DNA of 64,000 bases from Polynucleobacter sp. MWH-Spelu-300-X4 (GTDB lineage: Bacteria; Pseudomonadota; Gammaproteobacteria; Burkholderiales; Burkholderiaceae). The DNA lies in NCBI RefSeq assembly GCF_018687515.1, contig NZ_CP061294.1, forward strand, positions 1,240,001 through 1,304,000, written 5' to 3'. Positions within the stretch are counted from its first letter, which is position 1. Every line of letters begins with the position of its first letter. Made by a program: the position numbers and the translations under genes. Positions 1-64,000 of the stretch are shown one piece after another. The notes under the pieces are model-generated. The model ran no database searches. It saw only the letters and a list, made by a program, of their open reading frames with translations, and was not told where the DNA came from.

Positions 1-347
1 AACTCTCTTGCCTCCGCATGGTTCGTACTAACAATATTACGAACCATGGATGTATCAAAAAACACGCCATATTTTTTTGCGAAGAAATCTGCAGAAACGC
101 CAGTCAACAAAATTACCACTGCCGTGAGAACAGCAATTGGTCGATAAATTAATAGACTTAAAATACCAAACTGTAGCGCCGTCACGCCTACAGCCACAGC
201 AGTGACAAATAAGCCTGTAGAAAATGCATCACCAGATTGCGTCGCCAATAATGCAGCCCACAAAGACTGGTTCAGAAATAATGAGAAATAGACAGCCAGA
301 ATTAAGATCAGAGACTCAAGACGGACATTGAAACGTGGATAGCGCAT
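1..347 (-). CDS. Phosphoethanolamine transferase (EptA-like), N-terminal part
   Basis: This gene runs off the left edge; about 115 N-terminal residues are visible from the ATG at 347. The translation begins MRYPRFNVRLESLILILAVY and shows several hydrophobic membrane segments, then a conserved stretch near residues 97-115 (FFDTSMVRNIVSTNHAEARE) typical of the N-terminal membrane domain of lipid A phosphoethanolamine transferases. Known members move phosphoethanolamine onto lipid A in the inner membrane, changing surface charge. The catalytic sulfatase-like domain lies outside the window, so the exact substrate cannot be judged. It follows hemN on the same strand with a 62-bp gap. Confidence 0.8.
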   Translation of the reverse strand, partial: MRYPRFNVRLESLILILAVYFSLFLNQSLWAALLATQSGDAFSTGLFVTAVAVGVTALQFGILSLLIYRPIAVLTAVVILLTGVSADFFAKKYGVFFDTSMVRNIVSTNHAEARE

Positions 348-409
348 AGTGCTTTTAAGGCCTCGTTTAATAAGGCCTCTATTATAGTTTCTATTCTGTG
401 AAAAGATTG

Positions 410-1828
410 TTAAACCACCTTGGAATAACGGGCTTCTGTCTGAGCATCCCTGAGATGCTTATCAAAGGTCATTGCAACGCGCCGCACCAATAAACGCCCT
501 TTAGTAGGAACGACGATCTTCTCACCCTGCCAAGTTAGCAAACCAGCCACCTCCAACTCGGCTAATTCAGGCATTTCTCTTGCAAAGTAGTCATGAAAAT
601 CAATCCCATGGTCACCTGCAAACTTTGCTGTATCCAAAGAAAACTGGCACATTAACTCACCAATTAGCTCACGCCGAAGAATATCGTCGCGATTTAACCT
701 TAAACCACGAAGCGTTGGTAAATGATGTGCATCTAAAGCAGCATAGTACTCATCTAAAGTTCTAACATTCTGCGCATAAGTATCATCCACTTTACCAATA
801 GACGAAATTCCAAAAGCTAATAAATCACATTCAGCCTGAGTGGAATAACCTTGAAAATTACGATGCAGGCGCCCTTCTTTTTGAGCAATTGCTAATTCAT
901 TATGGGGTTTCGAAAAATGGTCCATCCCAATAAAAACGAAACCGGCAGAATCTAATTGATCAATCGTATTTGCCAAAATTGCCAACTTATCAGAAGCGAC
1001 TGGTAAATCGGATTCAGCAATACGTCTTTGTGGCTTAAAAACAGTTGGTAAATGGGCATAACTGTAAACAGACAAACGATCAGGGCTCATATCAATCACT
1101 GACTGAACCGTTTCTGAAAAAGTTTGCGGTGTCTGCTTAGGCAGGCCATAAATTAAATCAACGCTACTCGAATTAAAACCATATTTTTTAGCCCAATCAA
1201 GCACAGCCTTGGTTTCCTCAAAAGTTTGGACTCGATGAACCGCCTGCTGAACTTCTAAATTAAAGTCTTGCACACCCAAGCTGATTCTATTAAATCCAAG
1301 CTGGGATAAAAGCTGTATATCTGATTCAGTGACCCGCCTAGGATCAATTTCAATAGAGTACTCGCCACCCTCTTGCAAATCAAAATACTGGCGGATGTAC
1401 TGCATCAGCTCTGTCATCTCTACATGAGATAAAAACGTTGGCGTACCACCTCCCCAATGCAACTGAGTAACAGGAATTTTCTTTCCTTTTTTACCCATAG
1501 CATCAACCACCATCGACATTTCTTTAGCTAAATATTTAATATATTTAGCGCTACGGCCATGGTCCTTGGTAATGATTTTGTTACAGCCACAGTAATAGCA
1601 AATATTAGGGCAAAACGGTAAATGAAAATAAAGCGATAAAGGCTTATCCGCTTGTGCACAACGTTTAAGAGCCTCTAAATAATCAGACTCACCAAATTGG
1701 GCATGAAACCTATCCGCAGTAGGGTATGAGGTATACCTAGGTCCATTAATATCAAAACGCTTCAGCAACTCAGGCTGAAACAATGGTTCACCAGGACACT
1801 GGCTTTGTAGGTTCGCTGAAAAAGTCAC
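410..1828 (-). CDS. hemN: Oxygen-independent coproporphyrinogen III oxidase
   Basis: Radical SAM enzyme that converts coproporphyrinogen III to protoporphyrinogen IX without oxygen in cytosolic haem synthesis. The [4Fe-4S] ligands C73, C77 and C80 plus the HemN-specific C82 (CPNICYYCGC) are present, after the family N-terminal motif GPRYTSYPTA (residues 29-38). Length 472 residues is about normal. The listed start is a GTG at 1828 that overlaps the foot of a strong hairpin (1827-1849) and has no properly spaced ribosome binding site. An in-frame TTG at 1783, preceded by GGTGA at good spacing, is a credible alternative and gives an N-terminus closer in length to E. coli HemN. A separate HemW paralogue lies at 42909. 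Confidence 0.95.
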   Translation of the reverse strand: MTFSANLQSQCPGEPLFQPELLKRFDINGPRYTSYPTADRFHAQFGESDYLEALKRCAQADKPLSLYFHLPFCPNICYYCGCNKIITKDHGRSAKYIKYLAKEMSMVVDAMGKKGKKIPVTQLHWGGGTPTFLSHVEMTELMQYIRQYFDLQEGGEYSIEIDPRRVTESDIQLLSQLGFNRISLGVQDFNLEVQQAVHRVQTFEETKAVLDWAKKYGFNSSSVDLIYGLPKQTPQTFSETVQSVIDMSPDRLSVYSYAHLPTVFKPQRRIAESDLPVASDKLAILANTIDQLDSAGFVFIGMDHFSKPHNELAIAQKEGRLHRNFQGYSTQAECDLLAFGISSIGKVDDTYAQNVRTLDEYYAALDAHHLPTLRGLRLNRDDILRRELIGELMCQFSLDTAKFAGDHGIDFHDYFAREMPELAELEVAGLLTWQGEKIVVPTKGRLLVRRVAMTFDKHLRDAQTEARYSKVV

Positions 1829-1849
1829 AGGGGCTATTTTAGCCCCTGT
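1827..1849 (-). terminator. Hairpin between mmsA and hemN
   Basis: Perfect 9-bp inverted repeat ACAGGGGCT / AGCCCCTGT with a 5-base loop. On the minus strand it is followed by GACTTTTTC, so it can act as the mmsA terminator with a modest U tract. It overlaps the GTG start of hemN, so it may also limit hemN translation or read-through. Confidence 0.6.
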
Positions 1850-1864
1850 TATTCAATGGTCAAA

Positions 1865-1878
1865 ATGACCCATATCAA
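1865..1878 (-). promoter_or_regulatory. FNR/Anr-like site upstream of hemN
   Basis: On the minus strand the site reads TTGAT-ATGG-GTCAT, matching 8 of the 10 specified bases of the FNR consensus TTGAT-N4-ATCAA. It lies 37-50 bp upstream of the GTG start. Oxygen-independent haem genes are often FNR/Anr-activated in proteobacteria. No clear -10 element was verified, so this is a weak candidate. Confidence 0.3.
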
Positions 1879-1896
1879 GTTTTAGAGAATTGATCG

Positions 1897-3390
1897 TTAT
1901 CCGTTGACCGGCATAGAAAAACTAGGTCCCTGAGCAATGGTTTCAGGCCAACGCTGAGTAACCGCCTTCATGCGGGTATAGAAACGCACACCTTCAGGAC
2001 CATGCACATGATGATCCCCAAATAAACTGCGTTTCCAGCCACCAAATGAATGGAATGCCATTGGCACAGGAATAGGCACATTGACCCCTACCATCCCCAC
2101 CTGAATACGGTTAACAAACTCTCTAGCGGTATTACCATCACGCGTAAAGATAGCTGTGCCATTACCAAACTCATGATCGTTAATTAGCTCAATCGCTGTT
2201 GCGACATTAGGCACACGCATAACACCTAAAACTGGACCAAAGATCTCTTCTTTATAGATGCTCATATTTGGTTTTACATCATCAAATAAACAGCCGCCCA
2301 AGAAGAAGCCATTTTCAGCGCCTGCCACTTTTAAACCTCGGCCATCTACCACCAACTTCGCGCCTTCTTTAACACCGGCATTGACATAACCAGTTACTTT
2401 ATCTAAGTGAGTCTTAGTCACCAACGGTCCCATTTCCGCGCCAGGCTTCATACCGTTATCCACCTTAAGGGTCTTGATACGTGCTGTTAATTTTTCGATC
2501 AAGGCATCTCCCACTTGACCAACAGCAACGGCTACGGAAATAGCCATACAACGCTCACCTGCGGAGCCGTATGCAGCCCCCATCAAAGCGTCAACCGCTT
2601 GGTCTAAGTCAGCATCAGGCATCACCACCATGTGATTCTTGGCGCCACCCAAAGCTTGAACTCTCTTGCCATTTTTAGCTGCTGTCTCGTAAATATAAGA
2701 AGCAATAGGTGTTGAGCCCACAAAACTAATAGCCTTTACATCTGGGTGGGTTAGCAATGCGTCTACGGCAGTTTTATCACCATGCACCACATTAAAAACA
2801 CCCTTAGGCAAACCAGCCTCTTCCAACCATTTTGCCGCCAACAAAGCAGCAGAAGGATCTCTTTCAGAAGGTTTTAATACAAATGTGTTGCCACATGCAA
2901 TCGCCACTGGGTACATCCACATAGGAACCATTGCTGGGAAGTTAAATGGCGTAATACCTGCGCAAACCCCCAAAGCCTGACGCATGGTCCAAGCATCCAT
3001 ACCTTTAGCAATTTGCTCGGTATATTCGCCTTTAAGTAACTGAGGGATACCACAAGCAAAATCAACCACTTCTAAACCACGTGCGATTTCGCCCTTAGCA
3101 TCATCAAAGGTCTTACCATGCTCGCGTGTAATAACTTCAGCTAACTCATCTACACGAGCCTCGATAATCGCTTTAAAGTTAAACATGACTTTAGCGCGTC
3201 GAGTTACCGGAGTACTAGACCAAGCAGGGAAAGCAGCTTTTGCAGCCGCCACAGCTTTTGCAACACCATCGACTGAGGCTAACTCAACTTCGGCCCTAAC
3301 CTGGCCGGTAGCAGGCTCATATACGGGGGCTTTTGAACCACCCAATAGAACAACTTCACCATTAATATGGTGTCCAATAGTTACTGACAT
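1897..3390 (-). CDS. mmsA: CoA-acylating methylmalonate-semialdehyde dehydrogenase
   Basis: Aldehyde dehydrogenase of 497 residues, oxidising methylmalonate or malonate semialdehyde to propionyl- or acetyl-CoA with NAD, in valine and inositol-type catabolism. Visible are the NAD-binding region with K173 ([10 protein letters not shown]), the motif GGAKNH (248-253) and the catalytic Cys281 in GERCM. The MmsA-type C-terminus ([20 protein letters not shown]) separates it from generic aldehyde dehydrogenases. The ATG at 3390 was chosen over a longer frame from 3444 because GGGAG stands just before it and family members begin here. It stands alone, divergent from a small lipoprotein gene. Confidence 0.93.
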
Positions 3391-3448
3391 TTTGTCTCCC
3401 ACATCATTTATATTCTTAGAATTACAACTATATCGAAATTTCAAAAAA

Positions 3449-3736
3449 TTGGCTGATCTTCATTTACTTCGATTAATTATTGTTTTTATAACAATTACTG
3501 CAGCACTGCAAGGTTGCGCCCTAGTAGCCGCCTACCCCGTTACAGCAGCCAGCGTCGCAACGACTGCTGGCACAGGCAAAAGTCCGACAGATCACGCCAT
3601 TTCAGAAAGTGCGGACCAAGATTGCTCAATTGGGAAAATACTAGACGGACAGCCAATTTGCGAGCGCCGCCTAAAACCCAAAGAAGTTCCAGTCCAAGAC
3701 TACAGCCGCAAACAACGAGTTGTCCCAGCCCAATAA
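3449..3736 (+). CDS. Small putative lipoprotein
   Basis: A 95-residue frame read from a TTG start. It has a hydrophobic N-terminus and a lipobox LQGC (residues 20-23, Cys23), expected to be cut by signal peptidase II and lipidated. The mature part is short, polar and Thr/Ala/Pro-rich, with a Cys pair ([14 protein letters not shown]). No domain is recognised. A longer frame opening at 3185 is antisense to mmsA in its first part and is rejected. The start is uncertain because no good ribosome binding site is visible. The gene is convergent with the DUF1178 gene, with a gap of one base. Confidence 0.55.
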
Positions 3737-3737
3737 A

Positions 3738-4226
3738 TTACTGTAGGGTATCTTTTAACGCTGGCAGAATCGGCAGGGCAACAACTTCAATCCCCTCTTC
3801 CCTTAATTCCGCAGTTTCATCTTGCGTGGCATGGCCACGAATACTGCGCTCTGGGGCTTCACGATAATGAATTTTTCTTGCCTCTTCAGCAAAATTATCG
3901 CCAACGTCTTCCGTTTTATTAATTAACTCTCTCATGGCCTTCATGACAGTCGCCTGGACTTGAGCCTGTAACTTAGCCTGCTCCGGAGCAGATAAAACCA
4001 TAGAGTTACCATCAACCACGGCCGCAGAAAGATCAGAAGATACAGGGGCTTTTTCCACTACCCCTTTACTAATTCTTGGCGCAGAAGGAAGGCGAGTAAT
4101 CTCCTTGCTTTCGCAAATAGGGCAAATTAATAAGCCATTTTCTTGCTGCTCTAGGGCATCAGCCTCAGAAGCAAACCACCCTTCAAAGCGGTGATCAAGA
4201 TGGCAGGTTAGGTTATAAACTTTCAT
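3738..4226 (-). CDS. DUF1178 family protein
   Basis: A 162-residue protein matching DUF1178 by its N-terminus: MKVYNLTCHLDHRFEGWFAS, then CPICESKEITRLPSAPRI (about residues 35-52). The first part looks like a small zinc-ribbon: Cys near the start and a CxxC pair after an HRFEGWF stretch. Function is unknown in the family. The ATG at 4226 matches the family start; a TTG nine bases upstream is less likely. It lies downstream of the Nudix gene on the same strand and is probably co-transcribed with the end of the nuo cluster. Confidence 0.85.
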   Translation of the reverse strand: MKVYNLTCHLDHRFEGWFASEADALEQQENGLLICPICESKEITRLPSAPRISKGVVEKAPVSSDLSAAVVDGNSMVLSAPEQAKLQAQVQATVMKAMRELINKTEDVGDNFAEEARKIHYREAPERSIRGHATQDETAELREEGIEVVALPILPALKDTLQ

Positions 4227-4264
4227 ATAAGACAAATAGTGACATATTTTTCAATTTCAAGCTG

Positions 4265-4849
4265 TTAACGATCTTTTAAACGTCTAGACAAGTGATAAAC
4301 AGCAATAATCGTTTTAACATCTGTGATTTTTCCCTCGGCAATCCACTGATGCATTTCTTCTAGGGTGGCAGCAAAGACATCTAAAAATTCGCCTTCATCC
4401 AAACACCGCTCCCCCTGCTCCAACCCCTTAGCCAAAAATATTTCAATAATTTCAGTTGAGTAAGAGATGACCGGATGAATCTTTCCCAAATACTCCCACT
4501 CAGTTGCGGAATAGCCCGTCTCTTCCAAAAGCTCGCGCTGAGCGCATAACAACGGATCCTCATCCAATTCAAGCTTACCAGCGGGAATCTCAATCATGGC
4601 CGCATCTACTGGGTAACGAAACTGTCTCTCTAGCAGAATTCGACCATCATTCAAAATAGGAATAATCGCAACAGCACCCGGATGAATTAAATATTCACGA
4701 TAGGTTTCTTTACCATCAGGCAATGAAACAATATCTTTTTTCATCTTCAGGAAATTACCTTGATAAGCATCCTTTGAAGAGATGCATGTTTCCCTTAAGT
4801 GCAGATCAGATAAAGGTAAGTCGGATAAGTTTTTTTCTTTAAAACTCAC
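4265..4849 (-). CDS. Nudix hydrolase, ADP-ribose pyrophosphatase type
   Basis: A 194-residue cytosolic hydrolase of nucleoside diphosphates linked to another moiety, most similar in layout to ADP-ribose pyrophosphatases. The Nudix box is complete: G91, E97, RELLEE at 105-110 and G112-Y113, fitting GX5EX7REUXEEXGU. The upstream IPAGK segment and HPGAVAIIPIL strand fit the ADPRase subgroup. It starts 3 bases from the DUF2818 stop, so it belongs to the same transcript that trails the nuo operon. Confidence 0.9.
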   Translation of the reverse strand: MSFKEKNLSDLPLSDLHLRETCISSKDAYQGNFLKMKKDIVSLPDGKETYREYLIHPGAVAIIPILNDGRILLERQFRYPVDAAMIEIPAGKLELDEDPLLCAQRELLEETGYSATEWEYLGKIHPVISYSTEIIEIFLAKGLEQGERCLDEGEFLDVFAATLEEMHQWIAEGKITDVKTIIAVYHLSRRLKDR

Positions 4850-4851
4850 AC

Positions 4852-5175
4852 CTAACCTTCGATCGTATTATCTCGATGCTTAAGAAGAAAGCGCCAAGTA
4901 AACCCTGGGAATGCACCCACCAAGAAAAGGCAAATAGTAATAGCAAAAAATTCCCAATGCTTAGGGAAGACATTGCCAATCATATTTTCTAAAAAATAAG
5001 CTAAAGCACCGACCAAGCAATACCAAATCAACATCTCCAATAAACACCAACCAGGATGTTTATCAGCTAGTTTTTTAATAAACATAAAACGTGGGGACAT
5101 AAAAGCCAAATTGGCCGCCACTAGGGCGACCAATATAACTAACCAAGTTTCTAAGCTCAAGCTAGTAGGCGTCAT
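4852..5175 (-). CDS. DUF2818 family membrane protein
   Basis: A 107-residue protein with about three hydrophobic segments (roughly 11-30, 45-65 and 73-95). It is the DUF2818 protein that commonly follows nuoN in Burkholderiales. Its start lies 3 bases after the nuoN stop, which suggests translational coupling and a link to complex I or the membrane, although no function is established. Confidence 0.85.
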   Translation of the reverse strand: MTPTSLSLETWLVILVALVAANLAFMSPRFMFIKKLADKHPGWCLLEMLIWYCLVGALAYFLENMIGNVFPKHWEFFAITICLFLVGAFPGFTWRFLLKHRDNTIEG

Positions 5176-5177
5176 CT

Positions 5178-6659
5178 CTAACTAATCAATGTTTTGGTCA
5201 TGGCAGTTAAACATAAAGCCATTAGAGTTGCAGGGTAAATGCCACAAAGGAGAACAAAAACACCATTTAATGTAAACACCGTTTTAGCAATTCCACCACC
5301 CTCAATTGGAGCTGTTTGAACTGGCTCATCAAAATACATGAACTTCACCACACGCAAATAGTAGAAAGCACCTACTAAGGATGCCATAACGGCAATAATG
5401 GCTAAATACAAATGACCTGAATCAATGAGCGTTTCTAAAATGGATAATTTTGCGGCAAAACCAACTGTTGGAGGAATACCCGCTAAAGAGAACATCAACA
5501 CCAAGCCCATAAATGCTAACCATGGATTGCGACGATTTAACCCCTTAAGATCATCCAAAGTTTCACACTCATAACCTTGGCGCGACAAAATCATCAACAA
5601 ACCAAAAGAGCCTAAAGTAGTCAATACATAAGTGACAGCGTAAAACAACGCTCCACTGTAAGCATTGCCATCAAAAATAGACAACATACCTAAAATCATG
5701 AAGCCCATATGAGAAATCGTCGAATAGGCCAACATACGCTTCACATTAGTTTGAGCAATCGCAGTTAAATTACCTACCACCAACGAGAGCACCGCCATGA
5801 TCATGATCATGGGCTGCCAATCCTGAGTTAGCGGCAACAAAGCGCCAACCAATAAACGGAATAACAAACCAAAAGCAGCCAACTTAGGCGCACCAGCAAT
5901 CATCAAAGTCATGGCTGTTGGAGCACCTTGATAGACGTCTGGCACCCACATATGGAATGGAGCAACACCTAACTTAAATGCCAAACCAGACACGATAAAT
6001 ACAACAGCAAATGCCAAAACTAATCGATTGATGCGAGCATCCCCTACGGCCTTAACAATTTCATCTAAATCAAGGCTACCCGTTGCACCATAAAGCATCG
6101 ACATGCCATACAACAAGAAACCTGAAGCTAACGCACCCAAAATAAAATATTTCATCGCAGCTTCAGTACTAATGCTTGAATCACGTCGCATCGCCACCAA
6201 AGCGTAAGTAGGTAATGCCAATAACTCTAGGCCCAAATACAAAGTCATTAAATTGGAACCTGAAATCATGACGCACTGGCCCAACAAAGCCAATAAACTC
6301 AAAACAATAAAATCCACACGGAACAAGCCGCGATCAATCAAATATTTTTTGGAATAAATCAAACTGATCAAAACAGCTAAACAAGCTACTGACTTTAATA
6401 AGCTAGATAGTGCATCCACCATAAACAAGCCGTTAAAGGCATGCACAGGTTGATCAACCGCTTGCAAACCAAAAGCAAAACTTAAACCTAACAAGGTAAA
6501 TAAAGTAACCTTGTATGCAAGCTCAGTCCCGCGTGGCGCATAAAAAATATTGTCATCACTTGCCAAAGGCTCATTCATAAAAGCCGTTAATAACAGCAAG
6601 CAAGCTACCGCAGAAAGAACCAACTCCGGCAACAAGGCAATCAAATCAATCGTTTGCAT
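5178..6659 (-). CDS. nuoN: NADH-quinone oxidoreductase subunit N
   Basis: A 493-residue antiporter-like membrane subunit of complex I, one of the three proton-pumping channels. It is hydrophobic throughout, with the conserved membrane glutamate segment [17 protein letters not shown] (about 140-156) and the [21 protein letters not shown] motif (about 226-246) including the pumping lysine. It is the last nuo gene, 24 bases after nuoM. Confidence 0.97.
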
Positions 6660-6683
6660 ATTTTTTCTTTCCCTTAATCAGGA

Positions 6684-8150
6684 TCAAAGCTTACTAACTG
6701 CGACGTGCTTTAAAAGCTCGATCACAGAAACGTGCATGACATCTGTAAATGGTTTTGGATAAACACCCATGCCAATCGTGAAAATGGCCAAAATACCCAT
6801 CATCAAGAACTCACGCGCATTAATATCAGTCAACTCTGCCACATGCTTATTAGCGACATCGCCAAAGAACACGCGCTTGGTCATCCACAAAGAATAAGCA
6901 GCGCCAAGGATCAAAGCAGTTGCAGCCAAAATGCCGATCAAGAAGTCATAGTCAACTGCGGCCAAAATAACCATGAACTCACCTACAAAACCTGATGTCG
7001 CTGGCAAACCGCAGTTAGCCATAGCAAACAACACAGCAAATGCAGTGAACTTAGGCATCTTATTCACAACGCCACCGTAATCAGCGATTTGTCGTGAATG
7101 CATACGGTCATACAACACACCAATACTCAAGAACATAGCCCCTGAAATAAAACCGTGTGAAACCATTTGAACGATTGCACCCTCAACGCCCATTGGGTTA
7201 AAAATAAAGAAACCCAAAGTCACAAAACCCATGTGGGCAATTGATGAATAAGCCACCAACTTCTTCATATCCGCTTGGACTAAAGCAACCAAACCAATAT
7301 AAATAACAGCTACCAATGACAGCGTAATAATGAATGGTGCCAAATACTGGCTTGCATCAGGTGCAATCGGCAATGAGAATCTTAGAAAACCGTAGGCTCC
7401 CAATTTCAACATAATCGCAGCCAAAACTACAGAACCACCTGTTGGCGCTTCTACGTGCGCATCTGGCAACCAAGTATGTACTGGCCACATTGGCACCTTA
7501 ACAGCAAACGCCATAAAGAACGCCGCAAACAAGAAAACTTGCTCAACGATATCTAACTTGGCTTTATGCCAAGTCAAGATGTTGAATGTATCTGTCACGT
7601 TGTAAAGATACAAAATTGCAATCAACGTTAACAACGATCCCAACAAGGTATATAAGAAGAATTTAAATGCGGCATACACACGATTTGGCCCACCCCAAAC
7701 ACCAATAATGATGTACATCGGAATCAATGTGGCCTCAAAGAAAACATAGAACAATAAACCGTCTAATGCTGAAAATACGCCGATCATTAAGCCTGAAAGA
7801 ATCAAGAACGCAGCCATGTATTGAGCAACGTTATGCGTAATAACCTCCCAAGCAGCAATCACAACGATTACTGTAATGAATGCGGTTAAGAAAACAAACC
7901 ACATTGAAATACCATCAACACCCAAGAAGTAGTTAATGTCATAACGAGGAATCCAAGCAACCTGCTCAACAAACTGCATAGATGCAGTGCTTGTATCAAA
8001 ACCAGTTACTAGCGGCAGGGTCACTGCAAAGCTAATCAAAGCACCGATCAAGGCCATCACGCGAACATAGCCTTTGCTATTGTCCGAACCTGTGAACAGA
8101 ATAATTAAACCGAAAATAACCGGTAGCCAAATTGCGTAAGAAAGAATCAT
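6684..8150 (-). CDS. nuoM: NADH-quinone oxidoreductase subunit M
   Basis: A 488-residue antiporter-like subunit. The conserved YVFFEATLIPMYIIIGVWGG segment carries the key membrane glutamate, and AVKVPMWPVHTWLPDAHVEAP carries the lysine and histidine of the proton channel. It follows nuoL by 23 bases and precedes nuoN. Confidence 0.97.
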   Translation of the reverse strand: MILSYAIWLPVIFGLIILFTGSDNSKGYVRVMALIGALISFAVTLPLVTGFDTSTASMQFVEQVAWIPRYDINYFLGVDGISMWFVFLTAFITVIVVIAAWEVITHNVAQYMAAFLILSGLMIGVFSALDGLLFYVFFEATLIPMYIIIGVWGGPNRVYAAFKFFLYTLLGSLLTLIAILYLYNVTDTFNILTWHKAKLDIVEQVFLFAAFFMAFAVKVPMWPVHTWLPDAHVEAPTGGSVVLAAIMLKLGAYGFLRFSLPIAPDASQYLAPFIITLSLVAVIYIGLVALVQADMKKLVAYSSIAHMGFVTLGFFIFNPMGVEGAIVQMVSHGFISGAMFLSIGVLYDRMHSRQIADYGGVVNKMPKFTAFAVLFAMANCGLPATSGFVGEFMVILAAVDYDFLIGILAATALILGAAYSLWMTKRVFFGDVANKHVAELTDINAREFLMMGILAIFTIGMGVYPKPFTDVMHVSVIELLKHVAVSKL

Positions 8151-8173
8151 ATAAAGGCGCTCTTCTGTTGTGC

Positions 8174-10231
8174 TTATTTAATCGAGCCCAAATGGGTATA
8201 TAAAATCCATGTAATCAAGCCAATCAGGCCCAAAATCATGGCGAACGCATAGTGATAAAGATAGCCAGACTGAACTTTGCGAACACTACCAGAGAACCAG
8301 CCAACCAACTTAGCACTACCGTTAACAACTAAACCATCAATCAAACCTTGATCTGCGCCCTTCCACAAACCAGCGCCTAATACTCTGGCACCTTTAGCAA
8401 ATACAGCTTGATTAAAGTCATCTAGGTAATACTTGTTATCGAGAACATTCTTCACAGGTGCAAGCACACGCGCAAAGAACGCAGGTATTTGAGGCAACCA
8501 AAGATAGAAAACCGCAGCAGTCACAACACCACCTAGAGCCAAGTAAAGCACAGGACTATGCAATGAGTGCAAAGCCATAGCTACTGGGCCATGGAATGCC
8601 TCGGCCAATTCTTTCATAGCATGGTGCTGTTCTAAATTAACAAAAATGGCGCCATTAAAGAATTCACCAAACAACATAGGTTCGATAGCAAAATAACCAA
8701 CAATCACAGAAGGAATCGCCAACATCACCAAGGGCAATGTCACAACCCAAGGAGACTCATGTGGTTTTTGACCAGGAGCTAATCCATGGTGATCATCATG
8801 TGCATCATGATCGTCATGACCATGGCCATGATCATCATGAGGTTGGCCAAAACGCTCTTTGCCATGGAATACCAAGAAGTACATACGGAATGAATAGAAA
8901 GCAGTAATAAACACGCCTGCCATTACCGCAAAATAAGCAAAGCCTGAGCCATAAATATGGCTTTCAGCAACCGCTTCAATAATCGAATCTTTTGAATAGA
9001 AACCCGAGAAGAAAGGTGTGCCGATTAAAGCTAATGAACCAATTAAAGAAGTAAGCCATGTAATGGGCATGTACTTCCATAAGCCGCCCATATTGCGCAT
9101 ATCTTGATCATGATGCATACCCATAATCACACTACCCGCGCCAAGGAACAACAATGCTTTAAAGAATGCATGCGTCATCAAATGGAATACTGCCACTGGA
9201 TAAGCAGATACACCTAACGCTACGGTCATATAACCCAATTGAGACAAAGTTGAGTAAGCCACCACACGTTTGATGTCATTCTGAACAATACCCAAGAAAC
9301 CCATGAATAAGGCAGTAATAGAACCAATGATCAAAACAAACGATAAAGCTGTATCTGTTAACTCAAACAACGGTGACATACGACTCACCATGAAGATACC
9401 AGCGGTTACCATGGTCGCCGCGTGAATCAATGCTGAAATAGGTGTTGGGCCTTCCATTGAATCTGGCAACCAAACATGCAATGGAAATTGAGCAGATTTA
9501 CCCATCGCACCGATAAACAAACAAATACAAGCTACGGTTAATAGATTCCAATCAGTACCTGGCAACATTTGCTGGACTAATACATCCTTTTGAGCAAATA
9601 CACCGTCATAGCTCATGCTGCCGCTATAAGCCAATAACAAACCAATACCTAAAATAAACCCAAAGTCGCCAACACGATTTACTAAAAAGGCTTTCATGTT
9701 AGCGAAAATAGCCGTTGGTCTTGTGTACCAGAAACCAATCAATAAATAAGAGACTAAGCCCACTGCTTCCCAACCAAAGAAAAGCTGCAAGAAATTATTA
9801 CTCATCACCAACATCAACATGGAGAAGGTAAACAATGAAATATAAGAGAAGAAACGAGCGTACCCCTCATCTTCAGCCATATAGCCAATGGTGTAGATAT
9901 GAACCATCAGTGAAACAAATGTCACAACCACCATCATCATAGCTGTTAAAGGATCCACCAAGAAACCAACCTCTAAGCTAAGCTCACCTAATTTCATCCA
10001 AACATAAATAGTTTCATTAAATCTTGCGCCGGCCATTACATCATTCAAAACCATGAATGACAGCGCGCAAGCAATAGCCACACCAAGAATAGTTACAGTA
10101 TGAGCCGTTGCTCGGCCAATTAAATTACCAAAGAACTTGGTACCAAATAAACCAGCAATCGCTGACCCCACTAATGGGGCAAGAGGAATGGCCAGTAATA
10201 CGAGAGGGTTTAACGTAGGAGTCATAGTCAT
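8174..10231 (-). CDS. nuoL: NADH-quinone oxidoreductase subunit L
   Basis: A 685-residue antiporter-like subunit with the long C-terminal lateral helix region. Conserved E155 (LFFGWEAVGLVSYLLIGFW) and K245 (GKSAQFPLHVWLPDSMEGPTP) of the proton channel are present. Between residues 465 and 482 there is a His/Asp-rich loop (HDDHGHGHDDHDAHDDHH) that is absent from E. coli NuoL as I know it. It sits 13 bases after nuoK. Confidence 0.97.
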   Translation of the reverse strand: MTMTPTLNPLVLLAIPLAPLVGSAIAGLFGTKFFGNLIGRATAHTVTILGVAIACALSFMVLNDVMAGARFNETIYVWMKLGELSLEVGFLVDPLTAMMMVVVTFVSLMVHIYTIGYMAEDEGYARFFSYISLFTFSMLMLVMSNNFLQLFFGWEAVGLVSYLLIGFWYTRPTAIFANMKAFLVNRVGDFGFILGIGLLLAYSGSMSYDGVFAQKDVLVQQMLPGTDWNLLTVACICLFIGAMGKSAQFPLHVWLPDSMEGPTPISALIHAATMVTAGIFMVSRMSPLFELTDTALSFVLIIGSITALFMGFLGIVQNDIKRVVAYSTLSQLGYMTVALGVSAYPVAVFHLMTHAFFKALLFLGAGSVIMGMHHDQDMRNMGGLWKYMPITWLTSLIGSLALIGTPFFSGFYSKDSIIEAVAESHIYGSGFAYFAVMAGVFITAFYSFRMYFLVFHGKERFGQPHDDHGHGHDDHDAHDDHHGLAPGQKPHESPWVVTLPLVMLAIPSVIVGYFAIEPMLFGEFFNGAIFVNLEQHHAMKELAEAFHGPVAMALHSLHSPVLYLALGGVVTAAVFYLWLPQIPAFFARVLAPVKNVLDNKYYLDDFNQAVFAKGARVLGAGLWKGADQGLIDGLVVNGSAKLVGWFSGSVRKVQSGYLYHYAFAMILGLIGLITWILYTHLGSIK

Positions 10232-10244
10232 AAAAGAGATTCTG

Positions 10245-10553
10245 TTAGCCCTTCAGTTGTCCAAGATCCTCAGCATGAATCGTGTCAAGCTTACGGAACA
10301 TTGTTACCAAAATAGCCAAACCGATCGCAGCCTCTGCAGCAGCCACAGTCAGAATGAAAAACACAAATACTTGGCCAGCCAAATCTCCCAAATAATGAGA
10401 GAAAGCGATGAAATTCATATTCACAGCCAAAAGTATTAATTCAAGCGACATTAATAAAACAATTAGGTTTTTACGGTTAAGAAATACGCCAACCACACCA
10501 ATTGCAAACAAAATGGCACCTAGAACAAGGTAATGAGCCAAAGTAATCGTCAT
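10245..10553 (-). CDS. nuoK: NADH-quinone oxidoreductase subunit K
   Basis: A 102-residue membrane subunit with three transmembrane helices and the conserved acidic residues in [15 protein letters not shown]. It forms part of the proton path near the quinone site. It lies between nuoJ (16-base gap) and nuoL. Confidence 0.97.
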
Positions 10554-10569
10554 AACGTCTCCCCTGTCC

Positions 10570-11193
10570 TTAATCTTTTTTAACTGAAGTGTCCGCAGAC
10601 ATACCTGTCACCATGCGCACACGATCTTCTTTACGTGTACGAATCTGCTCAGCAATGTCCTGTGTTTTCGTATCTTTACGGTGACGCAAAGTCAATGCAA
10701 CAGCAGCAATAATGGCCACCAACAAAATAAGACCCGCCACCTCAAAACTAAATAAGTAAGTGGTGTACAACAAAGTACCTAATGCTTTTGTATTGTTCGC
10801 TGCTACATCTGGAGCCAATGCTTGAACAGGCGCAGCAGTACCAACGAATCCACGCACCAACACAATTGCCATTTCAGCAACAATGACTGCGCCCACCAAT
10901 GAGGCTAACGGCAAGAATTGCTTAAATCCTTTACGAAGATGCTCAAGATCTAAATCCAACATCATCACAACGAACAAGAATAAGACCATCACAGCCCCGA
11001 CATAAACCAGCACTAAGACAATCGCCAAGAATTCAGCTTGCAACAACATCCAAAGCGCAGCTGCCGTAAAAAACGACAACACCAAGAATAGTGCTGAGTG
11101 AACAGGGTTATGCGCCGTAATAACGCGTAACGCAGCAATTACTAAGATTGCCGCAAATATGAAAAAGAGAATTGATTGAGGTTCTAAGATCAT
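10570..11193 (-). CDS. nuoJ: NADH-quinone oxidoreductase subunit J
   Basis: A 207-residue membrane subunit with about five helices. The conserved third-helix stretch ([20 protein letters not shown]) and the basic, soluble C-terminal tail fit NuoJ. Its start overlaps the nuoI stop by 4 bases, showing translational coupling. Confidence 0.96.
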
Positions 11194-11681
11194 CTGTATT
11201 TAGCATCCGCTGACTTGTTAGCAGCAATCTCGTCTTCATAACGATCACCAATTGCCAACAACATTTCTTTTGTGAAATACAAATCACCACGCTTTTCACC
11301 GTGGTATTCGTGAATGTGTGTTTCAACAATGGCATCAACTGGGCAAGCTTCTTCGCAAAAACCACAGAAAATGCATTTTGTTAAATCAATATCGTAACGA
11401 GTTGTGCGGCGAGAACCATCTTCACGCTGATCTGACTCAATGCTAATAGCCATTGCTGGGCAAACAGCTTCACACAATTTACAAGCGATACAACGCTCTT
11501 CCCCATTAGGGTAGCGACGTAATGCATGCACGCCACGGAAACGAGGAGACATTGGCGTCTTCTCTTCCGGGTACTGAATCGTAATCTTTGGCTTAAATAA
11601 ATACTTACCAGTAAGAGCCAAACCTTGGAACAACTCTTTCAATAAAAGGCTGTTCAAAAATTCGCGGATACGTAAAAACAT
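11190..11681 (-). CDS. nuoI: NADH-quinone oxidoreductase subunit I
   Basis: A 163-residue peripheral-arm subunit holding clusters N6a and N6b. Two ferredoxin motifs are complete: C64-C67-C70-C74 ([12 protein letters not shown]) and C103-C106-C109-C113 ([12 protein letters not shown]). It passes electrons toward NuoB. Gap to nuoH is 15 bases; it overlaps nuoJ. Confidence 0.97.
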
Positions 11682-11696
11682 AATCTTATCTCCGCC

Positions 11697-12773
11697 TTAT
11701 TTCCAAATATTCCAGGGTGATAACACCCACGCACCCACCAACATCACCCAAAAGATTGAGATGGGAATAAAGACTTTCCAACCTAAACGCATGATTTGGT
11801 CATAGCGATAACGAGGGAATGAAGCACGCAACCAGATAACACAAGATAAGAGGAAGAAAGTCTTACCTACTAACCAGAAGAAACCAGGAATATCACGCAA
11901 CACTGGTGCATCAATAATCGGATCCCAACCACCCAAGAACATAATGGATGTTAAGGCTGCAATCAAAATCATATTGGCGTATTCAGCCAAGAAGAACATC
12001 GCAAAAGCCATACCAGAGTACTCAATCATATGGCCAGCAACAATCTCTGACTCACCCTCAACCACGTCAAATGGATGACGATTGGTTTCAGCCACACCAG
12101 AAATGAAATAAATCACAAACATTGGTAACAATGGCAACCAGTTCCAAGATAAGAAGTTCAAACCCATACCGGCAAACATGCCCGCCTGTTGCGACTTAAC
12201 AATATCGCTTAAGTTCAATGTGCCAGAAATAGTCAAAACAGCCGCTAATGAAAAGCCCATGGCAATTTCATAAGAAACCATTTGGGCTGAAGCTCGCATA
12301 GCGCCTAAGAAAGCATATTTAGAGTTAGATGCCCACCCCGCCAAAATAACGCCATACACACCAATCGATGTAATAGCCATCACATAAAGCAAACCAGCAT
12401 TCACATCAGCTAACACCAACTCAGCTTGGAAAGGCACTACCGCCCAAGCTGCAAAAGCTGGAGCAATCACCATAATTGGAGCGACGATATATAAAACCTT
12501 GTTTGCTTTACTTGGAATAATGACTTCTTTAAGAAGCAACTTCAAAGCATCGGCAATCGGCTGCAACAAACCCAAAGGACCAACACGGTTTGGTCCTAAA
12601 CGGATATGCATCCAACCGATAAGCTTGCGCTCCCACAAAGTTAAATAGGCAACACAACCAAACATCGGCAAAACTACCACAACGATTTTCAATAAAGTCC
12701 AAACGATTGGCCACAAAAGCGCGCCAAATAGCTCTAAGCCGTGCGTATTAATTGTTTGAATTAGCTCGGTCAT
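11697..12773 (-). CDS. nuoH: NADH-quinone oxidoreductase subunit H
   Basis: A 358-residue membrane subunit joining the peripheral and membrane arms and forming much of the quinone chamber. Visible motifs are [19 protein letters not shown] (about 48-66), [10 protein letters not shown], and the acidic loop [18 protein letters not shown]. Its start codon overlaps the nuoG stop by 4 bases. Confidence 0.97.
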
Positions 12774-15076
12774 GCGCGCTCCACTGTCAATAGACCAAAC
12801 ATAGCGCCTAATTGAGCGCTAGCCACAGTTGCAGCTGACACACGAACAACACCATCAGCTAAACCTTTTTCTTCAGTAGCAGGCAACGTAACACTAACAC
12901 CTGATTGAGTCACCTTCACTGCATCACCCTCTTTAATTCCCAAGCTTGCAAACAAACTACTTGGTAACCCTGCTTTAAGAGCACGCTTACCATCTTGCGT
13001 TAATTGAAGAGCGGGTGCTCGACGCACAATTGCATCACTTGAATGAATAGGTACATCTGCCAAACGCTCCGTCGCCAAAGTTTGCGCATTGATACCAGTA
13101 GGTTTTACTGAAGTTGCGTTGTTCAACTGCGCAGCAAAATTAGCAGGAAGTGCCTCAGATAAAACTTCTTCAGAACTATCAAAGTAGTAATTATCCAAAC
13201 CTAAAACATTACCTAAAACACGCAATACTTTCCAACCAGGTCTCGCTTCACCTAATGGGCGAACGGCCGCCTGAACAGATTGCAAAGTGCCTTCAGCGTT
13301 AACAAAACTACCGGATGTCTCAGTGTATGGCGTGATTGGCAAAAGCACATCAGCCACCTCACGCAACTCAGAAGTATCGTAAGCAGTCATAGCAATGACT
13401 GTGCCGGCTTTAGCCAAAGTTGATTTAGCTGCTTGCGGGTCAGCCAAATCAAGACTTGGCTCAAGACCCATCAAAATAACCGCCTTCAGATTCTTAGCTA
13501 AGGCACCTTGAACGCCAGACTCTGAAACTGCTTTAACAAGATGCGCACCAACAGCATTACCACCTTCAGGCAAGAAACCTAAGGTCGCGCCAGTCTGCTC
13601 CGCAATGAATTGAGCATAAGCATGTAACTGAGCAAACTGTGGATGAGCCATAGCAGCAGCACCCAAGAACACACCCTTACGCTCACCAGAGCTTAGGCTA
13701 TCTGCAATTTCTTTTGCAACAGCACTTACTTTTACATCCGCTGGAGCAGCAACACCTTTTGCCTGTGCAACAGCTACAGCAATACTCGCTAACTCAGCAA
13801 CCCAATTGGATGGAGCAACAACAGCACTCGCATTAACTGGCATTAACCAATCTTCAGCGCTAGCACCCAAACGAGCAACTTTTAATCCACGCTTTGTAGC
13901 AGCACGAGCACGTGCTGCTAGTAACGGTTGATCTTTACGGAAGAAGCTACCAATAAAGAATGCGCGCTGTAATTGACCAAAATCAGCAATTGACATGCCC
14001 AACCATGGAGCCCTTGCTGCACCACTGACATCTTGCTGGCGTAGGCGCGTTTCAATATTAGATGACCCTAAACCGCGCACCACCTTCTGTAATAGATATA
14101 ACTCTTCAACGCTAGACATCGGATGCGCCAAAGCAGCAATAGCATCTGAGCCATGATCAGTTTTAATAGAATTCAATGAACGACTGATGTAATCAAGCGC
14201 TGCTTCCCAGCTTGTTTCAATCCAACGGTTGTCTTGCTTAACCATTGGCACCTTAAGACGCTCGGGACTGTTTAAGCCTTCGTAAGCAAAGCGATCTTTA
14301 TCGCTAATCCAACACTCATTAATTCCATCATTTTCCAATGGAACAGTGCGCAATACTTGATTAGCTTTCGTCTGAAGAACAATATTTGAACCCAAACTAT
14401 CATGAGGACTTACTGAACGCTTGCGGCCCAACTCCCAAGTACGAGCAGAGTAACGGAATGGTTTACTTGTTAAGGCACCCACTGGGCACAAGTCAATCAT
14501 GTTGCCAGACAATTCTGAGTCAACCGATTTACCCACAAAAGAAGTGATTTCAGAATGCTCGCCACGATTGAGCATACCCAACTCCATCACACCAGCAATT
14601 TCCTGACCGAAACGTACGCAACGTGTGCAATGAATACAACGGCTCATCTCTTCCATAGAAATCAATGGGCCAACATTCTTATGGAATACAACGCGTTTCT
14701 CTTCGGAATAACGTGAAGTTGTATTACCGTAGCCAACCGCTAAATCTTGCAATTGGCACTCACCACCTTGGTCGCAAATTGGACAATCCAACGGATGGTT
14801 AATTAACAAAAATTCCATCACGGACTTTTGAGCAGCCACTGCCTTCTCAGAATGCGTATGCACCTTCATGCCTGGCGTCACTGGCGTTGCGCATGCGGGC
14901 AAAGGCTTAGGCGCCTTCTCCACTTCAACCAAACACATGCGGCAGTTTGCCGCAATCGATAACTTCTTGTGATAGCAAAAATGAGGGATGTGCGTACCTA
15001 ATTTCTTAGCCGCCTCCATCACCATAGAGCCCTGTTGGACTTCTACCGATTTGCCATCAATTTCGATTTCAACCAT
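12770..15076 (-). CDS. nuoG: NADH-quinone oxidoreductase subunit G
   Basis: A 768-residue iron-sulfur subunit. The N-terminal [2Fe-2S] ligands C34, C45, C48 and C62 are present, followed by the HxxxC-type and [4Fe-4S] motifs ([14 protein letters not shown], then [16 protein letters not shown]) and a molybdopterin oxidoreductase-like C-terminal domain with no catalytic role in complex I. It follows nuoF by 30 bases. Confidence 0.96.
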
Positions 15077-15106
15077 CTTTTTTCCCGTCGGTCTCTTCTT
15101 AGATGT

Positions 15107-16402
15107 TTAAACGTAAGCTGGCACAAGACAACGCTTATGATCAACGTGATACGCAAACTCATCCATGTAATGCTTCAACATACCTCGCACAGGCATTGCC
15201 GCAGCATCACCTAATGCACAAATTGTTCTACCTTGAATATTGGCAGCCACATCATTTAAAAGATCTAAATCTTCAGGGCGACCTTCACCATGCTCAATGC
15301 GATTAACAATGCGCCACAACCAACCAGTGCCCTCTCGACACGGCGTGCATTGACCACATGATTCTTCGTGATAGAAATAAGACAAACGTAGCAAAGATTT
15401 AACCATGCAACGCGTTTCATCCATCACAATCACAGCACCTGAACCCAACATAGAGCCAGCTTTAGCAATGCTGTCATAGTCCATGGTCGTTTCCATCATC
15501 ATTGCGCCAGGAATAACTGGTGCAGATGAACCGCCAGGAATAACCGCTTTAATTTTTTTACCGCCACGCATGCCGCCAGCCAACTCTAACAATGTAGAGA
15601 ATGGTGTGCCTAATGGGATTTCATAATTACCAGGACGTTCAACATCACCAGAAATAGAGAAGATTTTTGTGCCGCCATTATTTGGCTTGCCCAACTTCGC
15701 ATAACTCTCACCGCCCACTTTAAAAATAAATGGAACAGCAGCAAAGGTCTCAGTGTTATTAATCGTCGTTGGTTTGCCATACAAACCAAAGCTAGCTGGG
15801 AATGGCGGTTTAAAACGAGGCTGCCCCTTCTTGCCTTCTAAAGACTCAAGCAAGGCAGTTTCTTCACCGCAAATATATGCACCCCAACCATGATGCGCGT
15901 GCAACTGGAATGAGAAATCTGCGCCTAGAATTTTGTCGCCCAAGAAACCAGCAGCGCGAGCCTCTTCAAGAGCCTCTTCAAAACGCACATAACCTTCCCA
16001 AATTTCCCCATGGATATAGTTGTATCCAACTGAAATACCCATCGCATAAGCAGCAATCGTCATACCCTCAATCAACGCATGCGGGTTATAGCGAATGATG
16101 TCTCTATCTTTAAAAGTACCAGGCTCGCCTTCGTCAGTATTACAAACAAGATACTTTTGACCAGGGAACTGGCGTGGCATAAAACTCCACTTCAAACCAG
16201 TTGGAAAGCCCGCACCACCACGGCCACGCAGACCAGAAGCTTTCACCTCGGCAATTACCGCCTCAGGCGTCATGCCTTCCGTCAAAATTTTACGAAGCTG
16301 CGCATAACCGCCGCGAGCCACATAATCTTTGAGATGCCAGTTATCACCAGTTAAGTCAGCCAAAATCAAAGGCTGGATATGGCGATTATGTAAAGAGGTC
16401 AT
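15107..16402 (-). CDS. nuoF: NADH-quinone oxidoreductase subunit F
   Basis: A 431-residue subunit that binds NADH, FMN and cluster N3. The glycine-rich flavin/NADH motif [10 protein letters not shown] is at 60-69. Cluster ligands are C349, C352, C355 ([12 protein letters not shown]) and C395. It is the electron entry point of complex I in the cytosol. Its start overlaps the nuoE stop by 4 bases. Confidence 0.97.
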
Positions 16403-16896
16403 GCCGCACCTCCTTGAGCTTTAGCTTTTAATTCCTCGATCAAGGCATCTAACTTCTCATTACTCATGAAGCTACACATAGTTTTGTTATTGACGATAGC
16501 TACTGGCGCATCACCACAAGCCCCCATGCACTCACCCTCTTTAAGAGTAAACGTGCCACACGGCGTTGTTTCGTTGTAACCAATACCTAATTTTTTCTTC
16601 AAATACTCACCTGCGCGAGTACCGCCAGATAATTCACATGGGAGATTTGTACAAACTGCTAACTTGAATTTACCGACAGGTTTGGTGTCATACATATTGT
16701 AAAAAGTTGCAACTTCTTGAATAGCAATTGGAGGCATTTCAAGAATTTGTGCAAGCTCTTCAATAGACTCTGGCGTTACCCAACCATAGTGATCTTGCGC
16801 GACAACCAAAGCAGCCATCACAGCAGATTGTTTTTGTTCAGCCGGATACTTTGCAATATTGCGATCGATTTCGGCGCGGGCTTGTGCAGACAACAT
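16399..16896 (-). CDS. nuoE: NADH-quinone oxidoreductase subunit E
   Basis: A 165-residue thioredoxin-like [2Fe-2S] subunit. Cluster N1a ligands C82, C87, C123 and C127 are all visible (CTNLPC and CMGAC). It pairs with NuoF in the NADH dehydrogenase module. Gap to nuoD is 17 bases. Confidence 0.97.
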
Positions 16897-16913
16897 GTTG
16901 TTCTCTTATCCTT

Positions 16914-18167
16914 TTAGCGGTCAATCTCGCCGAACACAATGTCCTGCGTACCAATAATAGTTACAGCATCAGCCAACATGTGGCCCTTTGCCATCTCATC
17001 TAGTGCAGATAAATGCACAAAACCTGGGGCGCGAATCTTCAAACGGTATGGCTTATTAGCGCCATCTGAGATTGCATAAATACCGAACTCACCTTTTGGA
17101 TGCTCAACAGCTGCGTAAGCCTCGCCTTCAGGCACATGAATACCTTCGGTAAATAGTTTGAAGTGGTGAATCAACTCTTCCATATTGGATTTCATATCTT
17201 CACGTTTTGGGCTTGTCACTTTATGGTTATCACTCATGACTGCACCAGGATTCTGACGTAACCACTTCACACACTGTTTAATGATTCTGTTGGATTGACG
17301 CATCTCTTCCACACGCACCAAATAACGATCGTAAGAATCGCCATTAACACCTACTGGAATATCAAAATCCAACTGGTCATAAACCTCATAAGGCTGCTTC
17401 TTACGCAAATCCCACTCAATACCTGAACCACGCAACATCGCACCAGTGAATCCCAACTGGAATGCACGCTCCGGTGACACCACGCCAATACCAACCAAAC
17501 GTTGTTTCCAGATACGGTTATCGGTCAACAACGTTTCATACTCATCAACATATGCTGGGAATCGATTGGTAAAGTCCTCAATGAAATCAAGTAAAGAACC
17601 CTGACGATTCTCATTTAATTTTTTAGCAGCCTTCTCGCCACGTACCTTGTTGGCTAAATACTGAGGCATCACATCTGGCAAATCACGATACACGCCACCC
17701 GGACGATAGTAAGCCGCGTGCATACGAGCACCTGAAACAGCCTCATACATATCGAACAAATCTTCACGTTCACGGAAGGCATACAAGAACACAGCCATCG
17801 CACCAACGTCTAAACCATGGCAACCAATCCACAGTAAATGATTAAGCAAACGAGTGATCTCATCAAACATCACGCGGATATATTGAGCTCTAACTGGCAC
17901 ATCAACTTGCAATAGTTTCTCAATAGCCATCACATAAGCATGCTCATTAGCCATCATCGATACATAGTCCAAACGATCCATATAAGGAACGTTTTGAACC
18001 CAAGTACGTGTCTCAGCTAATTTCTCTGTCGCGCGATGCAATAAACCAATATGTGGGTCTGAGCGCTGAATAACCTCGCCATCCAATTCCAACACAAGAC
18101 GCAAAACACCGTGAGCAGCCGGATGCTGCGGGCCAAAGTTAAGTGTGTAGTTTTTAATTTCTGCCAT
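16914..18167 (-). CDS. nuoD: NADH-quinone oxidoreductase subunit D
   Basis: A 417-residue '49-kDa' subunit lining the quinone site, related to NiFe hydrogenase large subunits. The start [22 protein letters not shown] holds the conserved quinone-site histidine; [14 protein letters not shown] and the C-terminal DIVFGEIDR are also typical. nuoC and nuoD are separate genes here, not fused as in E. coli, and lie 3 bases apart. Confidence 0.97.
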
Positions 18168-18170
18168 GAC

Positions 18171-18764
18171 TTAAACCCCGTAGCTTTCTTCACGAATAAC
18201 TCTTGGAGTTACTTCACGAGGGTCAACAGTGACGGGTTGATAAATAACTCGTTTTTGTTCTGGGTCATAACGCATTTCAACGTTGCCAGAAATCGGGAAA
18301 TCTTTACGGAATGGATGCCCAATGAAACCGTAGTCCGTAAGAATGCGGCGGAGATCATCGTGACCTTCGAACAAGATACCGTAAAGATCAAAAGCTTCTC
18401 TCTCAAACCAATTGGCAGAATTCCAAATTGGCGTCACAGAAGCAACTAACGGGAAACTATCTTCAGGAGCAAATACACGCAAACGTAAACGCCAGTTATT
18501 TTGCACAGAAAGCAAATGACTCACCACTGCAAAGCGTGGACCTTCCCATGTGGCATTGTTATATTCACTGTAATCCACACCGCACAAATCAATTAGCTGT
18601 TCAAAACCCAAGCTAGCGTCGTCACGCAATAGCGTTGCAACATCTAAATAATCCTCAGCACGAACAACTAAAGTCAATTCACCCAAAGCCTCATGCAAAC
18701 GAGCAACTTTTTTACCTAAAACTTTTTCTAGGCGCTCTTTAAGAAGTGTTAAACGCTCTGACAT
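18171..18764 (-). CDS. nuoC: NADH-quinone oxidoreductase subunit C
   Basis: A 197-residue '30-kDa' subunit. The family signature [37 protein letters not shown] is visible across about 133-170. The ATG at 18764 was chosen over an upstream TTG at 18782 because AAGGAAGG sits about 7 bases before it and it follows the nuoB stop by one base. Confidence 0.96.
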
Positions 18765-18765
18765 A

Positions 18766-19248
18766 TCAAGCCTTCCTTGCAATAGTGCTCGTACGCTTGA
18801 TCTTGGCCTGCAACTGCAAGATACCGTACATCAATGCTTCAGCGGTTGGCGGACATCCTGGAACATAAATATCAACAGGAACAATTCGATCACAGCCACG
18901 TACAACGGAGTAAGAGTAATGATAGTAACCACCACCATTAGCACAAGAGCCCATCGAAATAACCCAACGAGGCTCAGGCATCTGGTCATAAACCTTGCGC
19001 AAAGCTGGAGCCATTTTGTTGCACAAGGTACCAGCAACAATCATCAAGTCAGATTGACGTGGTGACGGTCTAAAAACTACACCAAAACGGTCTAAGTCAT
19101 AACGTGAAGCACCAGCGTGCATCATCTCTACAGCGCAGCAAGCTAAACCAAAGGTCATAGGCCACAATGAGCCTGTGCGCGTCCAGTTAATCAACTTATC
19201 TGCTGATGTTGTAACAAAACCTTCTTTTAAGATACCTTCAAGTGCCAT
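18766..19248 (-). CDS. nuoB: NADH-quinone oxidoreductase subunit B
   Basis: A 160-residue subunit carrying the terminal cluster N2 that reduces quinone. The ligands C37-C38 ([11 protein letters not shown]), C102 (GSCANGGG) and C132 ([10 protein letters not shown]) are intact. It sits between nuoA (9-base gap) and nuoC. Confidence 0.97.
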
Positions 19249-19257
19249 GTCCAGTCC

Positions 19258-19617
19258 TTATTCCCAGTTAAGGGCACCTTTCTTCCAGATGTATGCAAAA
19301 CCAACTACAAATTCCAAAATGAATACAAACATTGAAATGTAGCCAGCCCAGCCAATATCAGTTAACGCTACGCCCCAAGGGAAAAGGAAAGCAGTTTCTA
19401 AGTCGAACAAAATAAATAGAATAGCCACCAAGTAATAGCGAACATCAAACTTCATACGCGCATCTTCGAACGCATCGAAACCGCACTCGTATGGAGAAAT
19501 TTTTTCAGTATCAGGTTTATTCGGGCCAAGAATTTTGCCCAATGTCATTGGCACAAGGCCAACACCAACACCCACTAGGATGAATAGTAAAACGGGAAGA
19601 TAAGCTTCTAAGTTCAA
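19258..19617 (-). CDS. nuoA: NADH-quinone oxidoreductase subunit A
   Basis: A 119-residue membrane subunit with three helices and the conserved [31 protein letters not shown] loop near residues 43-70, which contributes to the quinone channel. It is the first gene of the 14-gene nuo operon; tRNA-Leu lies about 100 bases upstream on the same strand. Confidence 0.97.
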
Positions 19618-19714
19618 GAGCGTTCCAATTCGTCGTAACTAGAAAACAACAATTAACAATTTTCGCTAACGGGTCTTGCAGTTTTCTGACGGACTGCAGG
19701 ATCCAAGGTTATTC

Positions 19715-19799
19715 TGGTGCCGTCGGCGAGACTCGAACTCGCACAGCTTACGCCACTACCCCCTCAAGATAGCGTGTCTACCAATTCCACCACGACGGC
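19715..19799 (-). tRNA. tRNA-Leu (GAG)
   Basis: An 85-base tRNA with a 7-bp acceptor stem (GCCGTCG / CGACGGC), encoded CCA, a long variable arm as expected for leucine, T-loop GTTCGAGTC and anticodon loop TTGAGGG giving anticodon GAG. It lies between secG and nuoA, a usual position in Burkholderiales. Confidence 0.95.
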
Positions 19800-19872
19800 T
19801 CTTCGTAAAAACCCTAGGATTTTAGCTTACTAACCCTAATATTTTGAGGTTTTTTACGGTTTTAGCCGTGTT

Positions 19873-20253
19873 TTATTTAGGAATATTCTGACTAGATCCA
19901 GTAACAGGTGCTGTTGGTGCTGCTGAGCTGTTTTTAGCCGTATCGGCAGGCACCTCTGGCGCAACAACTGGTGCTGGAGCACTTGTCCCTGATAAAACCC
20001 CAGAATTCTGAGATTTTGTCGAACCCAACAAAGTAATTCCTAAAGTAGAAATAAAGAAAACTGTTGCAAAAATAGCCGTTAAACGAGAAAGGAAATTGGC
20101 AGAACCAGCTGCGCCAAACAAACCACCTGAAGACCCGCCCCCAAAGGCAGCGCCCATGTCAGCACCTTTACCTTGCTGCACCAACACCAAGCCAATAACG
20201 CCAATTGCCGCAATAATTTGCAAAACAACCAATAAAGTCTTAAGCCATTCCAT
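19873..20253 (-). CDS. secG: Preprotein translocase subunit SecG
   Basis: A 126-residue inner-membrane subunit of the SecYEG channel. Two transmembrane segments flank the conserved loop VQQGKGADMGAAFGGGSSGG (residues 25-44). The C-terminal tail is Ala/Pro/Ser-rich and longer than in E. coli. It lies downstream of tpiA with a 38-base gap. Confidence 0.95.
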   Translation of the reverse strand: MEWLKTLLVVLQIIAAIGVIGLVLVQQGKGADMGAAFGGGSSGGLFGAAGSANFLSRLTAIFATVFFISTLGITLLGSTKSQNSGVLSGTSAPAPVVAPEVPADTAKNSSAAPTAPVTGSSQNIPK

Positions 20254-20291
20254 CTATTTCTCCAAAAAACTAATTCAATCTAATTCAATAA

Positions 20292-21056
20292 TTACTGATT
20301 CTCTTGGCATAAAGCCACAAATTCTTCCGCACTTAAAGATGCGCCACCCACTAAACCACCATCGATATCAGGCATTGCCAATAATTCACGAGCATTATCA
20401 GGCTTTAAGCTACCACCGTACAAAATAGCTACTTTAGAAGCTGCCTCATCATCAAACTTAGCTAACTGCAAACGTAACTCTCGATGCACATCTTGAGCCT
20501 CGGTTGGCGTTGGCACTTTACCCGTACCAATAGCCCAAACTGGCTCATAAGCAATCAAACAACCTGCTATCTGCCCTTGCAAAAGATCTAAAACAGCTTG
20601 AAGTTGACGACGAACCACAGCCAAAGTCTTGCCATCATCATGTTCTTCTTCAGTTTCACCCACGCAAATAATCGGCACAAGCCCCGCCTGCAAAGCAGCA
20701 CGCGCCTTACGCGCAACCACTCCATCACCCTCATGATGGTATTGGCGACGCTCAGAGTGGCCAACGATGACATAGCGACACCCAAACTCACCTAACATTT
20801 GAGCACTAACATCACCGGTATAAGCCCCGTAAGGATGATCTGAAACATCTTGCGCACCCAAGGCAATCCTAGAATCTTTCAGCAAACCTTGAGCTTGGGA
20901 CAAGTACGGGTAAGGCACACATAGCCCAAACTGGGTTTTCGCATCAGAGCGCTTAAACAATGAACCACCAAGAGACAGCATCTCCGCCAACAACGCTTGA
21001 TTGGAAGACAAACTACCATTCATTTTCCAATTACCAATGATTGTTAAAGGTCTCAT
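20292..21056 (-). CDS. tpiA: Triose-phosphate isomerase
   Basis: A 254-residue TIM-barrel enzyme interconverting dihydroxyacetone phosphate and glyceraldehyde 3-phosphate. Catalytic residues are visible: N and K in IGNWKMNG (residues 6-13), H in VGHSERR (about 98-104) and E in AYEPVWAIGTGK (about 169-180). The phosphate-binding YGGSLKPDN is near the C-terminus. Confidence 0.96.
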   Translation of the reverse strand: MRPLTIIGNWKMNGSLSSNQALLAEMLSLGGSLFKRSDAKTQFGLCVPYPYLSQAQGLLKDSRIALGAQDVSDHPYGAYTGDVSAQMLGEFGCRYVIVGHSERRQYHHEGDGVVARKARAALQAGLVPIICVGETEEEHDDGKTLAVVRRQLQAVLDLLQGQIAGCLIAYEPVWAIGTGKVPTPTEAQDVHRELRLQLAKFDDEAASKVAILYGGSLKPDNARELLAMPDIDGGLVGGASLSAEEFVALCQENQ

Positions 21057-21067
21057 CGATTCCTCGC

Positions 21068-22081
21068 TTAATCAACTGTTAAAACAATTTTGCCAATATG
21101 CTGACTAGACTCCATCAATTGATGAGCCTTTACCGCAGCTTCTAAAACAAATGTCTCATAAATAACAGGTCTAATCTTACGCTCTTCAATAAGCGGCCAA
21201 ACATAAGCTCTTAAAGCTCGCGCGATTGCCCCTTTAAACTCAACAGACCTAGGCCTCAGTGTTGAACCTGTAATGGTTAAACGGCGACGCATGATTTGGT
21301 TTGCATCCACCTCAGATGTTTTGCCACCTTGGTGAGCGATCACCACAATACGCCCATCATCCGCCAAGCAATTAATCTCTCTGCCTAAATAAGATCCAGC
21401 CACCATATCAATAATGACATTGGCGCCCACGCCTTTTGTAAAGTTTTTAACTTCTTCAACAAAATCATGCGTTTTGTAATTGATAGCTAAATCAGCACCT
21501 AGATCCAAACATGCTTTTAATTTGTCATCATTACCAACAGTAACAATGACATCATGACCCATGGCTTTAGCGATTTGAATGGCTGTAACACCAATCCCGC
21601 TACTACCACCCTGCACCAATAAAGTCTCCTTACCTCGGCCATCTAAACCTAAGCGTGCCCTATCAAAAACATTGCTCCACACAGTGAAGAATGTCTCAGG
21701 CAAGCTTGCAGCCTCAACATCAGAAAGCCCTTTAGGCACAGGTAAACATTGCGCCAAAGGCGCTATGCAATATTCGGCATATCCACCCCCGGCAACTAAT
21801 GCGCAGACACGGTGGCCAATGCCTAAACTAAAAAAATTATCAGCATGAGTTAAATCACCGCCAACAATTTCACCAGCAATTTCCAATCCTGGTAAATCTG
21901 AAGCACCAGGAGGAACTGGGTAGAAGCCTTGGCGCTGCAAAATGTCCGGGCGATTAATGCCAGCAGCTCTAACACGTATTAGAACCTGACCAGAACCTAA
22001 GTCAGGCTCAACCAAATCTGGTCGAGTAACCGCCTTAAGCACCTCAGGACCGCCATATTGGCTGATCTCAACAGCACGCAT
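21068..22081 (-). CDS. Zinc-free quinone oxidoreductase (MDR family, PIG3-like)
   Basis: A 337-residue NAD(P)H-dependent medium-chain dehydrogenase. The opening MRAVEISQYGGPEVL and AGINRPDILQRQGFYPVPPGASDLPGLEIAGEI are typical of quinone oxidoreductases of the PIG3 group, and a Rossmann motif (VQGGSSGIGVTAIQIAKA) lies near residues 156-173. The Cys/His ligands of zinc alcohol dehydrogenases are not apparent. The gene sits between pnp (14-base gap) and tpiA (11-base gap), so it is co-transcribed. Physiological substrate is unknown. Confidence 0.85.
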   Translation of the reverse strand: MRAVEISQYGGPEVLKAVTRPDLVEPDLGSGQVLIRVRAAGINRPDILQRQGFYPVPPGASDLPGLEIAGEIVGGDLTHADNFFSLGIGHRVCALVAGGGYAEYCIAPLAQCLPVPKGLSDVEAASLPETFFTVWSNVFDRARLGLDGRGKETLLVQGGSSGIGVTAIQIAKAMGHDVIVTVGNDDKLKACLDLGADLAINYKTHDFVEEVKNFTKGVGANVIIDMVAGSYLGREINCLADDGRIVVIAHQGGKTSEVDANQIMRRRLTITGSTLRPRSVEFKGAIARALRAYVWPLIEERKIRPVIYETFVLEAAVKAHQLMESSQHIGKIVLTVD

Positions 22082-22095
22082 GTGCGTTATCCGGT

Positions 22096-24270
22096 TTACT
22101 GTTGTTGCTCTGGTGTTGCCACATCAGCAGGAGCCGCCTCAACGGGCGCAGCACCATTTAATGGAGCAATACTTGTACCTTCATCAGCACAAGCCGCTTT
22201 CAATGACAAGCGTAAACGTCCACGCTCATCTGCAGCCAACAACTTAACGCGCACAGTCTGACCTTCTTGAAGGTAGTCTTTAACATCTTTCACACGCTCA
22301 TTAGCGATTTCTGAAATATGCAACAAACCATCTTTGCCAGGAAGGATATTAACTAGAGCACCGAACTCAAGTAGCTTAACAACAGGGCCTTCATAGATCT
22401 TACCTACTTCAGCCTCAGCAGTAATACCTTCAATACGACGCTTAGCTTCTTCCATGCCTTCAGCACTTGTAGAAGCAATTGTTACAGTACCGTCATCAGT
22501 AATATCAATGCTTGTGCCAGTTTCTTTTGTTAGAGCCTGGATCGTTGCACCGCCTTTACCAATCACTTCACGAATCTTGTCTGGATGAATCTTAATAGTC
22601 ACCATACGTGGAGCATGCGCAGACAACTCTGTACGAACACCACCCATAGCTTCTTGCATTTTGCTCAAGATATGTAAGCGACCTTCTTTAGCTTGCGCTA
22701 AAGCTACTTGCATAATTTCTTTAGTGATACCTTGAACTTTGATATCCATCTGCAAAGCAGTAATACCGTTTGATGTACCAGCAACCTTAAAGTCCATGTC
22801 GCCTAAGTGATCTTCATCACCCAAGATATCTGTCAACACAGCAAAACGATTGCCATCCAAAATCAAGCCCATCGCTACACCAGCCACATGCGCTTTAACA
22901 GGAACACCTGCATCCATCATCGCCAAGCAACCACCGCAAACCGAAGCCATTGATGAAGAACCATTAGATTCAGTAATCTCTGACACCACGCGCAAGCTAT
23001 AAGCAAACTCTTCAGCAGATGGAAGAACTGGAATCAACGCGCGCTTCGCCAAACGACCGTGACCAATTTCACGACGCTTAGGGCTACCTACACGGCCGGT
23101 TTCACCAGTAGCAAACGGAGGCATGTTGTAGTGGAACATGAAACGATCACGTTGTTCACCTTCTAAGGCATCAATGATTTGCTCGTCGCGAGCAGTGCCC
23201 AATGTAGCAACAACCAAACCTTGTGTCTCACCACGAGTAAACAAAGCTGAACCATGTGTACGTGGCAACACACCAGTACGAATCTCGATTGGACGAACTG
23301 TGCGTGTATCACGACCATCGATACGTGGCTCACCATTCAATACTTGGCTACGAACGATCTTGGCTTCAATTTCAAACATGATGTTGCCAACTTCAACTTC
23401 ATCAAAGTCACCTTCGGCAGCCAATTTAGCTAAAACATCAGCCGTTACTTCTTTTAATTTTGTAGAGCGAGCTTGTTTTTGACGAATTTGATAAGCCTCG
23501 CGCAAACCAACCTCAGCCAATGCAGTTACCTTAGCAATTAACGGCTCATTCTTAGGAGCAGCTTTCCAATCCCACTCAGGCTTACCAGCCTCAACCACCA
23601 ATTCATTAATAGCATTGATCGCTGTTTGCATTTGTTCGTGACCATAAACAACCGCGCCCAGCATCACTTCTTCTGATAATTGATGCGCTTCAGATTCAAC
23701 CATCAATACAGCAGATTGAGTACCAGCAACAATTAAATCAAGCTCGCTTGTTGTCTGCTCTAAACGTGTTGGGTTTAGTAGGTATTGACCATCTTTATAA
23801 CCAACACGAGCTGCACCAACTGGGCCATTAAATGGGATACCAGAGATAGCTAAAGCTGCAGAAGCGCCAATTAATGCAGGAATATCTGCAGGCACATCTG
23901 GGTTAATCGATACAACGTGAACTACTACCTGAACTTCGTTATAAAAACCCTCTGGGAACAATGGGCGTAGCGGACGATCGATCAAACGAGAAATTAAAGT
24001 CTCGCCTTCTGATGGGCGGCCTTCACGACGGAAAAAACCGCCAGGAATCTTACCGGCAGCATAAGTTTTTTCCAAATAATCGACTGTTAAAGGGAAGAAA
24101 TCTTGGCCTGGTTTCGCATTTTTTGCGGCAACAACAGTTGCCAATACCACCGTGTCATCAACATCAACTAATACTGCACCACTCGCTTGACGGGCAATTT
24201 CACCTGTTTCCATACGAACAGTATGTGAACCCCATTGAAAACTTTTTACTGCTTTTTTAAACATCGTCAT
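22096..24270 (-). CDS. pnp: Polyribonucleotide nucleotidyltransferase
   Basis: A 724-residue phosphorolytic 3'-5' exoribonuclease of RNA turnover. Two RNase PH-like cores are seen, followed by KH ([24 protein letters not shown], about 558-581) and S1 ([33 protein letters not shown], about 627-659) domains. The C-terminal tail is Ala/Pro/Glu-rich. The first ATG of the pair at 24270/24264 is preferred because GGAG lies 10 bases upstream. It lies downstream of rpsO, as in many proteobacteria. Confidence 0.96.
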
Positions 24271-24294
24271 TTATGTATATCTCCAATCAACATT

Positions 24295-24406
24295 TGCCAT
24301 AGAAATAGCAGCGCTATGGCAGCACTGGAGCATTGGGGGCTTACGAAGCAAGGATGCCATTCCAAAGAAAGGCTAAGAAGAGAATTTTTAACCTACCTTT
24401 GGAATG
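24295..24406 (-). promoter_or_regulatory. pnp: pnp leader with two inverted repeats
   Basis: The pnp 5' leader holds two hairpin-forming repeats: CATTCCAAAG / CTTTGGAATG (24358-24367 with 24397-24406) and TGCCATAG / CTATGGCA (24295-24302 with 24314-24321). In E. coli a leader stem-loop cut by RNase III lets PNPase repress its own message. A similar role here is an inference from position and structure only. Confidence 0.4.
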
Positions 24407-24453
24407 ACACGGTTCCTGTGCAACGAAAGAGCCACCGACCGCTCTAAACGACA

Positions 24454-24484
24454 ATGCCTGCCTAGGTCATCCTTGGGCAGGCAT
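24454..24484 (-). terminator. Hairpin after rpsO
   Basis: Perfect 9-bp inverted repeat ATGCCTGCC / GGCAGGCAT just after the rpsO stop. There is no strong U run after it on the minus strand (TTGTCGTTT), so it may be a partial terminator or an RNA-processing and stability element between rpsO and pnp. Confidence 0.5.
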
Positions 24485-24492
24485 CTTCGGTA

Positions 24493-24762
24493 TTACTTAC
24501 GTAGACCGAGCTTATCAATCAAAGCGCGGTAACGATCAAAATCTTTACCTTTCAAATAGTCGAGTAAACGACGGCGACGGCTAACCATCTTCAACAAGCC
24601 ACGACGGCTGTGATGATCTTTAGCATTTGCTTTGAAGTGAGGTGTTAGGTCATTAATGCGAGCCGTTAACAAAGCCACCTGAACTTCAGGACTACCTGTG
24701 TCGTTTGCTGCGCGTGCGTTATCTTTAACGATTTCCGCTTTTTTAGCTGTAACAATAGCCAT
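24493..24762 (-). CDS. rpsO: 30S ribosomal protein S15
   Basis: An 89-residue S15 protein that binds 16S rRNA early in small-subunit assembly. The conserved core ([40 protein letters not shown]) is complete. The ATG at 24762 follows GGAGTAATAAAA and matches the family start; a longer upstream frame to 24804 is not needed. Confidence 0.97.
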
Positions 24763-24889
24763 TTTTATTACTCCATACTTGCGAACACTTGAGCTTAGGG
24801 TCATTTCTGACCGGCACCCATCGTGTCGTGCGAATTGTTGAAAAAAACTCTTTCCAAGGGAATTCCTCGGAAAGAGCCAAGATTATAGC

Positions 24890-26434
24890 CTAAACAGCCA
24901 TTTGGGCATTCAATTTCTGCTGACTAGGGTCATGAAGCTTATTTAAAGCTGCCAAATAAGCTTTTGCCGAAGCCGCCACGATATCTGGGTCCGTTCCCAC
25001 GCCATTGACGATGCGGCCACCCTTAGACAAGCGGACAGTCACCTCGCCCTGAGACTCCGTACCTGTTGTAATCGCATTAACGGAATATAAAAGCTGCTCT
25101 GCACCACTTTTCACTTTAGATTCAATGGCATTGAGCGTTGCATCCACCGGGCCATTCCCCTCTGCTTCGGATGAAAACTCCTCCCCTCCGACTTTAAACA
25201 CCACTTTTGCAAAAGGTCGCTCACCAGTCTCTGATTTCTGGGATAAAGACACAAAACGGAAGTAATCGGTAGTTTCCACCCCTGAATTAGTCACAATCGC
25301 CTGAATATCTTCATCAAAAATTTCAGCTTTTTGATCTGCCAAAGTCTTAAATCTTGCGAAGGCATCATTCAAATCAGCCTCAGAATCCAAAACAACCCCT
25401 AATTCTTGTAAGCGCTGTTTAAATGCATTACGGCCTGACAATTTACCTAAAACAATCTTATTAGCAGCCCAACCCACATCTTCGGCTCGCATAATCTCGT
25501 AAGTATCACGAGCTTTCAATACGCCATCTTGGTGAATACCTGAGGCATGGGCAAATGCATTGGCACCCACCACTGCTTTATTAGGTTGCACCACAAAACC
25601 CGTAATTTGAGAGACCATCTTAGAAGCTGGAACAATCTGAGTTGTATCAATACCTACTGTTAAGTCGAAATAGTCCTTACGCGTTTTAATCGCCATCACC
25701 ACTTCTTCCAAAGAGGTATTACCCGCACGCTCGCCTAAACCGTTGATCGTACACTCCACCTGACGAGCACCACCAATCTTCACGCCCGCCAATGAGTTAG
25801 CAACCCCCATGCCTAAGTCATTATGGCAATGAACAGACCAAATGGCTTTATCGGAATTAGGAACACGTTCACGCAATGTCTTAATAAAATTACCGTAAAG
25901 TTCTGGGACACCATAACCAACTGTATCCGGTACGTTAATGGTTGTAGCGCCTTCTGCAATAACAGCCTCAATCACACGGCACAAGAAATCGACTTCAGAC
26001 CTGTAACCATCTTCAGGTGAAAATTCAACATCATTTGTGTGATTACGTGCAAAACGCACTGCCGCCTTAGCCTGCTCAAATACCTGATCAGGCGTCATGC
26101 GCAACTTCTTCTCCATATGCAATGGGCTTGTCGCAATAAAAGTATGGATTCTTTTTGAATTAGCTGCTTTCAAAGCTTCCGCTGCGCGTCCAATATCTCG
26201 CTCATTCGCTCGCGCTAATGAACAAACTGTCGAATCTTTAATCACTTGAGCAATCGCTGAAATAGCATGGAAGTCACCATCCGAACTAGCCGCGAAACCC
26301 GCCTCAATCACATCCACTTTTAAGCGCTCTAGTTGACGGGCAATACGCACCTTCTCATCACGAGTCATCGATGCGCCAGGAGACTGTTCGCCATCTCTTA
26401 ACGTGGTATCAAAAATGATTAATTTATCCGTCAT
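24890..26434 (-). CDS. leuA: 2-Isopropylmalate synthase
   Basis: A 514-residue enzyme condensing 2-ketoisovalerate with acetyl-CoA, the first committed step of leucine synthesis. The metal-binding and catalytic start [15 protein letters not shown] (residues 5-19) is present, as are [14 protein letters not shown] and the C-terminal regulatory domain through which leucine inhibits the enzyme. The ATG at 26434 has GGGAG six bases upstream. It is preceded by a complete transcription attenuator with a Leu-rich leader peptide and its own promoter. Confidence 0.96.
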
Positions 26435-26453
26435 AACCAACTCCCAATTTGCC

Positions 26454-26553
26454 AAAAATAAAAATAAAAAACCCCAGCTTTGCTGGGGTTGGTGTTTTTG
26501 CTTGCTTTTGCTCTATTTGTTCAAGCGTGTACCGACCCCAGGTTTTGACCTAG
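26454..26553 (-). promoter_or_regulatory. leuA transcription attenuator
   Basis: Terminator: AACCCCAGC / GCTGGGGTT (26482-26490 with 26470-26478), loop AAA, then T-rich sequence to 26454 on the minus strand. Competing antiterminator: CTGGGGTCGGT at 26531-26541 inside the leader gene pairs with ACCAACCCCAG at 26483-26493, 10 of 11 positions. A protecting hairpin CTAGGT-CAAA-ACCTGG (26548-26553 with 26538-26543) covers part of the antiterminator strand. A ribosome stalled on the Leu codons would free the antiterminator; rapid translation favours termination. Confidence 0.88.
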
Positions 26554-26589
26554 TCCTAGTAATAATAGAAGCAAAGAGCTGTAATTCAT
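26521..26589 (-). CDS. leuL: leu leader peptide
   Basis: A 22-codon frame starting MNYSSLLLLLLGLG, with six consecutive Leu codons (TTG CTT CTA TTA TTA CTA) and eight in all, ending 87 bases upstream of leuA. Its codons overlap the antiterminator strand of the hairpin set. A sigma70-type promoter is placed so that transcription would begin at or one base before the ATG, and no ribosome binding site is visible, so it may be translated from a leaderless mRNA. It is expected to work by its translation, not its product. Confidence 0.85.
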   Translation of the reverse strand: MNYSSLLLLLLGLGQNLGSVHA

Positions 26590-26596
26590 AGACTCA

Positions 26597-26625
26597 AATA
26601 TACACAAAAATGTTTTAACTGTCAG
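26597..26625 (-). promoter_or_regulatory. Promoter of leuL-leuA
   Basis: On the minus strand CTGACA (26620-26625) and TATATT (26597-26602) are separated by 17 bp, a near-consensus sigma70 promoter that overlaps the end of pssA. The -10 box ends 7 bases before the leuL ATG. Confidence 0.7.
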
Positions 26626-27466
26626 AAAGGATATCTGAGGCTTTACCCTTAGGCAAGGAAATTTTTTGCCATACCCAAAAAATATAACCTGACAATGCGT
26701 AAGCCACAAACAATCCAAATAAAGCTACAGGAGGATCACTTGAAACTAAAACAAAGCCGAGGATTACCAAAATCATGACTCCAAAAGGAGCTCTGTAACG
26801 CACATCCAAAGCTTTACCGCTATAGAACAGGGCGTTAGAGACCATCGTAATGCCAGCGTAAATGGTTAACGCGAACATGACCCAAGGAATATATAGTTCT
26901 TTAACTGGTAACTTGTTATCTATCGCCAACCAAACAAAACCAGCAATCAAAGAAGCTGCCGCAGGACTTGGCAATCCCTGGAAAAATCTTTTATCAACAA
27001 CCCCAATATTCGTATTAAATCTAGCCAAACGTAAGGCTGCACCTGCGCAATAGGCAAAAGCAGCTAACCAACCCCACTTGCCCAAGTCTTTTAGAACCCA
27101 CTCATAAGCTACCAAAGCTGGCGCAACCCCAAAAGAAACCATATCTGTTAGCGAATCATATTGTTCGCCAAATGCGCTTTGAGTATTGGTCATACGGGCA
27201 ACCCGCCCATCCATACCATCCATCACTAAAGCGAAGAAAATAGCAATCGCTGCCATTTCAAAACGATTATTCATCGCCTGAACAATCGCAAAGAAACCAC
27301 AAAATAAATTAGCTGTCGTAAACGCGTTCGGCAACAAATAAATACCTTTGTTACGCGGACGATTTACTTCCTCAGCCGCCCATTCGCTTCTACGAATAGG
27401 CATCACATTATTAGGTAAAGTCTTACCAGGTCTTAAACGCTTGCGTCTAAATGTGCTCATAGACAA
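26615..27466 (-). CDS. pssA: CDP-diacylglycerol-serine O-phosphatidyltransferase
   Basis: A 283-residue inner-membrane phosphatidylserine synthase. It has the CDP-alcohol phosphotransferase signature DGMDGRVARMTNTQSAFGEQYDSLTD (about residues 83-108), with D-G-x2-A-R and G-x3-D-x3-D spacing, and several hydrophobic helices. It makes phosphatidylserine for the psd product encoded just upstream, with a 4-base gap. Confidence 0.93.
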   Translation of the reverse strand: MSMSTFRRKRLRPGKTLPNNVMPIRRSEWAAEEVNRPRNKGIYLLPNAFTTANLFCGFFAIVQAMNNRFEMAAIAIFFALVMDGMDGRVARMTNTQSAFGEQYDSLTDMVSFGVAPALVAYEWVLKDLGKWGWLAAFAYCAGAALRLARFNTNIGVVDKRFFQGLPSPAAASLIAGFVWLAIDNKLPVKELYIPWVMFALTIYAGITMVSNALFYSGKALDVRYRAPFGVMILVILGFVLVSSDPPVALFGLFVAYALSGYIFWVWQKISLPKGKASDILSDS

Positions 27467-27470
27467 TGTT

Positions 27471-28124
27471 TTAGTCCAATCCTGGCAATTTAGCTAGTAC
27501 CGTACTTGTTGCAGATACTTTATCCCCAACACTAACCAAAGGCTCGGCATTTAAAGGTAAATACACGTCCACGCGCGAACCAAAACGAATAAAGCCATAG
27601 CGCTCGCCTTTTTTAAGCTTATCGCCTAAATGTGCGTAACAAAGAATACGCCTAGCAATCAAGCCTGCAACTTGCACCAAAGTAACTGTTTGGCCATTAG
27701 CATCAATTACTACGGCATTACGTTCATTCTCAGTAGAGGCTTTATCAAGGTCAGCATTTAAATATTTACCTGGGAAATACTCAATCTTCTTAACCACGCC
27801 ATTCACTGAGGAACGATTTGAATGCACATTAAATACATTCATAAATACGCTAATTTTTAGAGCCTCACGATTGGCATATGGGTCAAAAGCTTTATCAACA
27901 ATAATGACTCGTCCATCAGCTGGAGACAAAACAGCATCTTTTACCAATGGCACCAAACGGCCAGGATCTCTAAAAAACTGTAAAACGAAAATAAAAATAA
28001 TCCAGAAAGGCCAAGACCACACCCAACCACCAGTCGAGTGCACCATGAACAAGACAAAACCTGCGATAGCCACATGTGGCCAGCCTTCTTTAGCAATAAT
28101 AGGATGCGGGTAATGAACTGCCAT
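27471..28124 (-). CDS. psd: Phosphatidylserine decarboxylase proenzyme
   Basis: A 217-residue short-type enzyme converting phosphatidylserine to phosphatidylethanolamine. The self-cleavage site is the GS of [11 protein letters not shown] near the C-terminus, where the Ser becomes the pyruvoyl group. An N-terminal hydrophobic region anchors it in the membrane, and [11 protein letters not shown] is the conserved N-terminal catalytic segment. It lies between ilvC and pssA. Confidence 0.94.
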
Positions 28125-28159
28125 GCTGCCTCTCTTCCTGGATTATTTAATCGTTTGGA

Positions 28160-29188
<1,029 letters not shown>

Positions 29189-29217
29189 TTATTTCAGTTT
29201 GTTATTCGTTAAAAAAA

Positions 29218-29709
29218 TTACGCCTTCAAAATACGCTCACCGCGGCCTACGCCAGAGCAACCAGTTCGGACTGTTTCCAAAATGGCACTTCGGTCGATGG
29301 CCTCGATAAAGGCATCCAATTTACTGCTATCGCCAGTCAACTCGATGGTGTAAGCCTTATCAGTGACATCAATGATACGCCCACGGAAGATATCCGTCGT
29401 ACGCTTCATTTCTTCGCGCTCCTTACCAACCGAGCGCACCTTAATCAACATTAACTCACGCTCAATATGTGGGCCGTCTGTTAAATCAATCACTTTTACT
29501 ACATCAACCAAGCGATTGAGATGCTTTGTAATCTGTTCAATCACATCTTCAGAACCCATTGTCACAATCGTCATACGTGACAAAGAAGGATCTTCGGTAG
29601 GCGCAACAGTAAGCGTCTCAATGTTGTAGCCACGAGCAGAAAACAATCCAACCACGCGTGACAAAGCACCCGGTTCATTTTCCAAAAGAATAGAAATAAT
29701 ATGGCGCAT
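29218..29709 (-). CDS. ilvH: Acetolactate synthase small (regulatory) subunit
   Basis: A 163-residue subunit with an N-terminal ACT domain (MRHIISILLENEPGALSRVVGLF) that binds valine for feedback control, and a C-terminal domain that activates the large subunit. Its start overlaps the ilvB stop by one base. Confidence 0.96.
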   Translation of the reverse strand: MRHIISILLENEPGALSRVVGLFSARGYNIETLTVAPTEDPSLSRMTIVTMGSEDVIEQITKHLNRLVDVVKVIDLTDGPHIERELMLIKVRSVGKEREEMKRTTDIFRGRIIDVTDKAYTIELTGDSSKLDAFIEAIDRSAILETVRTGCSGVGRGERILKA

Positions 29710-31481
29710 TACAGATCCTCACTTCCCAAAAGCATCTCAGTGATACCCTTACCCGCTTGAACCATCGGCCAAACGTTTTCTGTTGGATCTGTTTGGAAAT
29801 CCATAAATACAGTTCTATCTTTCATCTTGAACGCTTCGCGTAGCGCTGGTTCAACATCAGATTTTTTCTCGATGCGCATACCAACGTGACCGTAAGACTC
29901 TGCCAACTTTACAAAATCAGGCAATGAGTCCATGTAAGAACTTGAATAACGCTTGTTATAAGTAAGCTCCTGCCATTGGCGAACCATACCTAAGTAACGG
30001 TTATTTAAGGATACGATTTTTACTGGTGTGTCATATTGCTTGCAGGTGGAAAGCTCTTGAATACACATTTGGATCGATCCCTCGCCGGTAATCGTCACCA
30101 CCTCTGAATCAGGAAATGCTTTCTTAATACCCATAGCATAAGGCAAGCCAACGCCCATTGTCCCCAAACCACCGGAATTAATCCAACGACGTGGTTTGTC
30201 AAATTTATAGAACTGTGCAGCCCACATTTGATGCTGACCTACGTCAGAGCAAACAAAAGCATCACCCTTCGTTAACTCCCAAATCTTTTCAACCACATAC
30301 TGAGGTTTAACGATTTCTGAATCACGGTCAAACTTTAAACAATCTTTTCCACGCCACTCATTAATCTGCTTCCACCACGCATCAAGCTTCGCTTGATTCT
30401 TACGAGGACCAGCAGTCTTAATCATCTCAGCCATCTCAACCAATACTTCTTTAAGGTCGCCAACAATAGGCACATCCACCTTAACGCGTTTAGAAATAAC
30501 TGATGGATCAATATCGATATGGATAATTTTTCTTGGTACGCTAGAAAAATGCCCTGGATTACCAATCACACGATCATCAAAACGAGCGCCAATCGCGATC
30601 AACACATCGCAATGCTGCATCGTCATGTTCGCCTCGTAGGTGCCGTGCATACCCAACATACCTAAGAAGTTAGGATGTGTACCAGGATAACCACCCAGCC
30701 CCATTAGAGTATTCGTAACGGGATAACCCAATAAATCAGCGAATGCCTTTAACTCAGGAGCAGAGTCTGAAAGAATCACGCCACCGCCCGTGTAGATATA
30801 AGGACGTTCTGCTTCCAATAATAAAGATACAGCCTTACGAATTTGCCCACTGTGACCTTTGTTCACAGGGTTGTAAGAGCGCATATTTAATTCACTTGGA
30901 TAATTAAAGCGTGCTTTTTGGAAAGAAACATCTTTAGGAATATCCACCACAACAGGTCCTGGACGACCTGTTTTAGCGATATGAAAAGCTTTCTTTAGCG
31001 TTAAAGCTAAATCAGCAGGATCTTTCACTAAGAAGTTATGTTTAACAATTGGTCTCGTAATACCGACCGTGTCGCACTCTTGGAAAGCATCTTCACCAAT
31101 CGCATTCGTTGGTACGTTACCCGTGATGATCACCATTGGGACTGAATCCATATAGGCAGTAGCAATACCTGTTACAGCATTGGTCACGCCTGGACCAGAA
31201 GTCACTAAAGCAACCCCAACATTACCTGTGGCGCGCGCATAACCATCAGCAGCGTGAACAGCCGCTTGCTCATGACGCACCAAAATGTGTTCAAACTTAT
31301 CTTGTTTAAAGATTTCGTCGTAGATATATAAAACTGAACCGCCTGGATAACCCCAGACATATTCCACGCCTTCAGCATGAAGTGCGTGCACCAAAATTTC
31401 GGCACCAATCATTTCTGGGCCTTGTTGGTCTTGATTTTTGTTAGCAGGGTTCAAGAGTTCCGCGCTGTTATTTGCATTCAT
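29709..31481 (-). CDS. ilvB: Acetolactate synthase large (catalytic) subunit
   Basis: A 590-residue thiamine-diphosphate enzyme forming acetolactate or acetohydroxybutyrate. The catalytic glutamate region RHEQAAVHAADGYARATG (about 69-86) and the ThDP-binding motif GEGSIQMCIQELSTCKQYDTPVKIVSLNN near residue 450 are present. It is the first gene of ilvBHC-psd-pssA. The 170-bp upstream leader was searched for an Ile/Val/Leu leader peptide and none was found. Confidence 0.96.
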   Translation of the reverse strand: MNANNSAELLNPANKNQDQQGPEMIGAEILVHALHAEGVEYVWGYPGGSVLYIYDEIFKQDKFEHILVRHEQAAVHAADGYARATGNVGVALVTSGPGVTNAVTGIATAYMDSVPMVIITGNVPTNAIGEDAFQECDTVGITRPIVKHNFLVKDPADLALTLKKAFHIAKTGRPGPVVVDIPKDVSFQKARFNYPSELNMRSYNPVNKGHSGQIRKAVSLLLEAERPYIYTGGGVILSDSAPELKAFADLLGYPVTNTLMGLGGYPGTHPNFLGMLGMHGTYEANMTMQHCDVLIAIGARFDDRVIGNPGHFSSVPRKIIHIDIDPSVISKRVKVDVPIVGDLKEVLVEMAEMIKTAGPRKNQAKLDAWWKQINEWRGKDCLKFDRDSEIVKPQYVVEKIWELTKGDAFVCSDVGQHQMWAAQFYKFDKPRRWINSGGLGTMGVGLPYAMGIKKAFPDSEVVTITGEGSIQMCIQELSTCKQYDTPVKIVSLNNRYLGMVRQWQELTYNKRYSSSYMDSLPDFVKLAESYGHVGMRIEKKSDVEPALREAFKMKDRTVFMDFQTDPTENVWPMVQAGKGITEMLLGSEDL

Positions 31482-31657
31482 TTGTCTTAGTCCTTTGCAA
31501 TTTTCGGCAAAAAATTGTTTGGGCTACTCTGGCTCCGTGCTTATGGCTCGGGTTCGAGTGGCTAGCGCTTAATCCGGTAAAAAAACCATCTTATGAAAGG
31601 TCCGGTAAGTCGAACCTGTGATTTTAGCCTATAACTGGGTATTAGGGGTAGGTTTCA

Positions 31658-32260
31658 TTGTCGTTGTCTAATAGAGGTATGGCTTCCGAAAAAGAATTGT
31701 CCGACTTTTTAAAAAGTGTCGAGACCAAAGCATTCAAGCGTACCGTGTTCTCAACACGGGACGAGGATGCTGCCATGGACATTGTTCAAGATAGCATGAT
31801 CAAACTAGCCGAAAAGTATGGGCAACAACCCATCAACGAGCTACCACTGCTATTTACCCGCATCCTACAAAACACGACTCTAGACTGGTTTAGGCGTCAA
31901 AAAACCCAAAATACATGGATCAGCCTCTTTTCAGCCTTTAAAGGTGGCGGAGGCGATCATTTTGATGATTCTGAAGGCTCTGACCCTCTTGAATTCATTG
32001 AGACTGAAAATGAAAATTCAGGGTCAGATGGCGGAGAACAGCAGTTAGAACGTAAACAAATGGCAAAAATTTTAGAAAATGAAATTTCAAAATTGCCATT
32101 ACGTCAACGAGAAGCCTTCCTCATGCGTTACTGGGATGAGTTAGATATATCTGAAACAGCAAAATTAATGGGCTGCTCTGAAGGAAGTGTAAAAACACAC
32201 TGCTCTAGAGCGGCTGCGTCATTGGAAAAAGCACTTAAAAAACAAGGGTTTAAATCGTGA
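31658..32260 (+). CDS. RNA polymerase sigma factor, ECF type
   Basis: A 200-residue sigma70-family factor. Region 2 begins around DEDAAMDIVQDSMIKLAEKYG (about 28-48), and region 4 is LPLRQREAFLMRYWDELDISETAKLMGCSEGSVKTHCSRA (about 146-185). A Gly/Asp/Glu-rich linker joins them. The TTG at 31658 is preferred because AGGGGTAGG precedes it at good spacing; an ATG 21 bases later has poorly spaced GAGG. No classic anti-sigma factor follows, but a single-helix membrane protein (DUF3619) does. Confidence 0.88.
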   Translation: MSLSNRGMASEKELSDFLKSVETKAFKRTVFSTRDEDAAMDIVQDSMIKLAEKYGQQPINELPLLFTRILQNTTLDWFRRQKTQNTWISLFSAFKGGGGDHFDDSEGSDPLEFIETENENSGSDGGEQQLERKQMAKILENEISKLPLRQREAFLMRYWDELDISETAKLMGCSEGSVKTHCSRAAASLEKALKKQGFKS

Positions 32261-32724
32261 GAATAGGGCAAATAACAGAAGCGACTGATAATCGTACAGA
32301 GTTACGCATGGCTCGCCTTACGCGCGATTTGCTGAATGAAGGTGCCAATGACTTACCGGCTCATATCGTAGAAAAGCTAGCGAAAGCCCGAAATCTAGCC
32401 CTAACACGCCGTCCATTAGAGAAAAAATGGGTATGGCAACGAGAATTTTCTTTTGCCATGCCAGGAATGCCAAGTTCCCATGATTTAGGTGGAAAAATTT
32501 GGGGCGCTTTTGGTGCACTCCCTTTACTTGCGCTTATCTTAGGCCTCTTTTTAATTGTTAACTGGCAAAAAGATGAGCGAATCCGCGATATTGCTGAAGT
32601 TGATAGCGCTCTTTTAATCGATGCGGTTCCGCCAGAGGCTTATCACGACGATGGCTTTATTCGCTTTCTTATGACGGACGGTAAAGACCTCGACCCAAGC
32701 AACGACGATAAAGAAGGCGTTTAA
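32257..32724 (+). CDS. DUF3619 family protein
   Basis: A 155-residue protein with a GTG start overlapping the sigma-factor stop by 4 bases. One transmembrane segment (LPLLALILGLFLIVNW, about residues 88-103) is followed by the family C-terminal motif DSALLIDAVPPEAYHDDGFIRFL. Topology and position are those of a membrane partner or possible anti-sigma factor of the preceding sigma factor; this role is inferred only. Confidence 0.8.
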   Translation: MRIGQITEATDNRTELRMARLTRDLLNEGANDLPAHIVEKLAKARNLALTRRPLEKKWVWQREFSFAMPGMPSSHDLGGKIWGAFGALPLLALILGLFLIVNWQKDERIRDIAEVDSALLIDAVPPEAYHDDGFIRFLMTDGKDLDPSNDDKEGV

Positions 32725-32726
32725 GC

Positions 32727-33209
32727 ATGCCCCACGCAAAGTGCCACTCTCTAATTTCAAAATGTCAAAAGCATCTTAAGTGCTTAATTGGCAAGGGGAT
32801 GGTATTGCTTGCTTTAACCTTTTTTGGCGCAAGCATTGCCCACGCCCAGACTTGGGTGCAGCTACCAGAGGCGCAAAGAGAAATTCTTGCCCCTCTCGAG
32901 AGTGACTGGAGCAGCATCACCAAAGATCAAAAGAAAAAATGGGTCGAAGTGGCTAATCGCTACCCCCATATGGCTGATTCCGAGAAAAATGTTTTGCAAT
33001 CTCGCATGAGCGAATGGGCAAATCTGTCGCCTGAGCAACGCCGCCTTGCAAGAGATAACTACCTTCGAACCCTCAAGTTCTCCCCAGAAAAAAAAGCGGA
33101 GGCTTGGCAAGCCTACCAAAAACTCTCGGATGAAGATAAAAAACGCTTAGCTGAAAAAAAAGCGTCAACAACAAAACCAACAACGGTTAGTGCGCCCACG
33201 CTAAAATAA
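32727..33209 (+). CDS. DUF3106 family exported protein
   Basis: A 160-residue protein with a signal-peptide-like start cut near AHA-QTWVQLP (about residue 40). The mature part carries repeats of the kind W..L...QR..LAPL..DW..L...Q...W..VANRYP..., typical of DUF3106, and a Lys/Thr-rich tail. It is periplasmic by prediction. It begins 2 bases after the DUF3619 gene and lies in the sigma-factor operon. Confidence 0.8.
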   Translation: MPHAKCHSLISKCQKHLKCLIGKGMVLLALTFFGASIAHAQTWVQLPEAQREILAPLESDWSSITKDQKKKWVEVANRYPHMADSEKNVLQSRMSEWANLSPEQRRLARDNYLRTLKFSPEKKAEAWQAYQKLSDEDKKRLAEKKASTTKPTTVSAPTLK

Positions 33210-33215
33210 TTTTTA

Positions 33216-33803
33216 GTGAAACCTACAGAAAAATTTACGCCCCTCCCTGCTGAGTATCTTCAATCTTTACCAGCACCAACCCTTCTGCGTCGCATCGCAT
33301 TAAATCTCTATGAGATGTTGGTACTGATGGGCGTGGCCGCATTAACATTTTTAGTACCTCATTTATTAATTGGGGTCATGCTAGAAGCTACCGCCCCCGC
33401 TTGGTTTTTACTAGCGCACCTGTATCTTGTATTAGCACTGTACTTTTCTTGGTACTGGACTAAAACAGGTCAAACACTAGCCATGCAAACGTGGAAAATT
33501 CAACTGATAAGTGAAGACGGCACAATTCTAAAAAAATCCCAAGCGCTCATGCGTTACGCTTTAGGCTCTCTATGGCTCATGCCAGCCGCCTTGATTTTAT
33601 TCATCGCTATCAAAGTAGGTGACCCTGAAAAAATTGGCAGCTATCTCTCCATCACCTTTTTTTCAATGACTTTATTTTTTTGGCCTCTCACAGCGCTTTT
33701 AGATAGGCAGGGTAAACAAACTTTGCCCGATAAATGGGCTAAGACAAGATTGGTCCAATTACCCCGCTTGATTCCTCATCCAATCAGCAGTAGTGAAAAA
33801 TGA
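33216..33803 (+). CDS. RDD family membrane protein
   Basis: A 195-residue protein with about four transmembrane helices and an RDD-type start (LRRIALNLYEMLVLMGVAALTFLVPH), followed by YFSWYWTKTGQTLAMQTWKIQLI. It uses a GTG start 6 bases after the DUF3106 stop. Its 3' end overlaps the oppositely oriented globin gene by 45 bp. Family function is mostly unknown; some members take part in ion transport. Confidence 0.82.
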   Translation: MKPTEKFTPLPAEYLQSLPAPTLLRRIALNLYEMLVLMGVAALTFLVPHLLIGVMLEATAPAWFLLAHLYLVLALYFSWYWTKTGQTLAMQTWKIQLISEDGTILKKSQALMRYALGSLWLMPAALILFIAIKVGDPEKIGSYLSITFFSMTLFFWPLTALLDRQGKQTLPDKWAKTRLVQLPRLIPHPISSSEK

Positions 33804-34148
33804 TTGCATCAGACGTTCAAATAGCAATCCTTTAACACCCATATCCATCAAAGCCTGACGCATACACTCCAGCCATTGGTCTCTTTCCGATAGACCAATC
33901 GGGAAAGGCATATGCCTAGCTTTTAATCTTGGATGGCCATATTGCTGCACATATAAATCAGGGCCTCCAGTCCAACCACTCAGAAATAAATATAACTTAT
34001 CCCTTGAACCATCCAAGCGATCACCATGCATCGCGCGAATACCCGCATAACTTTCATCTAAATCCATTAAGTCATAAAAACGATCTACCAACCGCCTCAG
34101 ACCTTCAGCACCACCTAACAAATCAAATATAGTTTTTTGCTCAGACAT
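33759..34148 (-). CDS. Truncated haemoglobin (group II type)
   Basis: A 129-residue 2-over-2 globin. YGHPRLKARHMPFPIG (about 69-84) carries the proximal-helix histidine region, and WLECMRQALMD (about 92-102) has the group II Trp. Such globins bind O2 or NO in the cytosol. It stands alone on the minus strand and overlaps the end of the RDD gene. Confidence 0.9.
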   Translation of the reverse strand: MSEQKTIFDLLGGAEGLRRLVDRFYDLMDLDESYAGIRAMHGDRLDGSRDKLYLFLSGWTGGPDLYVQQYGHPRLKARHMPFPIGLSERDQWLECMRQALMDMGVKGLLFERLMQSFFTTADWMRNQAG

Positions 34149-34204
34149 ACTGCCCCATTCTTTTTATTCTGTTTTTGTTCTATTTTTCACAAACTGCGAC
34201 GAGT

Positions 34205-36700
34205 TTATAACTCTCGCAAAATTTCCGATGCAGAGGTATTCGCGACTTTTCTTTGCATATTAAAACCTCCCAATATACAAATGAATATCCCCCCAATCAC
34301 ACCATCAACAATCACCCACCAAGAGAAATCCAAATGAATCTCAAACACGAAATTTGCCAACACCCAACCAATTATTAACGCCCCCAGAGCCGCCATTGCA
34401 CCAGAAACAGCTCCAATGACACCTAGTTCTAGGAAGAAGGCACGACGTATTTGCTGACGACGAGCCCCCATCACTTTTAATAGGGTCGCATCCCTTAACC
34501 TATCATCTTGACTAGAAAAAAGCGCAGTCCCCAAAACCAACAACCCTGCCGAGATTGTAAAAACAAATAACAACTCAATCGCGGCAGACAATTTATCTAG
34601 AACCTCCCTCACTTGACGTAGACTCAACTCAACATCAACCACGGTGATGTTTGGGAACCTAGCCACCAAAGACATATCGAGTGGTACCTGCCCACTAACC
34701 GTATCAAGTTGCTGATAAGCAGTAATCCAACTTTGCGGCGCTTCTGATAATATTTTCTCAGGCAAAATCGCGAAAAAATTAACCCTCAAACTACCCCAGT
34801 CCAATTTTCTAATCGATGTTATTTTTGCAGAAATAACTGTTCCAGCGACATCAAACTGCAACTCATCTCCAAGTTTTAAACCTAAAGTTTTGGCAATCCC
34901 TTGCTCTATAGATATTTCAGCATCGCTTGTATCACCATGCCATCGCCCTTCAATGATTTTATTTTTATCGGGTAAAGCAGATCCATAAGATAAATTAAAC
35001 TCTCGATCAACCAATCTTTGAGCACGCTCATCAGCATATTGCTGCGGCATCACTATTTGATGATTGATGTGCGTCAAACGCCCTCTCACCATAGGGTATA
35101 AGGTAGCTTTAGAAACTCCCGACTGACGCAAAGCAGCTTCAACAGTTGCCTTCTGATCCGGCTGAATATTGATTAAAAAACGATTGGGCGCATCTGTTGA
35201 TGCGCCCATTTGCCACGCAGAAAGTAAATCCTGCCGCACAACCACCAACAGCAATAGCGCCATCATGGCAATCGCCAAAGAAGCAATTTGCACACTTGTT
35301 AAGAAAGTTCTACGAGACAAAGCCTGCCAAGTAAACCTCTGAACCACATCTTGCCGCATAAAAGAAGTAGCAACCCATGCGGATAGACGAATAACTCCCC
35401 AAGAAATCACCATGAATACCAAAGCAGCTAATAAAAAACCGCCCAAGGTCATAACAGCTAATTTCAAATCACGCGCAATAAATATCAATAGCGCAAAAAA
35501 ACTAAATAACCCAAGAACCCCAAGCGCCCAAGCAGAAAGACCTGGTAAAGGGACATCTTTCCTCAATACTCTTAACGGAGAAATACCACTCAAAGACATC
35601 ATGGGCGGCCACACAAAACCTAACAATAAAACCAAACTCACCAAAATAGACCAGACAATTGGCCATATAGAGGCAGCGGGTAAATTAGCAATCAATAAAT
35701 CACCAAGAAAAATTAACAACACCTGATGACCTAACCAACCCAACAATGACCCAATAAAAGCGCCCAACAAACCAATCTGGAGAATTTCTTGAAAATAAGA
35801 TCCAAGTATTTTTTTTCTAGAGGCTCCCAAACACTTCCAAATAGCTGCCACATCAGATTGTTTATTAACATAACGTCTAACGGCCAGAACCATAGCGACT
35901 GAAGAAACCATTGCTGTTAGAAGCGCGACCAAAGATAAAAATTTTTCAGCCCTATCCAAAGTGCTACGCATAAAAGGTTGGCTGTTATCAACGCCTTCAA
36001 CCCTCACTCCGCGTAATTGCAAAGTTTGAACTTTTTCTTGAGCCCACTGAACATAAGCCGATAACTGGCTCTCACCACCCGCCAATAAAAAACGGTACGT
36101 TACGCGACTTCCAAACCCGATCAGACCGGTTTGCTCTAATTCATCCGAACGCATCATGACTCTTGGCGCAAAATTTAAAAATCCCGCGCCCTTATCTAAC
36201 TCTTGCGTTATCACCCCAGCAATTTTTAGCTTTAACTGCCCCAATAAAATCAGATCACCAACATCCACTTTTAAGGCTGGCAATAAGGCAGCATCAACCC
36301 AGACAGTACTCGGCGCAGGCACACCACTCTGAGCCACACCTTTTAAATCTAGAGCGTTATCAGCCACCTTCACAACACCACGTAAAGGATAGCCTTCGCT
36401 AACCGCCTTTAAAGAAACTAATTTACTTTGCGTACCAACTCCAGCCATAGTTGGGAAAACAATTGTTTCAGCTGTTTGCAAACCATCAGATACCGCCCGC
36501 TCCTTAAAAATAGCCGGAAGCGGCTGATCGCTGTGAATCAAATAATCTGCTGCAATCAACTGCTTGGCATCCCGATCAAATGCTCGTTGCATACGGTCAG
36601 CCAAATAAGAAACACTACTCAAAGAAGCCACCGAAATAATCAAGGCCACTAATAACCAGTGAAGCTCTGAAGAACGCAGGTTCCGTGGCAAAAAAATCAT
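34205..36700 (-). CDS. ABC transporter permease, FtsX-like
   Basis: An 831-residue inner-membrane protein with two FtsX-type permease units: an N-terminal helix with a large periplasmic domain, helices around 255-440, a second periplasmic domain and a last helix set around 710-815 (LLRDATLLKVMGARRQQIRRAFFLELGVIGAVSG). The layout matches YbbP-type permeases that work with an ATPase of the LolD/YbbA class in lipid or lipoprotein handling. No ATPase gene is adjacent here. Confidence 0.85.
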   Translation of the reverse strand: MIFLPRNLRSSELHWLLVALIISVASLSSVSYLADRMQRAFDRDAKQLIAADYLIHSDQPLPAIFKERAVSDGLQTAETIVFPTMAGVGTQSKLVSLKAVSEGYPLRGVVKVADNALDLKGVAQSGVPAPSTVWVDAALLPALKVDVGDLILLGQLKLKIAGVITQELDKGAGFLNFAPRVMMRSDELEQTGLIGFGSRVTYRFLLAGGESQLSAYVQWAQEKVQTLQLRGVRVEGVDNSQPFMRSTLDRAEKFLSLVALLTAMVSSVAMVLAVRRYVNKQSDVAAIWKCLGASRKKILGSYFQEILQIGLLGAFIGSLLGWLGHQVLLIFLGDLLIANLPAASIWPIVWSILVSLVLLLGFVWPPMMSLSGISPLRVLRKDVPLPGLSAWALGVLGLFSFFALLIFIARDLKLAVMTLGGFLLAALVFMVISWGVIRLSAWVATSFMRQDVVQRFTWQALSRRTFLTSVQIASLAIAMMALLLLVVVRQDLLSAWQMGASTDAPNRFLINIQPDQKATVEAALRQSGVSKATLYPMVRGRLTHINHQIVMPQQYADERAQRLVDREFNLSYGSALPDKNKIIEGRWHGDTSDAEISIEQGIAKTLGLKLGDELQFDVAGTVISAKITSIRKLDWGSLRVNFFAILPEKILSEAPQSWITAYQQLDTVSGQVPLDMSLVARFPNITVVDVELSLRQVREVLDKLSAAIELLFVFTISAGLLVLGTALFSSQDDRLRDATLLKVMGARRQQIRRAFFLELGVIGAVSGAMAALGALIIGWVLANFVFEIHLDFSWWVIVDGVIGGIFICILGGFNMQRKVANTSASEILREL

Positions 36701-36768
36701 TTCAAGGCTCTGATGTGTGCATAAAGTAAGGAAAGCTCATTTAAACACATAAAGAGATAACAAAGAAA

Positions 36769-36796
36769 AAGGGTCTAGCGTTTAAACTAGACCCTT
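36769..36796 (-). terminator. Terminator of tRNA-Arg
   Basis: Perfect 10-bp inverted repeat AAGGGTCTAG / CTAGACCCTT with an 8-base loop, followed on the minus strand by a T-rich run (TTTCTTTG). It lies 10 bases past the tRNA CCA. Confidence 0.85.
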
Positions 36797-36805
36797 ATCT
36801 TTATT

Positions 36806-36882
36806 TGGTGCGGCTGGCAGGAATTGAACCCACGACCCCTTGGTTCGTAGCCAAGTACTCTATCCAACTGAGCTACAGCCGC
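36806..36882 (-). tRNA. tRNA-Arg (ACG)
   Basis: A 77-base cloverleaf with a 7-bp acceptor stem (GCGGCTG / CAGCCGC), encoded CCA, D-loop AGCTCAGTTGGATAGAGT, anticodon loop CTACGAA giving ACG, and T-loop GTTCAATTC. Confidence 0.95.
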
Positions 36883-36902
36883 ATTAAGACCGATATTATG
36901 CC

Positions 36903-37388
36903 ATGGAAATTAAAAATTACATAACTCCTGCCGGACACCTGAGAATAAAAGAGGAACTTCTGCATCTTCTAGATGTAGAAAGGCCTAGTGTCGTAAAAAT
37001 TGTCTCATGGGCAGCCTCTAATGGGGATCGCTCTGAAAACGCTGATTATCAATATGGCAAAAAACGTTTGAGAGAAATTGATCGCCGCATTTATTTCTTA
37101 ACTAAACGACTAGAAGATGCTGTTGTCGTCGACCCAGAAACCAGAGAAGCAACTGATCAAATATTCTTTGGAGCAACTGTCACCTACGCCGAAGAAGATG
37201 GCACAGAAATAACTATTTCAATCGTAGGTGTTGATGAAGTAGACATGGACAAAGGTCATGTCAGTTGGATTTCCCCTATCGCCAAGACCTTAATTAAAAG
37301 TAGAGAGGGGGACACTGTCAGGCTTAAGACGCCAACTGGCGTCAAAGAAATAGAAGTACTTAGTGTTATTTACCAAAAACTCGAGTAA
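36903..37388 (+). CDS. greB: Transcription elongation factor GreB
   Basis: A 161-residue Gre factor that rescues backtracked RNA polymerase by stimulating transcript cleavage. The N-terminal coiled coil contains NGDRSENADYQYGKKRLREI (about 40-59) with the acidic tip residues; the C-terminal FKBP-like domain follows. The basic GreB-type stretch separates it from GreA. It is convergent with spoT, with a 23-bp overlap. Confidence 0.94.
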   Translation: MEIKNYITPAGHLRIKEELLHLLDVERPSVVKIVSWAASNGDRSENADYQYGKKRLREIDRRIYFLTKRLEDAVVVDPETREATDQIFFGATVTYAEEDGTEITISIVGVDEVDMDKGHVSWISPIAKTLIKSREGDTVRLKTPTGVKEIEVLSVIYQKLE

Positions 37389-39651
37389 TACGAACCACGT
37401 CTTGATTTTGTCTTAAACGGCGCATCACTTGAGCCAAATGATGACGGCTCTCTACCTGAATCACAAAACGAATACCCACTGCCGATTCAGTGAATCGATC
37501 ATCCATCGCTACGTGTTCAATATTGGCGTCAGCAGATGTCATCGTACCAGCGATGCGAGCCAAAACACCTTTACTATTTTTAACATCTACTCGAATAGCC
37601 ACATCAAAATGGCGCTTTAAGTCATCGGACCAAATCACATCAACCCAATGCTCGGAGTCCTTATGATGCAAGCGCTGAGCATGTCGGCACTCACGCGTGT
37701 GAATCTGCAACCCCTCACCTTTACCCAAGTAACCCAAAATAATATCGCCAGGAATCGGATGGCAGCAGCTTGGGAAAGACACGGACTCTCCCTCTGCCCC
37801 ATCAATCATGATGGCCTGACGATGCGCAGGCGCTTGCGGAGCCGCATTTTCCCAATCATCTGTATCAAGACGCATTTGCTCAGCGCCATCAGAGTTTTCT
37901 GCCAAAATTAGCTCAATACGTTTAGCAATCACTGCTGGAACACGATGCCCCATCGCCATATCGGCACAAAGGTCTTCCCTCGCTTTAGCGCCCGTCCAGT
38001 GCAAGAGTTTTTCCCAAACATCATCACTCACTAAAGCAGCATCAATACCTTGTTGCCTCAAAGCTTGAGATAACAAGCGCTCACCTAACTGAATCGCTTC
38101 AGAATAACGACGGGTTTTTAGATGATGTCGAATCGCAGCCCTAGCCTTGCCTGTGCGAACAAACGTTAACCAAACAGGATTAGGCTGTGAGTTTGGCGCA
38201 GAACTAATTTCAACAATATCGCCATTTTTTAACTCAGTGCGTAAAGGCAACTGCACGCCATTAACCTTAGCGCCCACGCATTCATTACCCAAGTCACTAT
38301 GAACCGCATAGGCGAAATCAAGCGCCGTCGCCCCTCTAGGTAATGCGCGAATCTGCCCTTTAGGCGTAAACACATAAACAGCATCCGGGAATAAGTCGAT
38401 CTTCACATGCTCCAAGAACTCTTGGGAGTCACCGCTGTTATCCTGAATATCAACCAACGACTGCAACCACTGATGCGCTCTGACTTGCATTTCTGTTAAA
38501 TCATTATCGCCATCCTTATAAGCCCAGTGAGCAGCCACACCTTCTTCAGCCACTTGATGCATAGATTGCGTACGGATTTGAAACTCAACTGGCATACCAA
38601 ACGGCCCGACCAAGGTGGTATGCAATGATTGATAACCATTTAACTTCGGGATAGCAATGTAATCCTTAAACTTGCCAGGCATTGGCTTATATAAAGCATG
38701 AAGCACTCCTAAAGCCCGATAGCACTCGTCAATGGTTTTAACCGTGACTCTAAAAGCATACACATCTAAAACTTGAGAAAAACTCAAATGCTTTTGACGC
38801 ATTTTTAAATAAATACTGTAAAGCGTCTTCTCTCTGCCACGCAAATCGACTTCAAGACCGGCCTTACTTAAAGCCATTCTGGCAGCATCTAAGATCTTCT
38901 CTACCATCTCCTTGCGATTGCCACGCGCTTTTCTAATAGCTTTGTCTAAAGTGGCATACCTAAAAGGAGACCCATGCTTAAAACTTAAATCTTGTAACTC
39001 GCGGTAAACCAAATTAAGTCCTAAGCGATGAGCAATAGGAGCATATATTTCAGCAGTCTCCAAAGCAACACGCTTACGCTTCACCAATGCCATCGCATCT
39101 AGGGTGCGCATATTGTGCAAACGGTCCGCTAGCTTCACCAAAATCACACGCACATCGCGAGCCATCGCCATAAACATTTTTCTGAAACTCTCAGCCTGAG
39201 CTTCAGCATGACTTTGGAATTCCAGCTTATCTAATTTTGTTAAACCCTCAACAAGCTCAGCCACTTTCCCACCAAAAACCTCAACAAGTTCTTGACGAGT
39301 ACTACCAGTATCTTCAATCACATCATGTAAAAGAGCAGCCATGATTGAAGCTGCATCTAAGCGCCAAGTAGCGCACAACTCAGCAACTGCTAGAGGATGG
39401 GTAATGTAAGGCTCGCCGCTTTGGCGGTACTGCCCTAAATGAGCTGAATCAGCATATTGAAATGCTTTCTTTACTAAAGCTAGGTCTTCGGGCTTTAAAT
39501 GAGATAACTTTGCAGTAAGTCCCGCAAGAGAAACAACTTGGGGTTTAGGCGGCGTAGCCGGCTGAGACGTAGGTCCAAACAAATGCCGGCTAGACTGCTC
39601 CAGGATGGCGGCTATGATGCCTTGGGCATCGGATTTAGGCGCCACCGTCAA
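37366..39651 (-). CDS. spoT: Bifunctional (p)ppGpp synthetase/hydrolase
   Basis: A 761-residue RSH enzyme controlling the stringent response. The HD hydrolase domain is intact (HD at 109-110, then VIEDTG); a synthetase domain (KFKDYIAIPKLNGYQSLHTTL), a TGS domain (VFTPKGQIRALPRGATALDFAYAVHS) and a C-terminal ACT domain (VDVKNSKGVLARIAGTM) follow. The gene order gmk-rpoZ-spoT and the intact HD motif favour SpoT over RelA. Confidence 0.94.
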   Translation of the reverse strand: MTVAPKSDAQGIIAAILEQSSRHLFGPTSQPATPPKPQVVSLAGLTAKLSHLKPEDLALVKKAFQYADSAHLGQYRQSGEPYITHPLAVAELCATWRLDAASIMAALLHDVIEDTGSTRQELVEVFGGKVAELVEGLTKLDKLEFQSHAEAQAESFRKMFMAMARDVRVILVKLADRLHNMRTLDAMALVKRKRVALETAEIYAPIAHRLGLNLVYRELQDLSFKHGSPFRYATLDKAIRKARGNRKEMVEKILDAARMALSKAGLEVDLRGREKTLYSIYLKMRQKHLSFSQVLDVYAFRVTVKTIDECYRALGVLHALYKPMPGKFKDYIAIPKLNGYQSLHTTLVGPFGMPVEFQIRTQSMHQVAEEGVAAHWAYKDGDNDLTEMQVRAHQWLQSLVDIQDNSGDSQEFLEHVKIDLFPDAVYVFTPKGQIRALPRGATALDFAYAVHSDLGNECVGAKVNGVQLPLRTELKNGDIVEISSAPNSQPNPVWLTFVRTGKARAAIRHHLKTRRYSEAIQLGERLLSQALRQQGIDAALVSDDVWEKLLHWTGAKAREDLCADMAMGHRVPAVIAKRIELILAENSDGAEQMRLDTDDWENAAPQAPAHRQAIMIDGAEGESVSFPSCCHPIPGDIILGYLGKGEGLQIHTRECRHAQRLHHKDSEHWVDVIWSDDLKRHFDVAIRVDVKNSKGVLARIAGTMTSADANIEHVAMDDRFTESAVGIRFVIQVESRHHLAQVMRRLRQNQDVVRITRVFGK

Positions 39652-39658
39652 TCACCTC

Positions 39659-39862
39659 TTAGAGAGGTACTTTAACCAACATATCTCGATCTGTAACACC
39701 TGCAGCAACTTCACGCAAAGCAGTCACAGTCGGCTTGTCTTTAGCGTTAACGCGAGGAGCGTGGCCCTGCGCTAATTGACGCGCACGGTACGTGGCAGCC
39801 AATACCAATTCAAAACGATTTGGAATGGTCTTTAAACAATCTTCTACAGTAATACGTGCCAT
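39659..39862 (-). CDS. rpoZ: RNA polymerase omega subunit
   Basis: A 67-residue subunit that aids assembly of beta-prime. The family pattern [31 protein letters not shown] is clear. It lies between gmk and spoT, 7 bases before spoT. Confidence 0.95.
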
Positions 39863-39944
39863 GTGATTAACTCAAAAAATACTAGGAATACCTAAAGGAT
39901 AACGCACTTGTGAAAAAGTCGCCTAAAGTTCACTTTATGCCAAG

Positions 39945-40562
39945 TTACAAACCAAGCTCCTGAGCTAGATTTTTATGACGTTCTAGCTGAGGTCCAGCCC
40001 TTAATCGGCTAGCGGAAATAATCTGCCTTAACTCAAATAAAGCAGCTTCAAACAAATCATTAATGACCAAATAGTTAGCTTCACCTACGTGAGTCAATTC
40101 TTCTCTAGCCGCAGCAACACGTCTCTCAATAGTTGCCTCATCATCTTGAGCGCGTTTACGCAAACGATCTTCTAAAGACTGAATCGAGGGCGGCAAAATA
40201 AAAATCCAAATGGCATTAGGAATAATTTTCTGCACTTGCCTAGCGCCCTGCCAATCAATTTCTAAAATGACATCTTTACCAACCGCCATTTGAGATTCGA
40301 TCCAAGACTTAGAAGTTCCATAGCAATTTCCATGAACCTCTGCTGACTCTAAAAAATCTCCTGCTGCTTGGCGTTTTAAAAATTCTTCTTTACTTAAAAA
40401 ATGATACTCACGCCCATCTTGCTCGCCCGGTCTAGGATCTCTCGTCGTGCAAGAAACCGATAACTGAAGACTGGGATCTTTTTCTAACAAGGCATTCACC
40501 AAAGATGACTTACCAGCTCCCGAAGGAGCTACTACCATCAACATACTGCCCGTATATCCCAT
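39945..40562 (-). CDS. gmk: Guanylate kinase
   Basis: A 205-residue kinase converting GMP to GDP. The P-loop [10 protein letters not shown] (about 12-21) and the GMP-binding region [23 protein letters not shown] are present. The N-terminal MGYTGS extension before MLMVV is short, and either Met could be used. It follows the YicC gene by 27 bases. Confidence 0.95.
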
Positions 40563-40589
40563 TTCAAATCTCCACAGTCGCGGTCTTAA

Positions 40590-41510
40590 TTACTCTAAAT
40601 TCTGAACCTGTTCGCGCATTTGCTCAATCAGTAACTTAATTTCAATAGAAGCATTACTACTTTCCTGAGAAACAGATTTAGAGCCTAAGGTATTAGCCTC
40701 ACGATTCAACTCTTGCATCAAGAAATCCAAACGCTTTCCGACGGGACCGCCCTTTTTAAGCGCACTCTCCACCGCATCCAAATGAGTTTTCAAACGACTT
40801 AGCTCTTCAGCCACATCGATACGTACTCCATACAACACCACCTCTTGCCTAATGCGGTCCGAAATGTCATTTTTAGAGACGGCTTGCCCTTGGGCATCCA
40901 CCCCAGTCAAAATCTCAGTTAAGCGCTCTGTCAATTTAGCCTGATGAGCCACAATAATCTCGGGAATCAATGGCTCAATGGTGGCAACAATTCCACGAAT
41001 CCCTACGACACGCTCCATAAGCACTGAGAACAAAGCCCTGCCCTCACCCTGGCGACTCTCTTTCAGGGCCATCAGGGCATCGTTAGCGGCCTCTAATGTG
41101 GCAGAACGCCATAAGGCATCATCAGCCCTAGCCTCATTAATAACCCCAGGCCATTTAAGAATCTCGCCCATGCGCATATTTCCCGCATTAGGCATTTCTT
41201 TAAGAATCGAAGCTTCTATAGACTTCAATCCATCCAAAGCGCTTTTATTCAATAATTCAGTAGCCGCGAGCCCTTGCTCGGCCTCGCGATGGACATTAAT
41301 CCGAAACTCCACCTTCCCACGAGACAGTTGTTTCGTTACCATCTCGCGTATGGGCATTTCCGCTGATCGGCACTCCTCAGGGGAACGTATGTTCAAATCT
41401 AGGAAACGGCTATTCACAGAGCGGCATTCCACCGCTACAGTTGCATAGGCTTTTCCACCTAGATGAATTTGTCTAGAGGCTCCACCAAAACCGGTCATAC
41501 TTTCTATCAT
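40590..41510 (-). CDS. YicC family endoribonuclease-like protein
   Basis: A 306-residue YicC-type protein. The start MIESMTGFGGAS and the C-terminal GKRLDFLMQELNREANTLGSKS motif (about 260-282) are diagnostic. E. coli YicC has been linked to endoribonuclease activity and sRNA turnover. The ATG at 41510 was chosen over longer frames because it matches the family start and avoids overlap with the divergent rph gene at 41533. Confidence 0.9.
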   Translation of the reverse strand: MIESMTGFGGASRQIHLGGKAYATVAVECRSVNSRFLDLNIRSPEECRSAEMPIREMVTKQLSRGKVEFRINVHREAEQGLAATELLNKSALDGLKSIEASILKEMPNAGNMRMGEILKWPGVINEARADDALWRSATLEAANDALMALKESRQGEGRALFSVLMERVVGIRGIVATIEPLIPEIIVAHQAKLTERLTEILTGVDAQGQAVSKNDISDRIRQEVVLYGVRIDVAEELSRLKTHLDAVESALKKGGPVGKRLDFLMQELNREANTLGSKSVSQESSNASIEIKLLIEQMREQVQNLE

Positions 41511-41532
41511 TCTCATATTGTAAAGTCGTAAC

Positions 41533-42261
41533 ATGACAAACTTCAAAAGACCTAGTAACAGAACCGCAGAAAATCTGCGTGATATCAAAATTATTCGTGG
41601 ATTTACCAAACACGCCGAAGGGTCCGTTTTGGTGCAATTTGGCGATACACACGTGCTTTGCACCGCCAGCGTACTTGAAAAAGTGCCACCTCACCAAAAA
41701 GGAAGCGGTGAAGGCTGGGTAACAGCGGAATACGGCATGCTACCTAGAGCCACCCACACTCGCGGTGACCGTGAAGCGGCTCGTGGCAAGCAAAGTGGCC
41801 GCACCCAAGAAATTCAGCGCCTCATTGGCAGATCTATGCGTAGCATTTTTGATCTAAAGCTCTTAGGAGAGCGCACCATTCATCTGGATTGTGACGTACT
41901 ACAAGCCGATGGCGGCACAAGAACCGCTTCCATCACTGGCGCATTCGTGGCAGCCAGAGATGCTGTTAATCAACTTTTAGCGAAAAAATTAATTACACAA
42001 GATCCTATTAAGGATCACGTGGCCGCTATTTCAGTGGGTATTTATGAAGGGCACCCTGTACTCGATCTTGATTACGCGGAAGACTCTGCTTGCGACACCG
42101 ATATGAATGTCGTTATGACCGGCAGTGGAGGAATTATCGAAGTGCAAGGTACCGCTGAAGGTGCCGCATTTTCCAGAGCAGAATTAGATGCCCTACTGAA
42201 TCTTGCTGAAAAAGGTATCAGCGAATTAGTGGCTTTACAAAAACAAGCCTTGGGTAATTGA
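41533..42261 (+). CDS. rph: Ribonuclease PH
   Basis: A 242-residue phosphorolytic tRNA 3'-end trimming enzyme. Conserved stretches [32 protein letters not shown], and [12 protein letters not shown] are visible, with [20 protein letters not shown] in the active-site region. It is full length and divergent from the YicC gene, forming a usual rph-rdgB-hemW group. Confidence 0.96.
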
Positions 42262-42290
42262 TTCATCCATTCATCAATTAAATTTTAAAA

Positions 42291-42905
42291 ATGGTACCCA
42301 AGAAAATTGTTCTGGCCTCTAACAATGCCGGGAAAGTTAAAGAATTTAACTTGCTACTAGCACCACTAGGCTTTGAGGTCATCCCTCAAGGCCTGCTTGG
42401 CATTCCTTCTTGCGAAGAGCCATTCCCAAGCTTTGTCGAAAACGCCATTACCAAGGCAAGACATGCTAGCAAACTAAGCGGCCTCCCCGCTCTAGCCGAT
42501 GACTCAGGGGTTTGCGTTAATGCCTTAGGTGGCTTACCCGGAGTCCTATCTGCGCGTTTTTCTTTATCGGATCAAAAAAAAGATCCTAGCGATGAAGATA
42601 ACAATCAACTCTTAATCAAAAAATTGGCGGGCATCAGCGATCGATCAGCCCACTTCACCTGCACTTTGGTATTTTTAGAATCAGATATTGATCCAGAACC
42701 ATTAATCGCCGTGGGTAAATGGTATGGCGACATCATCGACACACCTAGAGGTTCTGCTGGCTTTGGTTACGACCCTCACTTCTTTATCCCAAGTCTAAAT
42801 AAATCAGCAGCAGAATTAAGTGCCGAAGAAAAAAATGCGATCAGTCATCGTGGGTTAGCCATGCAAGATTTGATTGCGCAGCTACAGCGCAAATTTAAAC
42901 AGTAA
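42291..42905 (+). CDS. rdgB: XTP/dITP pyrophosphatase
   Basis: A 204-residue HAM1-family enzyme removing non-canonical purine nucleotides such as dITP and XTP. The motif LASNNAGKVKEF (8-19) and the catalytic ADDSGVCVNALGGLPGVLSARF region (about 67-88) are present, as is GFGYDPHFFIP. It lies between rph and hemW. Confidence 0.95.
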   Translation: MVPKKIVLASNNAGKVKEFNLLLAPLGFEVIPQGLLGIPSCEEPFPSFVENAITKARHASKLSGLPALADDSGVCVNALGGLPGVLSARFSLSDQKKDPSDEDNNQLLIKKLAGISDRSAHFTCTLVFLESDIDPEPLIAVGKWYGDIIDTPRGSAGFGYDPHFFIPSLNKSAAELSAEEKNAISHRGLAMQDLIAQLQRKFKQ

Positions 42906-42908
42906 CCC

Positions 42909-44078
42909 ATGCTGCAAGCACTTCCTCCCTTATCGCTTTATGTCCATATTCCATGGTGCATCAAGAAATGTCCCTATTGCGACTTTAACTCTCATCAAAT
43001 TAAAGACGGCAAAGAAAGTGGCTTCCCCGCAGGATTTGACGAGCAACGTTACTTAGAAGCCTTACGCCTAGACTTACAAAGTACCTTACCTAAGGTGTGG
43101 GGTAGAAAAGTTCAAACTATTTTTATTGGCGGTGGCACCCCAAGTCTTCTCTCTAAAGAGGGTCTTGACCAACTGCTCTCAGATATCAGAGCTTTATTAC
43201 CACTCAATGCCGATGCTGAAATAACGATGGAAGCGAACCCTGGCACTTTTGAGAAAGATAAATTTAAAAGCTTTGCGGAAAGTGGCGTCAACCGGATCTC
43301 TTTGGGCATTCAAAGTTTTGACGACTCAAAACTTCAAGCGCTTGGTCGCGTGCATGATAGTGAACAAGCCAAAGCAGCCATACGAGCAGCACTTGAATTA
43401 TTTGATCAAGTCAATATCGATTTGATGTACGCCCTTCCCGGTCAATCTCTTAATGATGCCTTAGCTGATATCCAGCAAGCCATCAGTTTTGATCCGGGTC
43501 ATATTTCTTTGTATCACCTAACCCTCGAACCCAATACGCTATTTGCTAAATACCCCCCAGCGCTACCAGATGACGATAGTGCTTTTGAGATGCTCGATCA
43601 TTTAATGAATGCTTTAGAGAAAGCAGGCTACAGCCGTTATGAAGTTTCTGCGTACGCCAAGAAAGGTCGCCAATGCCAACACAATCTCAATTATTGGCAA
43701 TTTGGAGACTACATTGGAATTGGTGCCGGTGCTCACGGAAAAATCTCTGAACACAACAGAATCACTCGGCAAGTCAATGAACGCCATCCCGATAGCTATA
43801 TGACGAAAATATTCAAAGATGGTCATGCACTTATTGAAGAACGCACTTTAGATAAAAATGATTTACCTTTTGAGTACATGCTCAACGCCCTAAGACTGAT
43901 TGAAGGTGTACCGACTCATGCATTTAATGAGAGAACCGGCATCCCATTAGCGCAAATCAATCCGATGCTAGAGGCAGCCGTTAAAAAACAGCTACTCGAC
44001 GCAGACCCTAGAACCCTTAAAGCAACCCCTTTAGGCATGCAATATCTGAATGATTTGCAAATGCTATTCCTGAAATAA
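42909..44078 (+). CDS. hemW: Radical SAM haem chaperone HemW
   Basis: A 389-residue HemN-like protein. C17, C21 and C24 (CIKKCPYCDF) bind the [4Fe-4S] cluster, but the fourth HemN cysteine is replaced by Phe, which marks HemW, a haem-binding and delivery protein, rather than the oxidase. It begins 4 bases after rdgB. Confidence 0.93.
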   Translation: MLQALPPLSLYVHIPWCIKKCPYCDFNSHQIKDGKESGFPAGFDEQRYLEALRLDLQSTLPKVWGRKVQTIFIGGGTPSLLSKEGLDQLLSDIRALLPLNADAEITMEANPGTFEKDKFKSFAESGVNRISLGIQSFDDSKLQALGRVHDSEQAKAAIRAALELFDQVNIDLMYALPGQSLNDALADIQQAISFDPGHISLYHLTLEPNTLFAKYPPALPDDDSAFEMLDHLMNALEKAGYSRYEVSAYAKKGRQCQHNLNYWQFGDYIGIGAGAHGKISEHNRITRQVNERHPDSYMTKIFKDGHALIEERTLDKNDLPFEYMLNALRLIEGVPTHAFNERTGIPLAQINPMLEAAVKKQLLDADPRTLKATPLGMQYLNDLQMLFLK

Positions 44079-44081
44079 AAA

Positions 44082-44110
44082 AACCTCCCAAACATAACTG
44101 CTGGGAGGTT
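44082..44110. terminator. Bidirectional terminator after hemW
   Basis: Inverted repeat AACCTCCCA / TGGGAGGTT flanked by A and T runs on both sides. It ends hemW on the plus strand. Before island insertion it probably ended tRNA-Ser on the minus strand too, as it lies just past the att core. Confidence 0.88.
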
Positions 44111-44119
44111 TTAGGCGTC

Positions 44120-44133
44120 TGGCGGAAGCTGTG
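44120..44133. repeat. attL: duplicated 3' end of tRNA-Ser
   Basis: TGGCGGAAGCTGTG is a perfect 14-bp copy of the last 14 bases of tRNA-Ser(UGA) (on the minus strand CACAGCTTCCGCCA, including CCA). It lies at the far end of the island, 215 bases before the integrase gene. Confidence 0.85.
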
Positions 44134-44152
44134 GCTTAACCTAGCTCCGTAC

Positions 44153-44265
44153 GGATTTAGAGAAAATTAGATCAATCAAAACTGAAGTAGACGATGCAAA
44201 TCCATGCATCTATTGAGAAATTATTCATCACTTAAGTGATGAATTCAAACTAGATCTCTAAATCC
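44153..44265. repeat. Nested inverted repeats at the island's left end
   Basis: An outer perfect 11-bp inverted repeat GGATTTAGAGA / TCTCTAAATCC (44153-44163 with 44255-44265) encloses GATGCA / TGCATC (44193-44198 with 44205-44210) and a 20-bp palindrome at 44224-44243. The stretch holds no gene. It may be a regulatory, recombination or replication site. Confidence 0.6.
44224..44243. promoter_or_regulatory. Palindromic operator, copy 1 (integrase side)
   Basis: Perfect 20-bp palindrome TTCATCACTTAAGTGATGAA, 104 bases upstream of the integrase ATG. A second palindrome differing only at two symmetric positions lies upstream of alpA at 46388-46407, which marks both as binding sites for one dimeric regulator. 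Confidence 0.7.
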
Positions 44266-44310
44266 CTATATTCGATCCCAGGCTGGTCTATGTTGTTATA
44301 AGCGCAACAT

Positions 44311-44331
44311 TTGGTAACCATCCTTGGTAAC
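44311..44331 (+). repeat. Paired TTGGTAAC repeats, left end
   Basis: Two TTGGTAAC copies (44311-44318 and 44324-44331) with 13-bp periodicity, just before the integrase gene. The same pair, in the same orientation, is found at 50164-50184 and 60032-60051. They look like integrase arm-type or excisionase sites. Confidence 0.65.
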
Positions 44332-44347
44332 AATCAATGGAGGATAC

Positions 44348-45535
44348 ATGAGCACAAACCTAAGTTTTAAATATGTGGAAAATCTTAAAAGCCAGGGGCG
44401 GTACACCGACGCCTTAGTTACAGGTTTACATCTATGGGTTAAACCCAATCTTAAAAAATACTGGATATTCCGATACTCTCAGGGCGGGAAACAACAAAAT
44501 GTTAGCCTTGGGCCTTACACCAAGGTATCTATTGCCGAAGCACGGCTTAAAGCTCAAGAACTAAGGAACCAAATTAATTCTGGCATCAACCCTATAGCTG
44601 AGCGCCAAAAACAAAAATCCCAAACAATAGAACTGCAGACCAAAAAATCTGTATTCAAAGATTTTGCTGAAGAGTGCATAAAAACAAAACGCGCTGAATG
44701 GACAAACCAGAAGCACGGTGACCAGTGGGAATACACACTTAAAGAGTTTGCCTACCCAGTTATCGGCAACAAATATTTGGACGAGATCAGTACAGAAGAT
44801 ATCTTGGCCATCCTTTCGCCAATATGGGTCAGCAAAACAGAAACTGCATCCAGGCTGAGAGGTAGGCTCGAGTGGATTTTGGCATCGGCAACAACAAGAC
44901 AGCTACGAACTGGGACCAACCCTGCACTATGGCGCGGTCATTTACAAACTATCTTGCCAGCGCCGAATAAATTAAAGAAAGTAAACCACCACAAAGCACT
45001 GCTATACAGACAAGTCCCATCTCTGATCTCTAACCTTGCTGAGATGGCAACCGTTGGGTCTCTTGCACTTGAGTTCACAATTTTGAATGCATCAAGAACT
45101 GGTGAGGTGGTTGGTGGACTGCGTTCTGAAGTGCATGGTGATATTTGGATAATCCCCGCAAACAGAATGAAAGCCAAGAAAGAGCACCGCGTACCGCTAT
45201 CTGCAAGATCATTAGCAATACTAGCAATTGCTAGAGCTATGGACGAAGATAGCGAATACCTATTTTCAAATAACGGGAAATGCTTATCAAATATGGCTAT
45301 GCCAATGGCACTGCGCCGCGCTGGGGTTGACGCAACGGTTCACGGATTTAGATCATCCTTTCGGGACTGGGTCTCCGAAGAAACAAATCACCCCTCAGAA
45401 GTTGCCGAAATGGCACTGGCACACACAATTAGTAATAAAGTTGAGGCAGCGTATCGACGAAGAGATTTACTTGAAAAACGCAGGCTACTAATGAATGATT
45501 GGCAGAATTATTGCTTAAGTGGAGAGCACTCATGA
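44348..45535 (+). CDS. int: Tyrosine recombinase (P4-type integrase)
   Basis: A 395-residue site-specific recombinase. The N-terminal DUF4102 arm-binding domain is visible (LHLWVKPNLKKYWIFRYS, SLGPYTKVSIAEARLKAQELR). The catalytic domain shows Arg in ASRTGE, HGFRSSFRDW (H-x-x-R), LAHTIS and the nucleophile region EAAYRRRDLLEKRR. The ATG at 44348 follows GGAGG; a TTG 24 bases upstream is rejected. It presumably recombines the 14-bp tRNA-Ser core. Its stop overlaps the next gene by 4 bases. Confidence 0.93.
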   Translation: MSTNLSFKYVENLKSQGRYTDALVTGLHLWVKPNLKKYWIFRYSQGGKQQNVSLGPYTKVSIAEARLKAQELRNQINSGINPIAERQKQKSQTIELQTKKSVFKDFAEECIKTKRAEWTNQKHGDQWEYTLKEFAYPVIGNKYLDEISTEDILAILSPIWVSKTETASRLRGRLEWILASATTRQLRTGTNPALWRGHLQTILPAPNKLKKVNHHKALLYRQVPSLISNLAEMATVGSLALEFTILNASRTGEVVGGLRSEVHGDIWIIPANRMKAKKEHRVPLSARSLAILAIARAMDEDSEYLFSNNGKCLSNMAMPMALRRAGVDATVHGFRSSFRDWVSEETNHPSEVAEMALAHTISNKVEAAYRRRDLLEKRRLLMNDWQNYCLSGEHS

Positions 45536-46386
45536 ACTCAATTACCGATAAATACAATGTTCAGCAAAAAATCATTAAACAAGAGCTTCTTGAAATGATT
45601 CAGAATCTTCTCAAAAAAGATCTAGACAAAGAGTCACGCCAAACTCTTGAAGAAATGCGCAAGGCAGTTAAGACTAATAAATTTGAAGGCTTGAATCAAA
45701 AGATTTATGAACAATACAATGCCCAGGGCTGGAATATCCCTCCAAACAGTGGGCGCCAAAACTTCAGTCATATTTTTATTGAAAAAGTAATGGATTTAGT
45801 CAGCATTCAGCATAAATACCAGACAGATCCAGACAGCCCACAGCAAAAATATTCCTCCGAAGAAAATCTTAAGGTAAAAATTAAAGAACTTTTGGATGAG
45901 TTTGAACAGCAGGAAAAAAGTATGTTAATAGCAAGGCTTGCTCAAGCAACTATTCTTCTTGAATTACTTAGCAACGAAGTCGATCATTTAAAGTTTGAGA
46001 ATAAGTTTTTACGCTTTAACTATGTTGACAATCTTCTTAAGAAGCGGAAGACCGTGAAAAGTCAAACCGCGGGTAAAGTCAAAAAATTCTCAACTAACAA
46101 CAAGTGTCTCGAGGAGTGCTTGAATGAAATCCTGAGTGCTGGTGCGGTAGATAAGATAATCTCAAAAAAGATTTACGCGCGGTTCTGCAACTTAGTAAAA
46201 AAGAAATACCCAACGCCGCCATATGTACAAAAGCCTAGATTAAGCAGAGAAGAAAAGCGCCAAGACCCAGCAATTCAAGCAGTAGACAGAGAAGCACTCA
46301 AGAGAAATGAATGGGCTCCAACAACATTGCGCACCTTCTTTGAGAAAGCCTTAAAAATCAGGATTACTGATCTTCCTAATAAATAA
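45532..46386 (+). CDS. Unknown protein coupled to the integrase
   Basis: A 284-residue protein not recognised. Its ATG overlaps the integrase stop (ATGA) and GGAGAG stands upstream, so it is translationally coupled. It is Lys/Glu-rich and mostly helical by composition, with likely coiled-coil stretches (about 20-55 and 115-170, e.g. EENLKVKIKELLDEFEQQEK). The basic middle (KKRKTVKSQTAGKVKK, about 178-193) could bind nucleic acid. The coupling suggests a role in recombination or in control of the element, but nothing shows it directly. Confidence 0.7.
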   Translation: MNSITDKYNVQQKIIKQELLEMIQNLLKKDLDKESRQTLEEMRKAVKTNKFEGLNQKIYEQYNAQGWNIPPNSGRQNFSHIFIEKVMDLVSIQHKYQTDPDSPQQKYSSEENLKVKIKELLDEFEQQEKSMLIARLAQATILLELLSNEVDHLKFENKFLRFNYVDNLLKKRKTVKSQTAGKVKKFSTNNKCLEECLNEILSAGAVDKIISKKIYARFCNLVKKKYPTPPYVQKPRLSREEKRQDPAIQAVDREALKRNEWAPTTLRTFFEKALKIRITDLPNK

Positions 46387-46387
46387 T

Positions 46388-46407
46388 TTCAACACTTAAG
46401 TGTTGAA
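46388..46407. promoter_or_regulatory. Palindromic operator, copy 2 (alpA side)
   Basis: Perfect 20-bp palindrome TTCAACACTTAAGTGTTGAA, 89 bases upstream of alpA. It matches the 44224-44243 palindrome at 18 of 20 positions, and the two differences are symmetric, so dyad symmetry is kept in both. Confidence 0.7.
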
Positions 46408-46435
46408 CTATAGATGCTCACCTAAGAGAGAACAA

Positions 46436-46475
46436 TTCAATTAAGCCCAATCAAACTTGGTTGGATTTAATTGAA
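46436..46475 (+). promoter_or_regulatory. Long hairpin in the alpA leader
   Basis: TTCAATTAA / TTAATTGAA arms (46436-46444 with 46467-46475) continue inward as CCAATC / GGTTGG around a short loop. CTTTCTTTT follows on the plus strand. It could be a weak terminator closing the integrase transcript or a leader structure controlling alpA. Confidence 0.45.
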
Positions 46476-46496
46476 CTTTCTTTTAGGAGCACTTGA

Positions 46497-46697
46497 ATGC
46501 AAAACTATGTACAGCTATTACGCATAGCTGAAGTATCAAAAAAAACAACACTTGCCAAAAGTACAATTTGGCTGAAGATCGCCAAACAAGAGTTTGTAGC
46601 TCCTGTACGAATTGGTGGTATTTGTGTATGGAAAGAGTCAGATGTCGATGACTGGATTGAGCGCCAGTTTGCTAAATCTCACAAGGAGGCAGCATGA
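46497..46697 (+). CDS. AlpA family DNA-binding regulator / excisionase
   Basis: A 66-residue helix-turn-helix protein: LLRIAEVSKKTTLAKSTIWLKIAKQEFVAPVRIGG then VWKESDVDDWIERQ, the AlpA/MerR-like pattern of prophage and island regulators that promote integrase expression or excision. AGGAGC precedes the ATG. Its stop overlaps the start of the next gene. It is a candidate ligand of the paired palindromes, though AlpA-type proteins usually bind direct repeats. Confidence 0.85.
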   Translation: MQNYVQLLRIAEVSKKTTLAKSTIWLKIAKQEFVAPVRIGGICVWKESDVDDWIERQFAKSHKEAA

Positions 46698-47317
46698 GCG
46701 ACCAAACTTTAAACCAACCTCAAGAGACTTCGCTTGTTGATAAACCCGAGTCAACTGCAGCCACAGAAAGCACGTCTTCACTTCTAAGTAGCCTAAGATT
46801 ACCTGACACCTACAGCGCCAGCGGTGGGACTGTATTACCGCTCAAAGCAACCTACGGGAAACTCAATAAATACCGGTTTTCCAGAGTTCATCCTGGAGAT
46901 GATTATAAATTTCCCTGCCTTACTGTTGAGGACAAAGATAGTGGTGAGACATACCTAGCATCCCCTAATATGGCAGGCCAGCTAGGCAGCCTAGCTACAG
47001 TAAAAACAATCCGCTTGGCTGTTGACAACGCAGGCACCCCTAAGTTAATTGGAGAGCCTGATTTGGACCCAAATGGAAGAAGAAATCTTTGGCACTCCTC
47101 ATTAAAGAATGCGATCAAGTTGGCTGAAGATGAATGGGTCAGGGTGCAAGCAAACATGTCTGCTGGACAATATGAAATAACCACTTCAGCAAACGACTTG
47201 GGCTTCCCAAGATGGCCAAAGCAGTCCATGGAGGAATTGATCAACGATGCATTTGCTGGCCGAATCATCGACTCGCCTGATCACCCATATATTCGCCAAA
47301 TTCAAGGGAGGATCTAA
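46694..47317 (+). CDS. Unknown protein upstream of the element polymerase
   Basis: A 207-residue protein not recognised. A polar Ser/Thr-rich start (about 1-40) is followed by a compact region (FSRVHPGDDYKFPCLTVEDK, ASPNMAGQLGSLATVKTIRLAV). The middle reads like a beta-rich fold, so a single-strand-binding or polymerase accessory role is possible but unproven. It overlaps alpA by 4 bases and the polymerase gene by one base, so all three are translated as one unit. Confidence 0.7.
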   Translation: MSDQTLNQPQETSLVDKPESTAATESTSSLLSSLRLPDTYSASGGTVLPLKATYGKLNKYRFSRVHPGDDYKFPCLTVEDKDSGETYLASPNMAGQLGSLATVKTIRLAVDNAGTPKLIGEPDLDPNGRRNLWHSSLKNAIKLAEDEWVRVQANMSAGQYEITTSANDLGFPRWPKQSMEELINDAFAGRIIDSPDHPYIRQIQGRI

Positions 47318-49080
47318 TGGTTAATCAAGATTTTTCCTTGCGTGACTGCATCACCCTCGACTTTGAATTCCGCCCCCTAGAGGGGCGTGAGGGTAACTTG
47401 CCAGAAGTGATATGTATGGTTGCTTATGAAATTGGTACCGGCAAATCTCATCGCATCTTCCAGGAGGAGCTCTATCAATTAAAGGCACCACCTTTCCCAA
47501 TTGATAAGACAGCCGTCATTGTTGCCTACTTTGCCAGCGCTGAAATGTCTTGCTTCAAGGCTTTGGGCTGGCCAATGCCCCAAAACGTTCTAGATCTCTA
47601 CGCTGAGTTTCGCAATAGGACAAATGGGTTTTCATATTTACCAGGTGGCCGTTCGCTGCTTGGAGCTATGAAATTTTTTGGTCTAGATTCAATTGTCCCT
47701 GAGCACAAAGAGGAGATGCGCACCTTAGCTTTAAGAGGCGGGCCATACAACTATCATGAACGGTCATCGTTGTTGGATTATTGCCAGTCAGATGTAGATG
47801 CATTACTACCTCTTTTAAGTGCCATGCTACCGGGGATTGACCAGCCACGCGCGCTGCTCAGAGGGCAATACAACATCGCTGTTGCCGCTATGGAAAACAC
47901 TGGCACACCCATTGATATTCAGACTTATGCCGATCTGTGCCATTTCTGGGACAAGATTAAAGGCGAGCTTATTTTAGAAGTCGATGCAGCTTATGGGGTC
48001 TACCAGGATGGCGTATTTAAAAGCGATTTATTTGAGAAGTATCTTGGGCTAGCTAATATCCCATGGCCCAGAACAGCAACGGGAAAACTTAAGTTAGACG
48101 AAGACACCTTCAAGGACATGTCCAAGGCATACCCCAATCTGTTGCCATTGCACAATTTGCGAGACTGCTTAGCAAAGCTTAGATTGAGTGACCTGTATGT
48201 CGGCAGTGATGGGCGTAACCGCTGCCTGTTATCACAATTTTCATCGATCACAGGGCGCAACCAACCTTCGACAACTAAGTTTGTTTTTGGGCTGTCAAAG
48301 TGGCTAAGAGGTCTAATCCAGCCTCGTCCTGGGATGGCTATTGCATACATTGACTGGTCACAACAGGAATTTGGTATTGCAGCTGCATTATCCCAAGACA
48401 AAAATATGCTTGAAGCTTATTTATCCGGTGACCCATATCTTGCTTTCGCGAAGCAAGCTGCTGCAGTTCCGCAAACCGCAACTAAACATAGTCACCCAAA
48501 TGAGCGAAATCAGTACAAGCAGTGCGTCCTGGCAACTCAATATGGCATGGGAGCAGAGTCTTTGGCGGACCGATTAGGTACACCAGTGTTACGAGCCAAA
48601 CAGCTCCTTGATATGCACAAGAAAGTTTATAGGACGTTTTGGGACTGGTCAGACAATCTTTACAACACGACCGTTGCATTCAATCAGGTAGCTACTTTGT
48701 TTGGCTGGAGACTGAATGTTCAACCAGATCTAAACCCACGTAGTTTGCGCAACTTTCCAATGCAAGCCAATGCAGCAGAAATGCTAAGACTTGCATGCAT
48801 ATTGATGCACGAGAGAGGTATCAATATTTGTGCGCCTGTACACGATGCTTTATTGATTGAGGCTCCTGAATACCAAATTGATGATGCAGTTTTAGTAGCC
48901 CAGGATTGCATGGAAGAAGCCAGTGCGATTCTGCTTGATGGATTCAAACTAGCCAGTGACGCAAAAATAATCCGCAGCCCTGAGCGGTTCCATGAGGACG
49001 CTGGTCAGATTTTCTGGGACCGCGTCATGACTATTCTTGAGCGCATCAAAAGCAGTGAAAAACTTAACGCAGGGTGTTAG
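47317..49080 (+). CDS. Family A DNA polymerase with 3'-5' exonuclease domain
   Basis: A 587-residue polymerase carried by the island. The exonuclease domain has D15 and E17 (LDFEF) and the ExoIII motif Y155-x3-D159. Polymerase motif A is D346-WSQQE351, motif B R397-x3-K401-x7-Y409-G410, and motif C V508-H509-D510. There is no 5'-3' exonuclease domain. Residues 308-340 (SSITGRNQPSTT) fit the family A thumb-palm region. All catalytic residues needed look intact, unlike degraded cargo. It could copy the element or repair junctions after excision. No primase or helicase gene accompanies it. Confidence 0.9.
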   Translation: MVNQDFSLRDCITLDFEFRPLEGREGNLPEVICMVAYEIGTGKSHRIFQEELYQLKAPPFPIDKTAVIVAYFASAEMSCFKALGWPMPQNVLDLYAEFRNRTNGFSYLPGGRSLLGAMKFFGLDSIVPEHKEEMRTLALRGGPYNYHERSSLLDYCQSDVDALLPLLSAMLPGIDQPRALLRGQYNIAVAAMENTGTPIDIQTYADLCHFWDKIKGELILEVDAAYGVYQDGVFKSDLFEKYLGLANIPWPRTATGKLKLDEDTFKDMSKAYPNLLPLHNLRDCLAKLRLSDLYVGSDGRNRCLLSQFSSITGRNQPSTTKFVFGLSKWLRGLIQPRPGMAIAYIDWSQQEFGIAAALSQDKNMLEAYLSGDPYLAFAKQAAAVPQTATKHSHPNERNQYKQCVLATQYGMGAESLADRLGTPVLRAKQLLDMHKKVYRTFWDWSDNLYNTTVAFNQVATLFGWRLNVQPDLNPRSLRNFPMQANAAEMLRLACILMHERGINICAPVHDALLIEAPEYQIDDAVLVAQDCMEEASAILLDGFKLASDAKIIRSPERFHEDAGQIFWDRVMTILERIKSSEKLNAGC

Positions 49081-49131
49081 AACATTTAACACCTGTCCAA
49101 TCTTATATATATCTACTCATAAAGAAATCAT

Positions 49132-49506
49132 ATGACTACAAACCTACAGCCTAAGAAGTTTTCTCTTTTAGACATCGACCTTGATAAAGAGCTTGGTAGA
49201 TGCGAACCTTATACACCCCCACCTAAACCTGCAAGACAGCCTGGTTTATTCATCAAAGGGCCAATCTCAATTGACTGGCTCAAGAAAGCAAACCATCTCG
49301 GTGGCGCTACTGGTATTGTTGCTACTACGCTATGGCTTTATGTTGGCCTTCAAGGTTCTAAAACTGTAAAGCTGGATTCCAAAATTGATGCCATAACTGG
49401 TCTCACTCGGCAAACTCGGCAACTCATCTTGAGGAGACTAGAGATACACGGGTTAATTAAACTTTTCCCACAACGCGGTGGATACCCACGGGTGACCATA
49501 CTATGA
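49132..49506 (+). CDS. Small protein with a likely winged helix
   Basis: A 124-residue protein. The C-terminal half (TGLTRQTRQLILRRLEIHGL, about 91-110, then IKLFPQRGGYPRVTIL) looks like a winged helix-turn-helix with a recognition helix and a beta wing. Such small proteins next to replication genes can be initiators or repressors. No family is assigned. A ribosome binding site is weak (AAAGAAA). It follows the polymerase by 51 bases. Confidence 0.65.
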   Translation: MTTNLQPKKFSLLDIDLDKELGRCEPYTPPPKPARQPGLFIKGPISIDWLKKANHLGGATGIVATTLWLYVGLQGSKTVKLDSKIDAITGLTRQTRQLILRRLEIHGLIKLFPQRGGYPRVTIL

Positions 49507-49601
49507 GTGTTTGCATAGGTATTGAGGAAATTAAATTTAAGCGCCTTAAAGACCCCCTAAATAAGGTGTGGAGACCTGTCAAATGCCTTTGCCTAGTGTG
49601 A
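49503..49601 (+). CDS. Possible 32-residue peptide
   Basis: An ATG overlapping the winged-helix gene stop (ATGA) opens a 32-codon frame (MSVCIGIEEIKFKRLKDPLN...). It ends inside the start of the next gene. The coupling is suggestive, but no family is known and chance is possible. Confidence 0.35.
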   Translation: MSVCIGIEEIKFKRLKDPLNKVWRPVKCLCLV

Positions 49602-49969
49602 GGATGCATGGCGCCAAGTTGTGTGGCTGCAAATCGAAAAGAACTAGACTACCCTGCAATAACCCAGCAGCATTCGGAACTAGGGCATGTAGGATGCATG
49701 GCGCCCACAAAAGCAGAAATGTTCTACAAGGCGCCAACCATCCGCAGTATAGAAATGCTGGTCAAACCAGGCGAGAAAGGCATGAACGTAGTGAGAAAAG
49801 CCTGCAGTTTGCCTTGCTAGAGCAGCTCGGCTGGTACCTGAATATGTTTACTGGCACGAAGACGCGAGGCCGAAAACCCTCAGGGTATAGAGCTATGAAC
49901 TTAAGTGACCCAGATGAATTAAGTGAAATTGTTTTAAAGACCTTACCCAAAGCAAAGTCAAAAATTTGA
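49583..49969 (+). CDS. Cys-rich HGA-motif mobile-element protein
   Basis: A 128-residue basic protein. The N-terminus has a compact Cys/His pattern, GAKLCGCKSKRTRLPCNNPAA then ACRMHGAHKS (about 9-44), similar to the small 'HGG' proteins often found in phages and integrative elements, which may bind zinc. Function is unknown. The ATG at 49583 follows GGAG at good spacing; a GTG at 49568 is an alternative. It is the last gene of the left unit of the island. Confidence 0.65.
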   Translation: MPLPSVRMHGAKLCGCKSKRTRLPCNNPAAFGTRACRMHGAHKSRNVLQGANHPQYRNAGQTRRERHERSEKSLQFALLEQLGWYLNMFTGTKTRGRKPSGYRAMNLSDPDELSEIVLKTLPKAKSKI

Positions 49970-50432
49970 CATTGTTTTTAAAAATTACTCATCGCCTGTG
50001 CAGAATAGTGTGCATAGTGGAAATGAGGGACCCATTTTTAAAATTGGGGGGTGCCGGGTGGGTGGGGTCAGCATTCCCAGAAAATAGAAGCCCTACCCCC
50101 TCATGTTTCCGAAATAAACCAGCACCTAAATAACTAAGGCATGTTGCGCGCAGGTGATTGAATTTGGTAACAAACTTTGGTAACGCGGCGGTTTTAGCCC
50201 TGGAACCATTAATAAACAGCCATGTACGGCGGACGCTATCTCCGCGATAACCGCTGTCGACCCAAAGCGGACCTTGGCGGAACATATCCTCTGCCATTCA
50301 ATATCGAGCCGTTTCTAAGCTAACTCAAGCATCGATTTGAATATAGTCATCCGCTTTAAGGGCCAGGAATCCCATGCTTTAGAGTCATAATTAAGCTTTG
50401 GCGCTATAAAAATCCAATAAATCAAGGAATAG
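49970..50432. other. Gene-free stretch joining the two halves of the island
   Basis: 463 bases without a supported gene. They include a G-rich run (about 50044-50067), the third TTGGTAAC pair (50164-50184) and a 10-bp match to the att core, CTTGGCGGAA (50273-50282). The latter also lies in a sequence resembling a widespread non-coding repeat whose shadow translation reads PLWVDSG. Confidence 0.6.
50164..50184 (+). repeat. Paired TTGGTAAC repeats, middle
   Basis: TTGGTAAC at 50164-50171 and 50177-50184, 13-bp period, same orientation as the left and right pairs. It lies between the replication and metal-resistance halves, where an internal end of a composite island would be expected. Confidence 0.65.
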
Positions 50433-52610
50433 ATGATGAGTGATTGCAGTAATAATGGATGTGGCTGTTCGGCAACGCCAACTACAAATCAACCCTCCCC
50501 TTCTATTGACCACAATAGAGTTCAATACCGCATTGAAAATATGGACTGCCCTACCGAGGAAGCGCTCATTCGCAACAAACTTGGCGCTCTTGAGGGTGTA
50601 ACAGGGTTGCAATTCAACCTAATGCAGCGAACGCTAACTGTAAACCACAACCTCAATAGCCTTGCTCCAATAGAGGCGGTCTTAAAAAGCATAGGCATGC
50701 AAGCAACGCAAATCAAGCCAACTGATACGTCAGCAGAAAAACCAGCACCCAAGACTAAATGGTGGCCACTAGCAGTATCGGGTGTAACAGCGATATTAGC
50801 TGAAGGGGTTTACTGGATTCAAATTGGTAATCACTGGGCCGTAATAGGTCTATCTATTGCTGCAATTTTGCTAGGCGGTCTGCCAACATACAAAAAAGGT
50901 TGGATTGCACTGAAAAATGGCAATCTCAACATGAATGCGCTCATGTCGATTGCTGTTACTGGTGCGATGTTTATTGGTCATTGGCCAGAAGCTGCAATGG
51001 TGATGTTCCTCTTTGCGGTAGCCGAGTTGATTGAGGCTAAATCACTAGATCGGGCACGCAACGCCATTCGCGGGCTAATGGATTTGGCACCTGATACAGC
51101 GACTGTGCGACAGCAAGATGGCAGTTGGGTAGATGCATCCGCTAATACTGTGCCACTTGGTGCTATCGTGCGCCTACGCCCCGGTCAGCGTATTGCACTT
51201 GATGGCGTAGTCACTAGCGGCCACTCATCAGTAAATCAAGCCCCTATTACTGGAGAGAGTTTACCAATTGAAAAAGCTGAGGGTGATCTGGTTTTTGCTG
51301 GCACGATCAATGAGACTGGATCATTTGAATACCGCGTAACCGCAGAAGCTAGCAACTCCACTTTAGCTCGCATCATTCATACTGTTGAGTCAGCGCAAGG
51401 TAGCCGTGCACCAACGCAGCGTTTTGTTGACCAATTTGCCAAGATTTACACGCCAACCGTTTTTGTCATCGCCCTTCTGGCGGCCTGCATTCCACCATTG
51501 GCTTTTGGCTATCCATGGTTCGACTCAGTCTATAAAGCTTTGGTGCTCCTGGTTATTGCTTGCCCCTGTGCGCTAGTGATCTCAACTCCTGTCACTATCG
51601 TGAGCGCTCTTGCTGCGGCAGCTCGTAAAGGAATTTTGATTAAAGGCGGTGTTTATCTTGAAAAAGGTCGCAAGCTAGCAGTCATAGCAATGGATAAGAC
51701 AGGAACGATTACACACGGCAAACCCGCACAAACAGACTTCATTGATTTAAGTGGTGATGGGTCAGGCGTAAGAATCCTTGCTGCAAGCCTCGCTGCTCGC
51801 TCTGACCATCCAGTCTCACTGGCCATTGCCCGTGCCGCTACTGAGGCAGGCTTAACACTTCGCGAAGTTACTGAATTTTCGGCAATACCCGGTCGTGGGG
51901 TACGTGCCAACATCGACGGACATACCTATCAATTGGGAAACCATCGACTAATTGAAGAGTTGAAGCTGTGCTCATTAGAGCTTGAGGCAAAACTGAACAT
52001 TTTGGAACGCCAAGGCAAAACGGTAGTGTTGCTGGCTAACCAAACTGGAGTGATTGCTATCTGCGCCGTAGCAGATACTGTGCGAGAAACAAGCAGGCAA
52101 GCTATCGCCGAACTGCATACACTTGGCATCAAGACACTCATGCTCACTGGTGACAATATCCATACCGCCCAAGCGATTGCACGGGAAGTTGGGATCGACG
52201 AAGCAAAAGGCAACCTTCTCCCAGAAGACAAGCTTAAGATAATTGAGGGTCTCATAAAAGGCGCAAATGGCAATAAGGTAGGCATGGTTGGAGATGGAAT
52301 TAACGATGCACCAGCTTTAGCTCGCTCTGATATTGGCTTTGCTATGGGGGCTGCTGGTACTGATACAGCCATTGAAACGGCAGATGTCGCATTAATGGAT
52401 GACGATTTACGAAAAATTCCTGCCTTTGTTCGCCTGTCCCGCGCCACCGCGAATGTGCTCATCCAAAACATCGTTCTTGCGCTTGGAATCAAGGCTGTGT
52501 TTTTAATTCTCACATTTACAGGGCAGGCAACGATGTGGATGGCTGTATTTGCCGATATGGGAGCAAGCCTATTGGTGGTATTTAATGGGTTAAGGCTATT
52601 GCGTCATTGA
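50433..52610 (+). CDS. cadA: Cd2+/Zn2+/Pb2+-type P1B ATPase
   Basis: A 725-residue inner-membrane pump expelling divalent heavy metals at the cost of ATP. The Cys-rich start (C5, C10, C12) is followed by one HMA domain with NMDCPTEE (C39), as in CadA/ZntA. Transport motif CPC is at 377-379, phosphorylation site D421 in DKTGT, SDHP near 466 and GDGINDAPAL near 613. The start is an ATGATG pair. No MerR-type regulator gene is next to it. Exact metal preference cannot be read from the sequence. Confidence 0.92.
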   Translation: MMSDCSNNGCGCSATPTTNQPSPSIDHNRVQYRIENMDCPTEEALIRNKLGALEGVTGLQFNLMQRTLTVNHNLNSLAPIEAVLKSIGMQATQIKPTDTSAEKPAPKTKWWPLAVSGVTAILAEGVYWIQIGNHWAVIGLSIAAILLGGLPTYKKGWIALKNGNLNMNALMSIAVTGAMFIGHWPEAAMVMFLFAVAELIEAKSLDRARNAIRGLMDLAPDTATVRQQDGSWVDASANTVPLGAIVRLRPGQRIALDGVVTSGHSSVNQAPITGESLPIEKAEGDLVFAGTINETGSFEYRVTAEASNSTLARIIHTVESAQGSRAPTQRFVDQFAKIYTPTVFVIALLAACIPPLAFGYPWFDSVYKALVLLVIACPCALVISTPVTIVSALAAAARKGILIKGGVYLEKGRKLAVIAMDKTGTITHGKPAQTDFIDLSGDGSGVRILAASLAARSDHPVSLAIARAATEAGLTLREVTEFSAIPGRGVRANIDGHTYQLGNHRLIEELKLCSLELEAKLNILERQGKTVVLLANQTGVIAICAVADTVRETSRQAIAELHTLGIKTLMLTGDNIHTAQAIAREVGIDEAKGNLLPEDKLKIIEGLIKGANGNKVGMVGDGINDAPALARSDIGFAMGAAGTDTAIETADVALMDDDLRKIPAFVRLSRATANVLIQNIVLALGIKAVFLILTFTGQATMWMAVFADMGASLLVVFNGLRLLRH

Positions 52611-52694
52611 CATCTTGTTCTATAAGAGTAGGATGAATTTGCATACATCTACATTTGTAGTGGCACTACCCTTTTCTGGGGTTTTTCATCTAGG

Positions 52695-52871
52695 ATGATG
52701 GGTTGTTGCAATAACGGTTCCATGATGAGCGGTGCTGGCATGATGGGATGGCACGGAATGGGCGGCCACTATTCCAAACTCACGCCAGAGCAACTCAAAC
52801 AGCGCCAATATATGACTGATCAGTACATCAACATGCAACAGCAGATGATGCGGAAACAACACTACATGTAA
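52695..52871 (+). CDS. Met/His-rich 58-residue protein
   Basis: A short frame starting MMGCCNNGSMMSGAGMMGWH. It has 14 Met, 4 His and 2 Cys in 58 residues, then a helical part (LTPEQLKQRQYMTDQYI). The composition fits binding of soft metals such as Cu+ or Ag+; similar small proteins occur near metal-efflux loci. It lies 84 bases after cadA on the same strand. The ribosome binding site (TAGG) is weak. Function inferred only. Confidence 0.55.
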   Translation: MMGCCNNGSMMSGAGMMGWHGMGGHYSKLTPEQLKQRQYMTDQYINMQQQMMRKQHYM

Positions 52872-52910
52872 GGGCGCTGAAGTTGCTGCTGGACAAAAAT
52901 GCAACTGTTC

Positions 52911-53279
52911 TTACATGTTGAATCTAGCTGTAACAACCTTTGATTTCAGTTTAATCACCGCAATCGCTTTTGATCCTTTTGGTACGGAAAAAGCACCTTT
53001 GAGTTCAAACCTATCTCCCACAGACAGTAGATCGTAATCTTTTTTATCAGATCCATTAAGAATAGTTAGCTTGGCATTACCGCCTTCAGAAGATAGAGGC
53101 TTGCCATGATCAGACAAATATATAGTCAAAATGTCTGACTTAGCCACTAATTCAACATCGACATCCTTAGCCTCTACCATCACCCCACCGTGAACTGGCT
53201 TTAACTCATGACCAGCGCCAGCATAGACAAATCCAAAAAAACTTAAAAGTAAACTAGTTATCAATATTTTGATCTTCAT
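52911..53279 (-). CDS. Periplasmic efflux-associated protein
   Basis: A 122-residue exported protein with signal peptide ending FVYA. The mature N-terminus is GAGHELKPVHGG, sharing the G-x-G-H start of two other proteins in this operon. The rest is beta-rich, without Cys. It is the last gene of the RND operon, 17 bases after the permease gene. A periplasmic metal-binding or chaperone role is inferred. Confidence 0.7.
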   Translation of the reverse strand: MKIKILITSLLLSFFGFVYAGAGHELKPVHGGVMVEAKDVDVELVAKSDILTIYLSDHGKPLSSEGGNAKLTILNGSDKKDYDLLSVGDRFELKGAFSVPKGSKAIAVIKLKSKVVTARFNM

Positions 53280-53295
53280 TTTTTATCTCCTTTAA

Positions 53296-56200
53296 TTAAA
53301 AAGCTTCGTTTGATTTAATACTACCCAATACTTTTTCGGATGCTTTTCTGCCATAAAGCCAAAAAATTGCTGGAGTTAAAAATGTATCAAGCAATGTAGA
53401 GCTAATAAGGCCTGAAAAAATAACGACCGCCACTGGGTGAAGAATTTCCGTGCCAGGTCGCTCTGCTTCAAATAACAAAGGCGCTAAAGCAAAAGCCGTC
53501 ACTAAAGCCGTCATTAAGACTGGGCTTAGACGCTCGATAGAACCCCGAATAATCATTGATAAGTCAAATACCTCTCCCTCCGATTGCATCAAATTGAGGT
53601 AATGACTGATCTTCAGAATTCCATTGCGTACCGATATTCCCGCCAGAGTAATAAAGCCTATTAATGCTGCAATTGAAAGTGGCTGCCCCGAGATCCATAA
53701 CCCAATAACAGCGCCCACCATGGCTAGCGGGATATTGAGCATGATCATTAAAGATAGTTGCGCCGATCGATAGCGGCTATTTAAAACAACAAATATCAAT
53801 AGTAGTGAGCCCACAGAGAGCAGGCCAATTAATTTAGAGGCCTCTTCTTGCGCCTTAAATTGACCATCTAAGGTAATAAAGTAGCCCTCTGGCAAACTTT
53901 GGTTTGCGATCACACCTCTAATATCAGCAACTACATCAGATAGAGCCCGTTTAGAGGTGTTAGCCGATAAGACAATTCTTCTTTTGCCGCCGTCTCTACT
54001 AATTTGATTTGGTCCATCACCATCTTCAATCGTTGCAATTTTTGAAAGTGGGATTTTTCCATTCGGAGTATCAATCAAAATATCTGCGAGGCCCTCTAAA
54101 TTTCTTGCAGACTCTGGCAGCTTGATCACTAAAGCGAAGCGTCGATTACCTTCAATAATCTGTGAAATCCGCTCCCCTTCAACCATGCCTTGCAAGGAGG
54201 ACATTACCTGAGAAGCAGAGATTCCATATTGCGCAGTCCGATCATAATCAATGCGAACTTTGATCTGCGGAGCCAGCACTTGCTTTTCAATCTCTAAATC
54301 AACCAGGCCTTCAATCCCTGCTAGTTTTGATCTTAATAAGTCTGCCTGACTTCGCAGCTGATCTAAATCATCACCGAAAATCTTGATTGCGATTTTGGAT
54401 CTAACGCCTGAGAGCATATGGTCGATACGATGAGAAATGGGCTGCCCAATCGCAATAGCAGCGGGTAAATTGACCAGTCTTGACCGAATATCAGCTTGGA
54501 TTTCAGCCATTGAACGATCTAGTTCGCCTGCCGGTTTAATGCCAACATCAAGCTCACTGACATGCACTCCTTCGGCGTGCTCATCTAGCTCTGCCCTACC
54601 GCTTCTTCGCCCAACATAGGTCACCTCGGGAACTTGTCTGACAAGCTTTTCGGCTTGACTCGCTACGCTAGCAGACTCAGAAAGAGAAACACCAGGATTT
54701 AGTCGAAGGCCGATGAGTAATGTTCCCTCATTAAATGGCGGTAAAAATGAACTCGCCATAAAAGGAATGCTCGCGCCAGCCAATAAGACTGATGCAAATG
54801 CATACATCAAAGGTTTTTTTGGGGCCGCCAATAATCTAGATAACTGAACCTTGTAATGACTTTTTAACCAAGTAACGATTTTTGTATCGTGATCCCTAAG
54901 TGACTTCATTGACGGCAATAAATAGAAGCAAAGTACTGGGGTGATCGTGACTGACACTAAAAGCGATGCCAAGGTGGAGACAATAAATGCAATACCCAAA
55001 GGAACAAATAGGCGACCCTCAATACCCGGCAACGCAAATAATGGGATAAACACTAAAACAATAATTGCAGTTGCATAGATGATTCCTGTCCTCACCTCTA
55101 ATGAGGCTGCTCGCACAATTGCTAGCGGGGATAATTGATTGACCTTATCCCTATCAAGATTTTCTCGCAGACGCCGAATCACGTTTTCTACGTCCACTAC
55201 AGCATCATCTACTAAGCCTCCAATCGCAATGGCTAAACCTCCCAATGTCATCGTGTTGATCGATAGGCCAAAATATTTAAAAACTAAGGCTGTCAATAAA
55301 ATCGAAACGGGAATTGCAGTTAAAGAGATGATGACTGGGCGTATCGTTCCTAAAAACAAATACAGCACTACCGCTACAAAGATTGAGGCACCGATGAGCT
55401 TACCTTCCAAGGTACTAATGGACGCATCGATAAAACTCGCCTGTCTAAATGTCACTTTTGGGGTATTCATGCCTACTGGAAGGCCTTGTTTTAACTCAGA
55501 TATTGCAGCCTCAATTTTCTTGGTTAATTCCACCGTATCTGCTGAGGGTTGCTTTTGAACACCCAGTATTACCGCTGGACCACCCTCATAACCAGCATCT
55601 CCTCGTCTTACGGCTGGTGCAAATGTGACATCGGCGACTTGCTTTAAGAGTATTGGCTGGCCATTACGACTTGAAACAGCAATATTTTTCAAATCCTCCA
55701 AACTAGAAGTGCGCCCTATATGACGAATCAAGTACTCGCGATTATTCGATTCAAGAAAGCCGCCAGATGTATTGGCTGAATACCCCTTTAATGCATCTTC
55801 TAGTTGCAATATGCTCAGACCTAGTTCAGCCATGCGACGAGTATTGGGCTGCACTTGAAACTGCCTTACCTGACCGCCAATCGGAATCACTTGGGCAACA
55901 CCTGGAATAGCCATCAGTCTTGGGCGAAGTACCCAATCGGCATATTCGCGCACTTGCATAGATGAAATCTTTGACTCATCAATTGGAATGGCAATCTGCA
56001 TAATTTCACCCATGATCGAGCTAATGGGGCCCATGCGAGAAACTATGCCATCTGGAATAGCACCTTCCATAGATGACAACCTCTCCGATACCATCTGCCT
56101 AGCGCGGTAAATATCAACGGACCAATCAAATGTGACGTAAATAAATGAAAGGCCTGCGCTAGATACCGAACGAATTGCCTCAACACCTGGCAAACCATTC

Positions 56201-56418
56201 ATAGCGGTTTCTAATGGGAAAGTGATGAGCTGCTCAACCTCTTCAGAGGCCATACCACCAGCCTCAGTCATGATGGTGACAGTAGGTTTATTTAAATCAG
56301 GAAATACATCAACAGGCATTTTGCTTAAGGTAAAGAGCCCATAGCCCATAGCAATCAGGCTAAGCAAAATCACTATCAGTCGATTCTTCAAACTAAAGTC
56401 TAGTAACCAAGTAAACAT
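53296..56418 (-). CDS. Heavy-metal efflux RND permease (CzcA/CusA family)
   Basis: A 1040-residue inner-membrane proton-driven pump. It has the RND layout: N-terminal helix (LIVILLSLIAMGYGLF), two large periplasmic domains, and helix sets near 340-540 and 870-1030. The TM4 signature is AIGGLVDDAVVDVEN (398-412), lacking the DFG of CzcA/CnrA and closer to the A-x-G pattern of CusA. The transported metal is therefore uncertain. It forms a tripartite pump with the adaptor and outer-membrane factor encoded upstream. Confidence 0.92.
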   Translation of the reverse strand: MFTWLLDFSLKNRLIVILLSLIAMGYGLFTLSKMPVDVFPDLNKPTVTIMTEAGGMASEEVEQLITFPLETAMNGLPGVEAIRSVSSAGLSFIYVTFDWSVDIYRARQMVSERLSSMEGAIPDGIVSRMGPISSIMGEIMQIAIPIDESKISSMQVREYADWVLRPRLMAIPGVAQVIPIGGQVRQFQVQPNTRRMAELGLSILQLEDALKGYSANTSGGFLESNNREYLIRHIGRTSSLEDLKNIAVSSRNGQPILLKQVADVTFAPAVRRGDAGYEGGPAVILGVQKQPSADTVELTKKIEAAISELKQGLPVGMNTPKVTFRQASFIDASISTLEGKLIGASIFVAVVLYLFLGTIRPVIISLTAIPVSILLTALVFKYFGLSINTMTLGGLAIAIGGLVDDAVVDVENVIRRLRENLDRDKVNQLSPLAIVRAASLEVRTGIIYATAIIVLVFIPLFALPGIEGRLFVPLGIAFIVSTLASLLVSVTITPVLCFYLLPSMKSLRDHDTKIVTWLKSHYKVQLSRLLAAPKKPLMYAFASVLLAGASIPFMASSFLPPFNEGTLLIGLRLNPGVSLSESASVASQAEKLVRQVPEVTYVGRRSGRAELDEHAEGVHVSELDVGIKPAGELDRSMAEIQADIRSRLVNLPAAIAIGQPISHRIDHMLSGVRSKIAIKIFGDDLDQLRSQADLLRSKLAGIEGLVDLEIEKQVLAPQIKVRIDYDRTAQYGISASQVMSSLQGMVEGERISQIIEGNRRFALVIKLPESARNLEGLADILIDTPNGKIPLSKIATIEDGDGPNQISRDGGKRRIVLSANTSKRALSDVVADIRGVIANQSLPEGYFITLDGQFKAQEEASKLIGLLSVGSLLLIFVVLNSRYRSAQLSLMIMLNIPLAMVGAVIGLWISGQPLSIAALIGFITLAGISVRNGILKISHYLNLMQSEGEVFDLSMIIRGSIERLSPVLMTALVTAFALAPLLFEAERPGTEILHPVAVVIFSGLISSTLLDTFLTPAIFWLYGRKASEKVLGSIKSNEAF

Positions 56419-56427
56419 ATACTGTCC

Positions 56428-57462
56428 TTAGCGAATCTGGTTGATGAGAGACGACCCATCAGTAACCACTCGGTCACCATCTTTAATACCACTCGTAATG
56501 ACAATACTTTGACCGTCTAAGGGCTCATAAACCACCACCCTAGGCTCAAAGGTTTCAGGATTTCTTTTAACCCATACGATGGTTTGGTTTGAGCCGCTCT
56601 TAACAAGCGATTTTGTAGGGACTTTGTTACCTAAGACCTTGGTATTGGTATTCACAAACACTCTTATAGGCTGACCTATAGGGAGATATTGCAAATCATC
56701 AGCTTTAGCAGAGAATGTGAGTGGTAAAGCCTGTTCGCGTAGAGTCTGGCCGCCACCAAGATAAGAAAGCTCAATCACCTTGCCATTGACTTCAACTTTG
56801 CCGTCAGCAATGTTTTTCGCCAAGTTTGGATCATAGGCAAGTGCCTCAATTAAAAGCTTAGAAGGATTTACTACTTCGAAAATCAGATCTCTCTCTTGCA
56901 CCACCTGGCCGGAAACAATGCCTGTAGTAGAAATAATTCCAGTAACTGGAGCTCTTAATTCTTCATTAGCGACCGCAGCCTCTGCCTCTTCAATTGTTTT
57001 GCGAGGAACTGTATCGCTCAGTTCGCGCAATCGCTTTAGCCGACTCTCTGCAAGTGACCGTGATTTTCCGGGACCGGCTTCAGGGGTTACATAAGCGAGA
57101 ACGTCGCCCTTATTGACCTTTTGCCCCGGCAAGGGAAAGCCGTTGGGCCCAGGGGTAATTCGACCTGCAACGATGGCCTGAACTTTGCCTCCAAAGTTAG
57201 GATCCATGATGACCTTACCTGCTAAGTCATAGGTTTTGGCATATTCACCTGGTTGACCAGGGGCAGTCATGACATGCAACTGTCTTTGGGCAGGTTTTGG
57301 AACAAACAGATTCCCATCGGCTTGTCTTTTGGGAGCATCTCCCTGCACCTGTACTGATGAATCATCATGTCCTGGACCAGCATAGACTTTGAAGGTAAAT
57401 AACGCAGCTGATAAACCCATGAGAAATGCGAACAATCTGAGATCTTTTAAATTGCGATTCAT
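56428..57462 (-). CDS. RND efflux periplasmic adaptor (CzcB-like)
   Basis: A 344-residue membrane-fusion protein. Signal peptide ends VYA, mature start GPGHDD. A split biotinyl-lipoyl domain (GRITPGPNGFPLPGQKVNKGDVLAYVTP, about 102-129; then ELRAPVTGIISTTGIVSGQVV, about 171-191) flanks a short hairpin, followed by beta-barrel and membrane-proximal domains. It links permease and outer-membrane factor. Start overlaps the preceding gene by 4 bases. Confidence 0.9.
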   Translation of the reverse strand: MNRNLKDLRLFAFLMGLSAALFTFKVYAGPGHDDSSVQVQGDAPKRQADGNLFVPKPAQRQLHVMTAPGQPGEYAKTYDLAGKVIMDPNFGGKVQAIVAGRITPGPNGFPLPGQKVNKGDVLAYVTPEAGPGKSRSLAESRLKRLRELSDTVPRKTIEEAEAAVANEELRAPVTGIISTTGIVSGQVVQERDLIFEVVNPSKLLIEALAYDPNLAKNIADGKVEVNGKVIELSYLGGGQTLREQALPLTFSAKADDLQYLPIGQPIRVFVNTNTKVLGNKVPTKSLVKSGSNQTIVWVKRNPETFEPRVVVYEPLDGQSIVITSGIKDGDRVVTDGSSLINQIR

Positions 57463-58037
57463 ACCCGCTCCTTAATTTGATTGATGATTCTTATGGCACG
57501 ACTTCTTAGTAAGCCCCTATTGCGATAAGACCAATAAGCAACTCCGGCAACAAAGCACATCAATACCAATAGCTTTAACCATGTTTTCCAATTCATTACC
57601 GAAGAATTTTCAAACTGACTTAAATCAATCGTGGAAACTAAAACATCAAGCTCCCCGCCATCATTGATGGTGATGCTTATGGGGGTTGGCTGATCTTTGA
57701 TTTTGTTTTTTAACTCGATCAAATACTCTCCATCACCATGCGGCTTTGCAGCTACTTTTGCCCCATCAACTTCAATATCAATGCTGGCACCTTTTACAGC
57801 CTCATTAGTTGCATAGCGATCTAGATAAAGTGTTATTTGCCCGTCTCGAATCACCCCGACGAGCTCATAAAGATCAGACTCAGCGTAAAAACGCGGTGAT
57901 GTTTGGGCTTGCTGCTGATTAGGCTTTTCGTCACCATGGTCATGCCCGGGCCCCGCATAAGATGAAGGCGAGATTGCTAAAGTTAGAGCAGCTATTAGCT
58001 GCACCAAGTAGTGGATATAGTTTTTAAATAATTTCAT
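57459..58037 (-). CDS. Membrane-anchored periplasmic protein of the efflux operon
   Basis: A 192-residue protein with signal peptide ending SYA and mature start GPGHDHGDE. A beta-rich periplasmic domain (LYELVGVIRDGQITLYLDRYAT) is followed by one C-terminal transmembrane helix (WLKLLVLMCFVAGVAYWSYR, about 154-173) and a basic tail. It resembles adaptor N-terminal extensions and may hand metal to the pump. The ATG at 58037 is preferred over a TTG at 58070 that would overlap the outer-membrane factor gene. Confidence 0.7.
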   Translation of the reverse strand: MKLFKNYIHYLVQLIAALTLAISPSSYAGPGHDHGDEKPNQQQAQTSPRFYAESDLYELVGVIRDGQITLYLDRYATNEAVKGASIDIEVDGAKVAAKPHGDGEYLIELKNKIKDQPTPISITINDGGELDVLVSTIDLSQFENSSVMNWKTWLKLLVLMCFVAGVAYWSYRNRGLLRSRAIRIINQIKERV

Positions 58038-58050
58038 AGGATCAATTTGC

Positions 58051-59334
58051 TTATTCAGGTAACAGGCCAAGCGCCTGGCGTAGATTTGAGACGGCTACTG
58101 CGTAATTAATTTTTGCAACTGCCGCTTGTCGATTGGCGTCTACTGCTTCAATCTCAATACGCAATCTTGTGGGCAGGTCTGTTTCTCCGAAGCGGAACGA
58201 TTTTTCAAAAAATTGCCGGGTTTCATTGGCTAAGGTCGATCTTTTATCGGCAGCGCTAAGTTTCAATTGGGCTGATTTGACCAATGCCATATTTGATTCC
58301 ACATTACTTAAGGCAGACTCGCGCTCATAAGCTAAGCGCGCCTCGGAATCCACCATCTCGGCCGTAGCACTCGCCAATCTATTGGTATTTCGGGCGTCCG
58401 AACCAAATGGAATTCTCAAACCAATCGCAACGGATTGCTGATACGGAACTCCGTAAACTTCACGACCCTTAGTAGTCCATATTTGCAACTCAGGAGAAGC
58501 CCTCGTTTGAGACTTTGCCAAATCAAGCGCCTTTCTGGCCACCTCCAACTGATCCACAAGCGCTGCAACAATTGGCAAGCTGGAATCTAGGGCTGATAAA
58601 TTTTCAGGAACCTTAGGCACTGGCTCAATATTTTTAGCGGCGTCACCAAATTGAATTTTCTTTAGATTCTCACTACCTAATAGAGAACGCACTCTTTGCT
58701 CGGCATTAATTACATTGGCTTGCGCTTCAACAAAATAGGCTTCTGAGGATGCGAGTGCTCCATTAGCCAGGTGCAGATCAGCGCGGGATAAGTCGCCAGC
58801 CTTAAACCTTTTTTCAACATCCATAGCCAAAGTCTTTGCGTTCTCAAATCGACGTAGTGCCAAGTCAGACTCAATCTTTGATCTTTGGTAATTCCAATAG
58901 GTATCTCTTACTTCAGCCGCAATCTTTAATTGGGCAAGATAGTATTGGGACAAAAGCTTTTTATACTCAGCATCGGCTAAATTAATTGAGCTTGACCGTT
59001 CATTCCATAGCCAAAGTGGAATACCCAGACCGAGGATAGTCTCGCTAGCACCCTGGTTGCTATTTGTTCTATCTGTTTTTTGGGAGACCTCTACCGATGC
59101 AGGACTCACCAAAAGACTGCTAGCAATTTTTTGCTTAGCAAGCGCTGCCTCTACCTTGTATTGATAGGATCTGTAGTCAGGCTGGCGCTCCCATGATGAC
59201 TCATAGAAAGACTTTAAGGCCGATTCACCTTTGCGCTCTCCATTGGCTAGCGCTATTGGTGAGCCCAATAGGAAGATTAATCCTGTAAGTTGAATGACAC
59301 AGCGACAAACTGCGTCTGAATACTCTCGCGACAT
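58051..59334 (-). CDS. Outer-membrane efflux protein (CzcC/TolC family)
   Basis: A 427-residue outer-membrane factor with signal peptide ending ALA. Long helical repeats typical of the family are seen (e.g. SALKSFYESSWERQPDYRSYQYKVEAALAKQKIA, and SNMALVKSAQLKLSAADKRS). It supplies the exit duct of the tripartite metal pump. It lies between the CzcI-like gene and the membrane-anchored gene. Confidence 0.9.
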   Translation of the reverse strand: MSREYSDAVCRCVIQLTGLIFLLGSPIALANGERKGESALKSFYESSWERQPDYRSYQYKVEAALAKQKIASSLLVSPASVEVSQKTDRTNSNQGASETILGLGIPLWLWNERSSSINLADAEYKKLLSQYYLAQLKIAAEVRDTYWNYQRSKIESDLALRRFENAKTLAMDVEKRFKAGDLSRADLHLANGALASSEAYFVEAQANVINAEQRVRSLLGSENLKKIQFGDAAKNIEPVPKVPENLSALDSSLPIVAALVDQLEVARKALDLAKSQTRASPELQIWTTKGREVYGVPYQQSVAIGLRIPFGSDARNTNRLASATAEMVDSEARLAYERESALSNVESNMALVKSAQLKLSAADKRSTLANETRQFFEKSFRFGETDLPTRLRIEIEAVDANRQAAVAKINYAVAVSNLRQALGLLPE

Positions 59335-59362
59335 AGAAACTCCATTTGTTTGTACAAAACAG

Positions 59363-59403
59363 AGTTAGCGAGAAGAATGGTTAGATTGATGCTCTCGCTA
59401 ACT
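59363..59403 (-). terminator. Hairpin between the CzcI-like and CzcC-like genes
   Basis: Perfect 11-bp inverted repeat AGTTAGCGAGA / TCTCGCTAACT, whose far arm includes the end of the CzcI-like gene. CTGTTTTGT follows on the minus strand. It may damp transcription into the efflux genes. Confidence 0.5.
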
Positions 59404-59738
59404 TAGGCGAGAGAAATCCAATTGGGTTTTTCTGGTGGAGCGGGAGAAAAATCGACTAAAAACTCCACTTGAGCACTTTCGTAATGAAAGGTGGTGGCAG
59501 TAATTGAAACACTAAAAGACGAATTTAATGCCGGTGAGTGCGCCAAATGGCAGACTCCGCAATCGGAATCAGCGGCTACAGAGTCACTAGCCGAGACAGT
59601 AGCAGCGGCTTCTTGATGCTCGTGATGGGCAACATGCATAGCTGGGCCCTGCTCTTTTTGGCAGTAGCCTGCAATAGTTGCGTAGGAGGTTTGAATTGAT
59701 AAAGCTAGCAAAGCTAGGATTATCAGTATTTTTCTCAT
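59403..59738 (-). CDS. CzcI-like metal-resistance protein
   Basis: A 111-residue exported protein. The signal peptide ends SYA. A His-rich stretch (HVAHHEHQE), DCGVCHLAHSP (about 73-83) and a Pro-rich tail (FSPAPPEKPNWISLA) match the CzcI family found at the start of czc operons. It may bind metal in the periplasm and modulate operon expression. Confidence 0.75.
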   Translation of the reverse strand: MRKILIILALLALSIQTSYATIAGYCQKEQGPAMHVAHHEHQEAAATVSASDSVAADSDCGVCHLAHSPALNSSFSVSITATTFHYESAQVEFLVDFSPAPPEKPNWISLA

Positions 59739-59842
59739 AGAGTGATTAAAACATATTTTTGGTTTCTGTGCCTACGACTTAAGCCGCCGCCTTTAGAACC
59801 ACCCCAAACACAAATAGCCCACTCTAATTGAAGGGTATAGGG

Positions 59843-59971
59843 TTAGTAATTGCGGTGAGTTCCCTGAAACTCTCGATCCTCTAATTGCTCCAGCTCCAAG
59901 GTGCGCTCAACCGCAGCCTGCTTTTCCTCTTCTGCAGGGCTAATATCGAGTTCAGCGGGATTCTTATCCAT
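59843..59971 (-). CDS. Possible 42-residue protein
   Basis: A small frame MDKNPAELDISPAEEEKQAA... rich in Glu, acidic and helical by composition. No family known. No strong ribosome binding site. It lies between the efflux operon and the island's right end. Confidence 0.35.
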   Translation of the reverse strand: MDKNPAELDISPAEEEKQAAVERTLELEQLEDREFQGTHRNY

Positions 59972-60009
59972 ATGTAAAGTTTATCCAATGGAGGCACGGA
60001 TGAAAAGAA

Positions 60010-60033
60010 AAAGCCACCCCATAGGATGGCTTT
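60010..60033 (-). terminator. Island-supplied terminator for tRNA-Ser
   Basis: On the minus strand AAAGCCATCC-TATG-GGGTGGCTTT, 10 paired positions with one G-U pair, then TTCTTTTC. It lies 62 bases past the tRNA-Ser CCA and partly overlaps a TTGGTAAC repeat. It replaces the original terminator now displaced to 44082-44110. Confidence 0.75.
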
Positions 60034-60051
60034 GGTAACGATTTTGGTAAC
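60032..60051 (+). repeat. Paired TTGGTAAC repeats, right end
   Basis: TTGGTAAC at 60032-60039 and 60044-60051, 12-bp period, just inside the right att core. Same orientation as the other two pairs. Confidence 0.65.
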
Positions 60052-60094
60052 AAGGCTGTTGTATTGCCACAAACCCTTGTAATACCTATTGACT

Positions 60095-60108
60095 TGGCGG
60101 AAGCTGTG
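60095..60108. repeat. attR: 3' end of tRNA-Ser
   Basis: TGGCGGAAGCTGTG, identical to 44120-44133 and forming the 3' end of the intact tRNA-Ser gene. Confidence 0.85.
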
Positions 60109-60184
60109 AGATTCGAACTCACGGAGGACTCGCATCCTCGGCAGTTTTCAAGACTGCTGCATTCAACCACTCTGCCAAGCTTCC
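60095..60184 (-). tRNA. tRNA-Ser (UGA)
   Basis: A 90-base class II tRNA with acceptor stem GGAAGCT / AGCTTCC, discriminator G, encoded CCA, D-arm GGCAGAGTGG, anticodon loop CTTGAAA giving TGA, long variable arm, and T-loop GTTCGAATC. It is the island's integration target, left complete by insertion. Confidence 0.95.
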
Positions 60185-60280
60185 AAAACAGCCGTGATTA
60201 TAGAGTCATCTGAAGAGCTGTGTCGATTTTTTTCATTTTTCCGTCATTTAAGCGCTCTAAAACCTTGTTAAAATTCATAA

Positions 60281-61738
60281 ATGTCAAAATTAATTAGCGC
60301 TGTAGGCTTAACGCTTGATACGGCTTACCAAAAGATATCCGATGATGAGTGGCGTCAATTAATTGACATGGCCATTGGTCGTGGTGCGCTAAAAAAACGT
60401 GATGACCTACTAGCTGGTAAAGCCATCAATCAATCAGAAAATAGAGCTGCCCTACACCCAGCCCTAAGAAATTTATCAAATCGCGCCATGACGATTGATG
60501 GCATCGATGTCATGCCCTTAGTCAAAAATGTTTGGCAACGCATGAGTGGCTTTTGCAATCAGCTGATGGGCATCACAGACATTATTTGCCTAGGTATTGG
60601 CGGATCTGACTGGGGGCCACGCTTAGTATGCGATGCCCTGTACCACATCAACCCCAAAGAAAATAATGCCATTCGACTTCATTTCGTTGCGAATATTGAT
60701 AGCGCAGAATTAGCAACGGCCTTATCTAGAGCTCAACCTCATAGCACACGGGTTCTGATCACCTCTAAAACATTCACGACCTTAGAGACACTCAGAAATG
60801 CTCAAACAGTGATTAACTGGTTAAAGCAACATAATGCAACACCGTCACAAATTAAAAAATCATTGATTGGCATTACTGCCAATCCAGAAGCAGCAGAAGC
60901 CTTTGGCATCGCCCCAGACAACATCTACCCCTTCTGGGACTGGGTTGGTGGTCGCTTCTCTGTTTGGTCAGCCGTAGGCTTCCCAATCGCCATTAAATTT
61001 GGTTTTGATACTTACATGGATTTCTTAGCTGGCGCGCACGCCATGGATGAACACTTCATCACAGCGCCCGCAACTGAAAACATGCCGCTAACATTAGCGC
61101 TAACACTCATTCATAATCAAAAAAAGCATGGCATTACTGCAAAAGCGTTAATCCCTTATGCTCACGCGCTACGACTTCTGCCTGAATGGCTGCAACAACT
61201 AGAAATGGAAAGCCACGGCAAAACAGTCACCATGAGCGGCGAAACATGCGACCCGACCTCACCGGTTGTTTTTGGCAGCGCGGGTAGCAACTCTCAGCAT
61301 AGCTATTTCCAGATGCTGCATCAAGGCTCACAAATTATTCCCGTTGACTTCATCGCTGTTCAAGAACCCATGAGTCAATTACCGGAAGCAAAAGAACATC
61401 ACGAAGCATTGATTGCTAACTGCCTAGCGCAAGCGCAAGCTTTAGCAAATGGCTCAAACGAAACTAACGCCTACAACTCATGTCCAGGGAATCGTCCGAG
61501 CAATTTGCTATGGGTTAAAAAGTTGGATGCCTACCACTTAGGAGCGCTATTAGCTCTCTACGAACATCGAGCACTTTGCCTAGGAGCCATCTGGAACCTC
61601 AACAGCTTTGATCAACCAGGCGTTGAATTAGGTAAAAAACTAGCCAAACCAATTCAACAAGCACTACACGGTGACAATAGCGCGCTTAACGGCATTGATG
61701 AAATCACGGCAGCACGTATTAAATGGCTGAACTCTTAA
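60281..61738 (+). CDS. pgi: Glucose-6-phosphate isomerase
   Basis: A 485-residue enzyme interconverting glucose 6-phosphate and fructose 6-phosphate. The signature DWVGGRFSVWSAVGFPIA (about 226-243) and GIGGSDWGPRLV (about 106-117) are clear, with the catalytic GSNSQHSYFQMLHQG stretch further on. It is shorter than the usual 545-550 residues of the E. coli type. It begins 96 bases beyond tRNA-Ser. Confidence 0.94.
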   Translation: MSKLISAVGLTLDTAYQKISDDEWRQLIDMAIGRGALKKRDDLLAGKAINQSENRAALHPALRNLSNRAMTIDGIDVMPLVKNVWQRMSGFCNQLMGITDIICLGIGGSDWGPRLVCDALYHINPKENNAIRLHFVANIDSAELATALSRAQPHSTRVLITSKTFTTLETLRNAQTVINWLKQHNATPSQIKKSLIGITANPEAAEAFGIAPDNIYPFWDWVGGRFSVWSAVGFPIAIKFGFDTYMDFLAGAHAMDEHFITAPATENMPLTLALTLIHNQKKHGITAKALIPYAHALRLLPEWLQQLEMESHGKTVTMSGETCDPTSPVVFGSAGSNSQHSYFQMLHQGSQIIPVDFIAVQEPMSQLPEAKEHHEALIANCLAQAQALANGSNETNAYNSCPGNRPSNLLWVKKLDAYHLGALLALYEHRALCLGAIWNLNSFDQPGVELGKKLAKPIQQALHGDNSALNGIDEITAARIKWLNS

Positions 61739-61775
61739 GCCCGTCACCCCCACCAAAAACTCAAGAGCAATATTT

Positions 61776-63161
61776 ATGGAACTTTCAGCATCAATTTTTA
61801 AAGCCTACGACATTCGTGGTGTGATTGATAAAACTCTAGACCCATCTATTGCTAAATTAATTGGGCAATCATTTGGTAGTGCAATGAAAGATTTGGGAGA
61901 GACTACTTGTGTAGTTGGTAGAGACGGTCGCCTATCAGGCCCTTCATTAATGGAAGGCTTAACAGAAGGTCTACTATCTGTTGGCATTAATGTCATTGAT
62001 TTAGGTGTTGTTGCAACTCCCATGGTGTATTTCGGAACCAATATTCCCCTTCAGGGTCAACAAGCTAAATCAGGCATCATGATTACAGGAAGCCACAACC
62101 CCCCTGATTACAACGGCTTCAAAATGGTTCTAGGTGGAGCCGCCATCTACGGTGAGGAAATTCAAGGATTACGCCAAAGAATCCTAGATAAAAAATTCTC
62201 TAGCGGTACTGGTGTTCGCAGTGAATACAACATATTCCCCGAATACTTACAAAGAATTGTTGGTGACATCAAACTAAAACGCCCAATAAAGATTGCAGTT
62301 GATTGCGGTAATGGTGTTGGTGGTGCATTCGCAGGTCGCCTATTCAGGGAACTTGGATGTGAAGTAGAAGAGTTGTTTTGTGAAGTCGATGGCACATTCC
62401 CTAACCACCATCCAGACCCAGCTCATCTAGAAAATCTACAAGATTTAATTAAAAATCTAAAAACCACAGACAACGAATTAGGTCTTGCATTTGATGGTGA
62501 TGCTGATCGCTTAGGCGTTGTCACCAAAGATGGCCAAGTAATTTTCCCAGATCGTCAGATGATGTTGTTTGCAAAAGATGTACTCTCTCGCAACCCTGGC
62601 GCACAAATTATTTATGACGTGAAATGCACGCGCAATTTAGCCACCTACATTAAAGAACAAGGCGGCCAGCCATTAATGTGGAAAACAGGCCACTCTTTAG
62701 TAAAAGCCAAACTTAAAGAAACCGGCGCTCCTCTTGCAGGAGAAATGAGCGGTCACATCTTCTTTAAAGATCGCTGGTATGGTTTTGATGACGGCCTATA
62801 CACAGGTGCACGCTTACTAGAAATCCTAAGCGGCGAAGCAAATCCTAATGCCACACTCAACAACCTGCCCAATGCGATCTGCACTCCGGAGTTACAAATG
62901 CCGTGCGCTGAAGGTGAAGCATTCACTCTATTAGAAAAAATCAAAGCGGAAGCTAAATTTGCGAGCGCGGAAACTGTCAATACGATTGATGGCGTTCGAG
63001 TTGAATACGCTGACGGTTTTGGCTTAGCCCGCCCTTCCAATACAACACCTATTGTGGTGATGCGCTTTGAAGCAGACAACCAAGCAGCCATTGAACGCAT
63101 TCAAGCGGAATTTAAAAAGGTCTTTTTAGCCGCCAAACCAGATGCAAAGCTACCCTTCTAA
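61776..63161 (+). CDS. Phosphomannomutase/phosphoglucomutase
   Basis: A 461-residue alpha-D-phosphohexomutase. The active serine is S106 in TGSHNPPDYNGFK; metal-binding DGDADRLG lies near 240-247; and the sugar-specificity loop GEMSGHIFF is near 318-326. It is similar to AlgC and feeds sugar nucleotides for surface polysaccharides. It follows pgi by 37 bases. Confidence 0.93.
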   Translation: MELSASIFKAYDIRGVIDKTLDPSIAKLIGQSFGSAMKDLGETTCVVGRDGRLSGPSLMEGLTEGLLSVGINVIDLGVVATPMVYFGTNIPLQGQQAKSGIMITGSHNPPDYNGFKMVLGGAAIYGEEIQGLRQRILDKKFSSGTGVRSEYNIFPEYLQRIVGDIKLKRPIKIAVDCGNGVGGAFAGRLFRELGCEVEELFCEVDGTFPNHHPDPAHLENLQDLIKNLKTTDNELGLAFDGDADRLGVVTKDGQVIFPDRQMMLFAKDVLSRNPGAQIIYDVKCTRNLATYIKEQGGQPLMWKTGHSLVKAKLKETGAPLAGEMSGHIFFKDRWYGFDDGLYTGARLLEILSGEANPNATLNNLPNAICTPELQMPCAEGEAFTLLEKIKAEAKFASAETVNTIDGVRVEYADGFGLARPSNTTPIVVMRFEADNQAAIERIQAEFKKVFLAAKPDAKLPF

Positions 63162-63202
63162 TTTTTAAAACCATCCATTCTGAGAAGTAAATTCTCAAAA
63201 AC

Positions 63203-63230
63203 AAAAAGGCAGCTTCTAGCTGCCTTTTTT
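63203..63230. terminator. Bidirectional terminator
   Basis: GGCAGCT-TCT-AGCTGCC flanked by A5 on the left and T6 on the right. It separates the convergent phosphohexomutase and panD genes. Confidence 0.9.
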
Positions 63231-63255
63231 AATAGTTCAATAATTCATTACAGTA

Positions 63256-63624
63256 TTAAACCGTAATCTTTTTAATCTCTTTAATTTTGTTCTTTTCATT
63301 CACCAAGACTACTTTAGGAATAAATGTCTTAGCATCTGCCTCACTCATAGAGCCATAAGTACAAATAATCAACAAATCGCCCACATGAGCTTTGCGTGCA
63401 GCAGCGCCATTCAATGAAATAGCCCCAGAGCCACGCGCGGCTTTAATAATGTAAGTTGAAAAACGCTCGCCATTATTTATGTTGTATAGCTCGATTTTTT
63501 CGTACTCGCGCATATCCGCAGCATCGAGCAGATCCTCATCAATACCACATGACCCCTCATACTCTAAATCGGCCTCTGTCACCGTGACACGGTGCAACTT
63601 AGCGCGCAACATGATTCTTTGCAT
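63256..63624 (-). CDS. panD: Aspartate 1-decarboxylase proenzyme
   Basis: A 122-residue pyruvoyl enzyme making beta-alanine for pantothenate and CoA. The self-cleavage site Gly24-Ser25 lies in [17 protein letters not shown]. The MQRIML start matches E. coli PanD in length. Ends in a Lys-rich tail. Confidence 0.95.
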
Positions 63625-63754
63625 AATCTTTCCTCCGGGTGCGGATTCTACCCTGTCATCAGCCTAGAAAACCAAATTTTAAGCAGATTTATTTATCCAC
63701 CCTCAATTCAAGGGCGTGAAATTTAAAAATCGTCGAATTTCGTCTTTGGAATGA

Positions 63755-64000
63755 CTATCTTTTGTCCTGCACCGAACGAATAGCCTCAAAGGCTTCATGG
63801 GCGGTTTTCTTATCCACCCCCTGAATCATCTGCCCCATAATTTTTGCGCCATGCTCAACGCCTATAGAGCCATAGGTAACGTCGCCATGGACACGCGCTG
63901 TTGGATGAAACTCCGCACGCTCAGAGGCATAAATGCTTCCCTCGACCTTCCCTGCCACCACCACACGGTAGGCGTGGATATCCCCCACCACTTCACCATC
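63755..64000 (-). CDS. Bactofilin, C-terminal part
   Basis: The right edge cuts this gene; 81 C-terminal residues are visible. Repeated beta-helix turns such as GEVVGDIHAYRVVVAGKVEG and ARVHGDVTYGSIGVEHGAKIMG identify a polymer-forming cytoskeletal protein (DUF583). Its start lies outside the window. Confidence 0.8.
   Translation of the reverse strand, partial: DGEVVGDIHAYRVVVAGKVEGSIYASERAEFHPTARVHGDVTYGSIGVEHGAKIMGQMIQGVDKKTAHEAFEAIRSVQDKR

Follow-up and report, generated by a model that had tools for sequence, protein, structure and literature searches.

A compact integrative element with its own family A DNA polymerase at a tRNA-Ser gene, probably of the phage-satellite type

Results

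A compact unit with its own polymerase in a tRNA-Ser island

We analysed a 64 kb stretch of DNA from a Polynucleobacter genome (the window) in which a tRNA-Ser gene holds a 16 kb island, and found that the left part of this island is a compact integrative unit of ~6.1 kb (44120-50240). The genes of the unit run in the order int, an int-overlapping gene, alpA, u4, a family A DNA polymerase gene, wh and a gene for a Cys-rich HGA protein. From its layout, which resembles that of PICMI and PICI elements, we infer that the unit is probably a phage-satellite-type element in which the polymerase (PolA), a probable single-strand DNA-binding protein (SSB) and wh replace the usual primase and helicase; this reading is supported by the small terminases that some relatives carry immediately after wh. 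A preliminary description had proposed a compact integrative element with its own family A polymerase, possibly a class of its own among integrative elements or phage satellites. The element itself is borne out, with the correction that it forms the left module of a composite-looking island, and a distinct class is supported, its satellite half being a reading of the sequence. Core-type and arm-type sites show at the sequence level that the element is integrated at the 3' end of tRNA-Ser:

44120..44133, plus strand: attL core (TGGCGGAAGCTGTG), which copies the tRNA-Ser 3' end; 14-bp exact repeat with 60095
44313..44331, plus strand: left arm-type repeat GGTAAC-N7-GGTAAC, 193 bp from the core
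50166..50184, plus strand: internal arm-type repeat, right arm of the compact unit, with counterparts in L040, L043 and G107
50227..50240, plus strand: internal att-like site (CGGCGGACGCTATC), 10/14 core matches, separated from the arm pair by 61 bp
50433..52610, plus strand: cargo, heavy-metal P-type ATPase
53296..59334, minus strand: cargo, RND efflux pump with membrane-fusion and outer-membrane genes, and a 203-aa ORF
60034..60051, plus strand: right arm-type repeat GGTAAC-N6-GGTAAC, 61 bp from the tRNA core
60095..60108, plus strand: attR core, at the 3' end of tRNA-Ser(TGA)
60095-60184, minus strand: tRNA-Ser(TGA)

The tRNA-Ser site is empty in three relatives (L129, L133 and L134). The whole window contains three GGTAAC arm-type pairs, and because these lie at 44313, 50166 and 60034 they suggest that the island is a composite of the compact unit and metal-efflux cargo, which the unit would have accreted in this genome. 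The G107 island has the same layout with different cargo, and its arm-to-core spacings of 193 bp (left) and 61 bp (right) equal those of the window. Matches of at least 10/14 to the core occur at 10 of 16186 island positions, and support for the internal att-like site is weaker because the corresponding positions in L040, L043 and G107 score only 9, 8 and 7 of 14. A first candidate for this site, at 50275 (TGGCGGAA, also 10/14), was dropped since the site at 50227 has the 61 bp arm spacing of the real attR. We observed no att repeat inside the available sequence of loci L044, L045, L120, L046, L067, L052, L080 and L053, and one candidate, with 4 mismatches, in L048.

Integrase, int-overlapping gene and AlpA regulator

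The first three genes and the palindromes upstream of int and alpA are as follows:

44223..44244, strandless: 22-bp perfect palindrome (ATTCATCACTTAAGTGATGAAT), candidate operator upstream of int
44348..45535, plus strand: tyrosine integrase, int (Pfam PF13356, PF22022, PF00589)
45532..46386, plus strand: u2, the int-overlapping gene, in the position of the PICMI iolg, with an ATGA overlap at 45532
46388..46407, strandless: 20-bp perfect palindrome (TTCAACACTTAAGTGTTGAA), candidate operator upstream of alpA, sharing CACTTAAGTG
46497..46697, plus strand: AlpA-type regulator or excisionase (PF05930, E 5e-9)

The start of int was set at an ATG preceded by GGAGG. Overlap of int by 4 nt recurs in 9 of the 34 loci with an upstream int, the window counted. 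The u2 protein has no above-cut-off family match and only weak PHROG matches. L039 carries a near-copy of the alpA-upstream palindrome, likewise upstream of alpA.

A conserved triad of u4, polymerase and wh

The centre of the unit consists of three genes:

46694..47317, plus strand: u4, conserved protein, probable OB-fold single-strand DNA-binding protein
47317..49080, plus strand: family A DNA polymerase, 587 aa, with 3'-5' exonuclease and polymerase domains (PF00476)
49132..49506, plus strand: wh, winged-helix protein

The polymerase has an intact Klenow-type fold without a 5'-3' exonuclease domain. Its key polymerase and exonuclease catalytic residues are kept across 85 family members, consistent with the intact, proofreading enzyme initially described, and L405, which aligns by motif with E. 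coli F762, is Leu in all 85. Relative to L040, its nearest relative, the polymerase is under purifying selection; in this single comparison dN/dS was 0.029/0.514 for pol, 0.026/0.493 for the HGA gene and 0.081/0.460 for wh.

The gene order, for which a search in other genomes had been proposed, is not unique to the window: u4, pol and wh are contiguous in 55 of the 77 loci that have room on both sides, and wh adjoins pol in 68/84. Triad loci come from proteobacteria, Planctomycetes, Neobacillus and others (taxa as labelled in the records). HTH matches in part of the family agree with the earlier view of wh as a winged-helix protein. In the structural check suggested for u4, Foldseek returned no PDB match at E 1e-3, and two BFVD entries fell below that value (a Rho termination factor N-terminal entry and one unnamed).

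Phage records matching the polymerase number 953, the best-ranked having 29% identity over 74% of the query; no match to a known prophage module was seen. Matching plasmid records number 35; none covers more than 80% of the query and all are below 60% identity. A search of IMG/VR with the single polymerase gave no match, and a search with an alignment of the window polymerase and 16 of 120 listed proteins (A1) gave 6 loci.

A box and inverted-repeat array after pol

Two elements lie at the end of pol:

49075..49091, plus strand: 17-nt inverted repeat TGTTA-GAACATT-TAACA, one unit of what in relatives is an array
49092..49106, plus strand: box CCTGTCCAATCTTAT, with CCCGTACATTCTTAT as the consensus in the family; candidate for an origin or for a control site of wh

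Of 85 loci, 51 have the box close to where pol ends, and 9 other matches occur on both strands of 1.15 Mb. It is single-copy between pol and wh and is often preceded by inverted-repeat units, which in tandem arrays are mostly 22-23 bp apart with AT-rich DNA alongside. From these features we propose the box and array as a candidate origin. In a stem-pairing test anchored on the box alone (72 of 86 loci, box score at least 14), stem pairs 3-5 formed in 110/216 cases in register, against 35-88/216 at shifts of -3 to +2 and 52/144 at +3; this result is suggestive rather than decisive, because loci with 16-nt units fall in another register. Hairpin and dimer-site readings both fit the array, since wobble pairs occur. 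It is also conceivable, at somewhat less than even chances, that array and box are a control region of the wh operon (operators and promoter) or a structured leader RNA, either of which would be compatible with the satellite reading. The position of the box just upstream of wh, with its end overlapping or abutting the first ATG of the wh frame in L052, favours such a role, but the 22-23 bp tandem spacing and the AT-rich flank fit iterons, though operators could be so arranged.

The exact box pattern occurs in 11 IMG/VR contigs, including L152; nine of these were judged to be chance matches in one common stretch resembling coding sequence, as was the match in L153, which lies inside a coding frame. 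The exact consensus is absent from 200 genomes of the family, a background count only, because the window's own genome, with its variant box, also scores zero. LTPVQSYIS, considered as a C-terminal protein motif of some polymerases, was rejected: it arises from translation of the box in one frame, and in other loci the box lies outside the ORF.

The HGA protein and the small-terminase slot

Two frames follow wh:

49503..49601, plus strand: 32-residue frame overlapping the wh stop (uncertain)
49583..49969, plus strand: HGA Cys/His-rich protein in the small-terminase slot (phrog_3678, E 2.7e-5)

The possible 32-residue peptide of the preliminary description stays uncertain, its frame being kept in L040 and missing in five other relatives examined. 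The window's HGA protein is tied to small terminases (TerS) by slot and family, with above-cut-off small terminases only in six relatives. One member of the HGA family, L050, is NCBIfam HGG_STG. A homolog of the L050 protein in phage phiT1 is annotated TerS and adjoins TerL, and two staphylococcal phages encode homologs some ORFs ahead of their HNH, TerL and portal genes. Terminase_4 scores above cut-off directly after wh in the six relatives (L044-L048 and L120). Over residues 16-142 the L048 protein shares 42% identity (E 2e-28) with the product of the first gene of phage P19250A; that gene is annotated as a hypothetical protein and precedes the large terminase and portal genes. Of 86 loci, 11 carry HGA, and of the 135 neighbours scanned, 6 match Terminase_4.

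Gene content of the island and its relatives

As initially reported for the unit, no primase, helicase, relaxase or capsid gene was found in the scans made of it and its relatives. A DUF3987/DUF5906 primase was absent from the eight window proteins (Pfam, up to E 1) and from the families listed for 109 upstream neighbours and six att-bounded relatives. The same eight proteins gave no Fis match; the flanking genes, which we take to be hemW and pgi, lay outside that scan. We found no portal, large terminase or full capsid set among the eight proteins of 44324-50297 (Pfam, PHROG), the seven cargo proteins (Pfam) or 46 ORFs of the bounded relatives, no structural or lysis genes among the eight unit-side and seven cargo proteins (cargo by Pfam only), and no relaxase or conjugation genes among the 15 island proteins scanned. 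The 46 ORFs, all those non-core and of at least 70 aa in the six bounded relatives, matched 22 Pfam families, which include restriction, methylase and SIR2 families and no primase, helicase, relaxase or capsid.

Discussion

We propose that phage infection would lead AlpA to switch on int and the int-overlapping gene, and that the compact unit would then excise. The wh protein could bind the array as an origin, u4 would coat single strands, and PolA would copy the circle, depending on host or helper for primers and unwinding; the HGA or TerS-like protein would direct the helper's large terminase to pack the unit. More tentatively, and with the odds slightly against it, such units may form a cross-phylum satellite class, a family A counterpart of pipolins, with an SSB-PolA-wHTH replicon and a hairpin-iteron origin, no primase or helicase of its own, and a TerS switch that is exchanged for one of an unrelated terminase family when the helper changes. 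Much of the cargo moving among bacteria travels on satellites and integrative islands, and those satellites that the compared literature describes, as far as the excerpts go, start replication with a primase. If a proofreading PolA is widespread together with a probable SSB and an exchangeable TerS, one has to ask what primes and unwinds a replicon of two or three proteins, and by which phages metal-resistance and defence cargo is moved in freshwater bacteria. Box, array and triad can serve as search keys for genomes and viromes.

Conservation across phyla of u4-pol-wh, and not of TerS (see the HGA and Terminase_4 counts above), would also suit a self-replicating integrative element based on PolA and SSB, a family A pipolin counterpart with accessory TerS-like genes, spread by natural transformation, vesicles, generalised transduction or mobilisation by a conjugative element. 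We consider this unlikely: TerS-type genes from at least two families turn up repeatedly behind wh, a pattern to be expected were packaging important, and no relaxase is among the families listed for neighbours and bounded relatives. The unit might instead be a defence or repair island whose triad acts on invading phage DNA and not in its own replication. Restriction and SIR2 families are cargo in bounded relatives, and the polymerase domain hits RTasPolA, the PADLOC model for DRT-associated PolA, at E 2e-28, but with a score equal to that of the general PF00476 match (97.5 vs 97.3 bits), and the families listed (25 of 56 in one neighbour set) include no reverse transcriptase near pol. The travel of the triad with integrases and att sites, and the cis-acting role suggested by a single-copy box beside pol, make the defence explanation improbable.

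Family A polymerases are common in phages, and the PolA3 group is described, in the excerpt compared, as prophage-encoded with close phage homologs (PMC12926913), as would fit a prophage in decay whose early replication genes survive and whose structural genes are gone. We regard decay as very improbable given the contiguous triad, the low dN/dS and the low identity of the best-ranked phage polymerase. Small terminases apart, moreover, structural genes are missing from the families listed for neighbours and from the six bounded relatives.

The phage-satellite reading can be set beside known systems. PICI/SaPI-type satellites have int, an AlpA-like regulator and, in some, a packaging-redirecting small terminase, and they use a primase or initiator; a packaging-redirecting gene such as TerS is carried by many satellite families. 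The unit shares int and the AlpA-like regulator with PICI/SaPI-type satellites, in which we know of no polymerase A. The family B polymerase of pipolins is primer-independent. As excerpted, pipolins resemble the unit as integrative elements with their own DNA polymerase in diverse phyla, but the unit has a Klenow-type family A enzyme and a TerS slot (PMC7385651). A literature search, with most subscription papers outside its reach, found no published description of elements like the unit.

In the portions of PMC10803314 compared, the PICMI model requires a primase (DUF3987/DUF5906) and a Fis gene, excision needs int, alpA and the int-overlapping gene, and int is overlapped by a gene in 21 of 35 subfamilies. 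Like PICMIs as described there, the unit is small, without capsid-remodelling genes, and has a tyrosine integrase overlapped by four bases via ATGA, an AlpA regulator and few other genes (PMC10803314). It differs in having PolA, a probable SSB, a wHTH protein and a TerS-slot protein instead of the primase, and in sitting at tRNA-Ser outside Vibrionaceae. The viral Leu762 PolA and PolA3 enzymes, in the excerpts compared, are likewise proofreading family A polymerases with Leu at the F762 position and no 5'-3' exonuclease domain, but are described in phages and prophages, often beside helicases (PMC6302109; PMC12926913). Finally, the unit recalls tycheposons and VEIMEs, which are named in the excerpts of PMC10803314 and PMC11389934 as aquatic-bacterial cargo islands proposed to be satellites.

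A probable composite island at tRNA-Ser

The genome is a single contig of 1.79 Mb (window, C1:1240001–1304000). We read the flanks of the tRNA-Ser island as hemW and pgi, and its ends carry the same 14-bp core:

44120, attL core, TGGCGGAAGCTGTG, exact 14-bp repeat of 60095
60095, attR core, TGGCGGAAGCTGTG, the 3' end of tRNA-Ser(TGA)

We surveyed the tRNA-Ser locus of 20 related genomes for empty sites. The examined stretch contained a hemW match at 11 of the 20 loci and none at the remaining nine; for six of those 11 we read the junction itself. At L129, L133, L134, L135 and L138, hemW or its terminator directly abuts tRNA-Ser without an island, and at L142 some 360 bp lie between the two.

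Paired GGTAAC copies with a 6–7-bp spacer (arm pairs) occur three times in the 64-kb window, at 44313, 50166 and 60034, with 193 bp between the left pair and its core and 61 bp between the right pair and its core. These spacings are identical in G107 (locus L166), a second genome of the genus with a tRNA-Ser island, where an internal arm pair ~6.1 kb from the left core is followed by metal cargo unlike that of the window. At 61 bp from the window's internal pair is an att-like sequence, CGGCGGACGCTATC, that agrees with the core at 10 of 14 positions; the corresponding sites, also 61 bp from the internal pair, agree at 9 (L040), 8 (L043) and 7 (G107) of 14. DNA identity between the window and L040 is 88% over 47096–50244 and 67.5% over the cargo at 53346–57015. 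We read 44120–50240 as the original unit and 50240–60108 as accreted cargo. The cargo encodes a P-type ATPase and an RND efflux system, and L044 carries related efflux cargo 3' of its unit. The cargo of G107 also has a fourth GGTAAC pair (14689 of the examined stretch); no hemW match was found in that island stretch at the E limit applied.

Genes of the unit

The unit encodes, in order, a tyrosine recombinase (int), u2, alpA, u4 (a probable OB-fold single-stranded DNA-binding protein, SSB), a family A DNA polymerase (pol), a winged-helix protein (wh), a possible 32-residue frame and a Cys/His-rich protein (HGA). u2 starts within an ATGA overlap with int and matched no family above any cut-off. 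For window and L040, the one pair tested, dN and dS were 0.029 and 0.514 in pol, 0.026 and 0.493 in HGA, and 0.081 and 0.460 in wh. Pol (47317–49080) matches PADLOC RTasPolA (reverse-transcriptase-associated PolA, DRT defence; E 2e-28), probably through general family A homology. Two perfect palindromes with a common CACTTAAGTG precede int (44223–44244) and alpA (46388–46407), and likely serve a single regulator, either wh or AlpA, as its operators; in L039 a near-copy precedes alpA.

The u4-pol-wh triad recurs in diverse bacteria

Eight of 151 genomes of the genus, including this one, have an element-type polymerase, broken in G107; other polymerase matches listed in the genus were about 26–33% identical, and most of their frames have the length of Pol I. 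A wider scan of one genome per species (84,980 species) yielded 124 relatives, of which 80 were kept. By record title, these come from beta-, gamma- and deltaproteobacteria, Planctomycetes, Verrucomicrobia, Nitrospina-type MAGs, Neobacillus and others, with misbinning of MAGs possible. Together with the window, genus loci and IMG/VR loci they made 94 loci, reduced to 86 by omitting seven duplicates and L107, in which no polymerase ORF was called.

The preliminary description suggested looking for the order int, unknown, alpA, unknown, polA-like at tRNA genes elsewhere. Among loci that extend far enough, u4 adjoins pol in 64 of 79, wh does so in 68 of 84, and both do in 55 of 77. Many relatives are bordered by tRNA or tmRNA genes. 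Of the 86 loci, 15 have alpA, 11 have HGA and 58 have an integrase-family ORF, upstream or downstream. Elements bounded by tRNA repeats measure ~6.6 (L116), ~8.7 (L117), ~9.3 (L111), ~10.3 (L095), ~11.4 (L108) and ~12.5 kb (L098); L101 has a 17-bp repeat. The L095 element, at a tRNA-SeC gene, encodes an ATP-grasp (R2K) protein and looks decayed, since its polymerase and integrase are each split over two frames. One similarity cluster comprises six antisense ORFs downstream of pol (L061, L083, L086, L094, L116 and L119); because no wh was called at those loci, it may represent wh or another shared stretch on the opposite strand.

Neighbouring genes and a predicted small terminase after wh

The unit had been described as having no recognizable primase, helicase, relaxase or capsid gene. 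In six att-bounded relatives, the 46 non-core ORFs that are 70 aa or longer matched 22 Pfam families, including restriction, methylase, SIR2 and HAD, with no primase, helicase, relaxase, portal or capsid among them. Nor did any of these appear among the 16 families listed for 109 upstream neighbours. The 135 downstream neighbours hit 56 Pfam and 83 PHROG families; the first 25 of each list included DnaC-like loader matches in single members, which may represent IstB of IS21, a protein found in the same listing. The host genome had no match to Phage_portal or TerL_ATPase, the two families tried.

The same downstream neighbours matched Terminase_4 (six proteins), phrog_3678 (eight), and the named small terminases phrog_83 (six) and phrog_57 (two). 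The Terminase_4 proteins are encoded directly 3' of wh, in L044–L048 and L120. The L048 protein shares 42% identity (E 2e-28) with the first gene product of Methylophilaceae phage P19250A, annotated as hypothetical and encoded upstream of that phage's large terminase and portal genes. In the window and nearer relatives this slot is filled by the HGA family, and in L038 by DUF5681. The HGA-family member of L050 exceeded the NCBIfam HGG_STG cut-off; those of the window, L041 and L066 had no match in the same scan. Distant phage homologs of the L050 protein (E 6e-4 to 4e-3, partial alignments) include an annotated small terminase (TerS) adjoining the large terminase (TerL) gene in Rossellomorea phage phiT1, and, in two staphylococcal phages, proteins encoded some small ORFs ahead of genes for HNH, TerL and portal proteins; in Thermus phage Cumys the homolog instead precedes a putative helicase. 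Based on the slot matches and these phage homologs, we conclude from homology that the slot holds a predicted small terminase in several relatives, and infer the same for HGA in the window. A distant (28%) homolog of the putative Polynucleobacter satellite TerS occurs at G016:C1:561575–561937 (L165), in a genome without an element-type polymerase, and perhaps belongs to a prophage or another satellite.

A recurrent box between pol and wh

In many relatives the pol-wh gap contains one to three 16–17-nt inverted repeats, ACC-[TGnnn...n'n'n'CA]-CC, mostly 22–23 bp apart, followed by a box, CCCGTACATTCTTAT, and then AT-rich DNA. The window has a single repeat:

49075–49091, inverted-repeat unit
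49092–49106, box

Where the box scored at least 14 (72 loci), stem pairs 1–5 in a fixed 17-nt register were complementary in 45, 41, 38, 34 and 38 loci. Of 85 loci, 51 have the box close to the end of pol; both strands of 1.15 Mb gave nine further matches. The box is within the pol frame in some loci and outside it in others, suggesting selection on nucleic acid. The array and box are a candidate origin, operator or leader RNA. A box with a partly similar array also occurs on a 21-kb IMG/VR contig (L152:8066–8082), ~180 bases from the end of the examined stretch. ORFs on this contig were read as large terminase and portal, and the record had no match to the polymerase profile; the box there may be a coincidence or an artefact of the contig, or it may be a shared signal for packaging or as an origin.

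Comparison with known systems

A literature search, limited to one paper library, found no description of such an element. PMC12926913 describes PolA3 as prophage-encoded, and that family may overlap the unit's polymerase family. The layout of int, int-overlapping gene and alpA resembles that of PICMI, for which PMC10803314 states that excision requires all three genes and that a primase aids replication. In the unit, the polymerase, probable SSB and winged-helix genes occupy the place of the PICMI primase. The unit falls outside the PICMI definition because no primase was found, and outside the pipolin definition because its polymerase is of family A, not B. We propose that the element is a phage satellite whose replicon is based on PolA, for which priming and unwinding would be supplied by the host or a helper.
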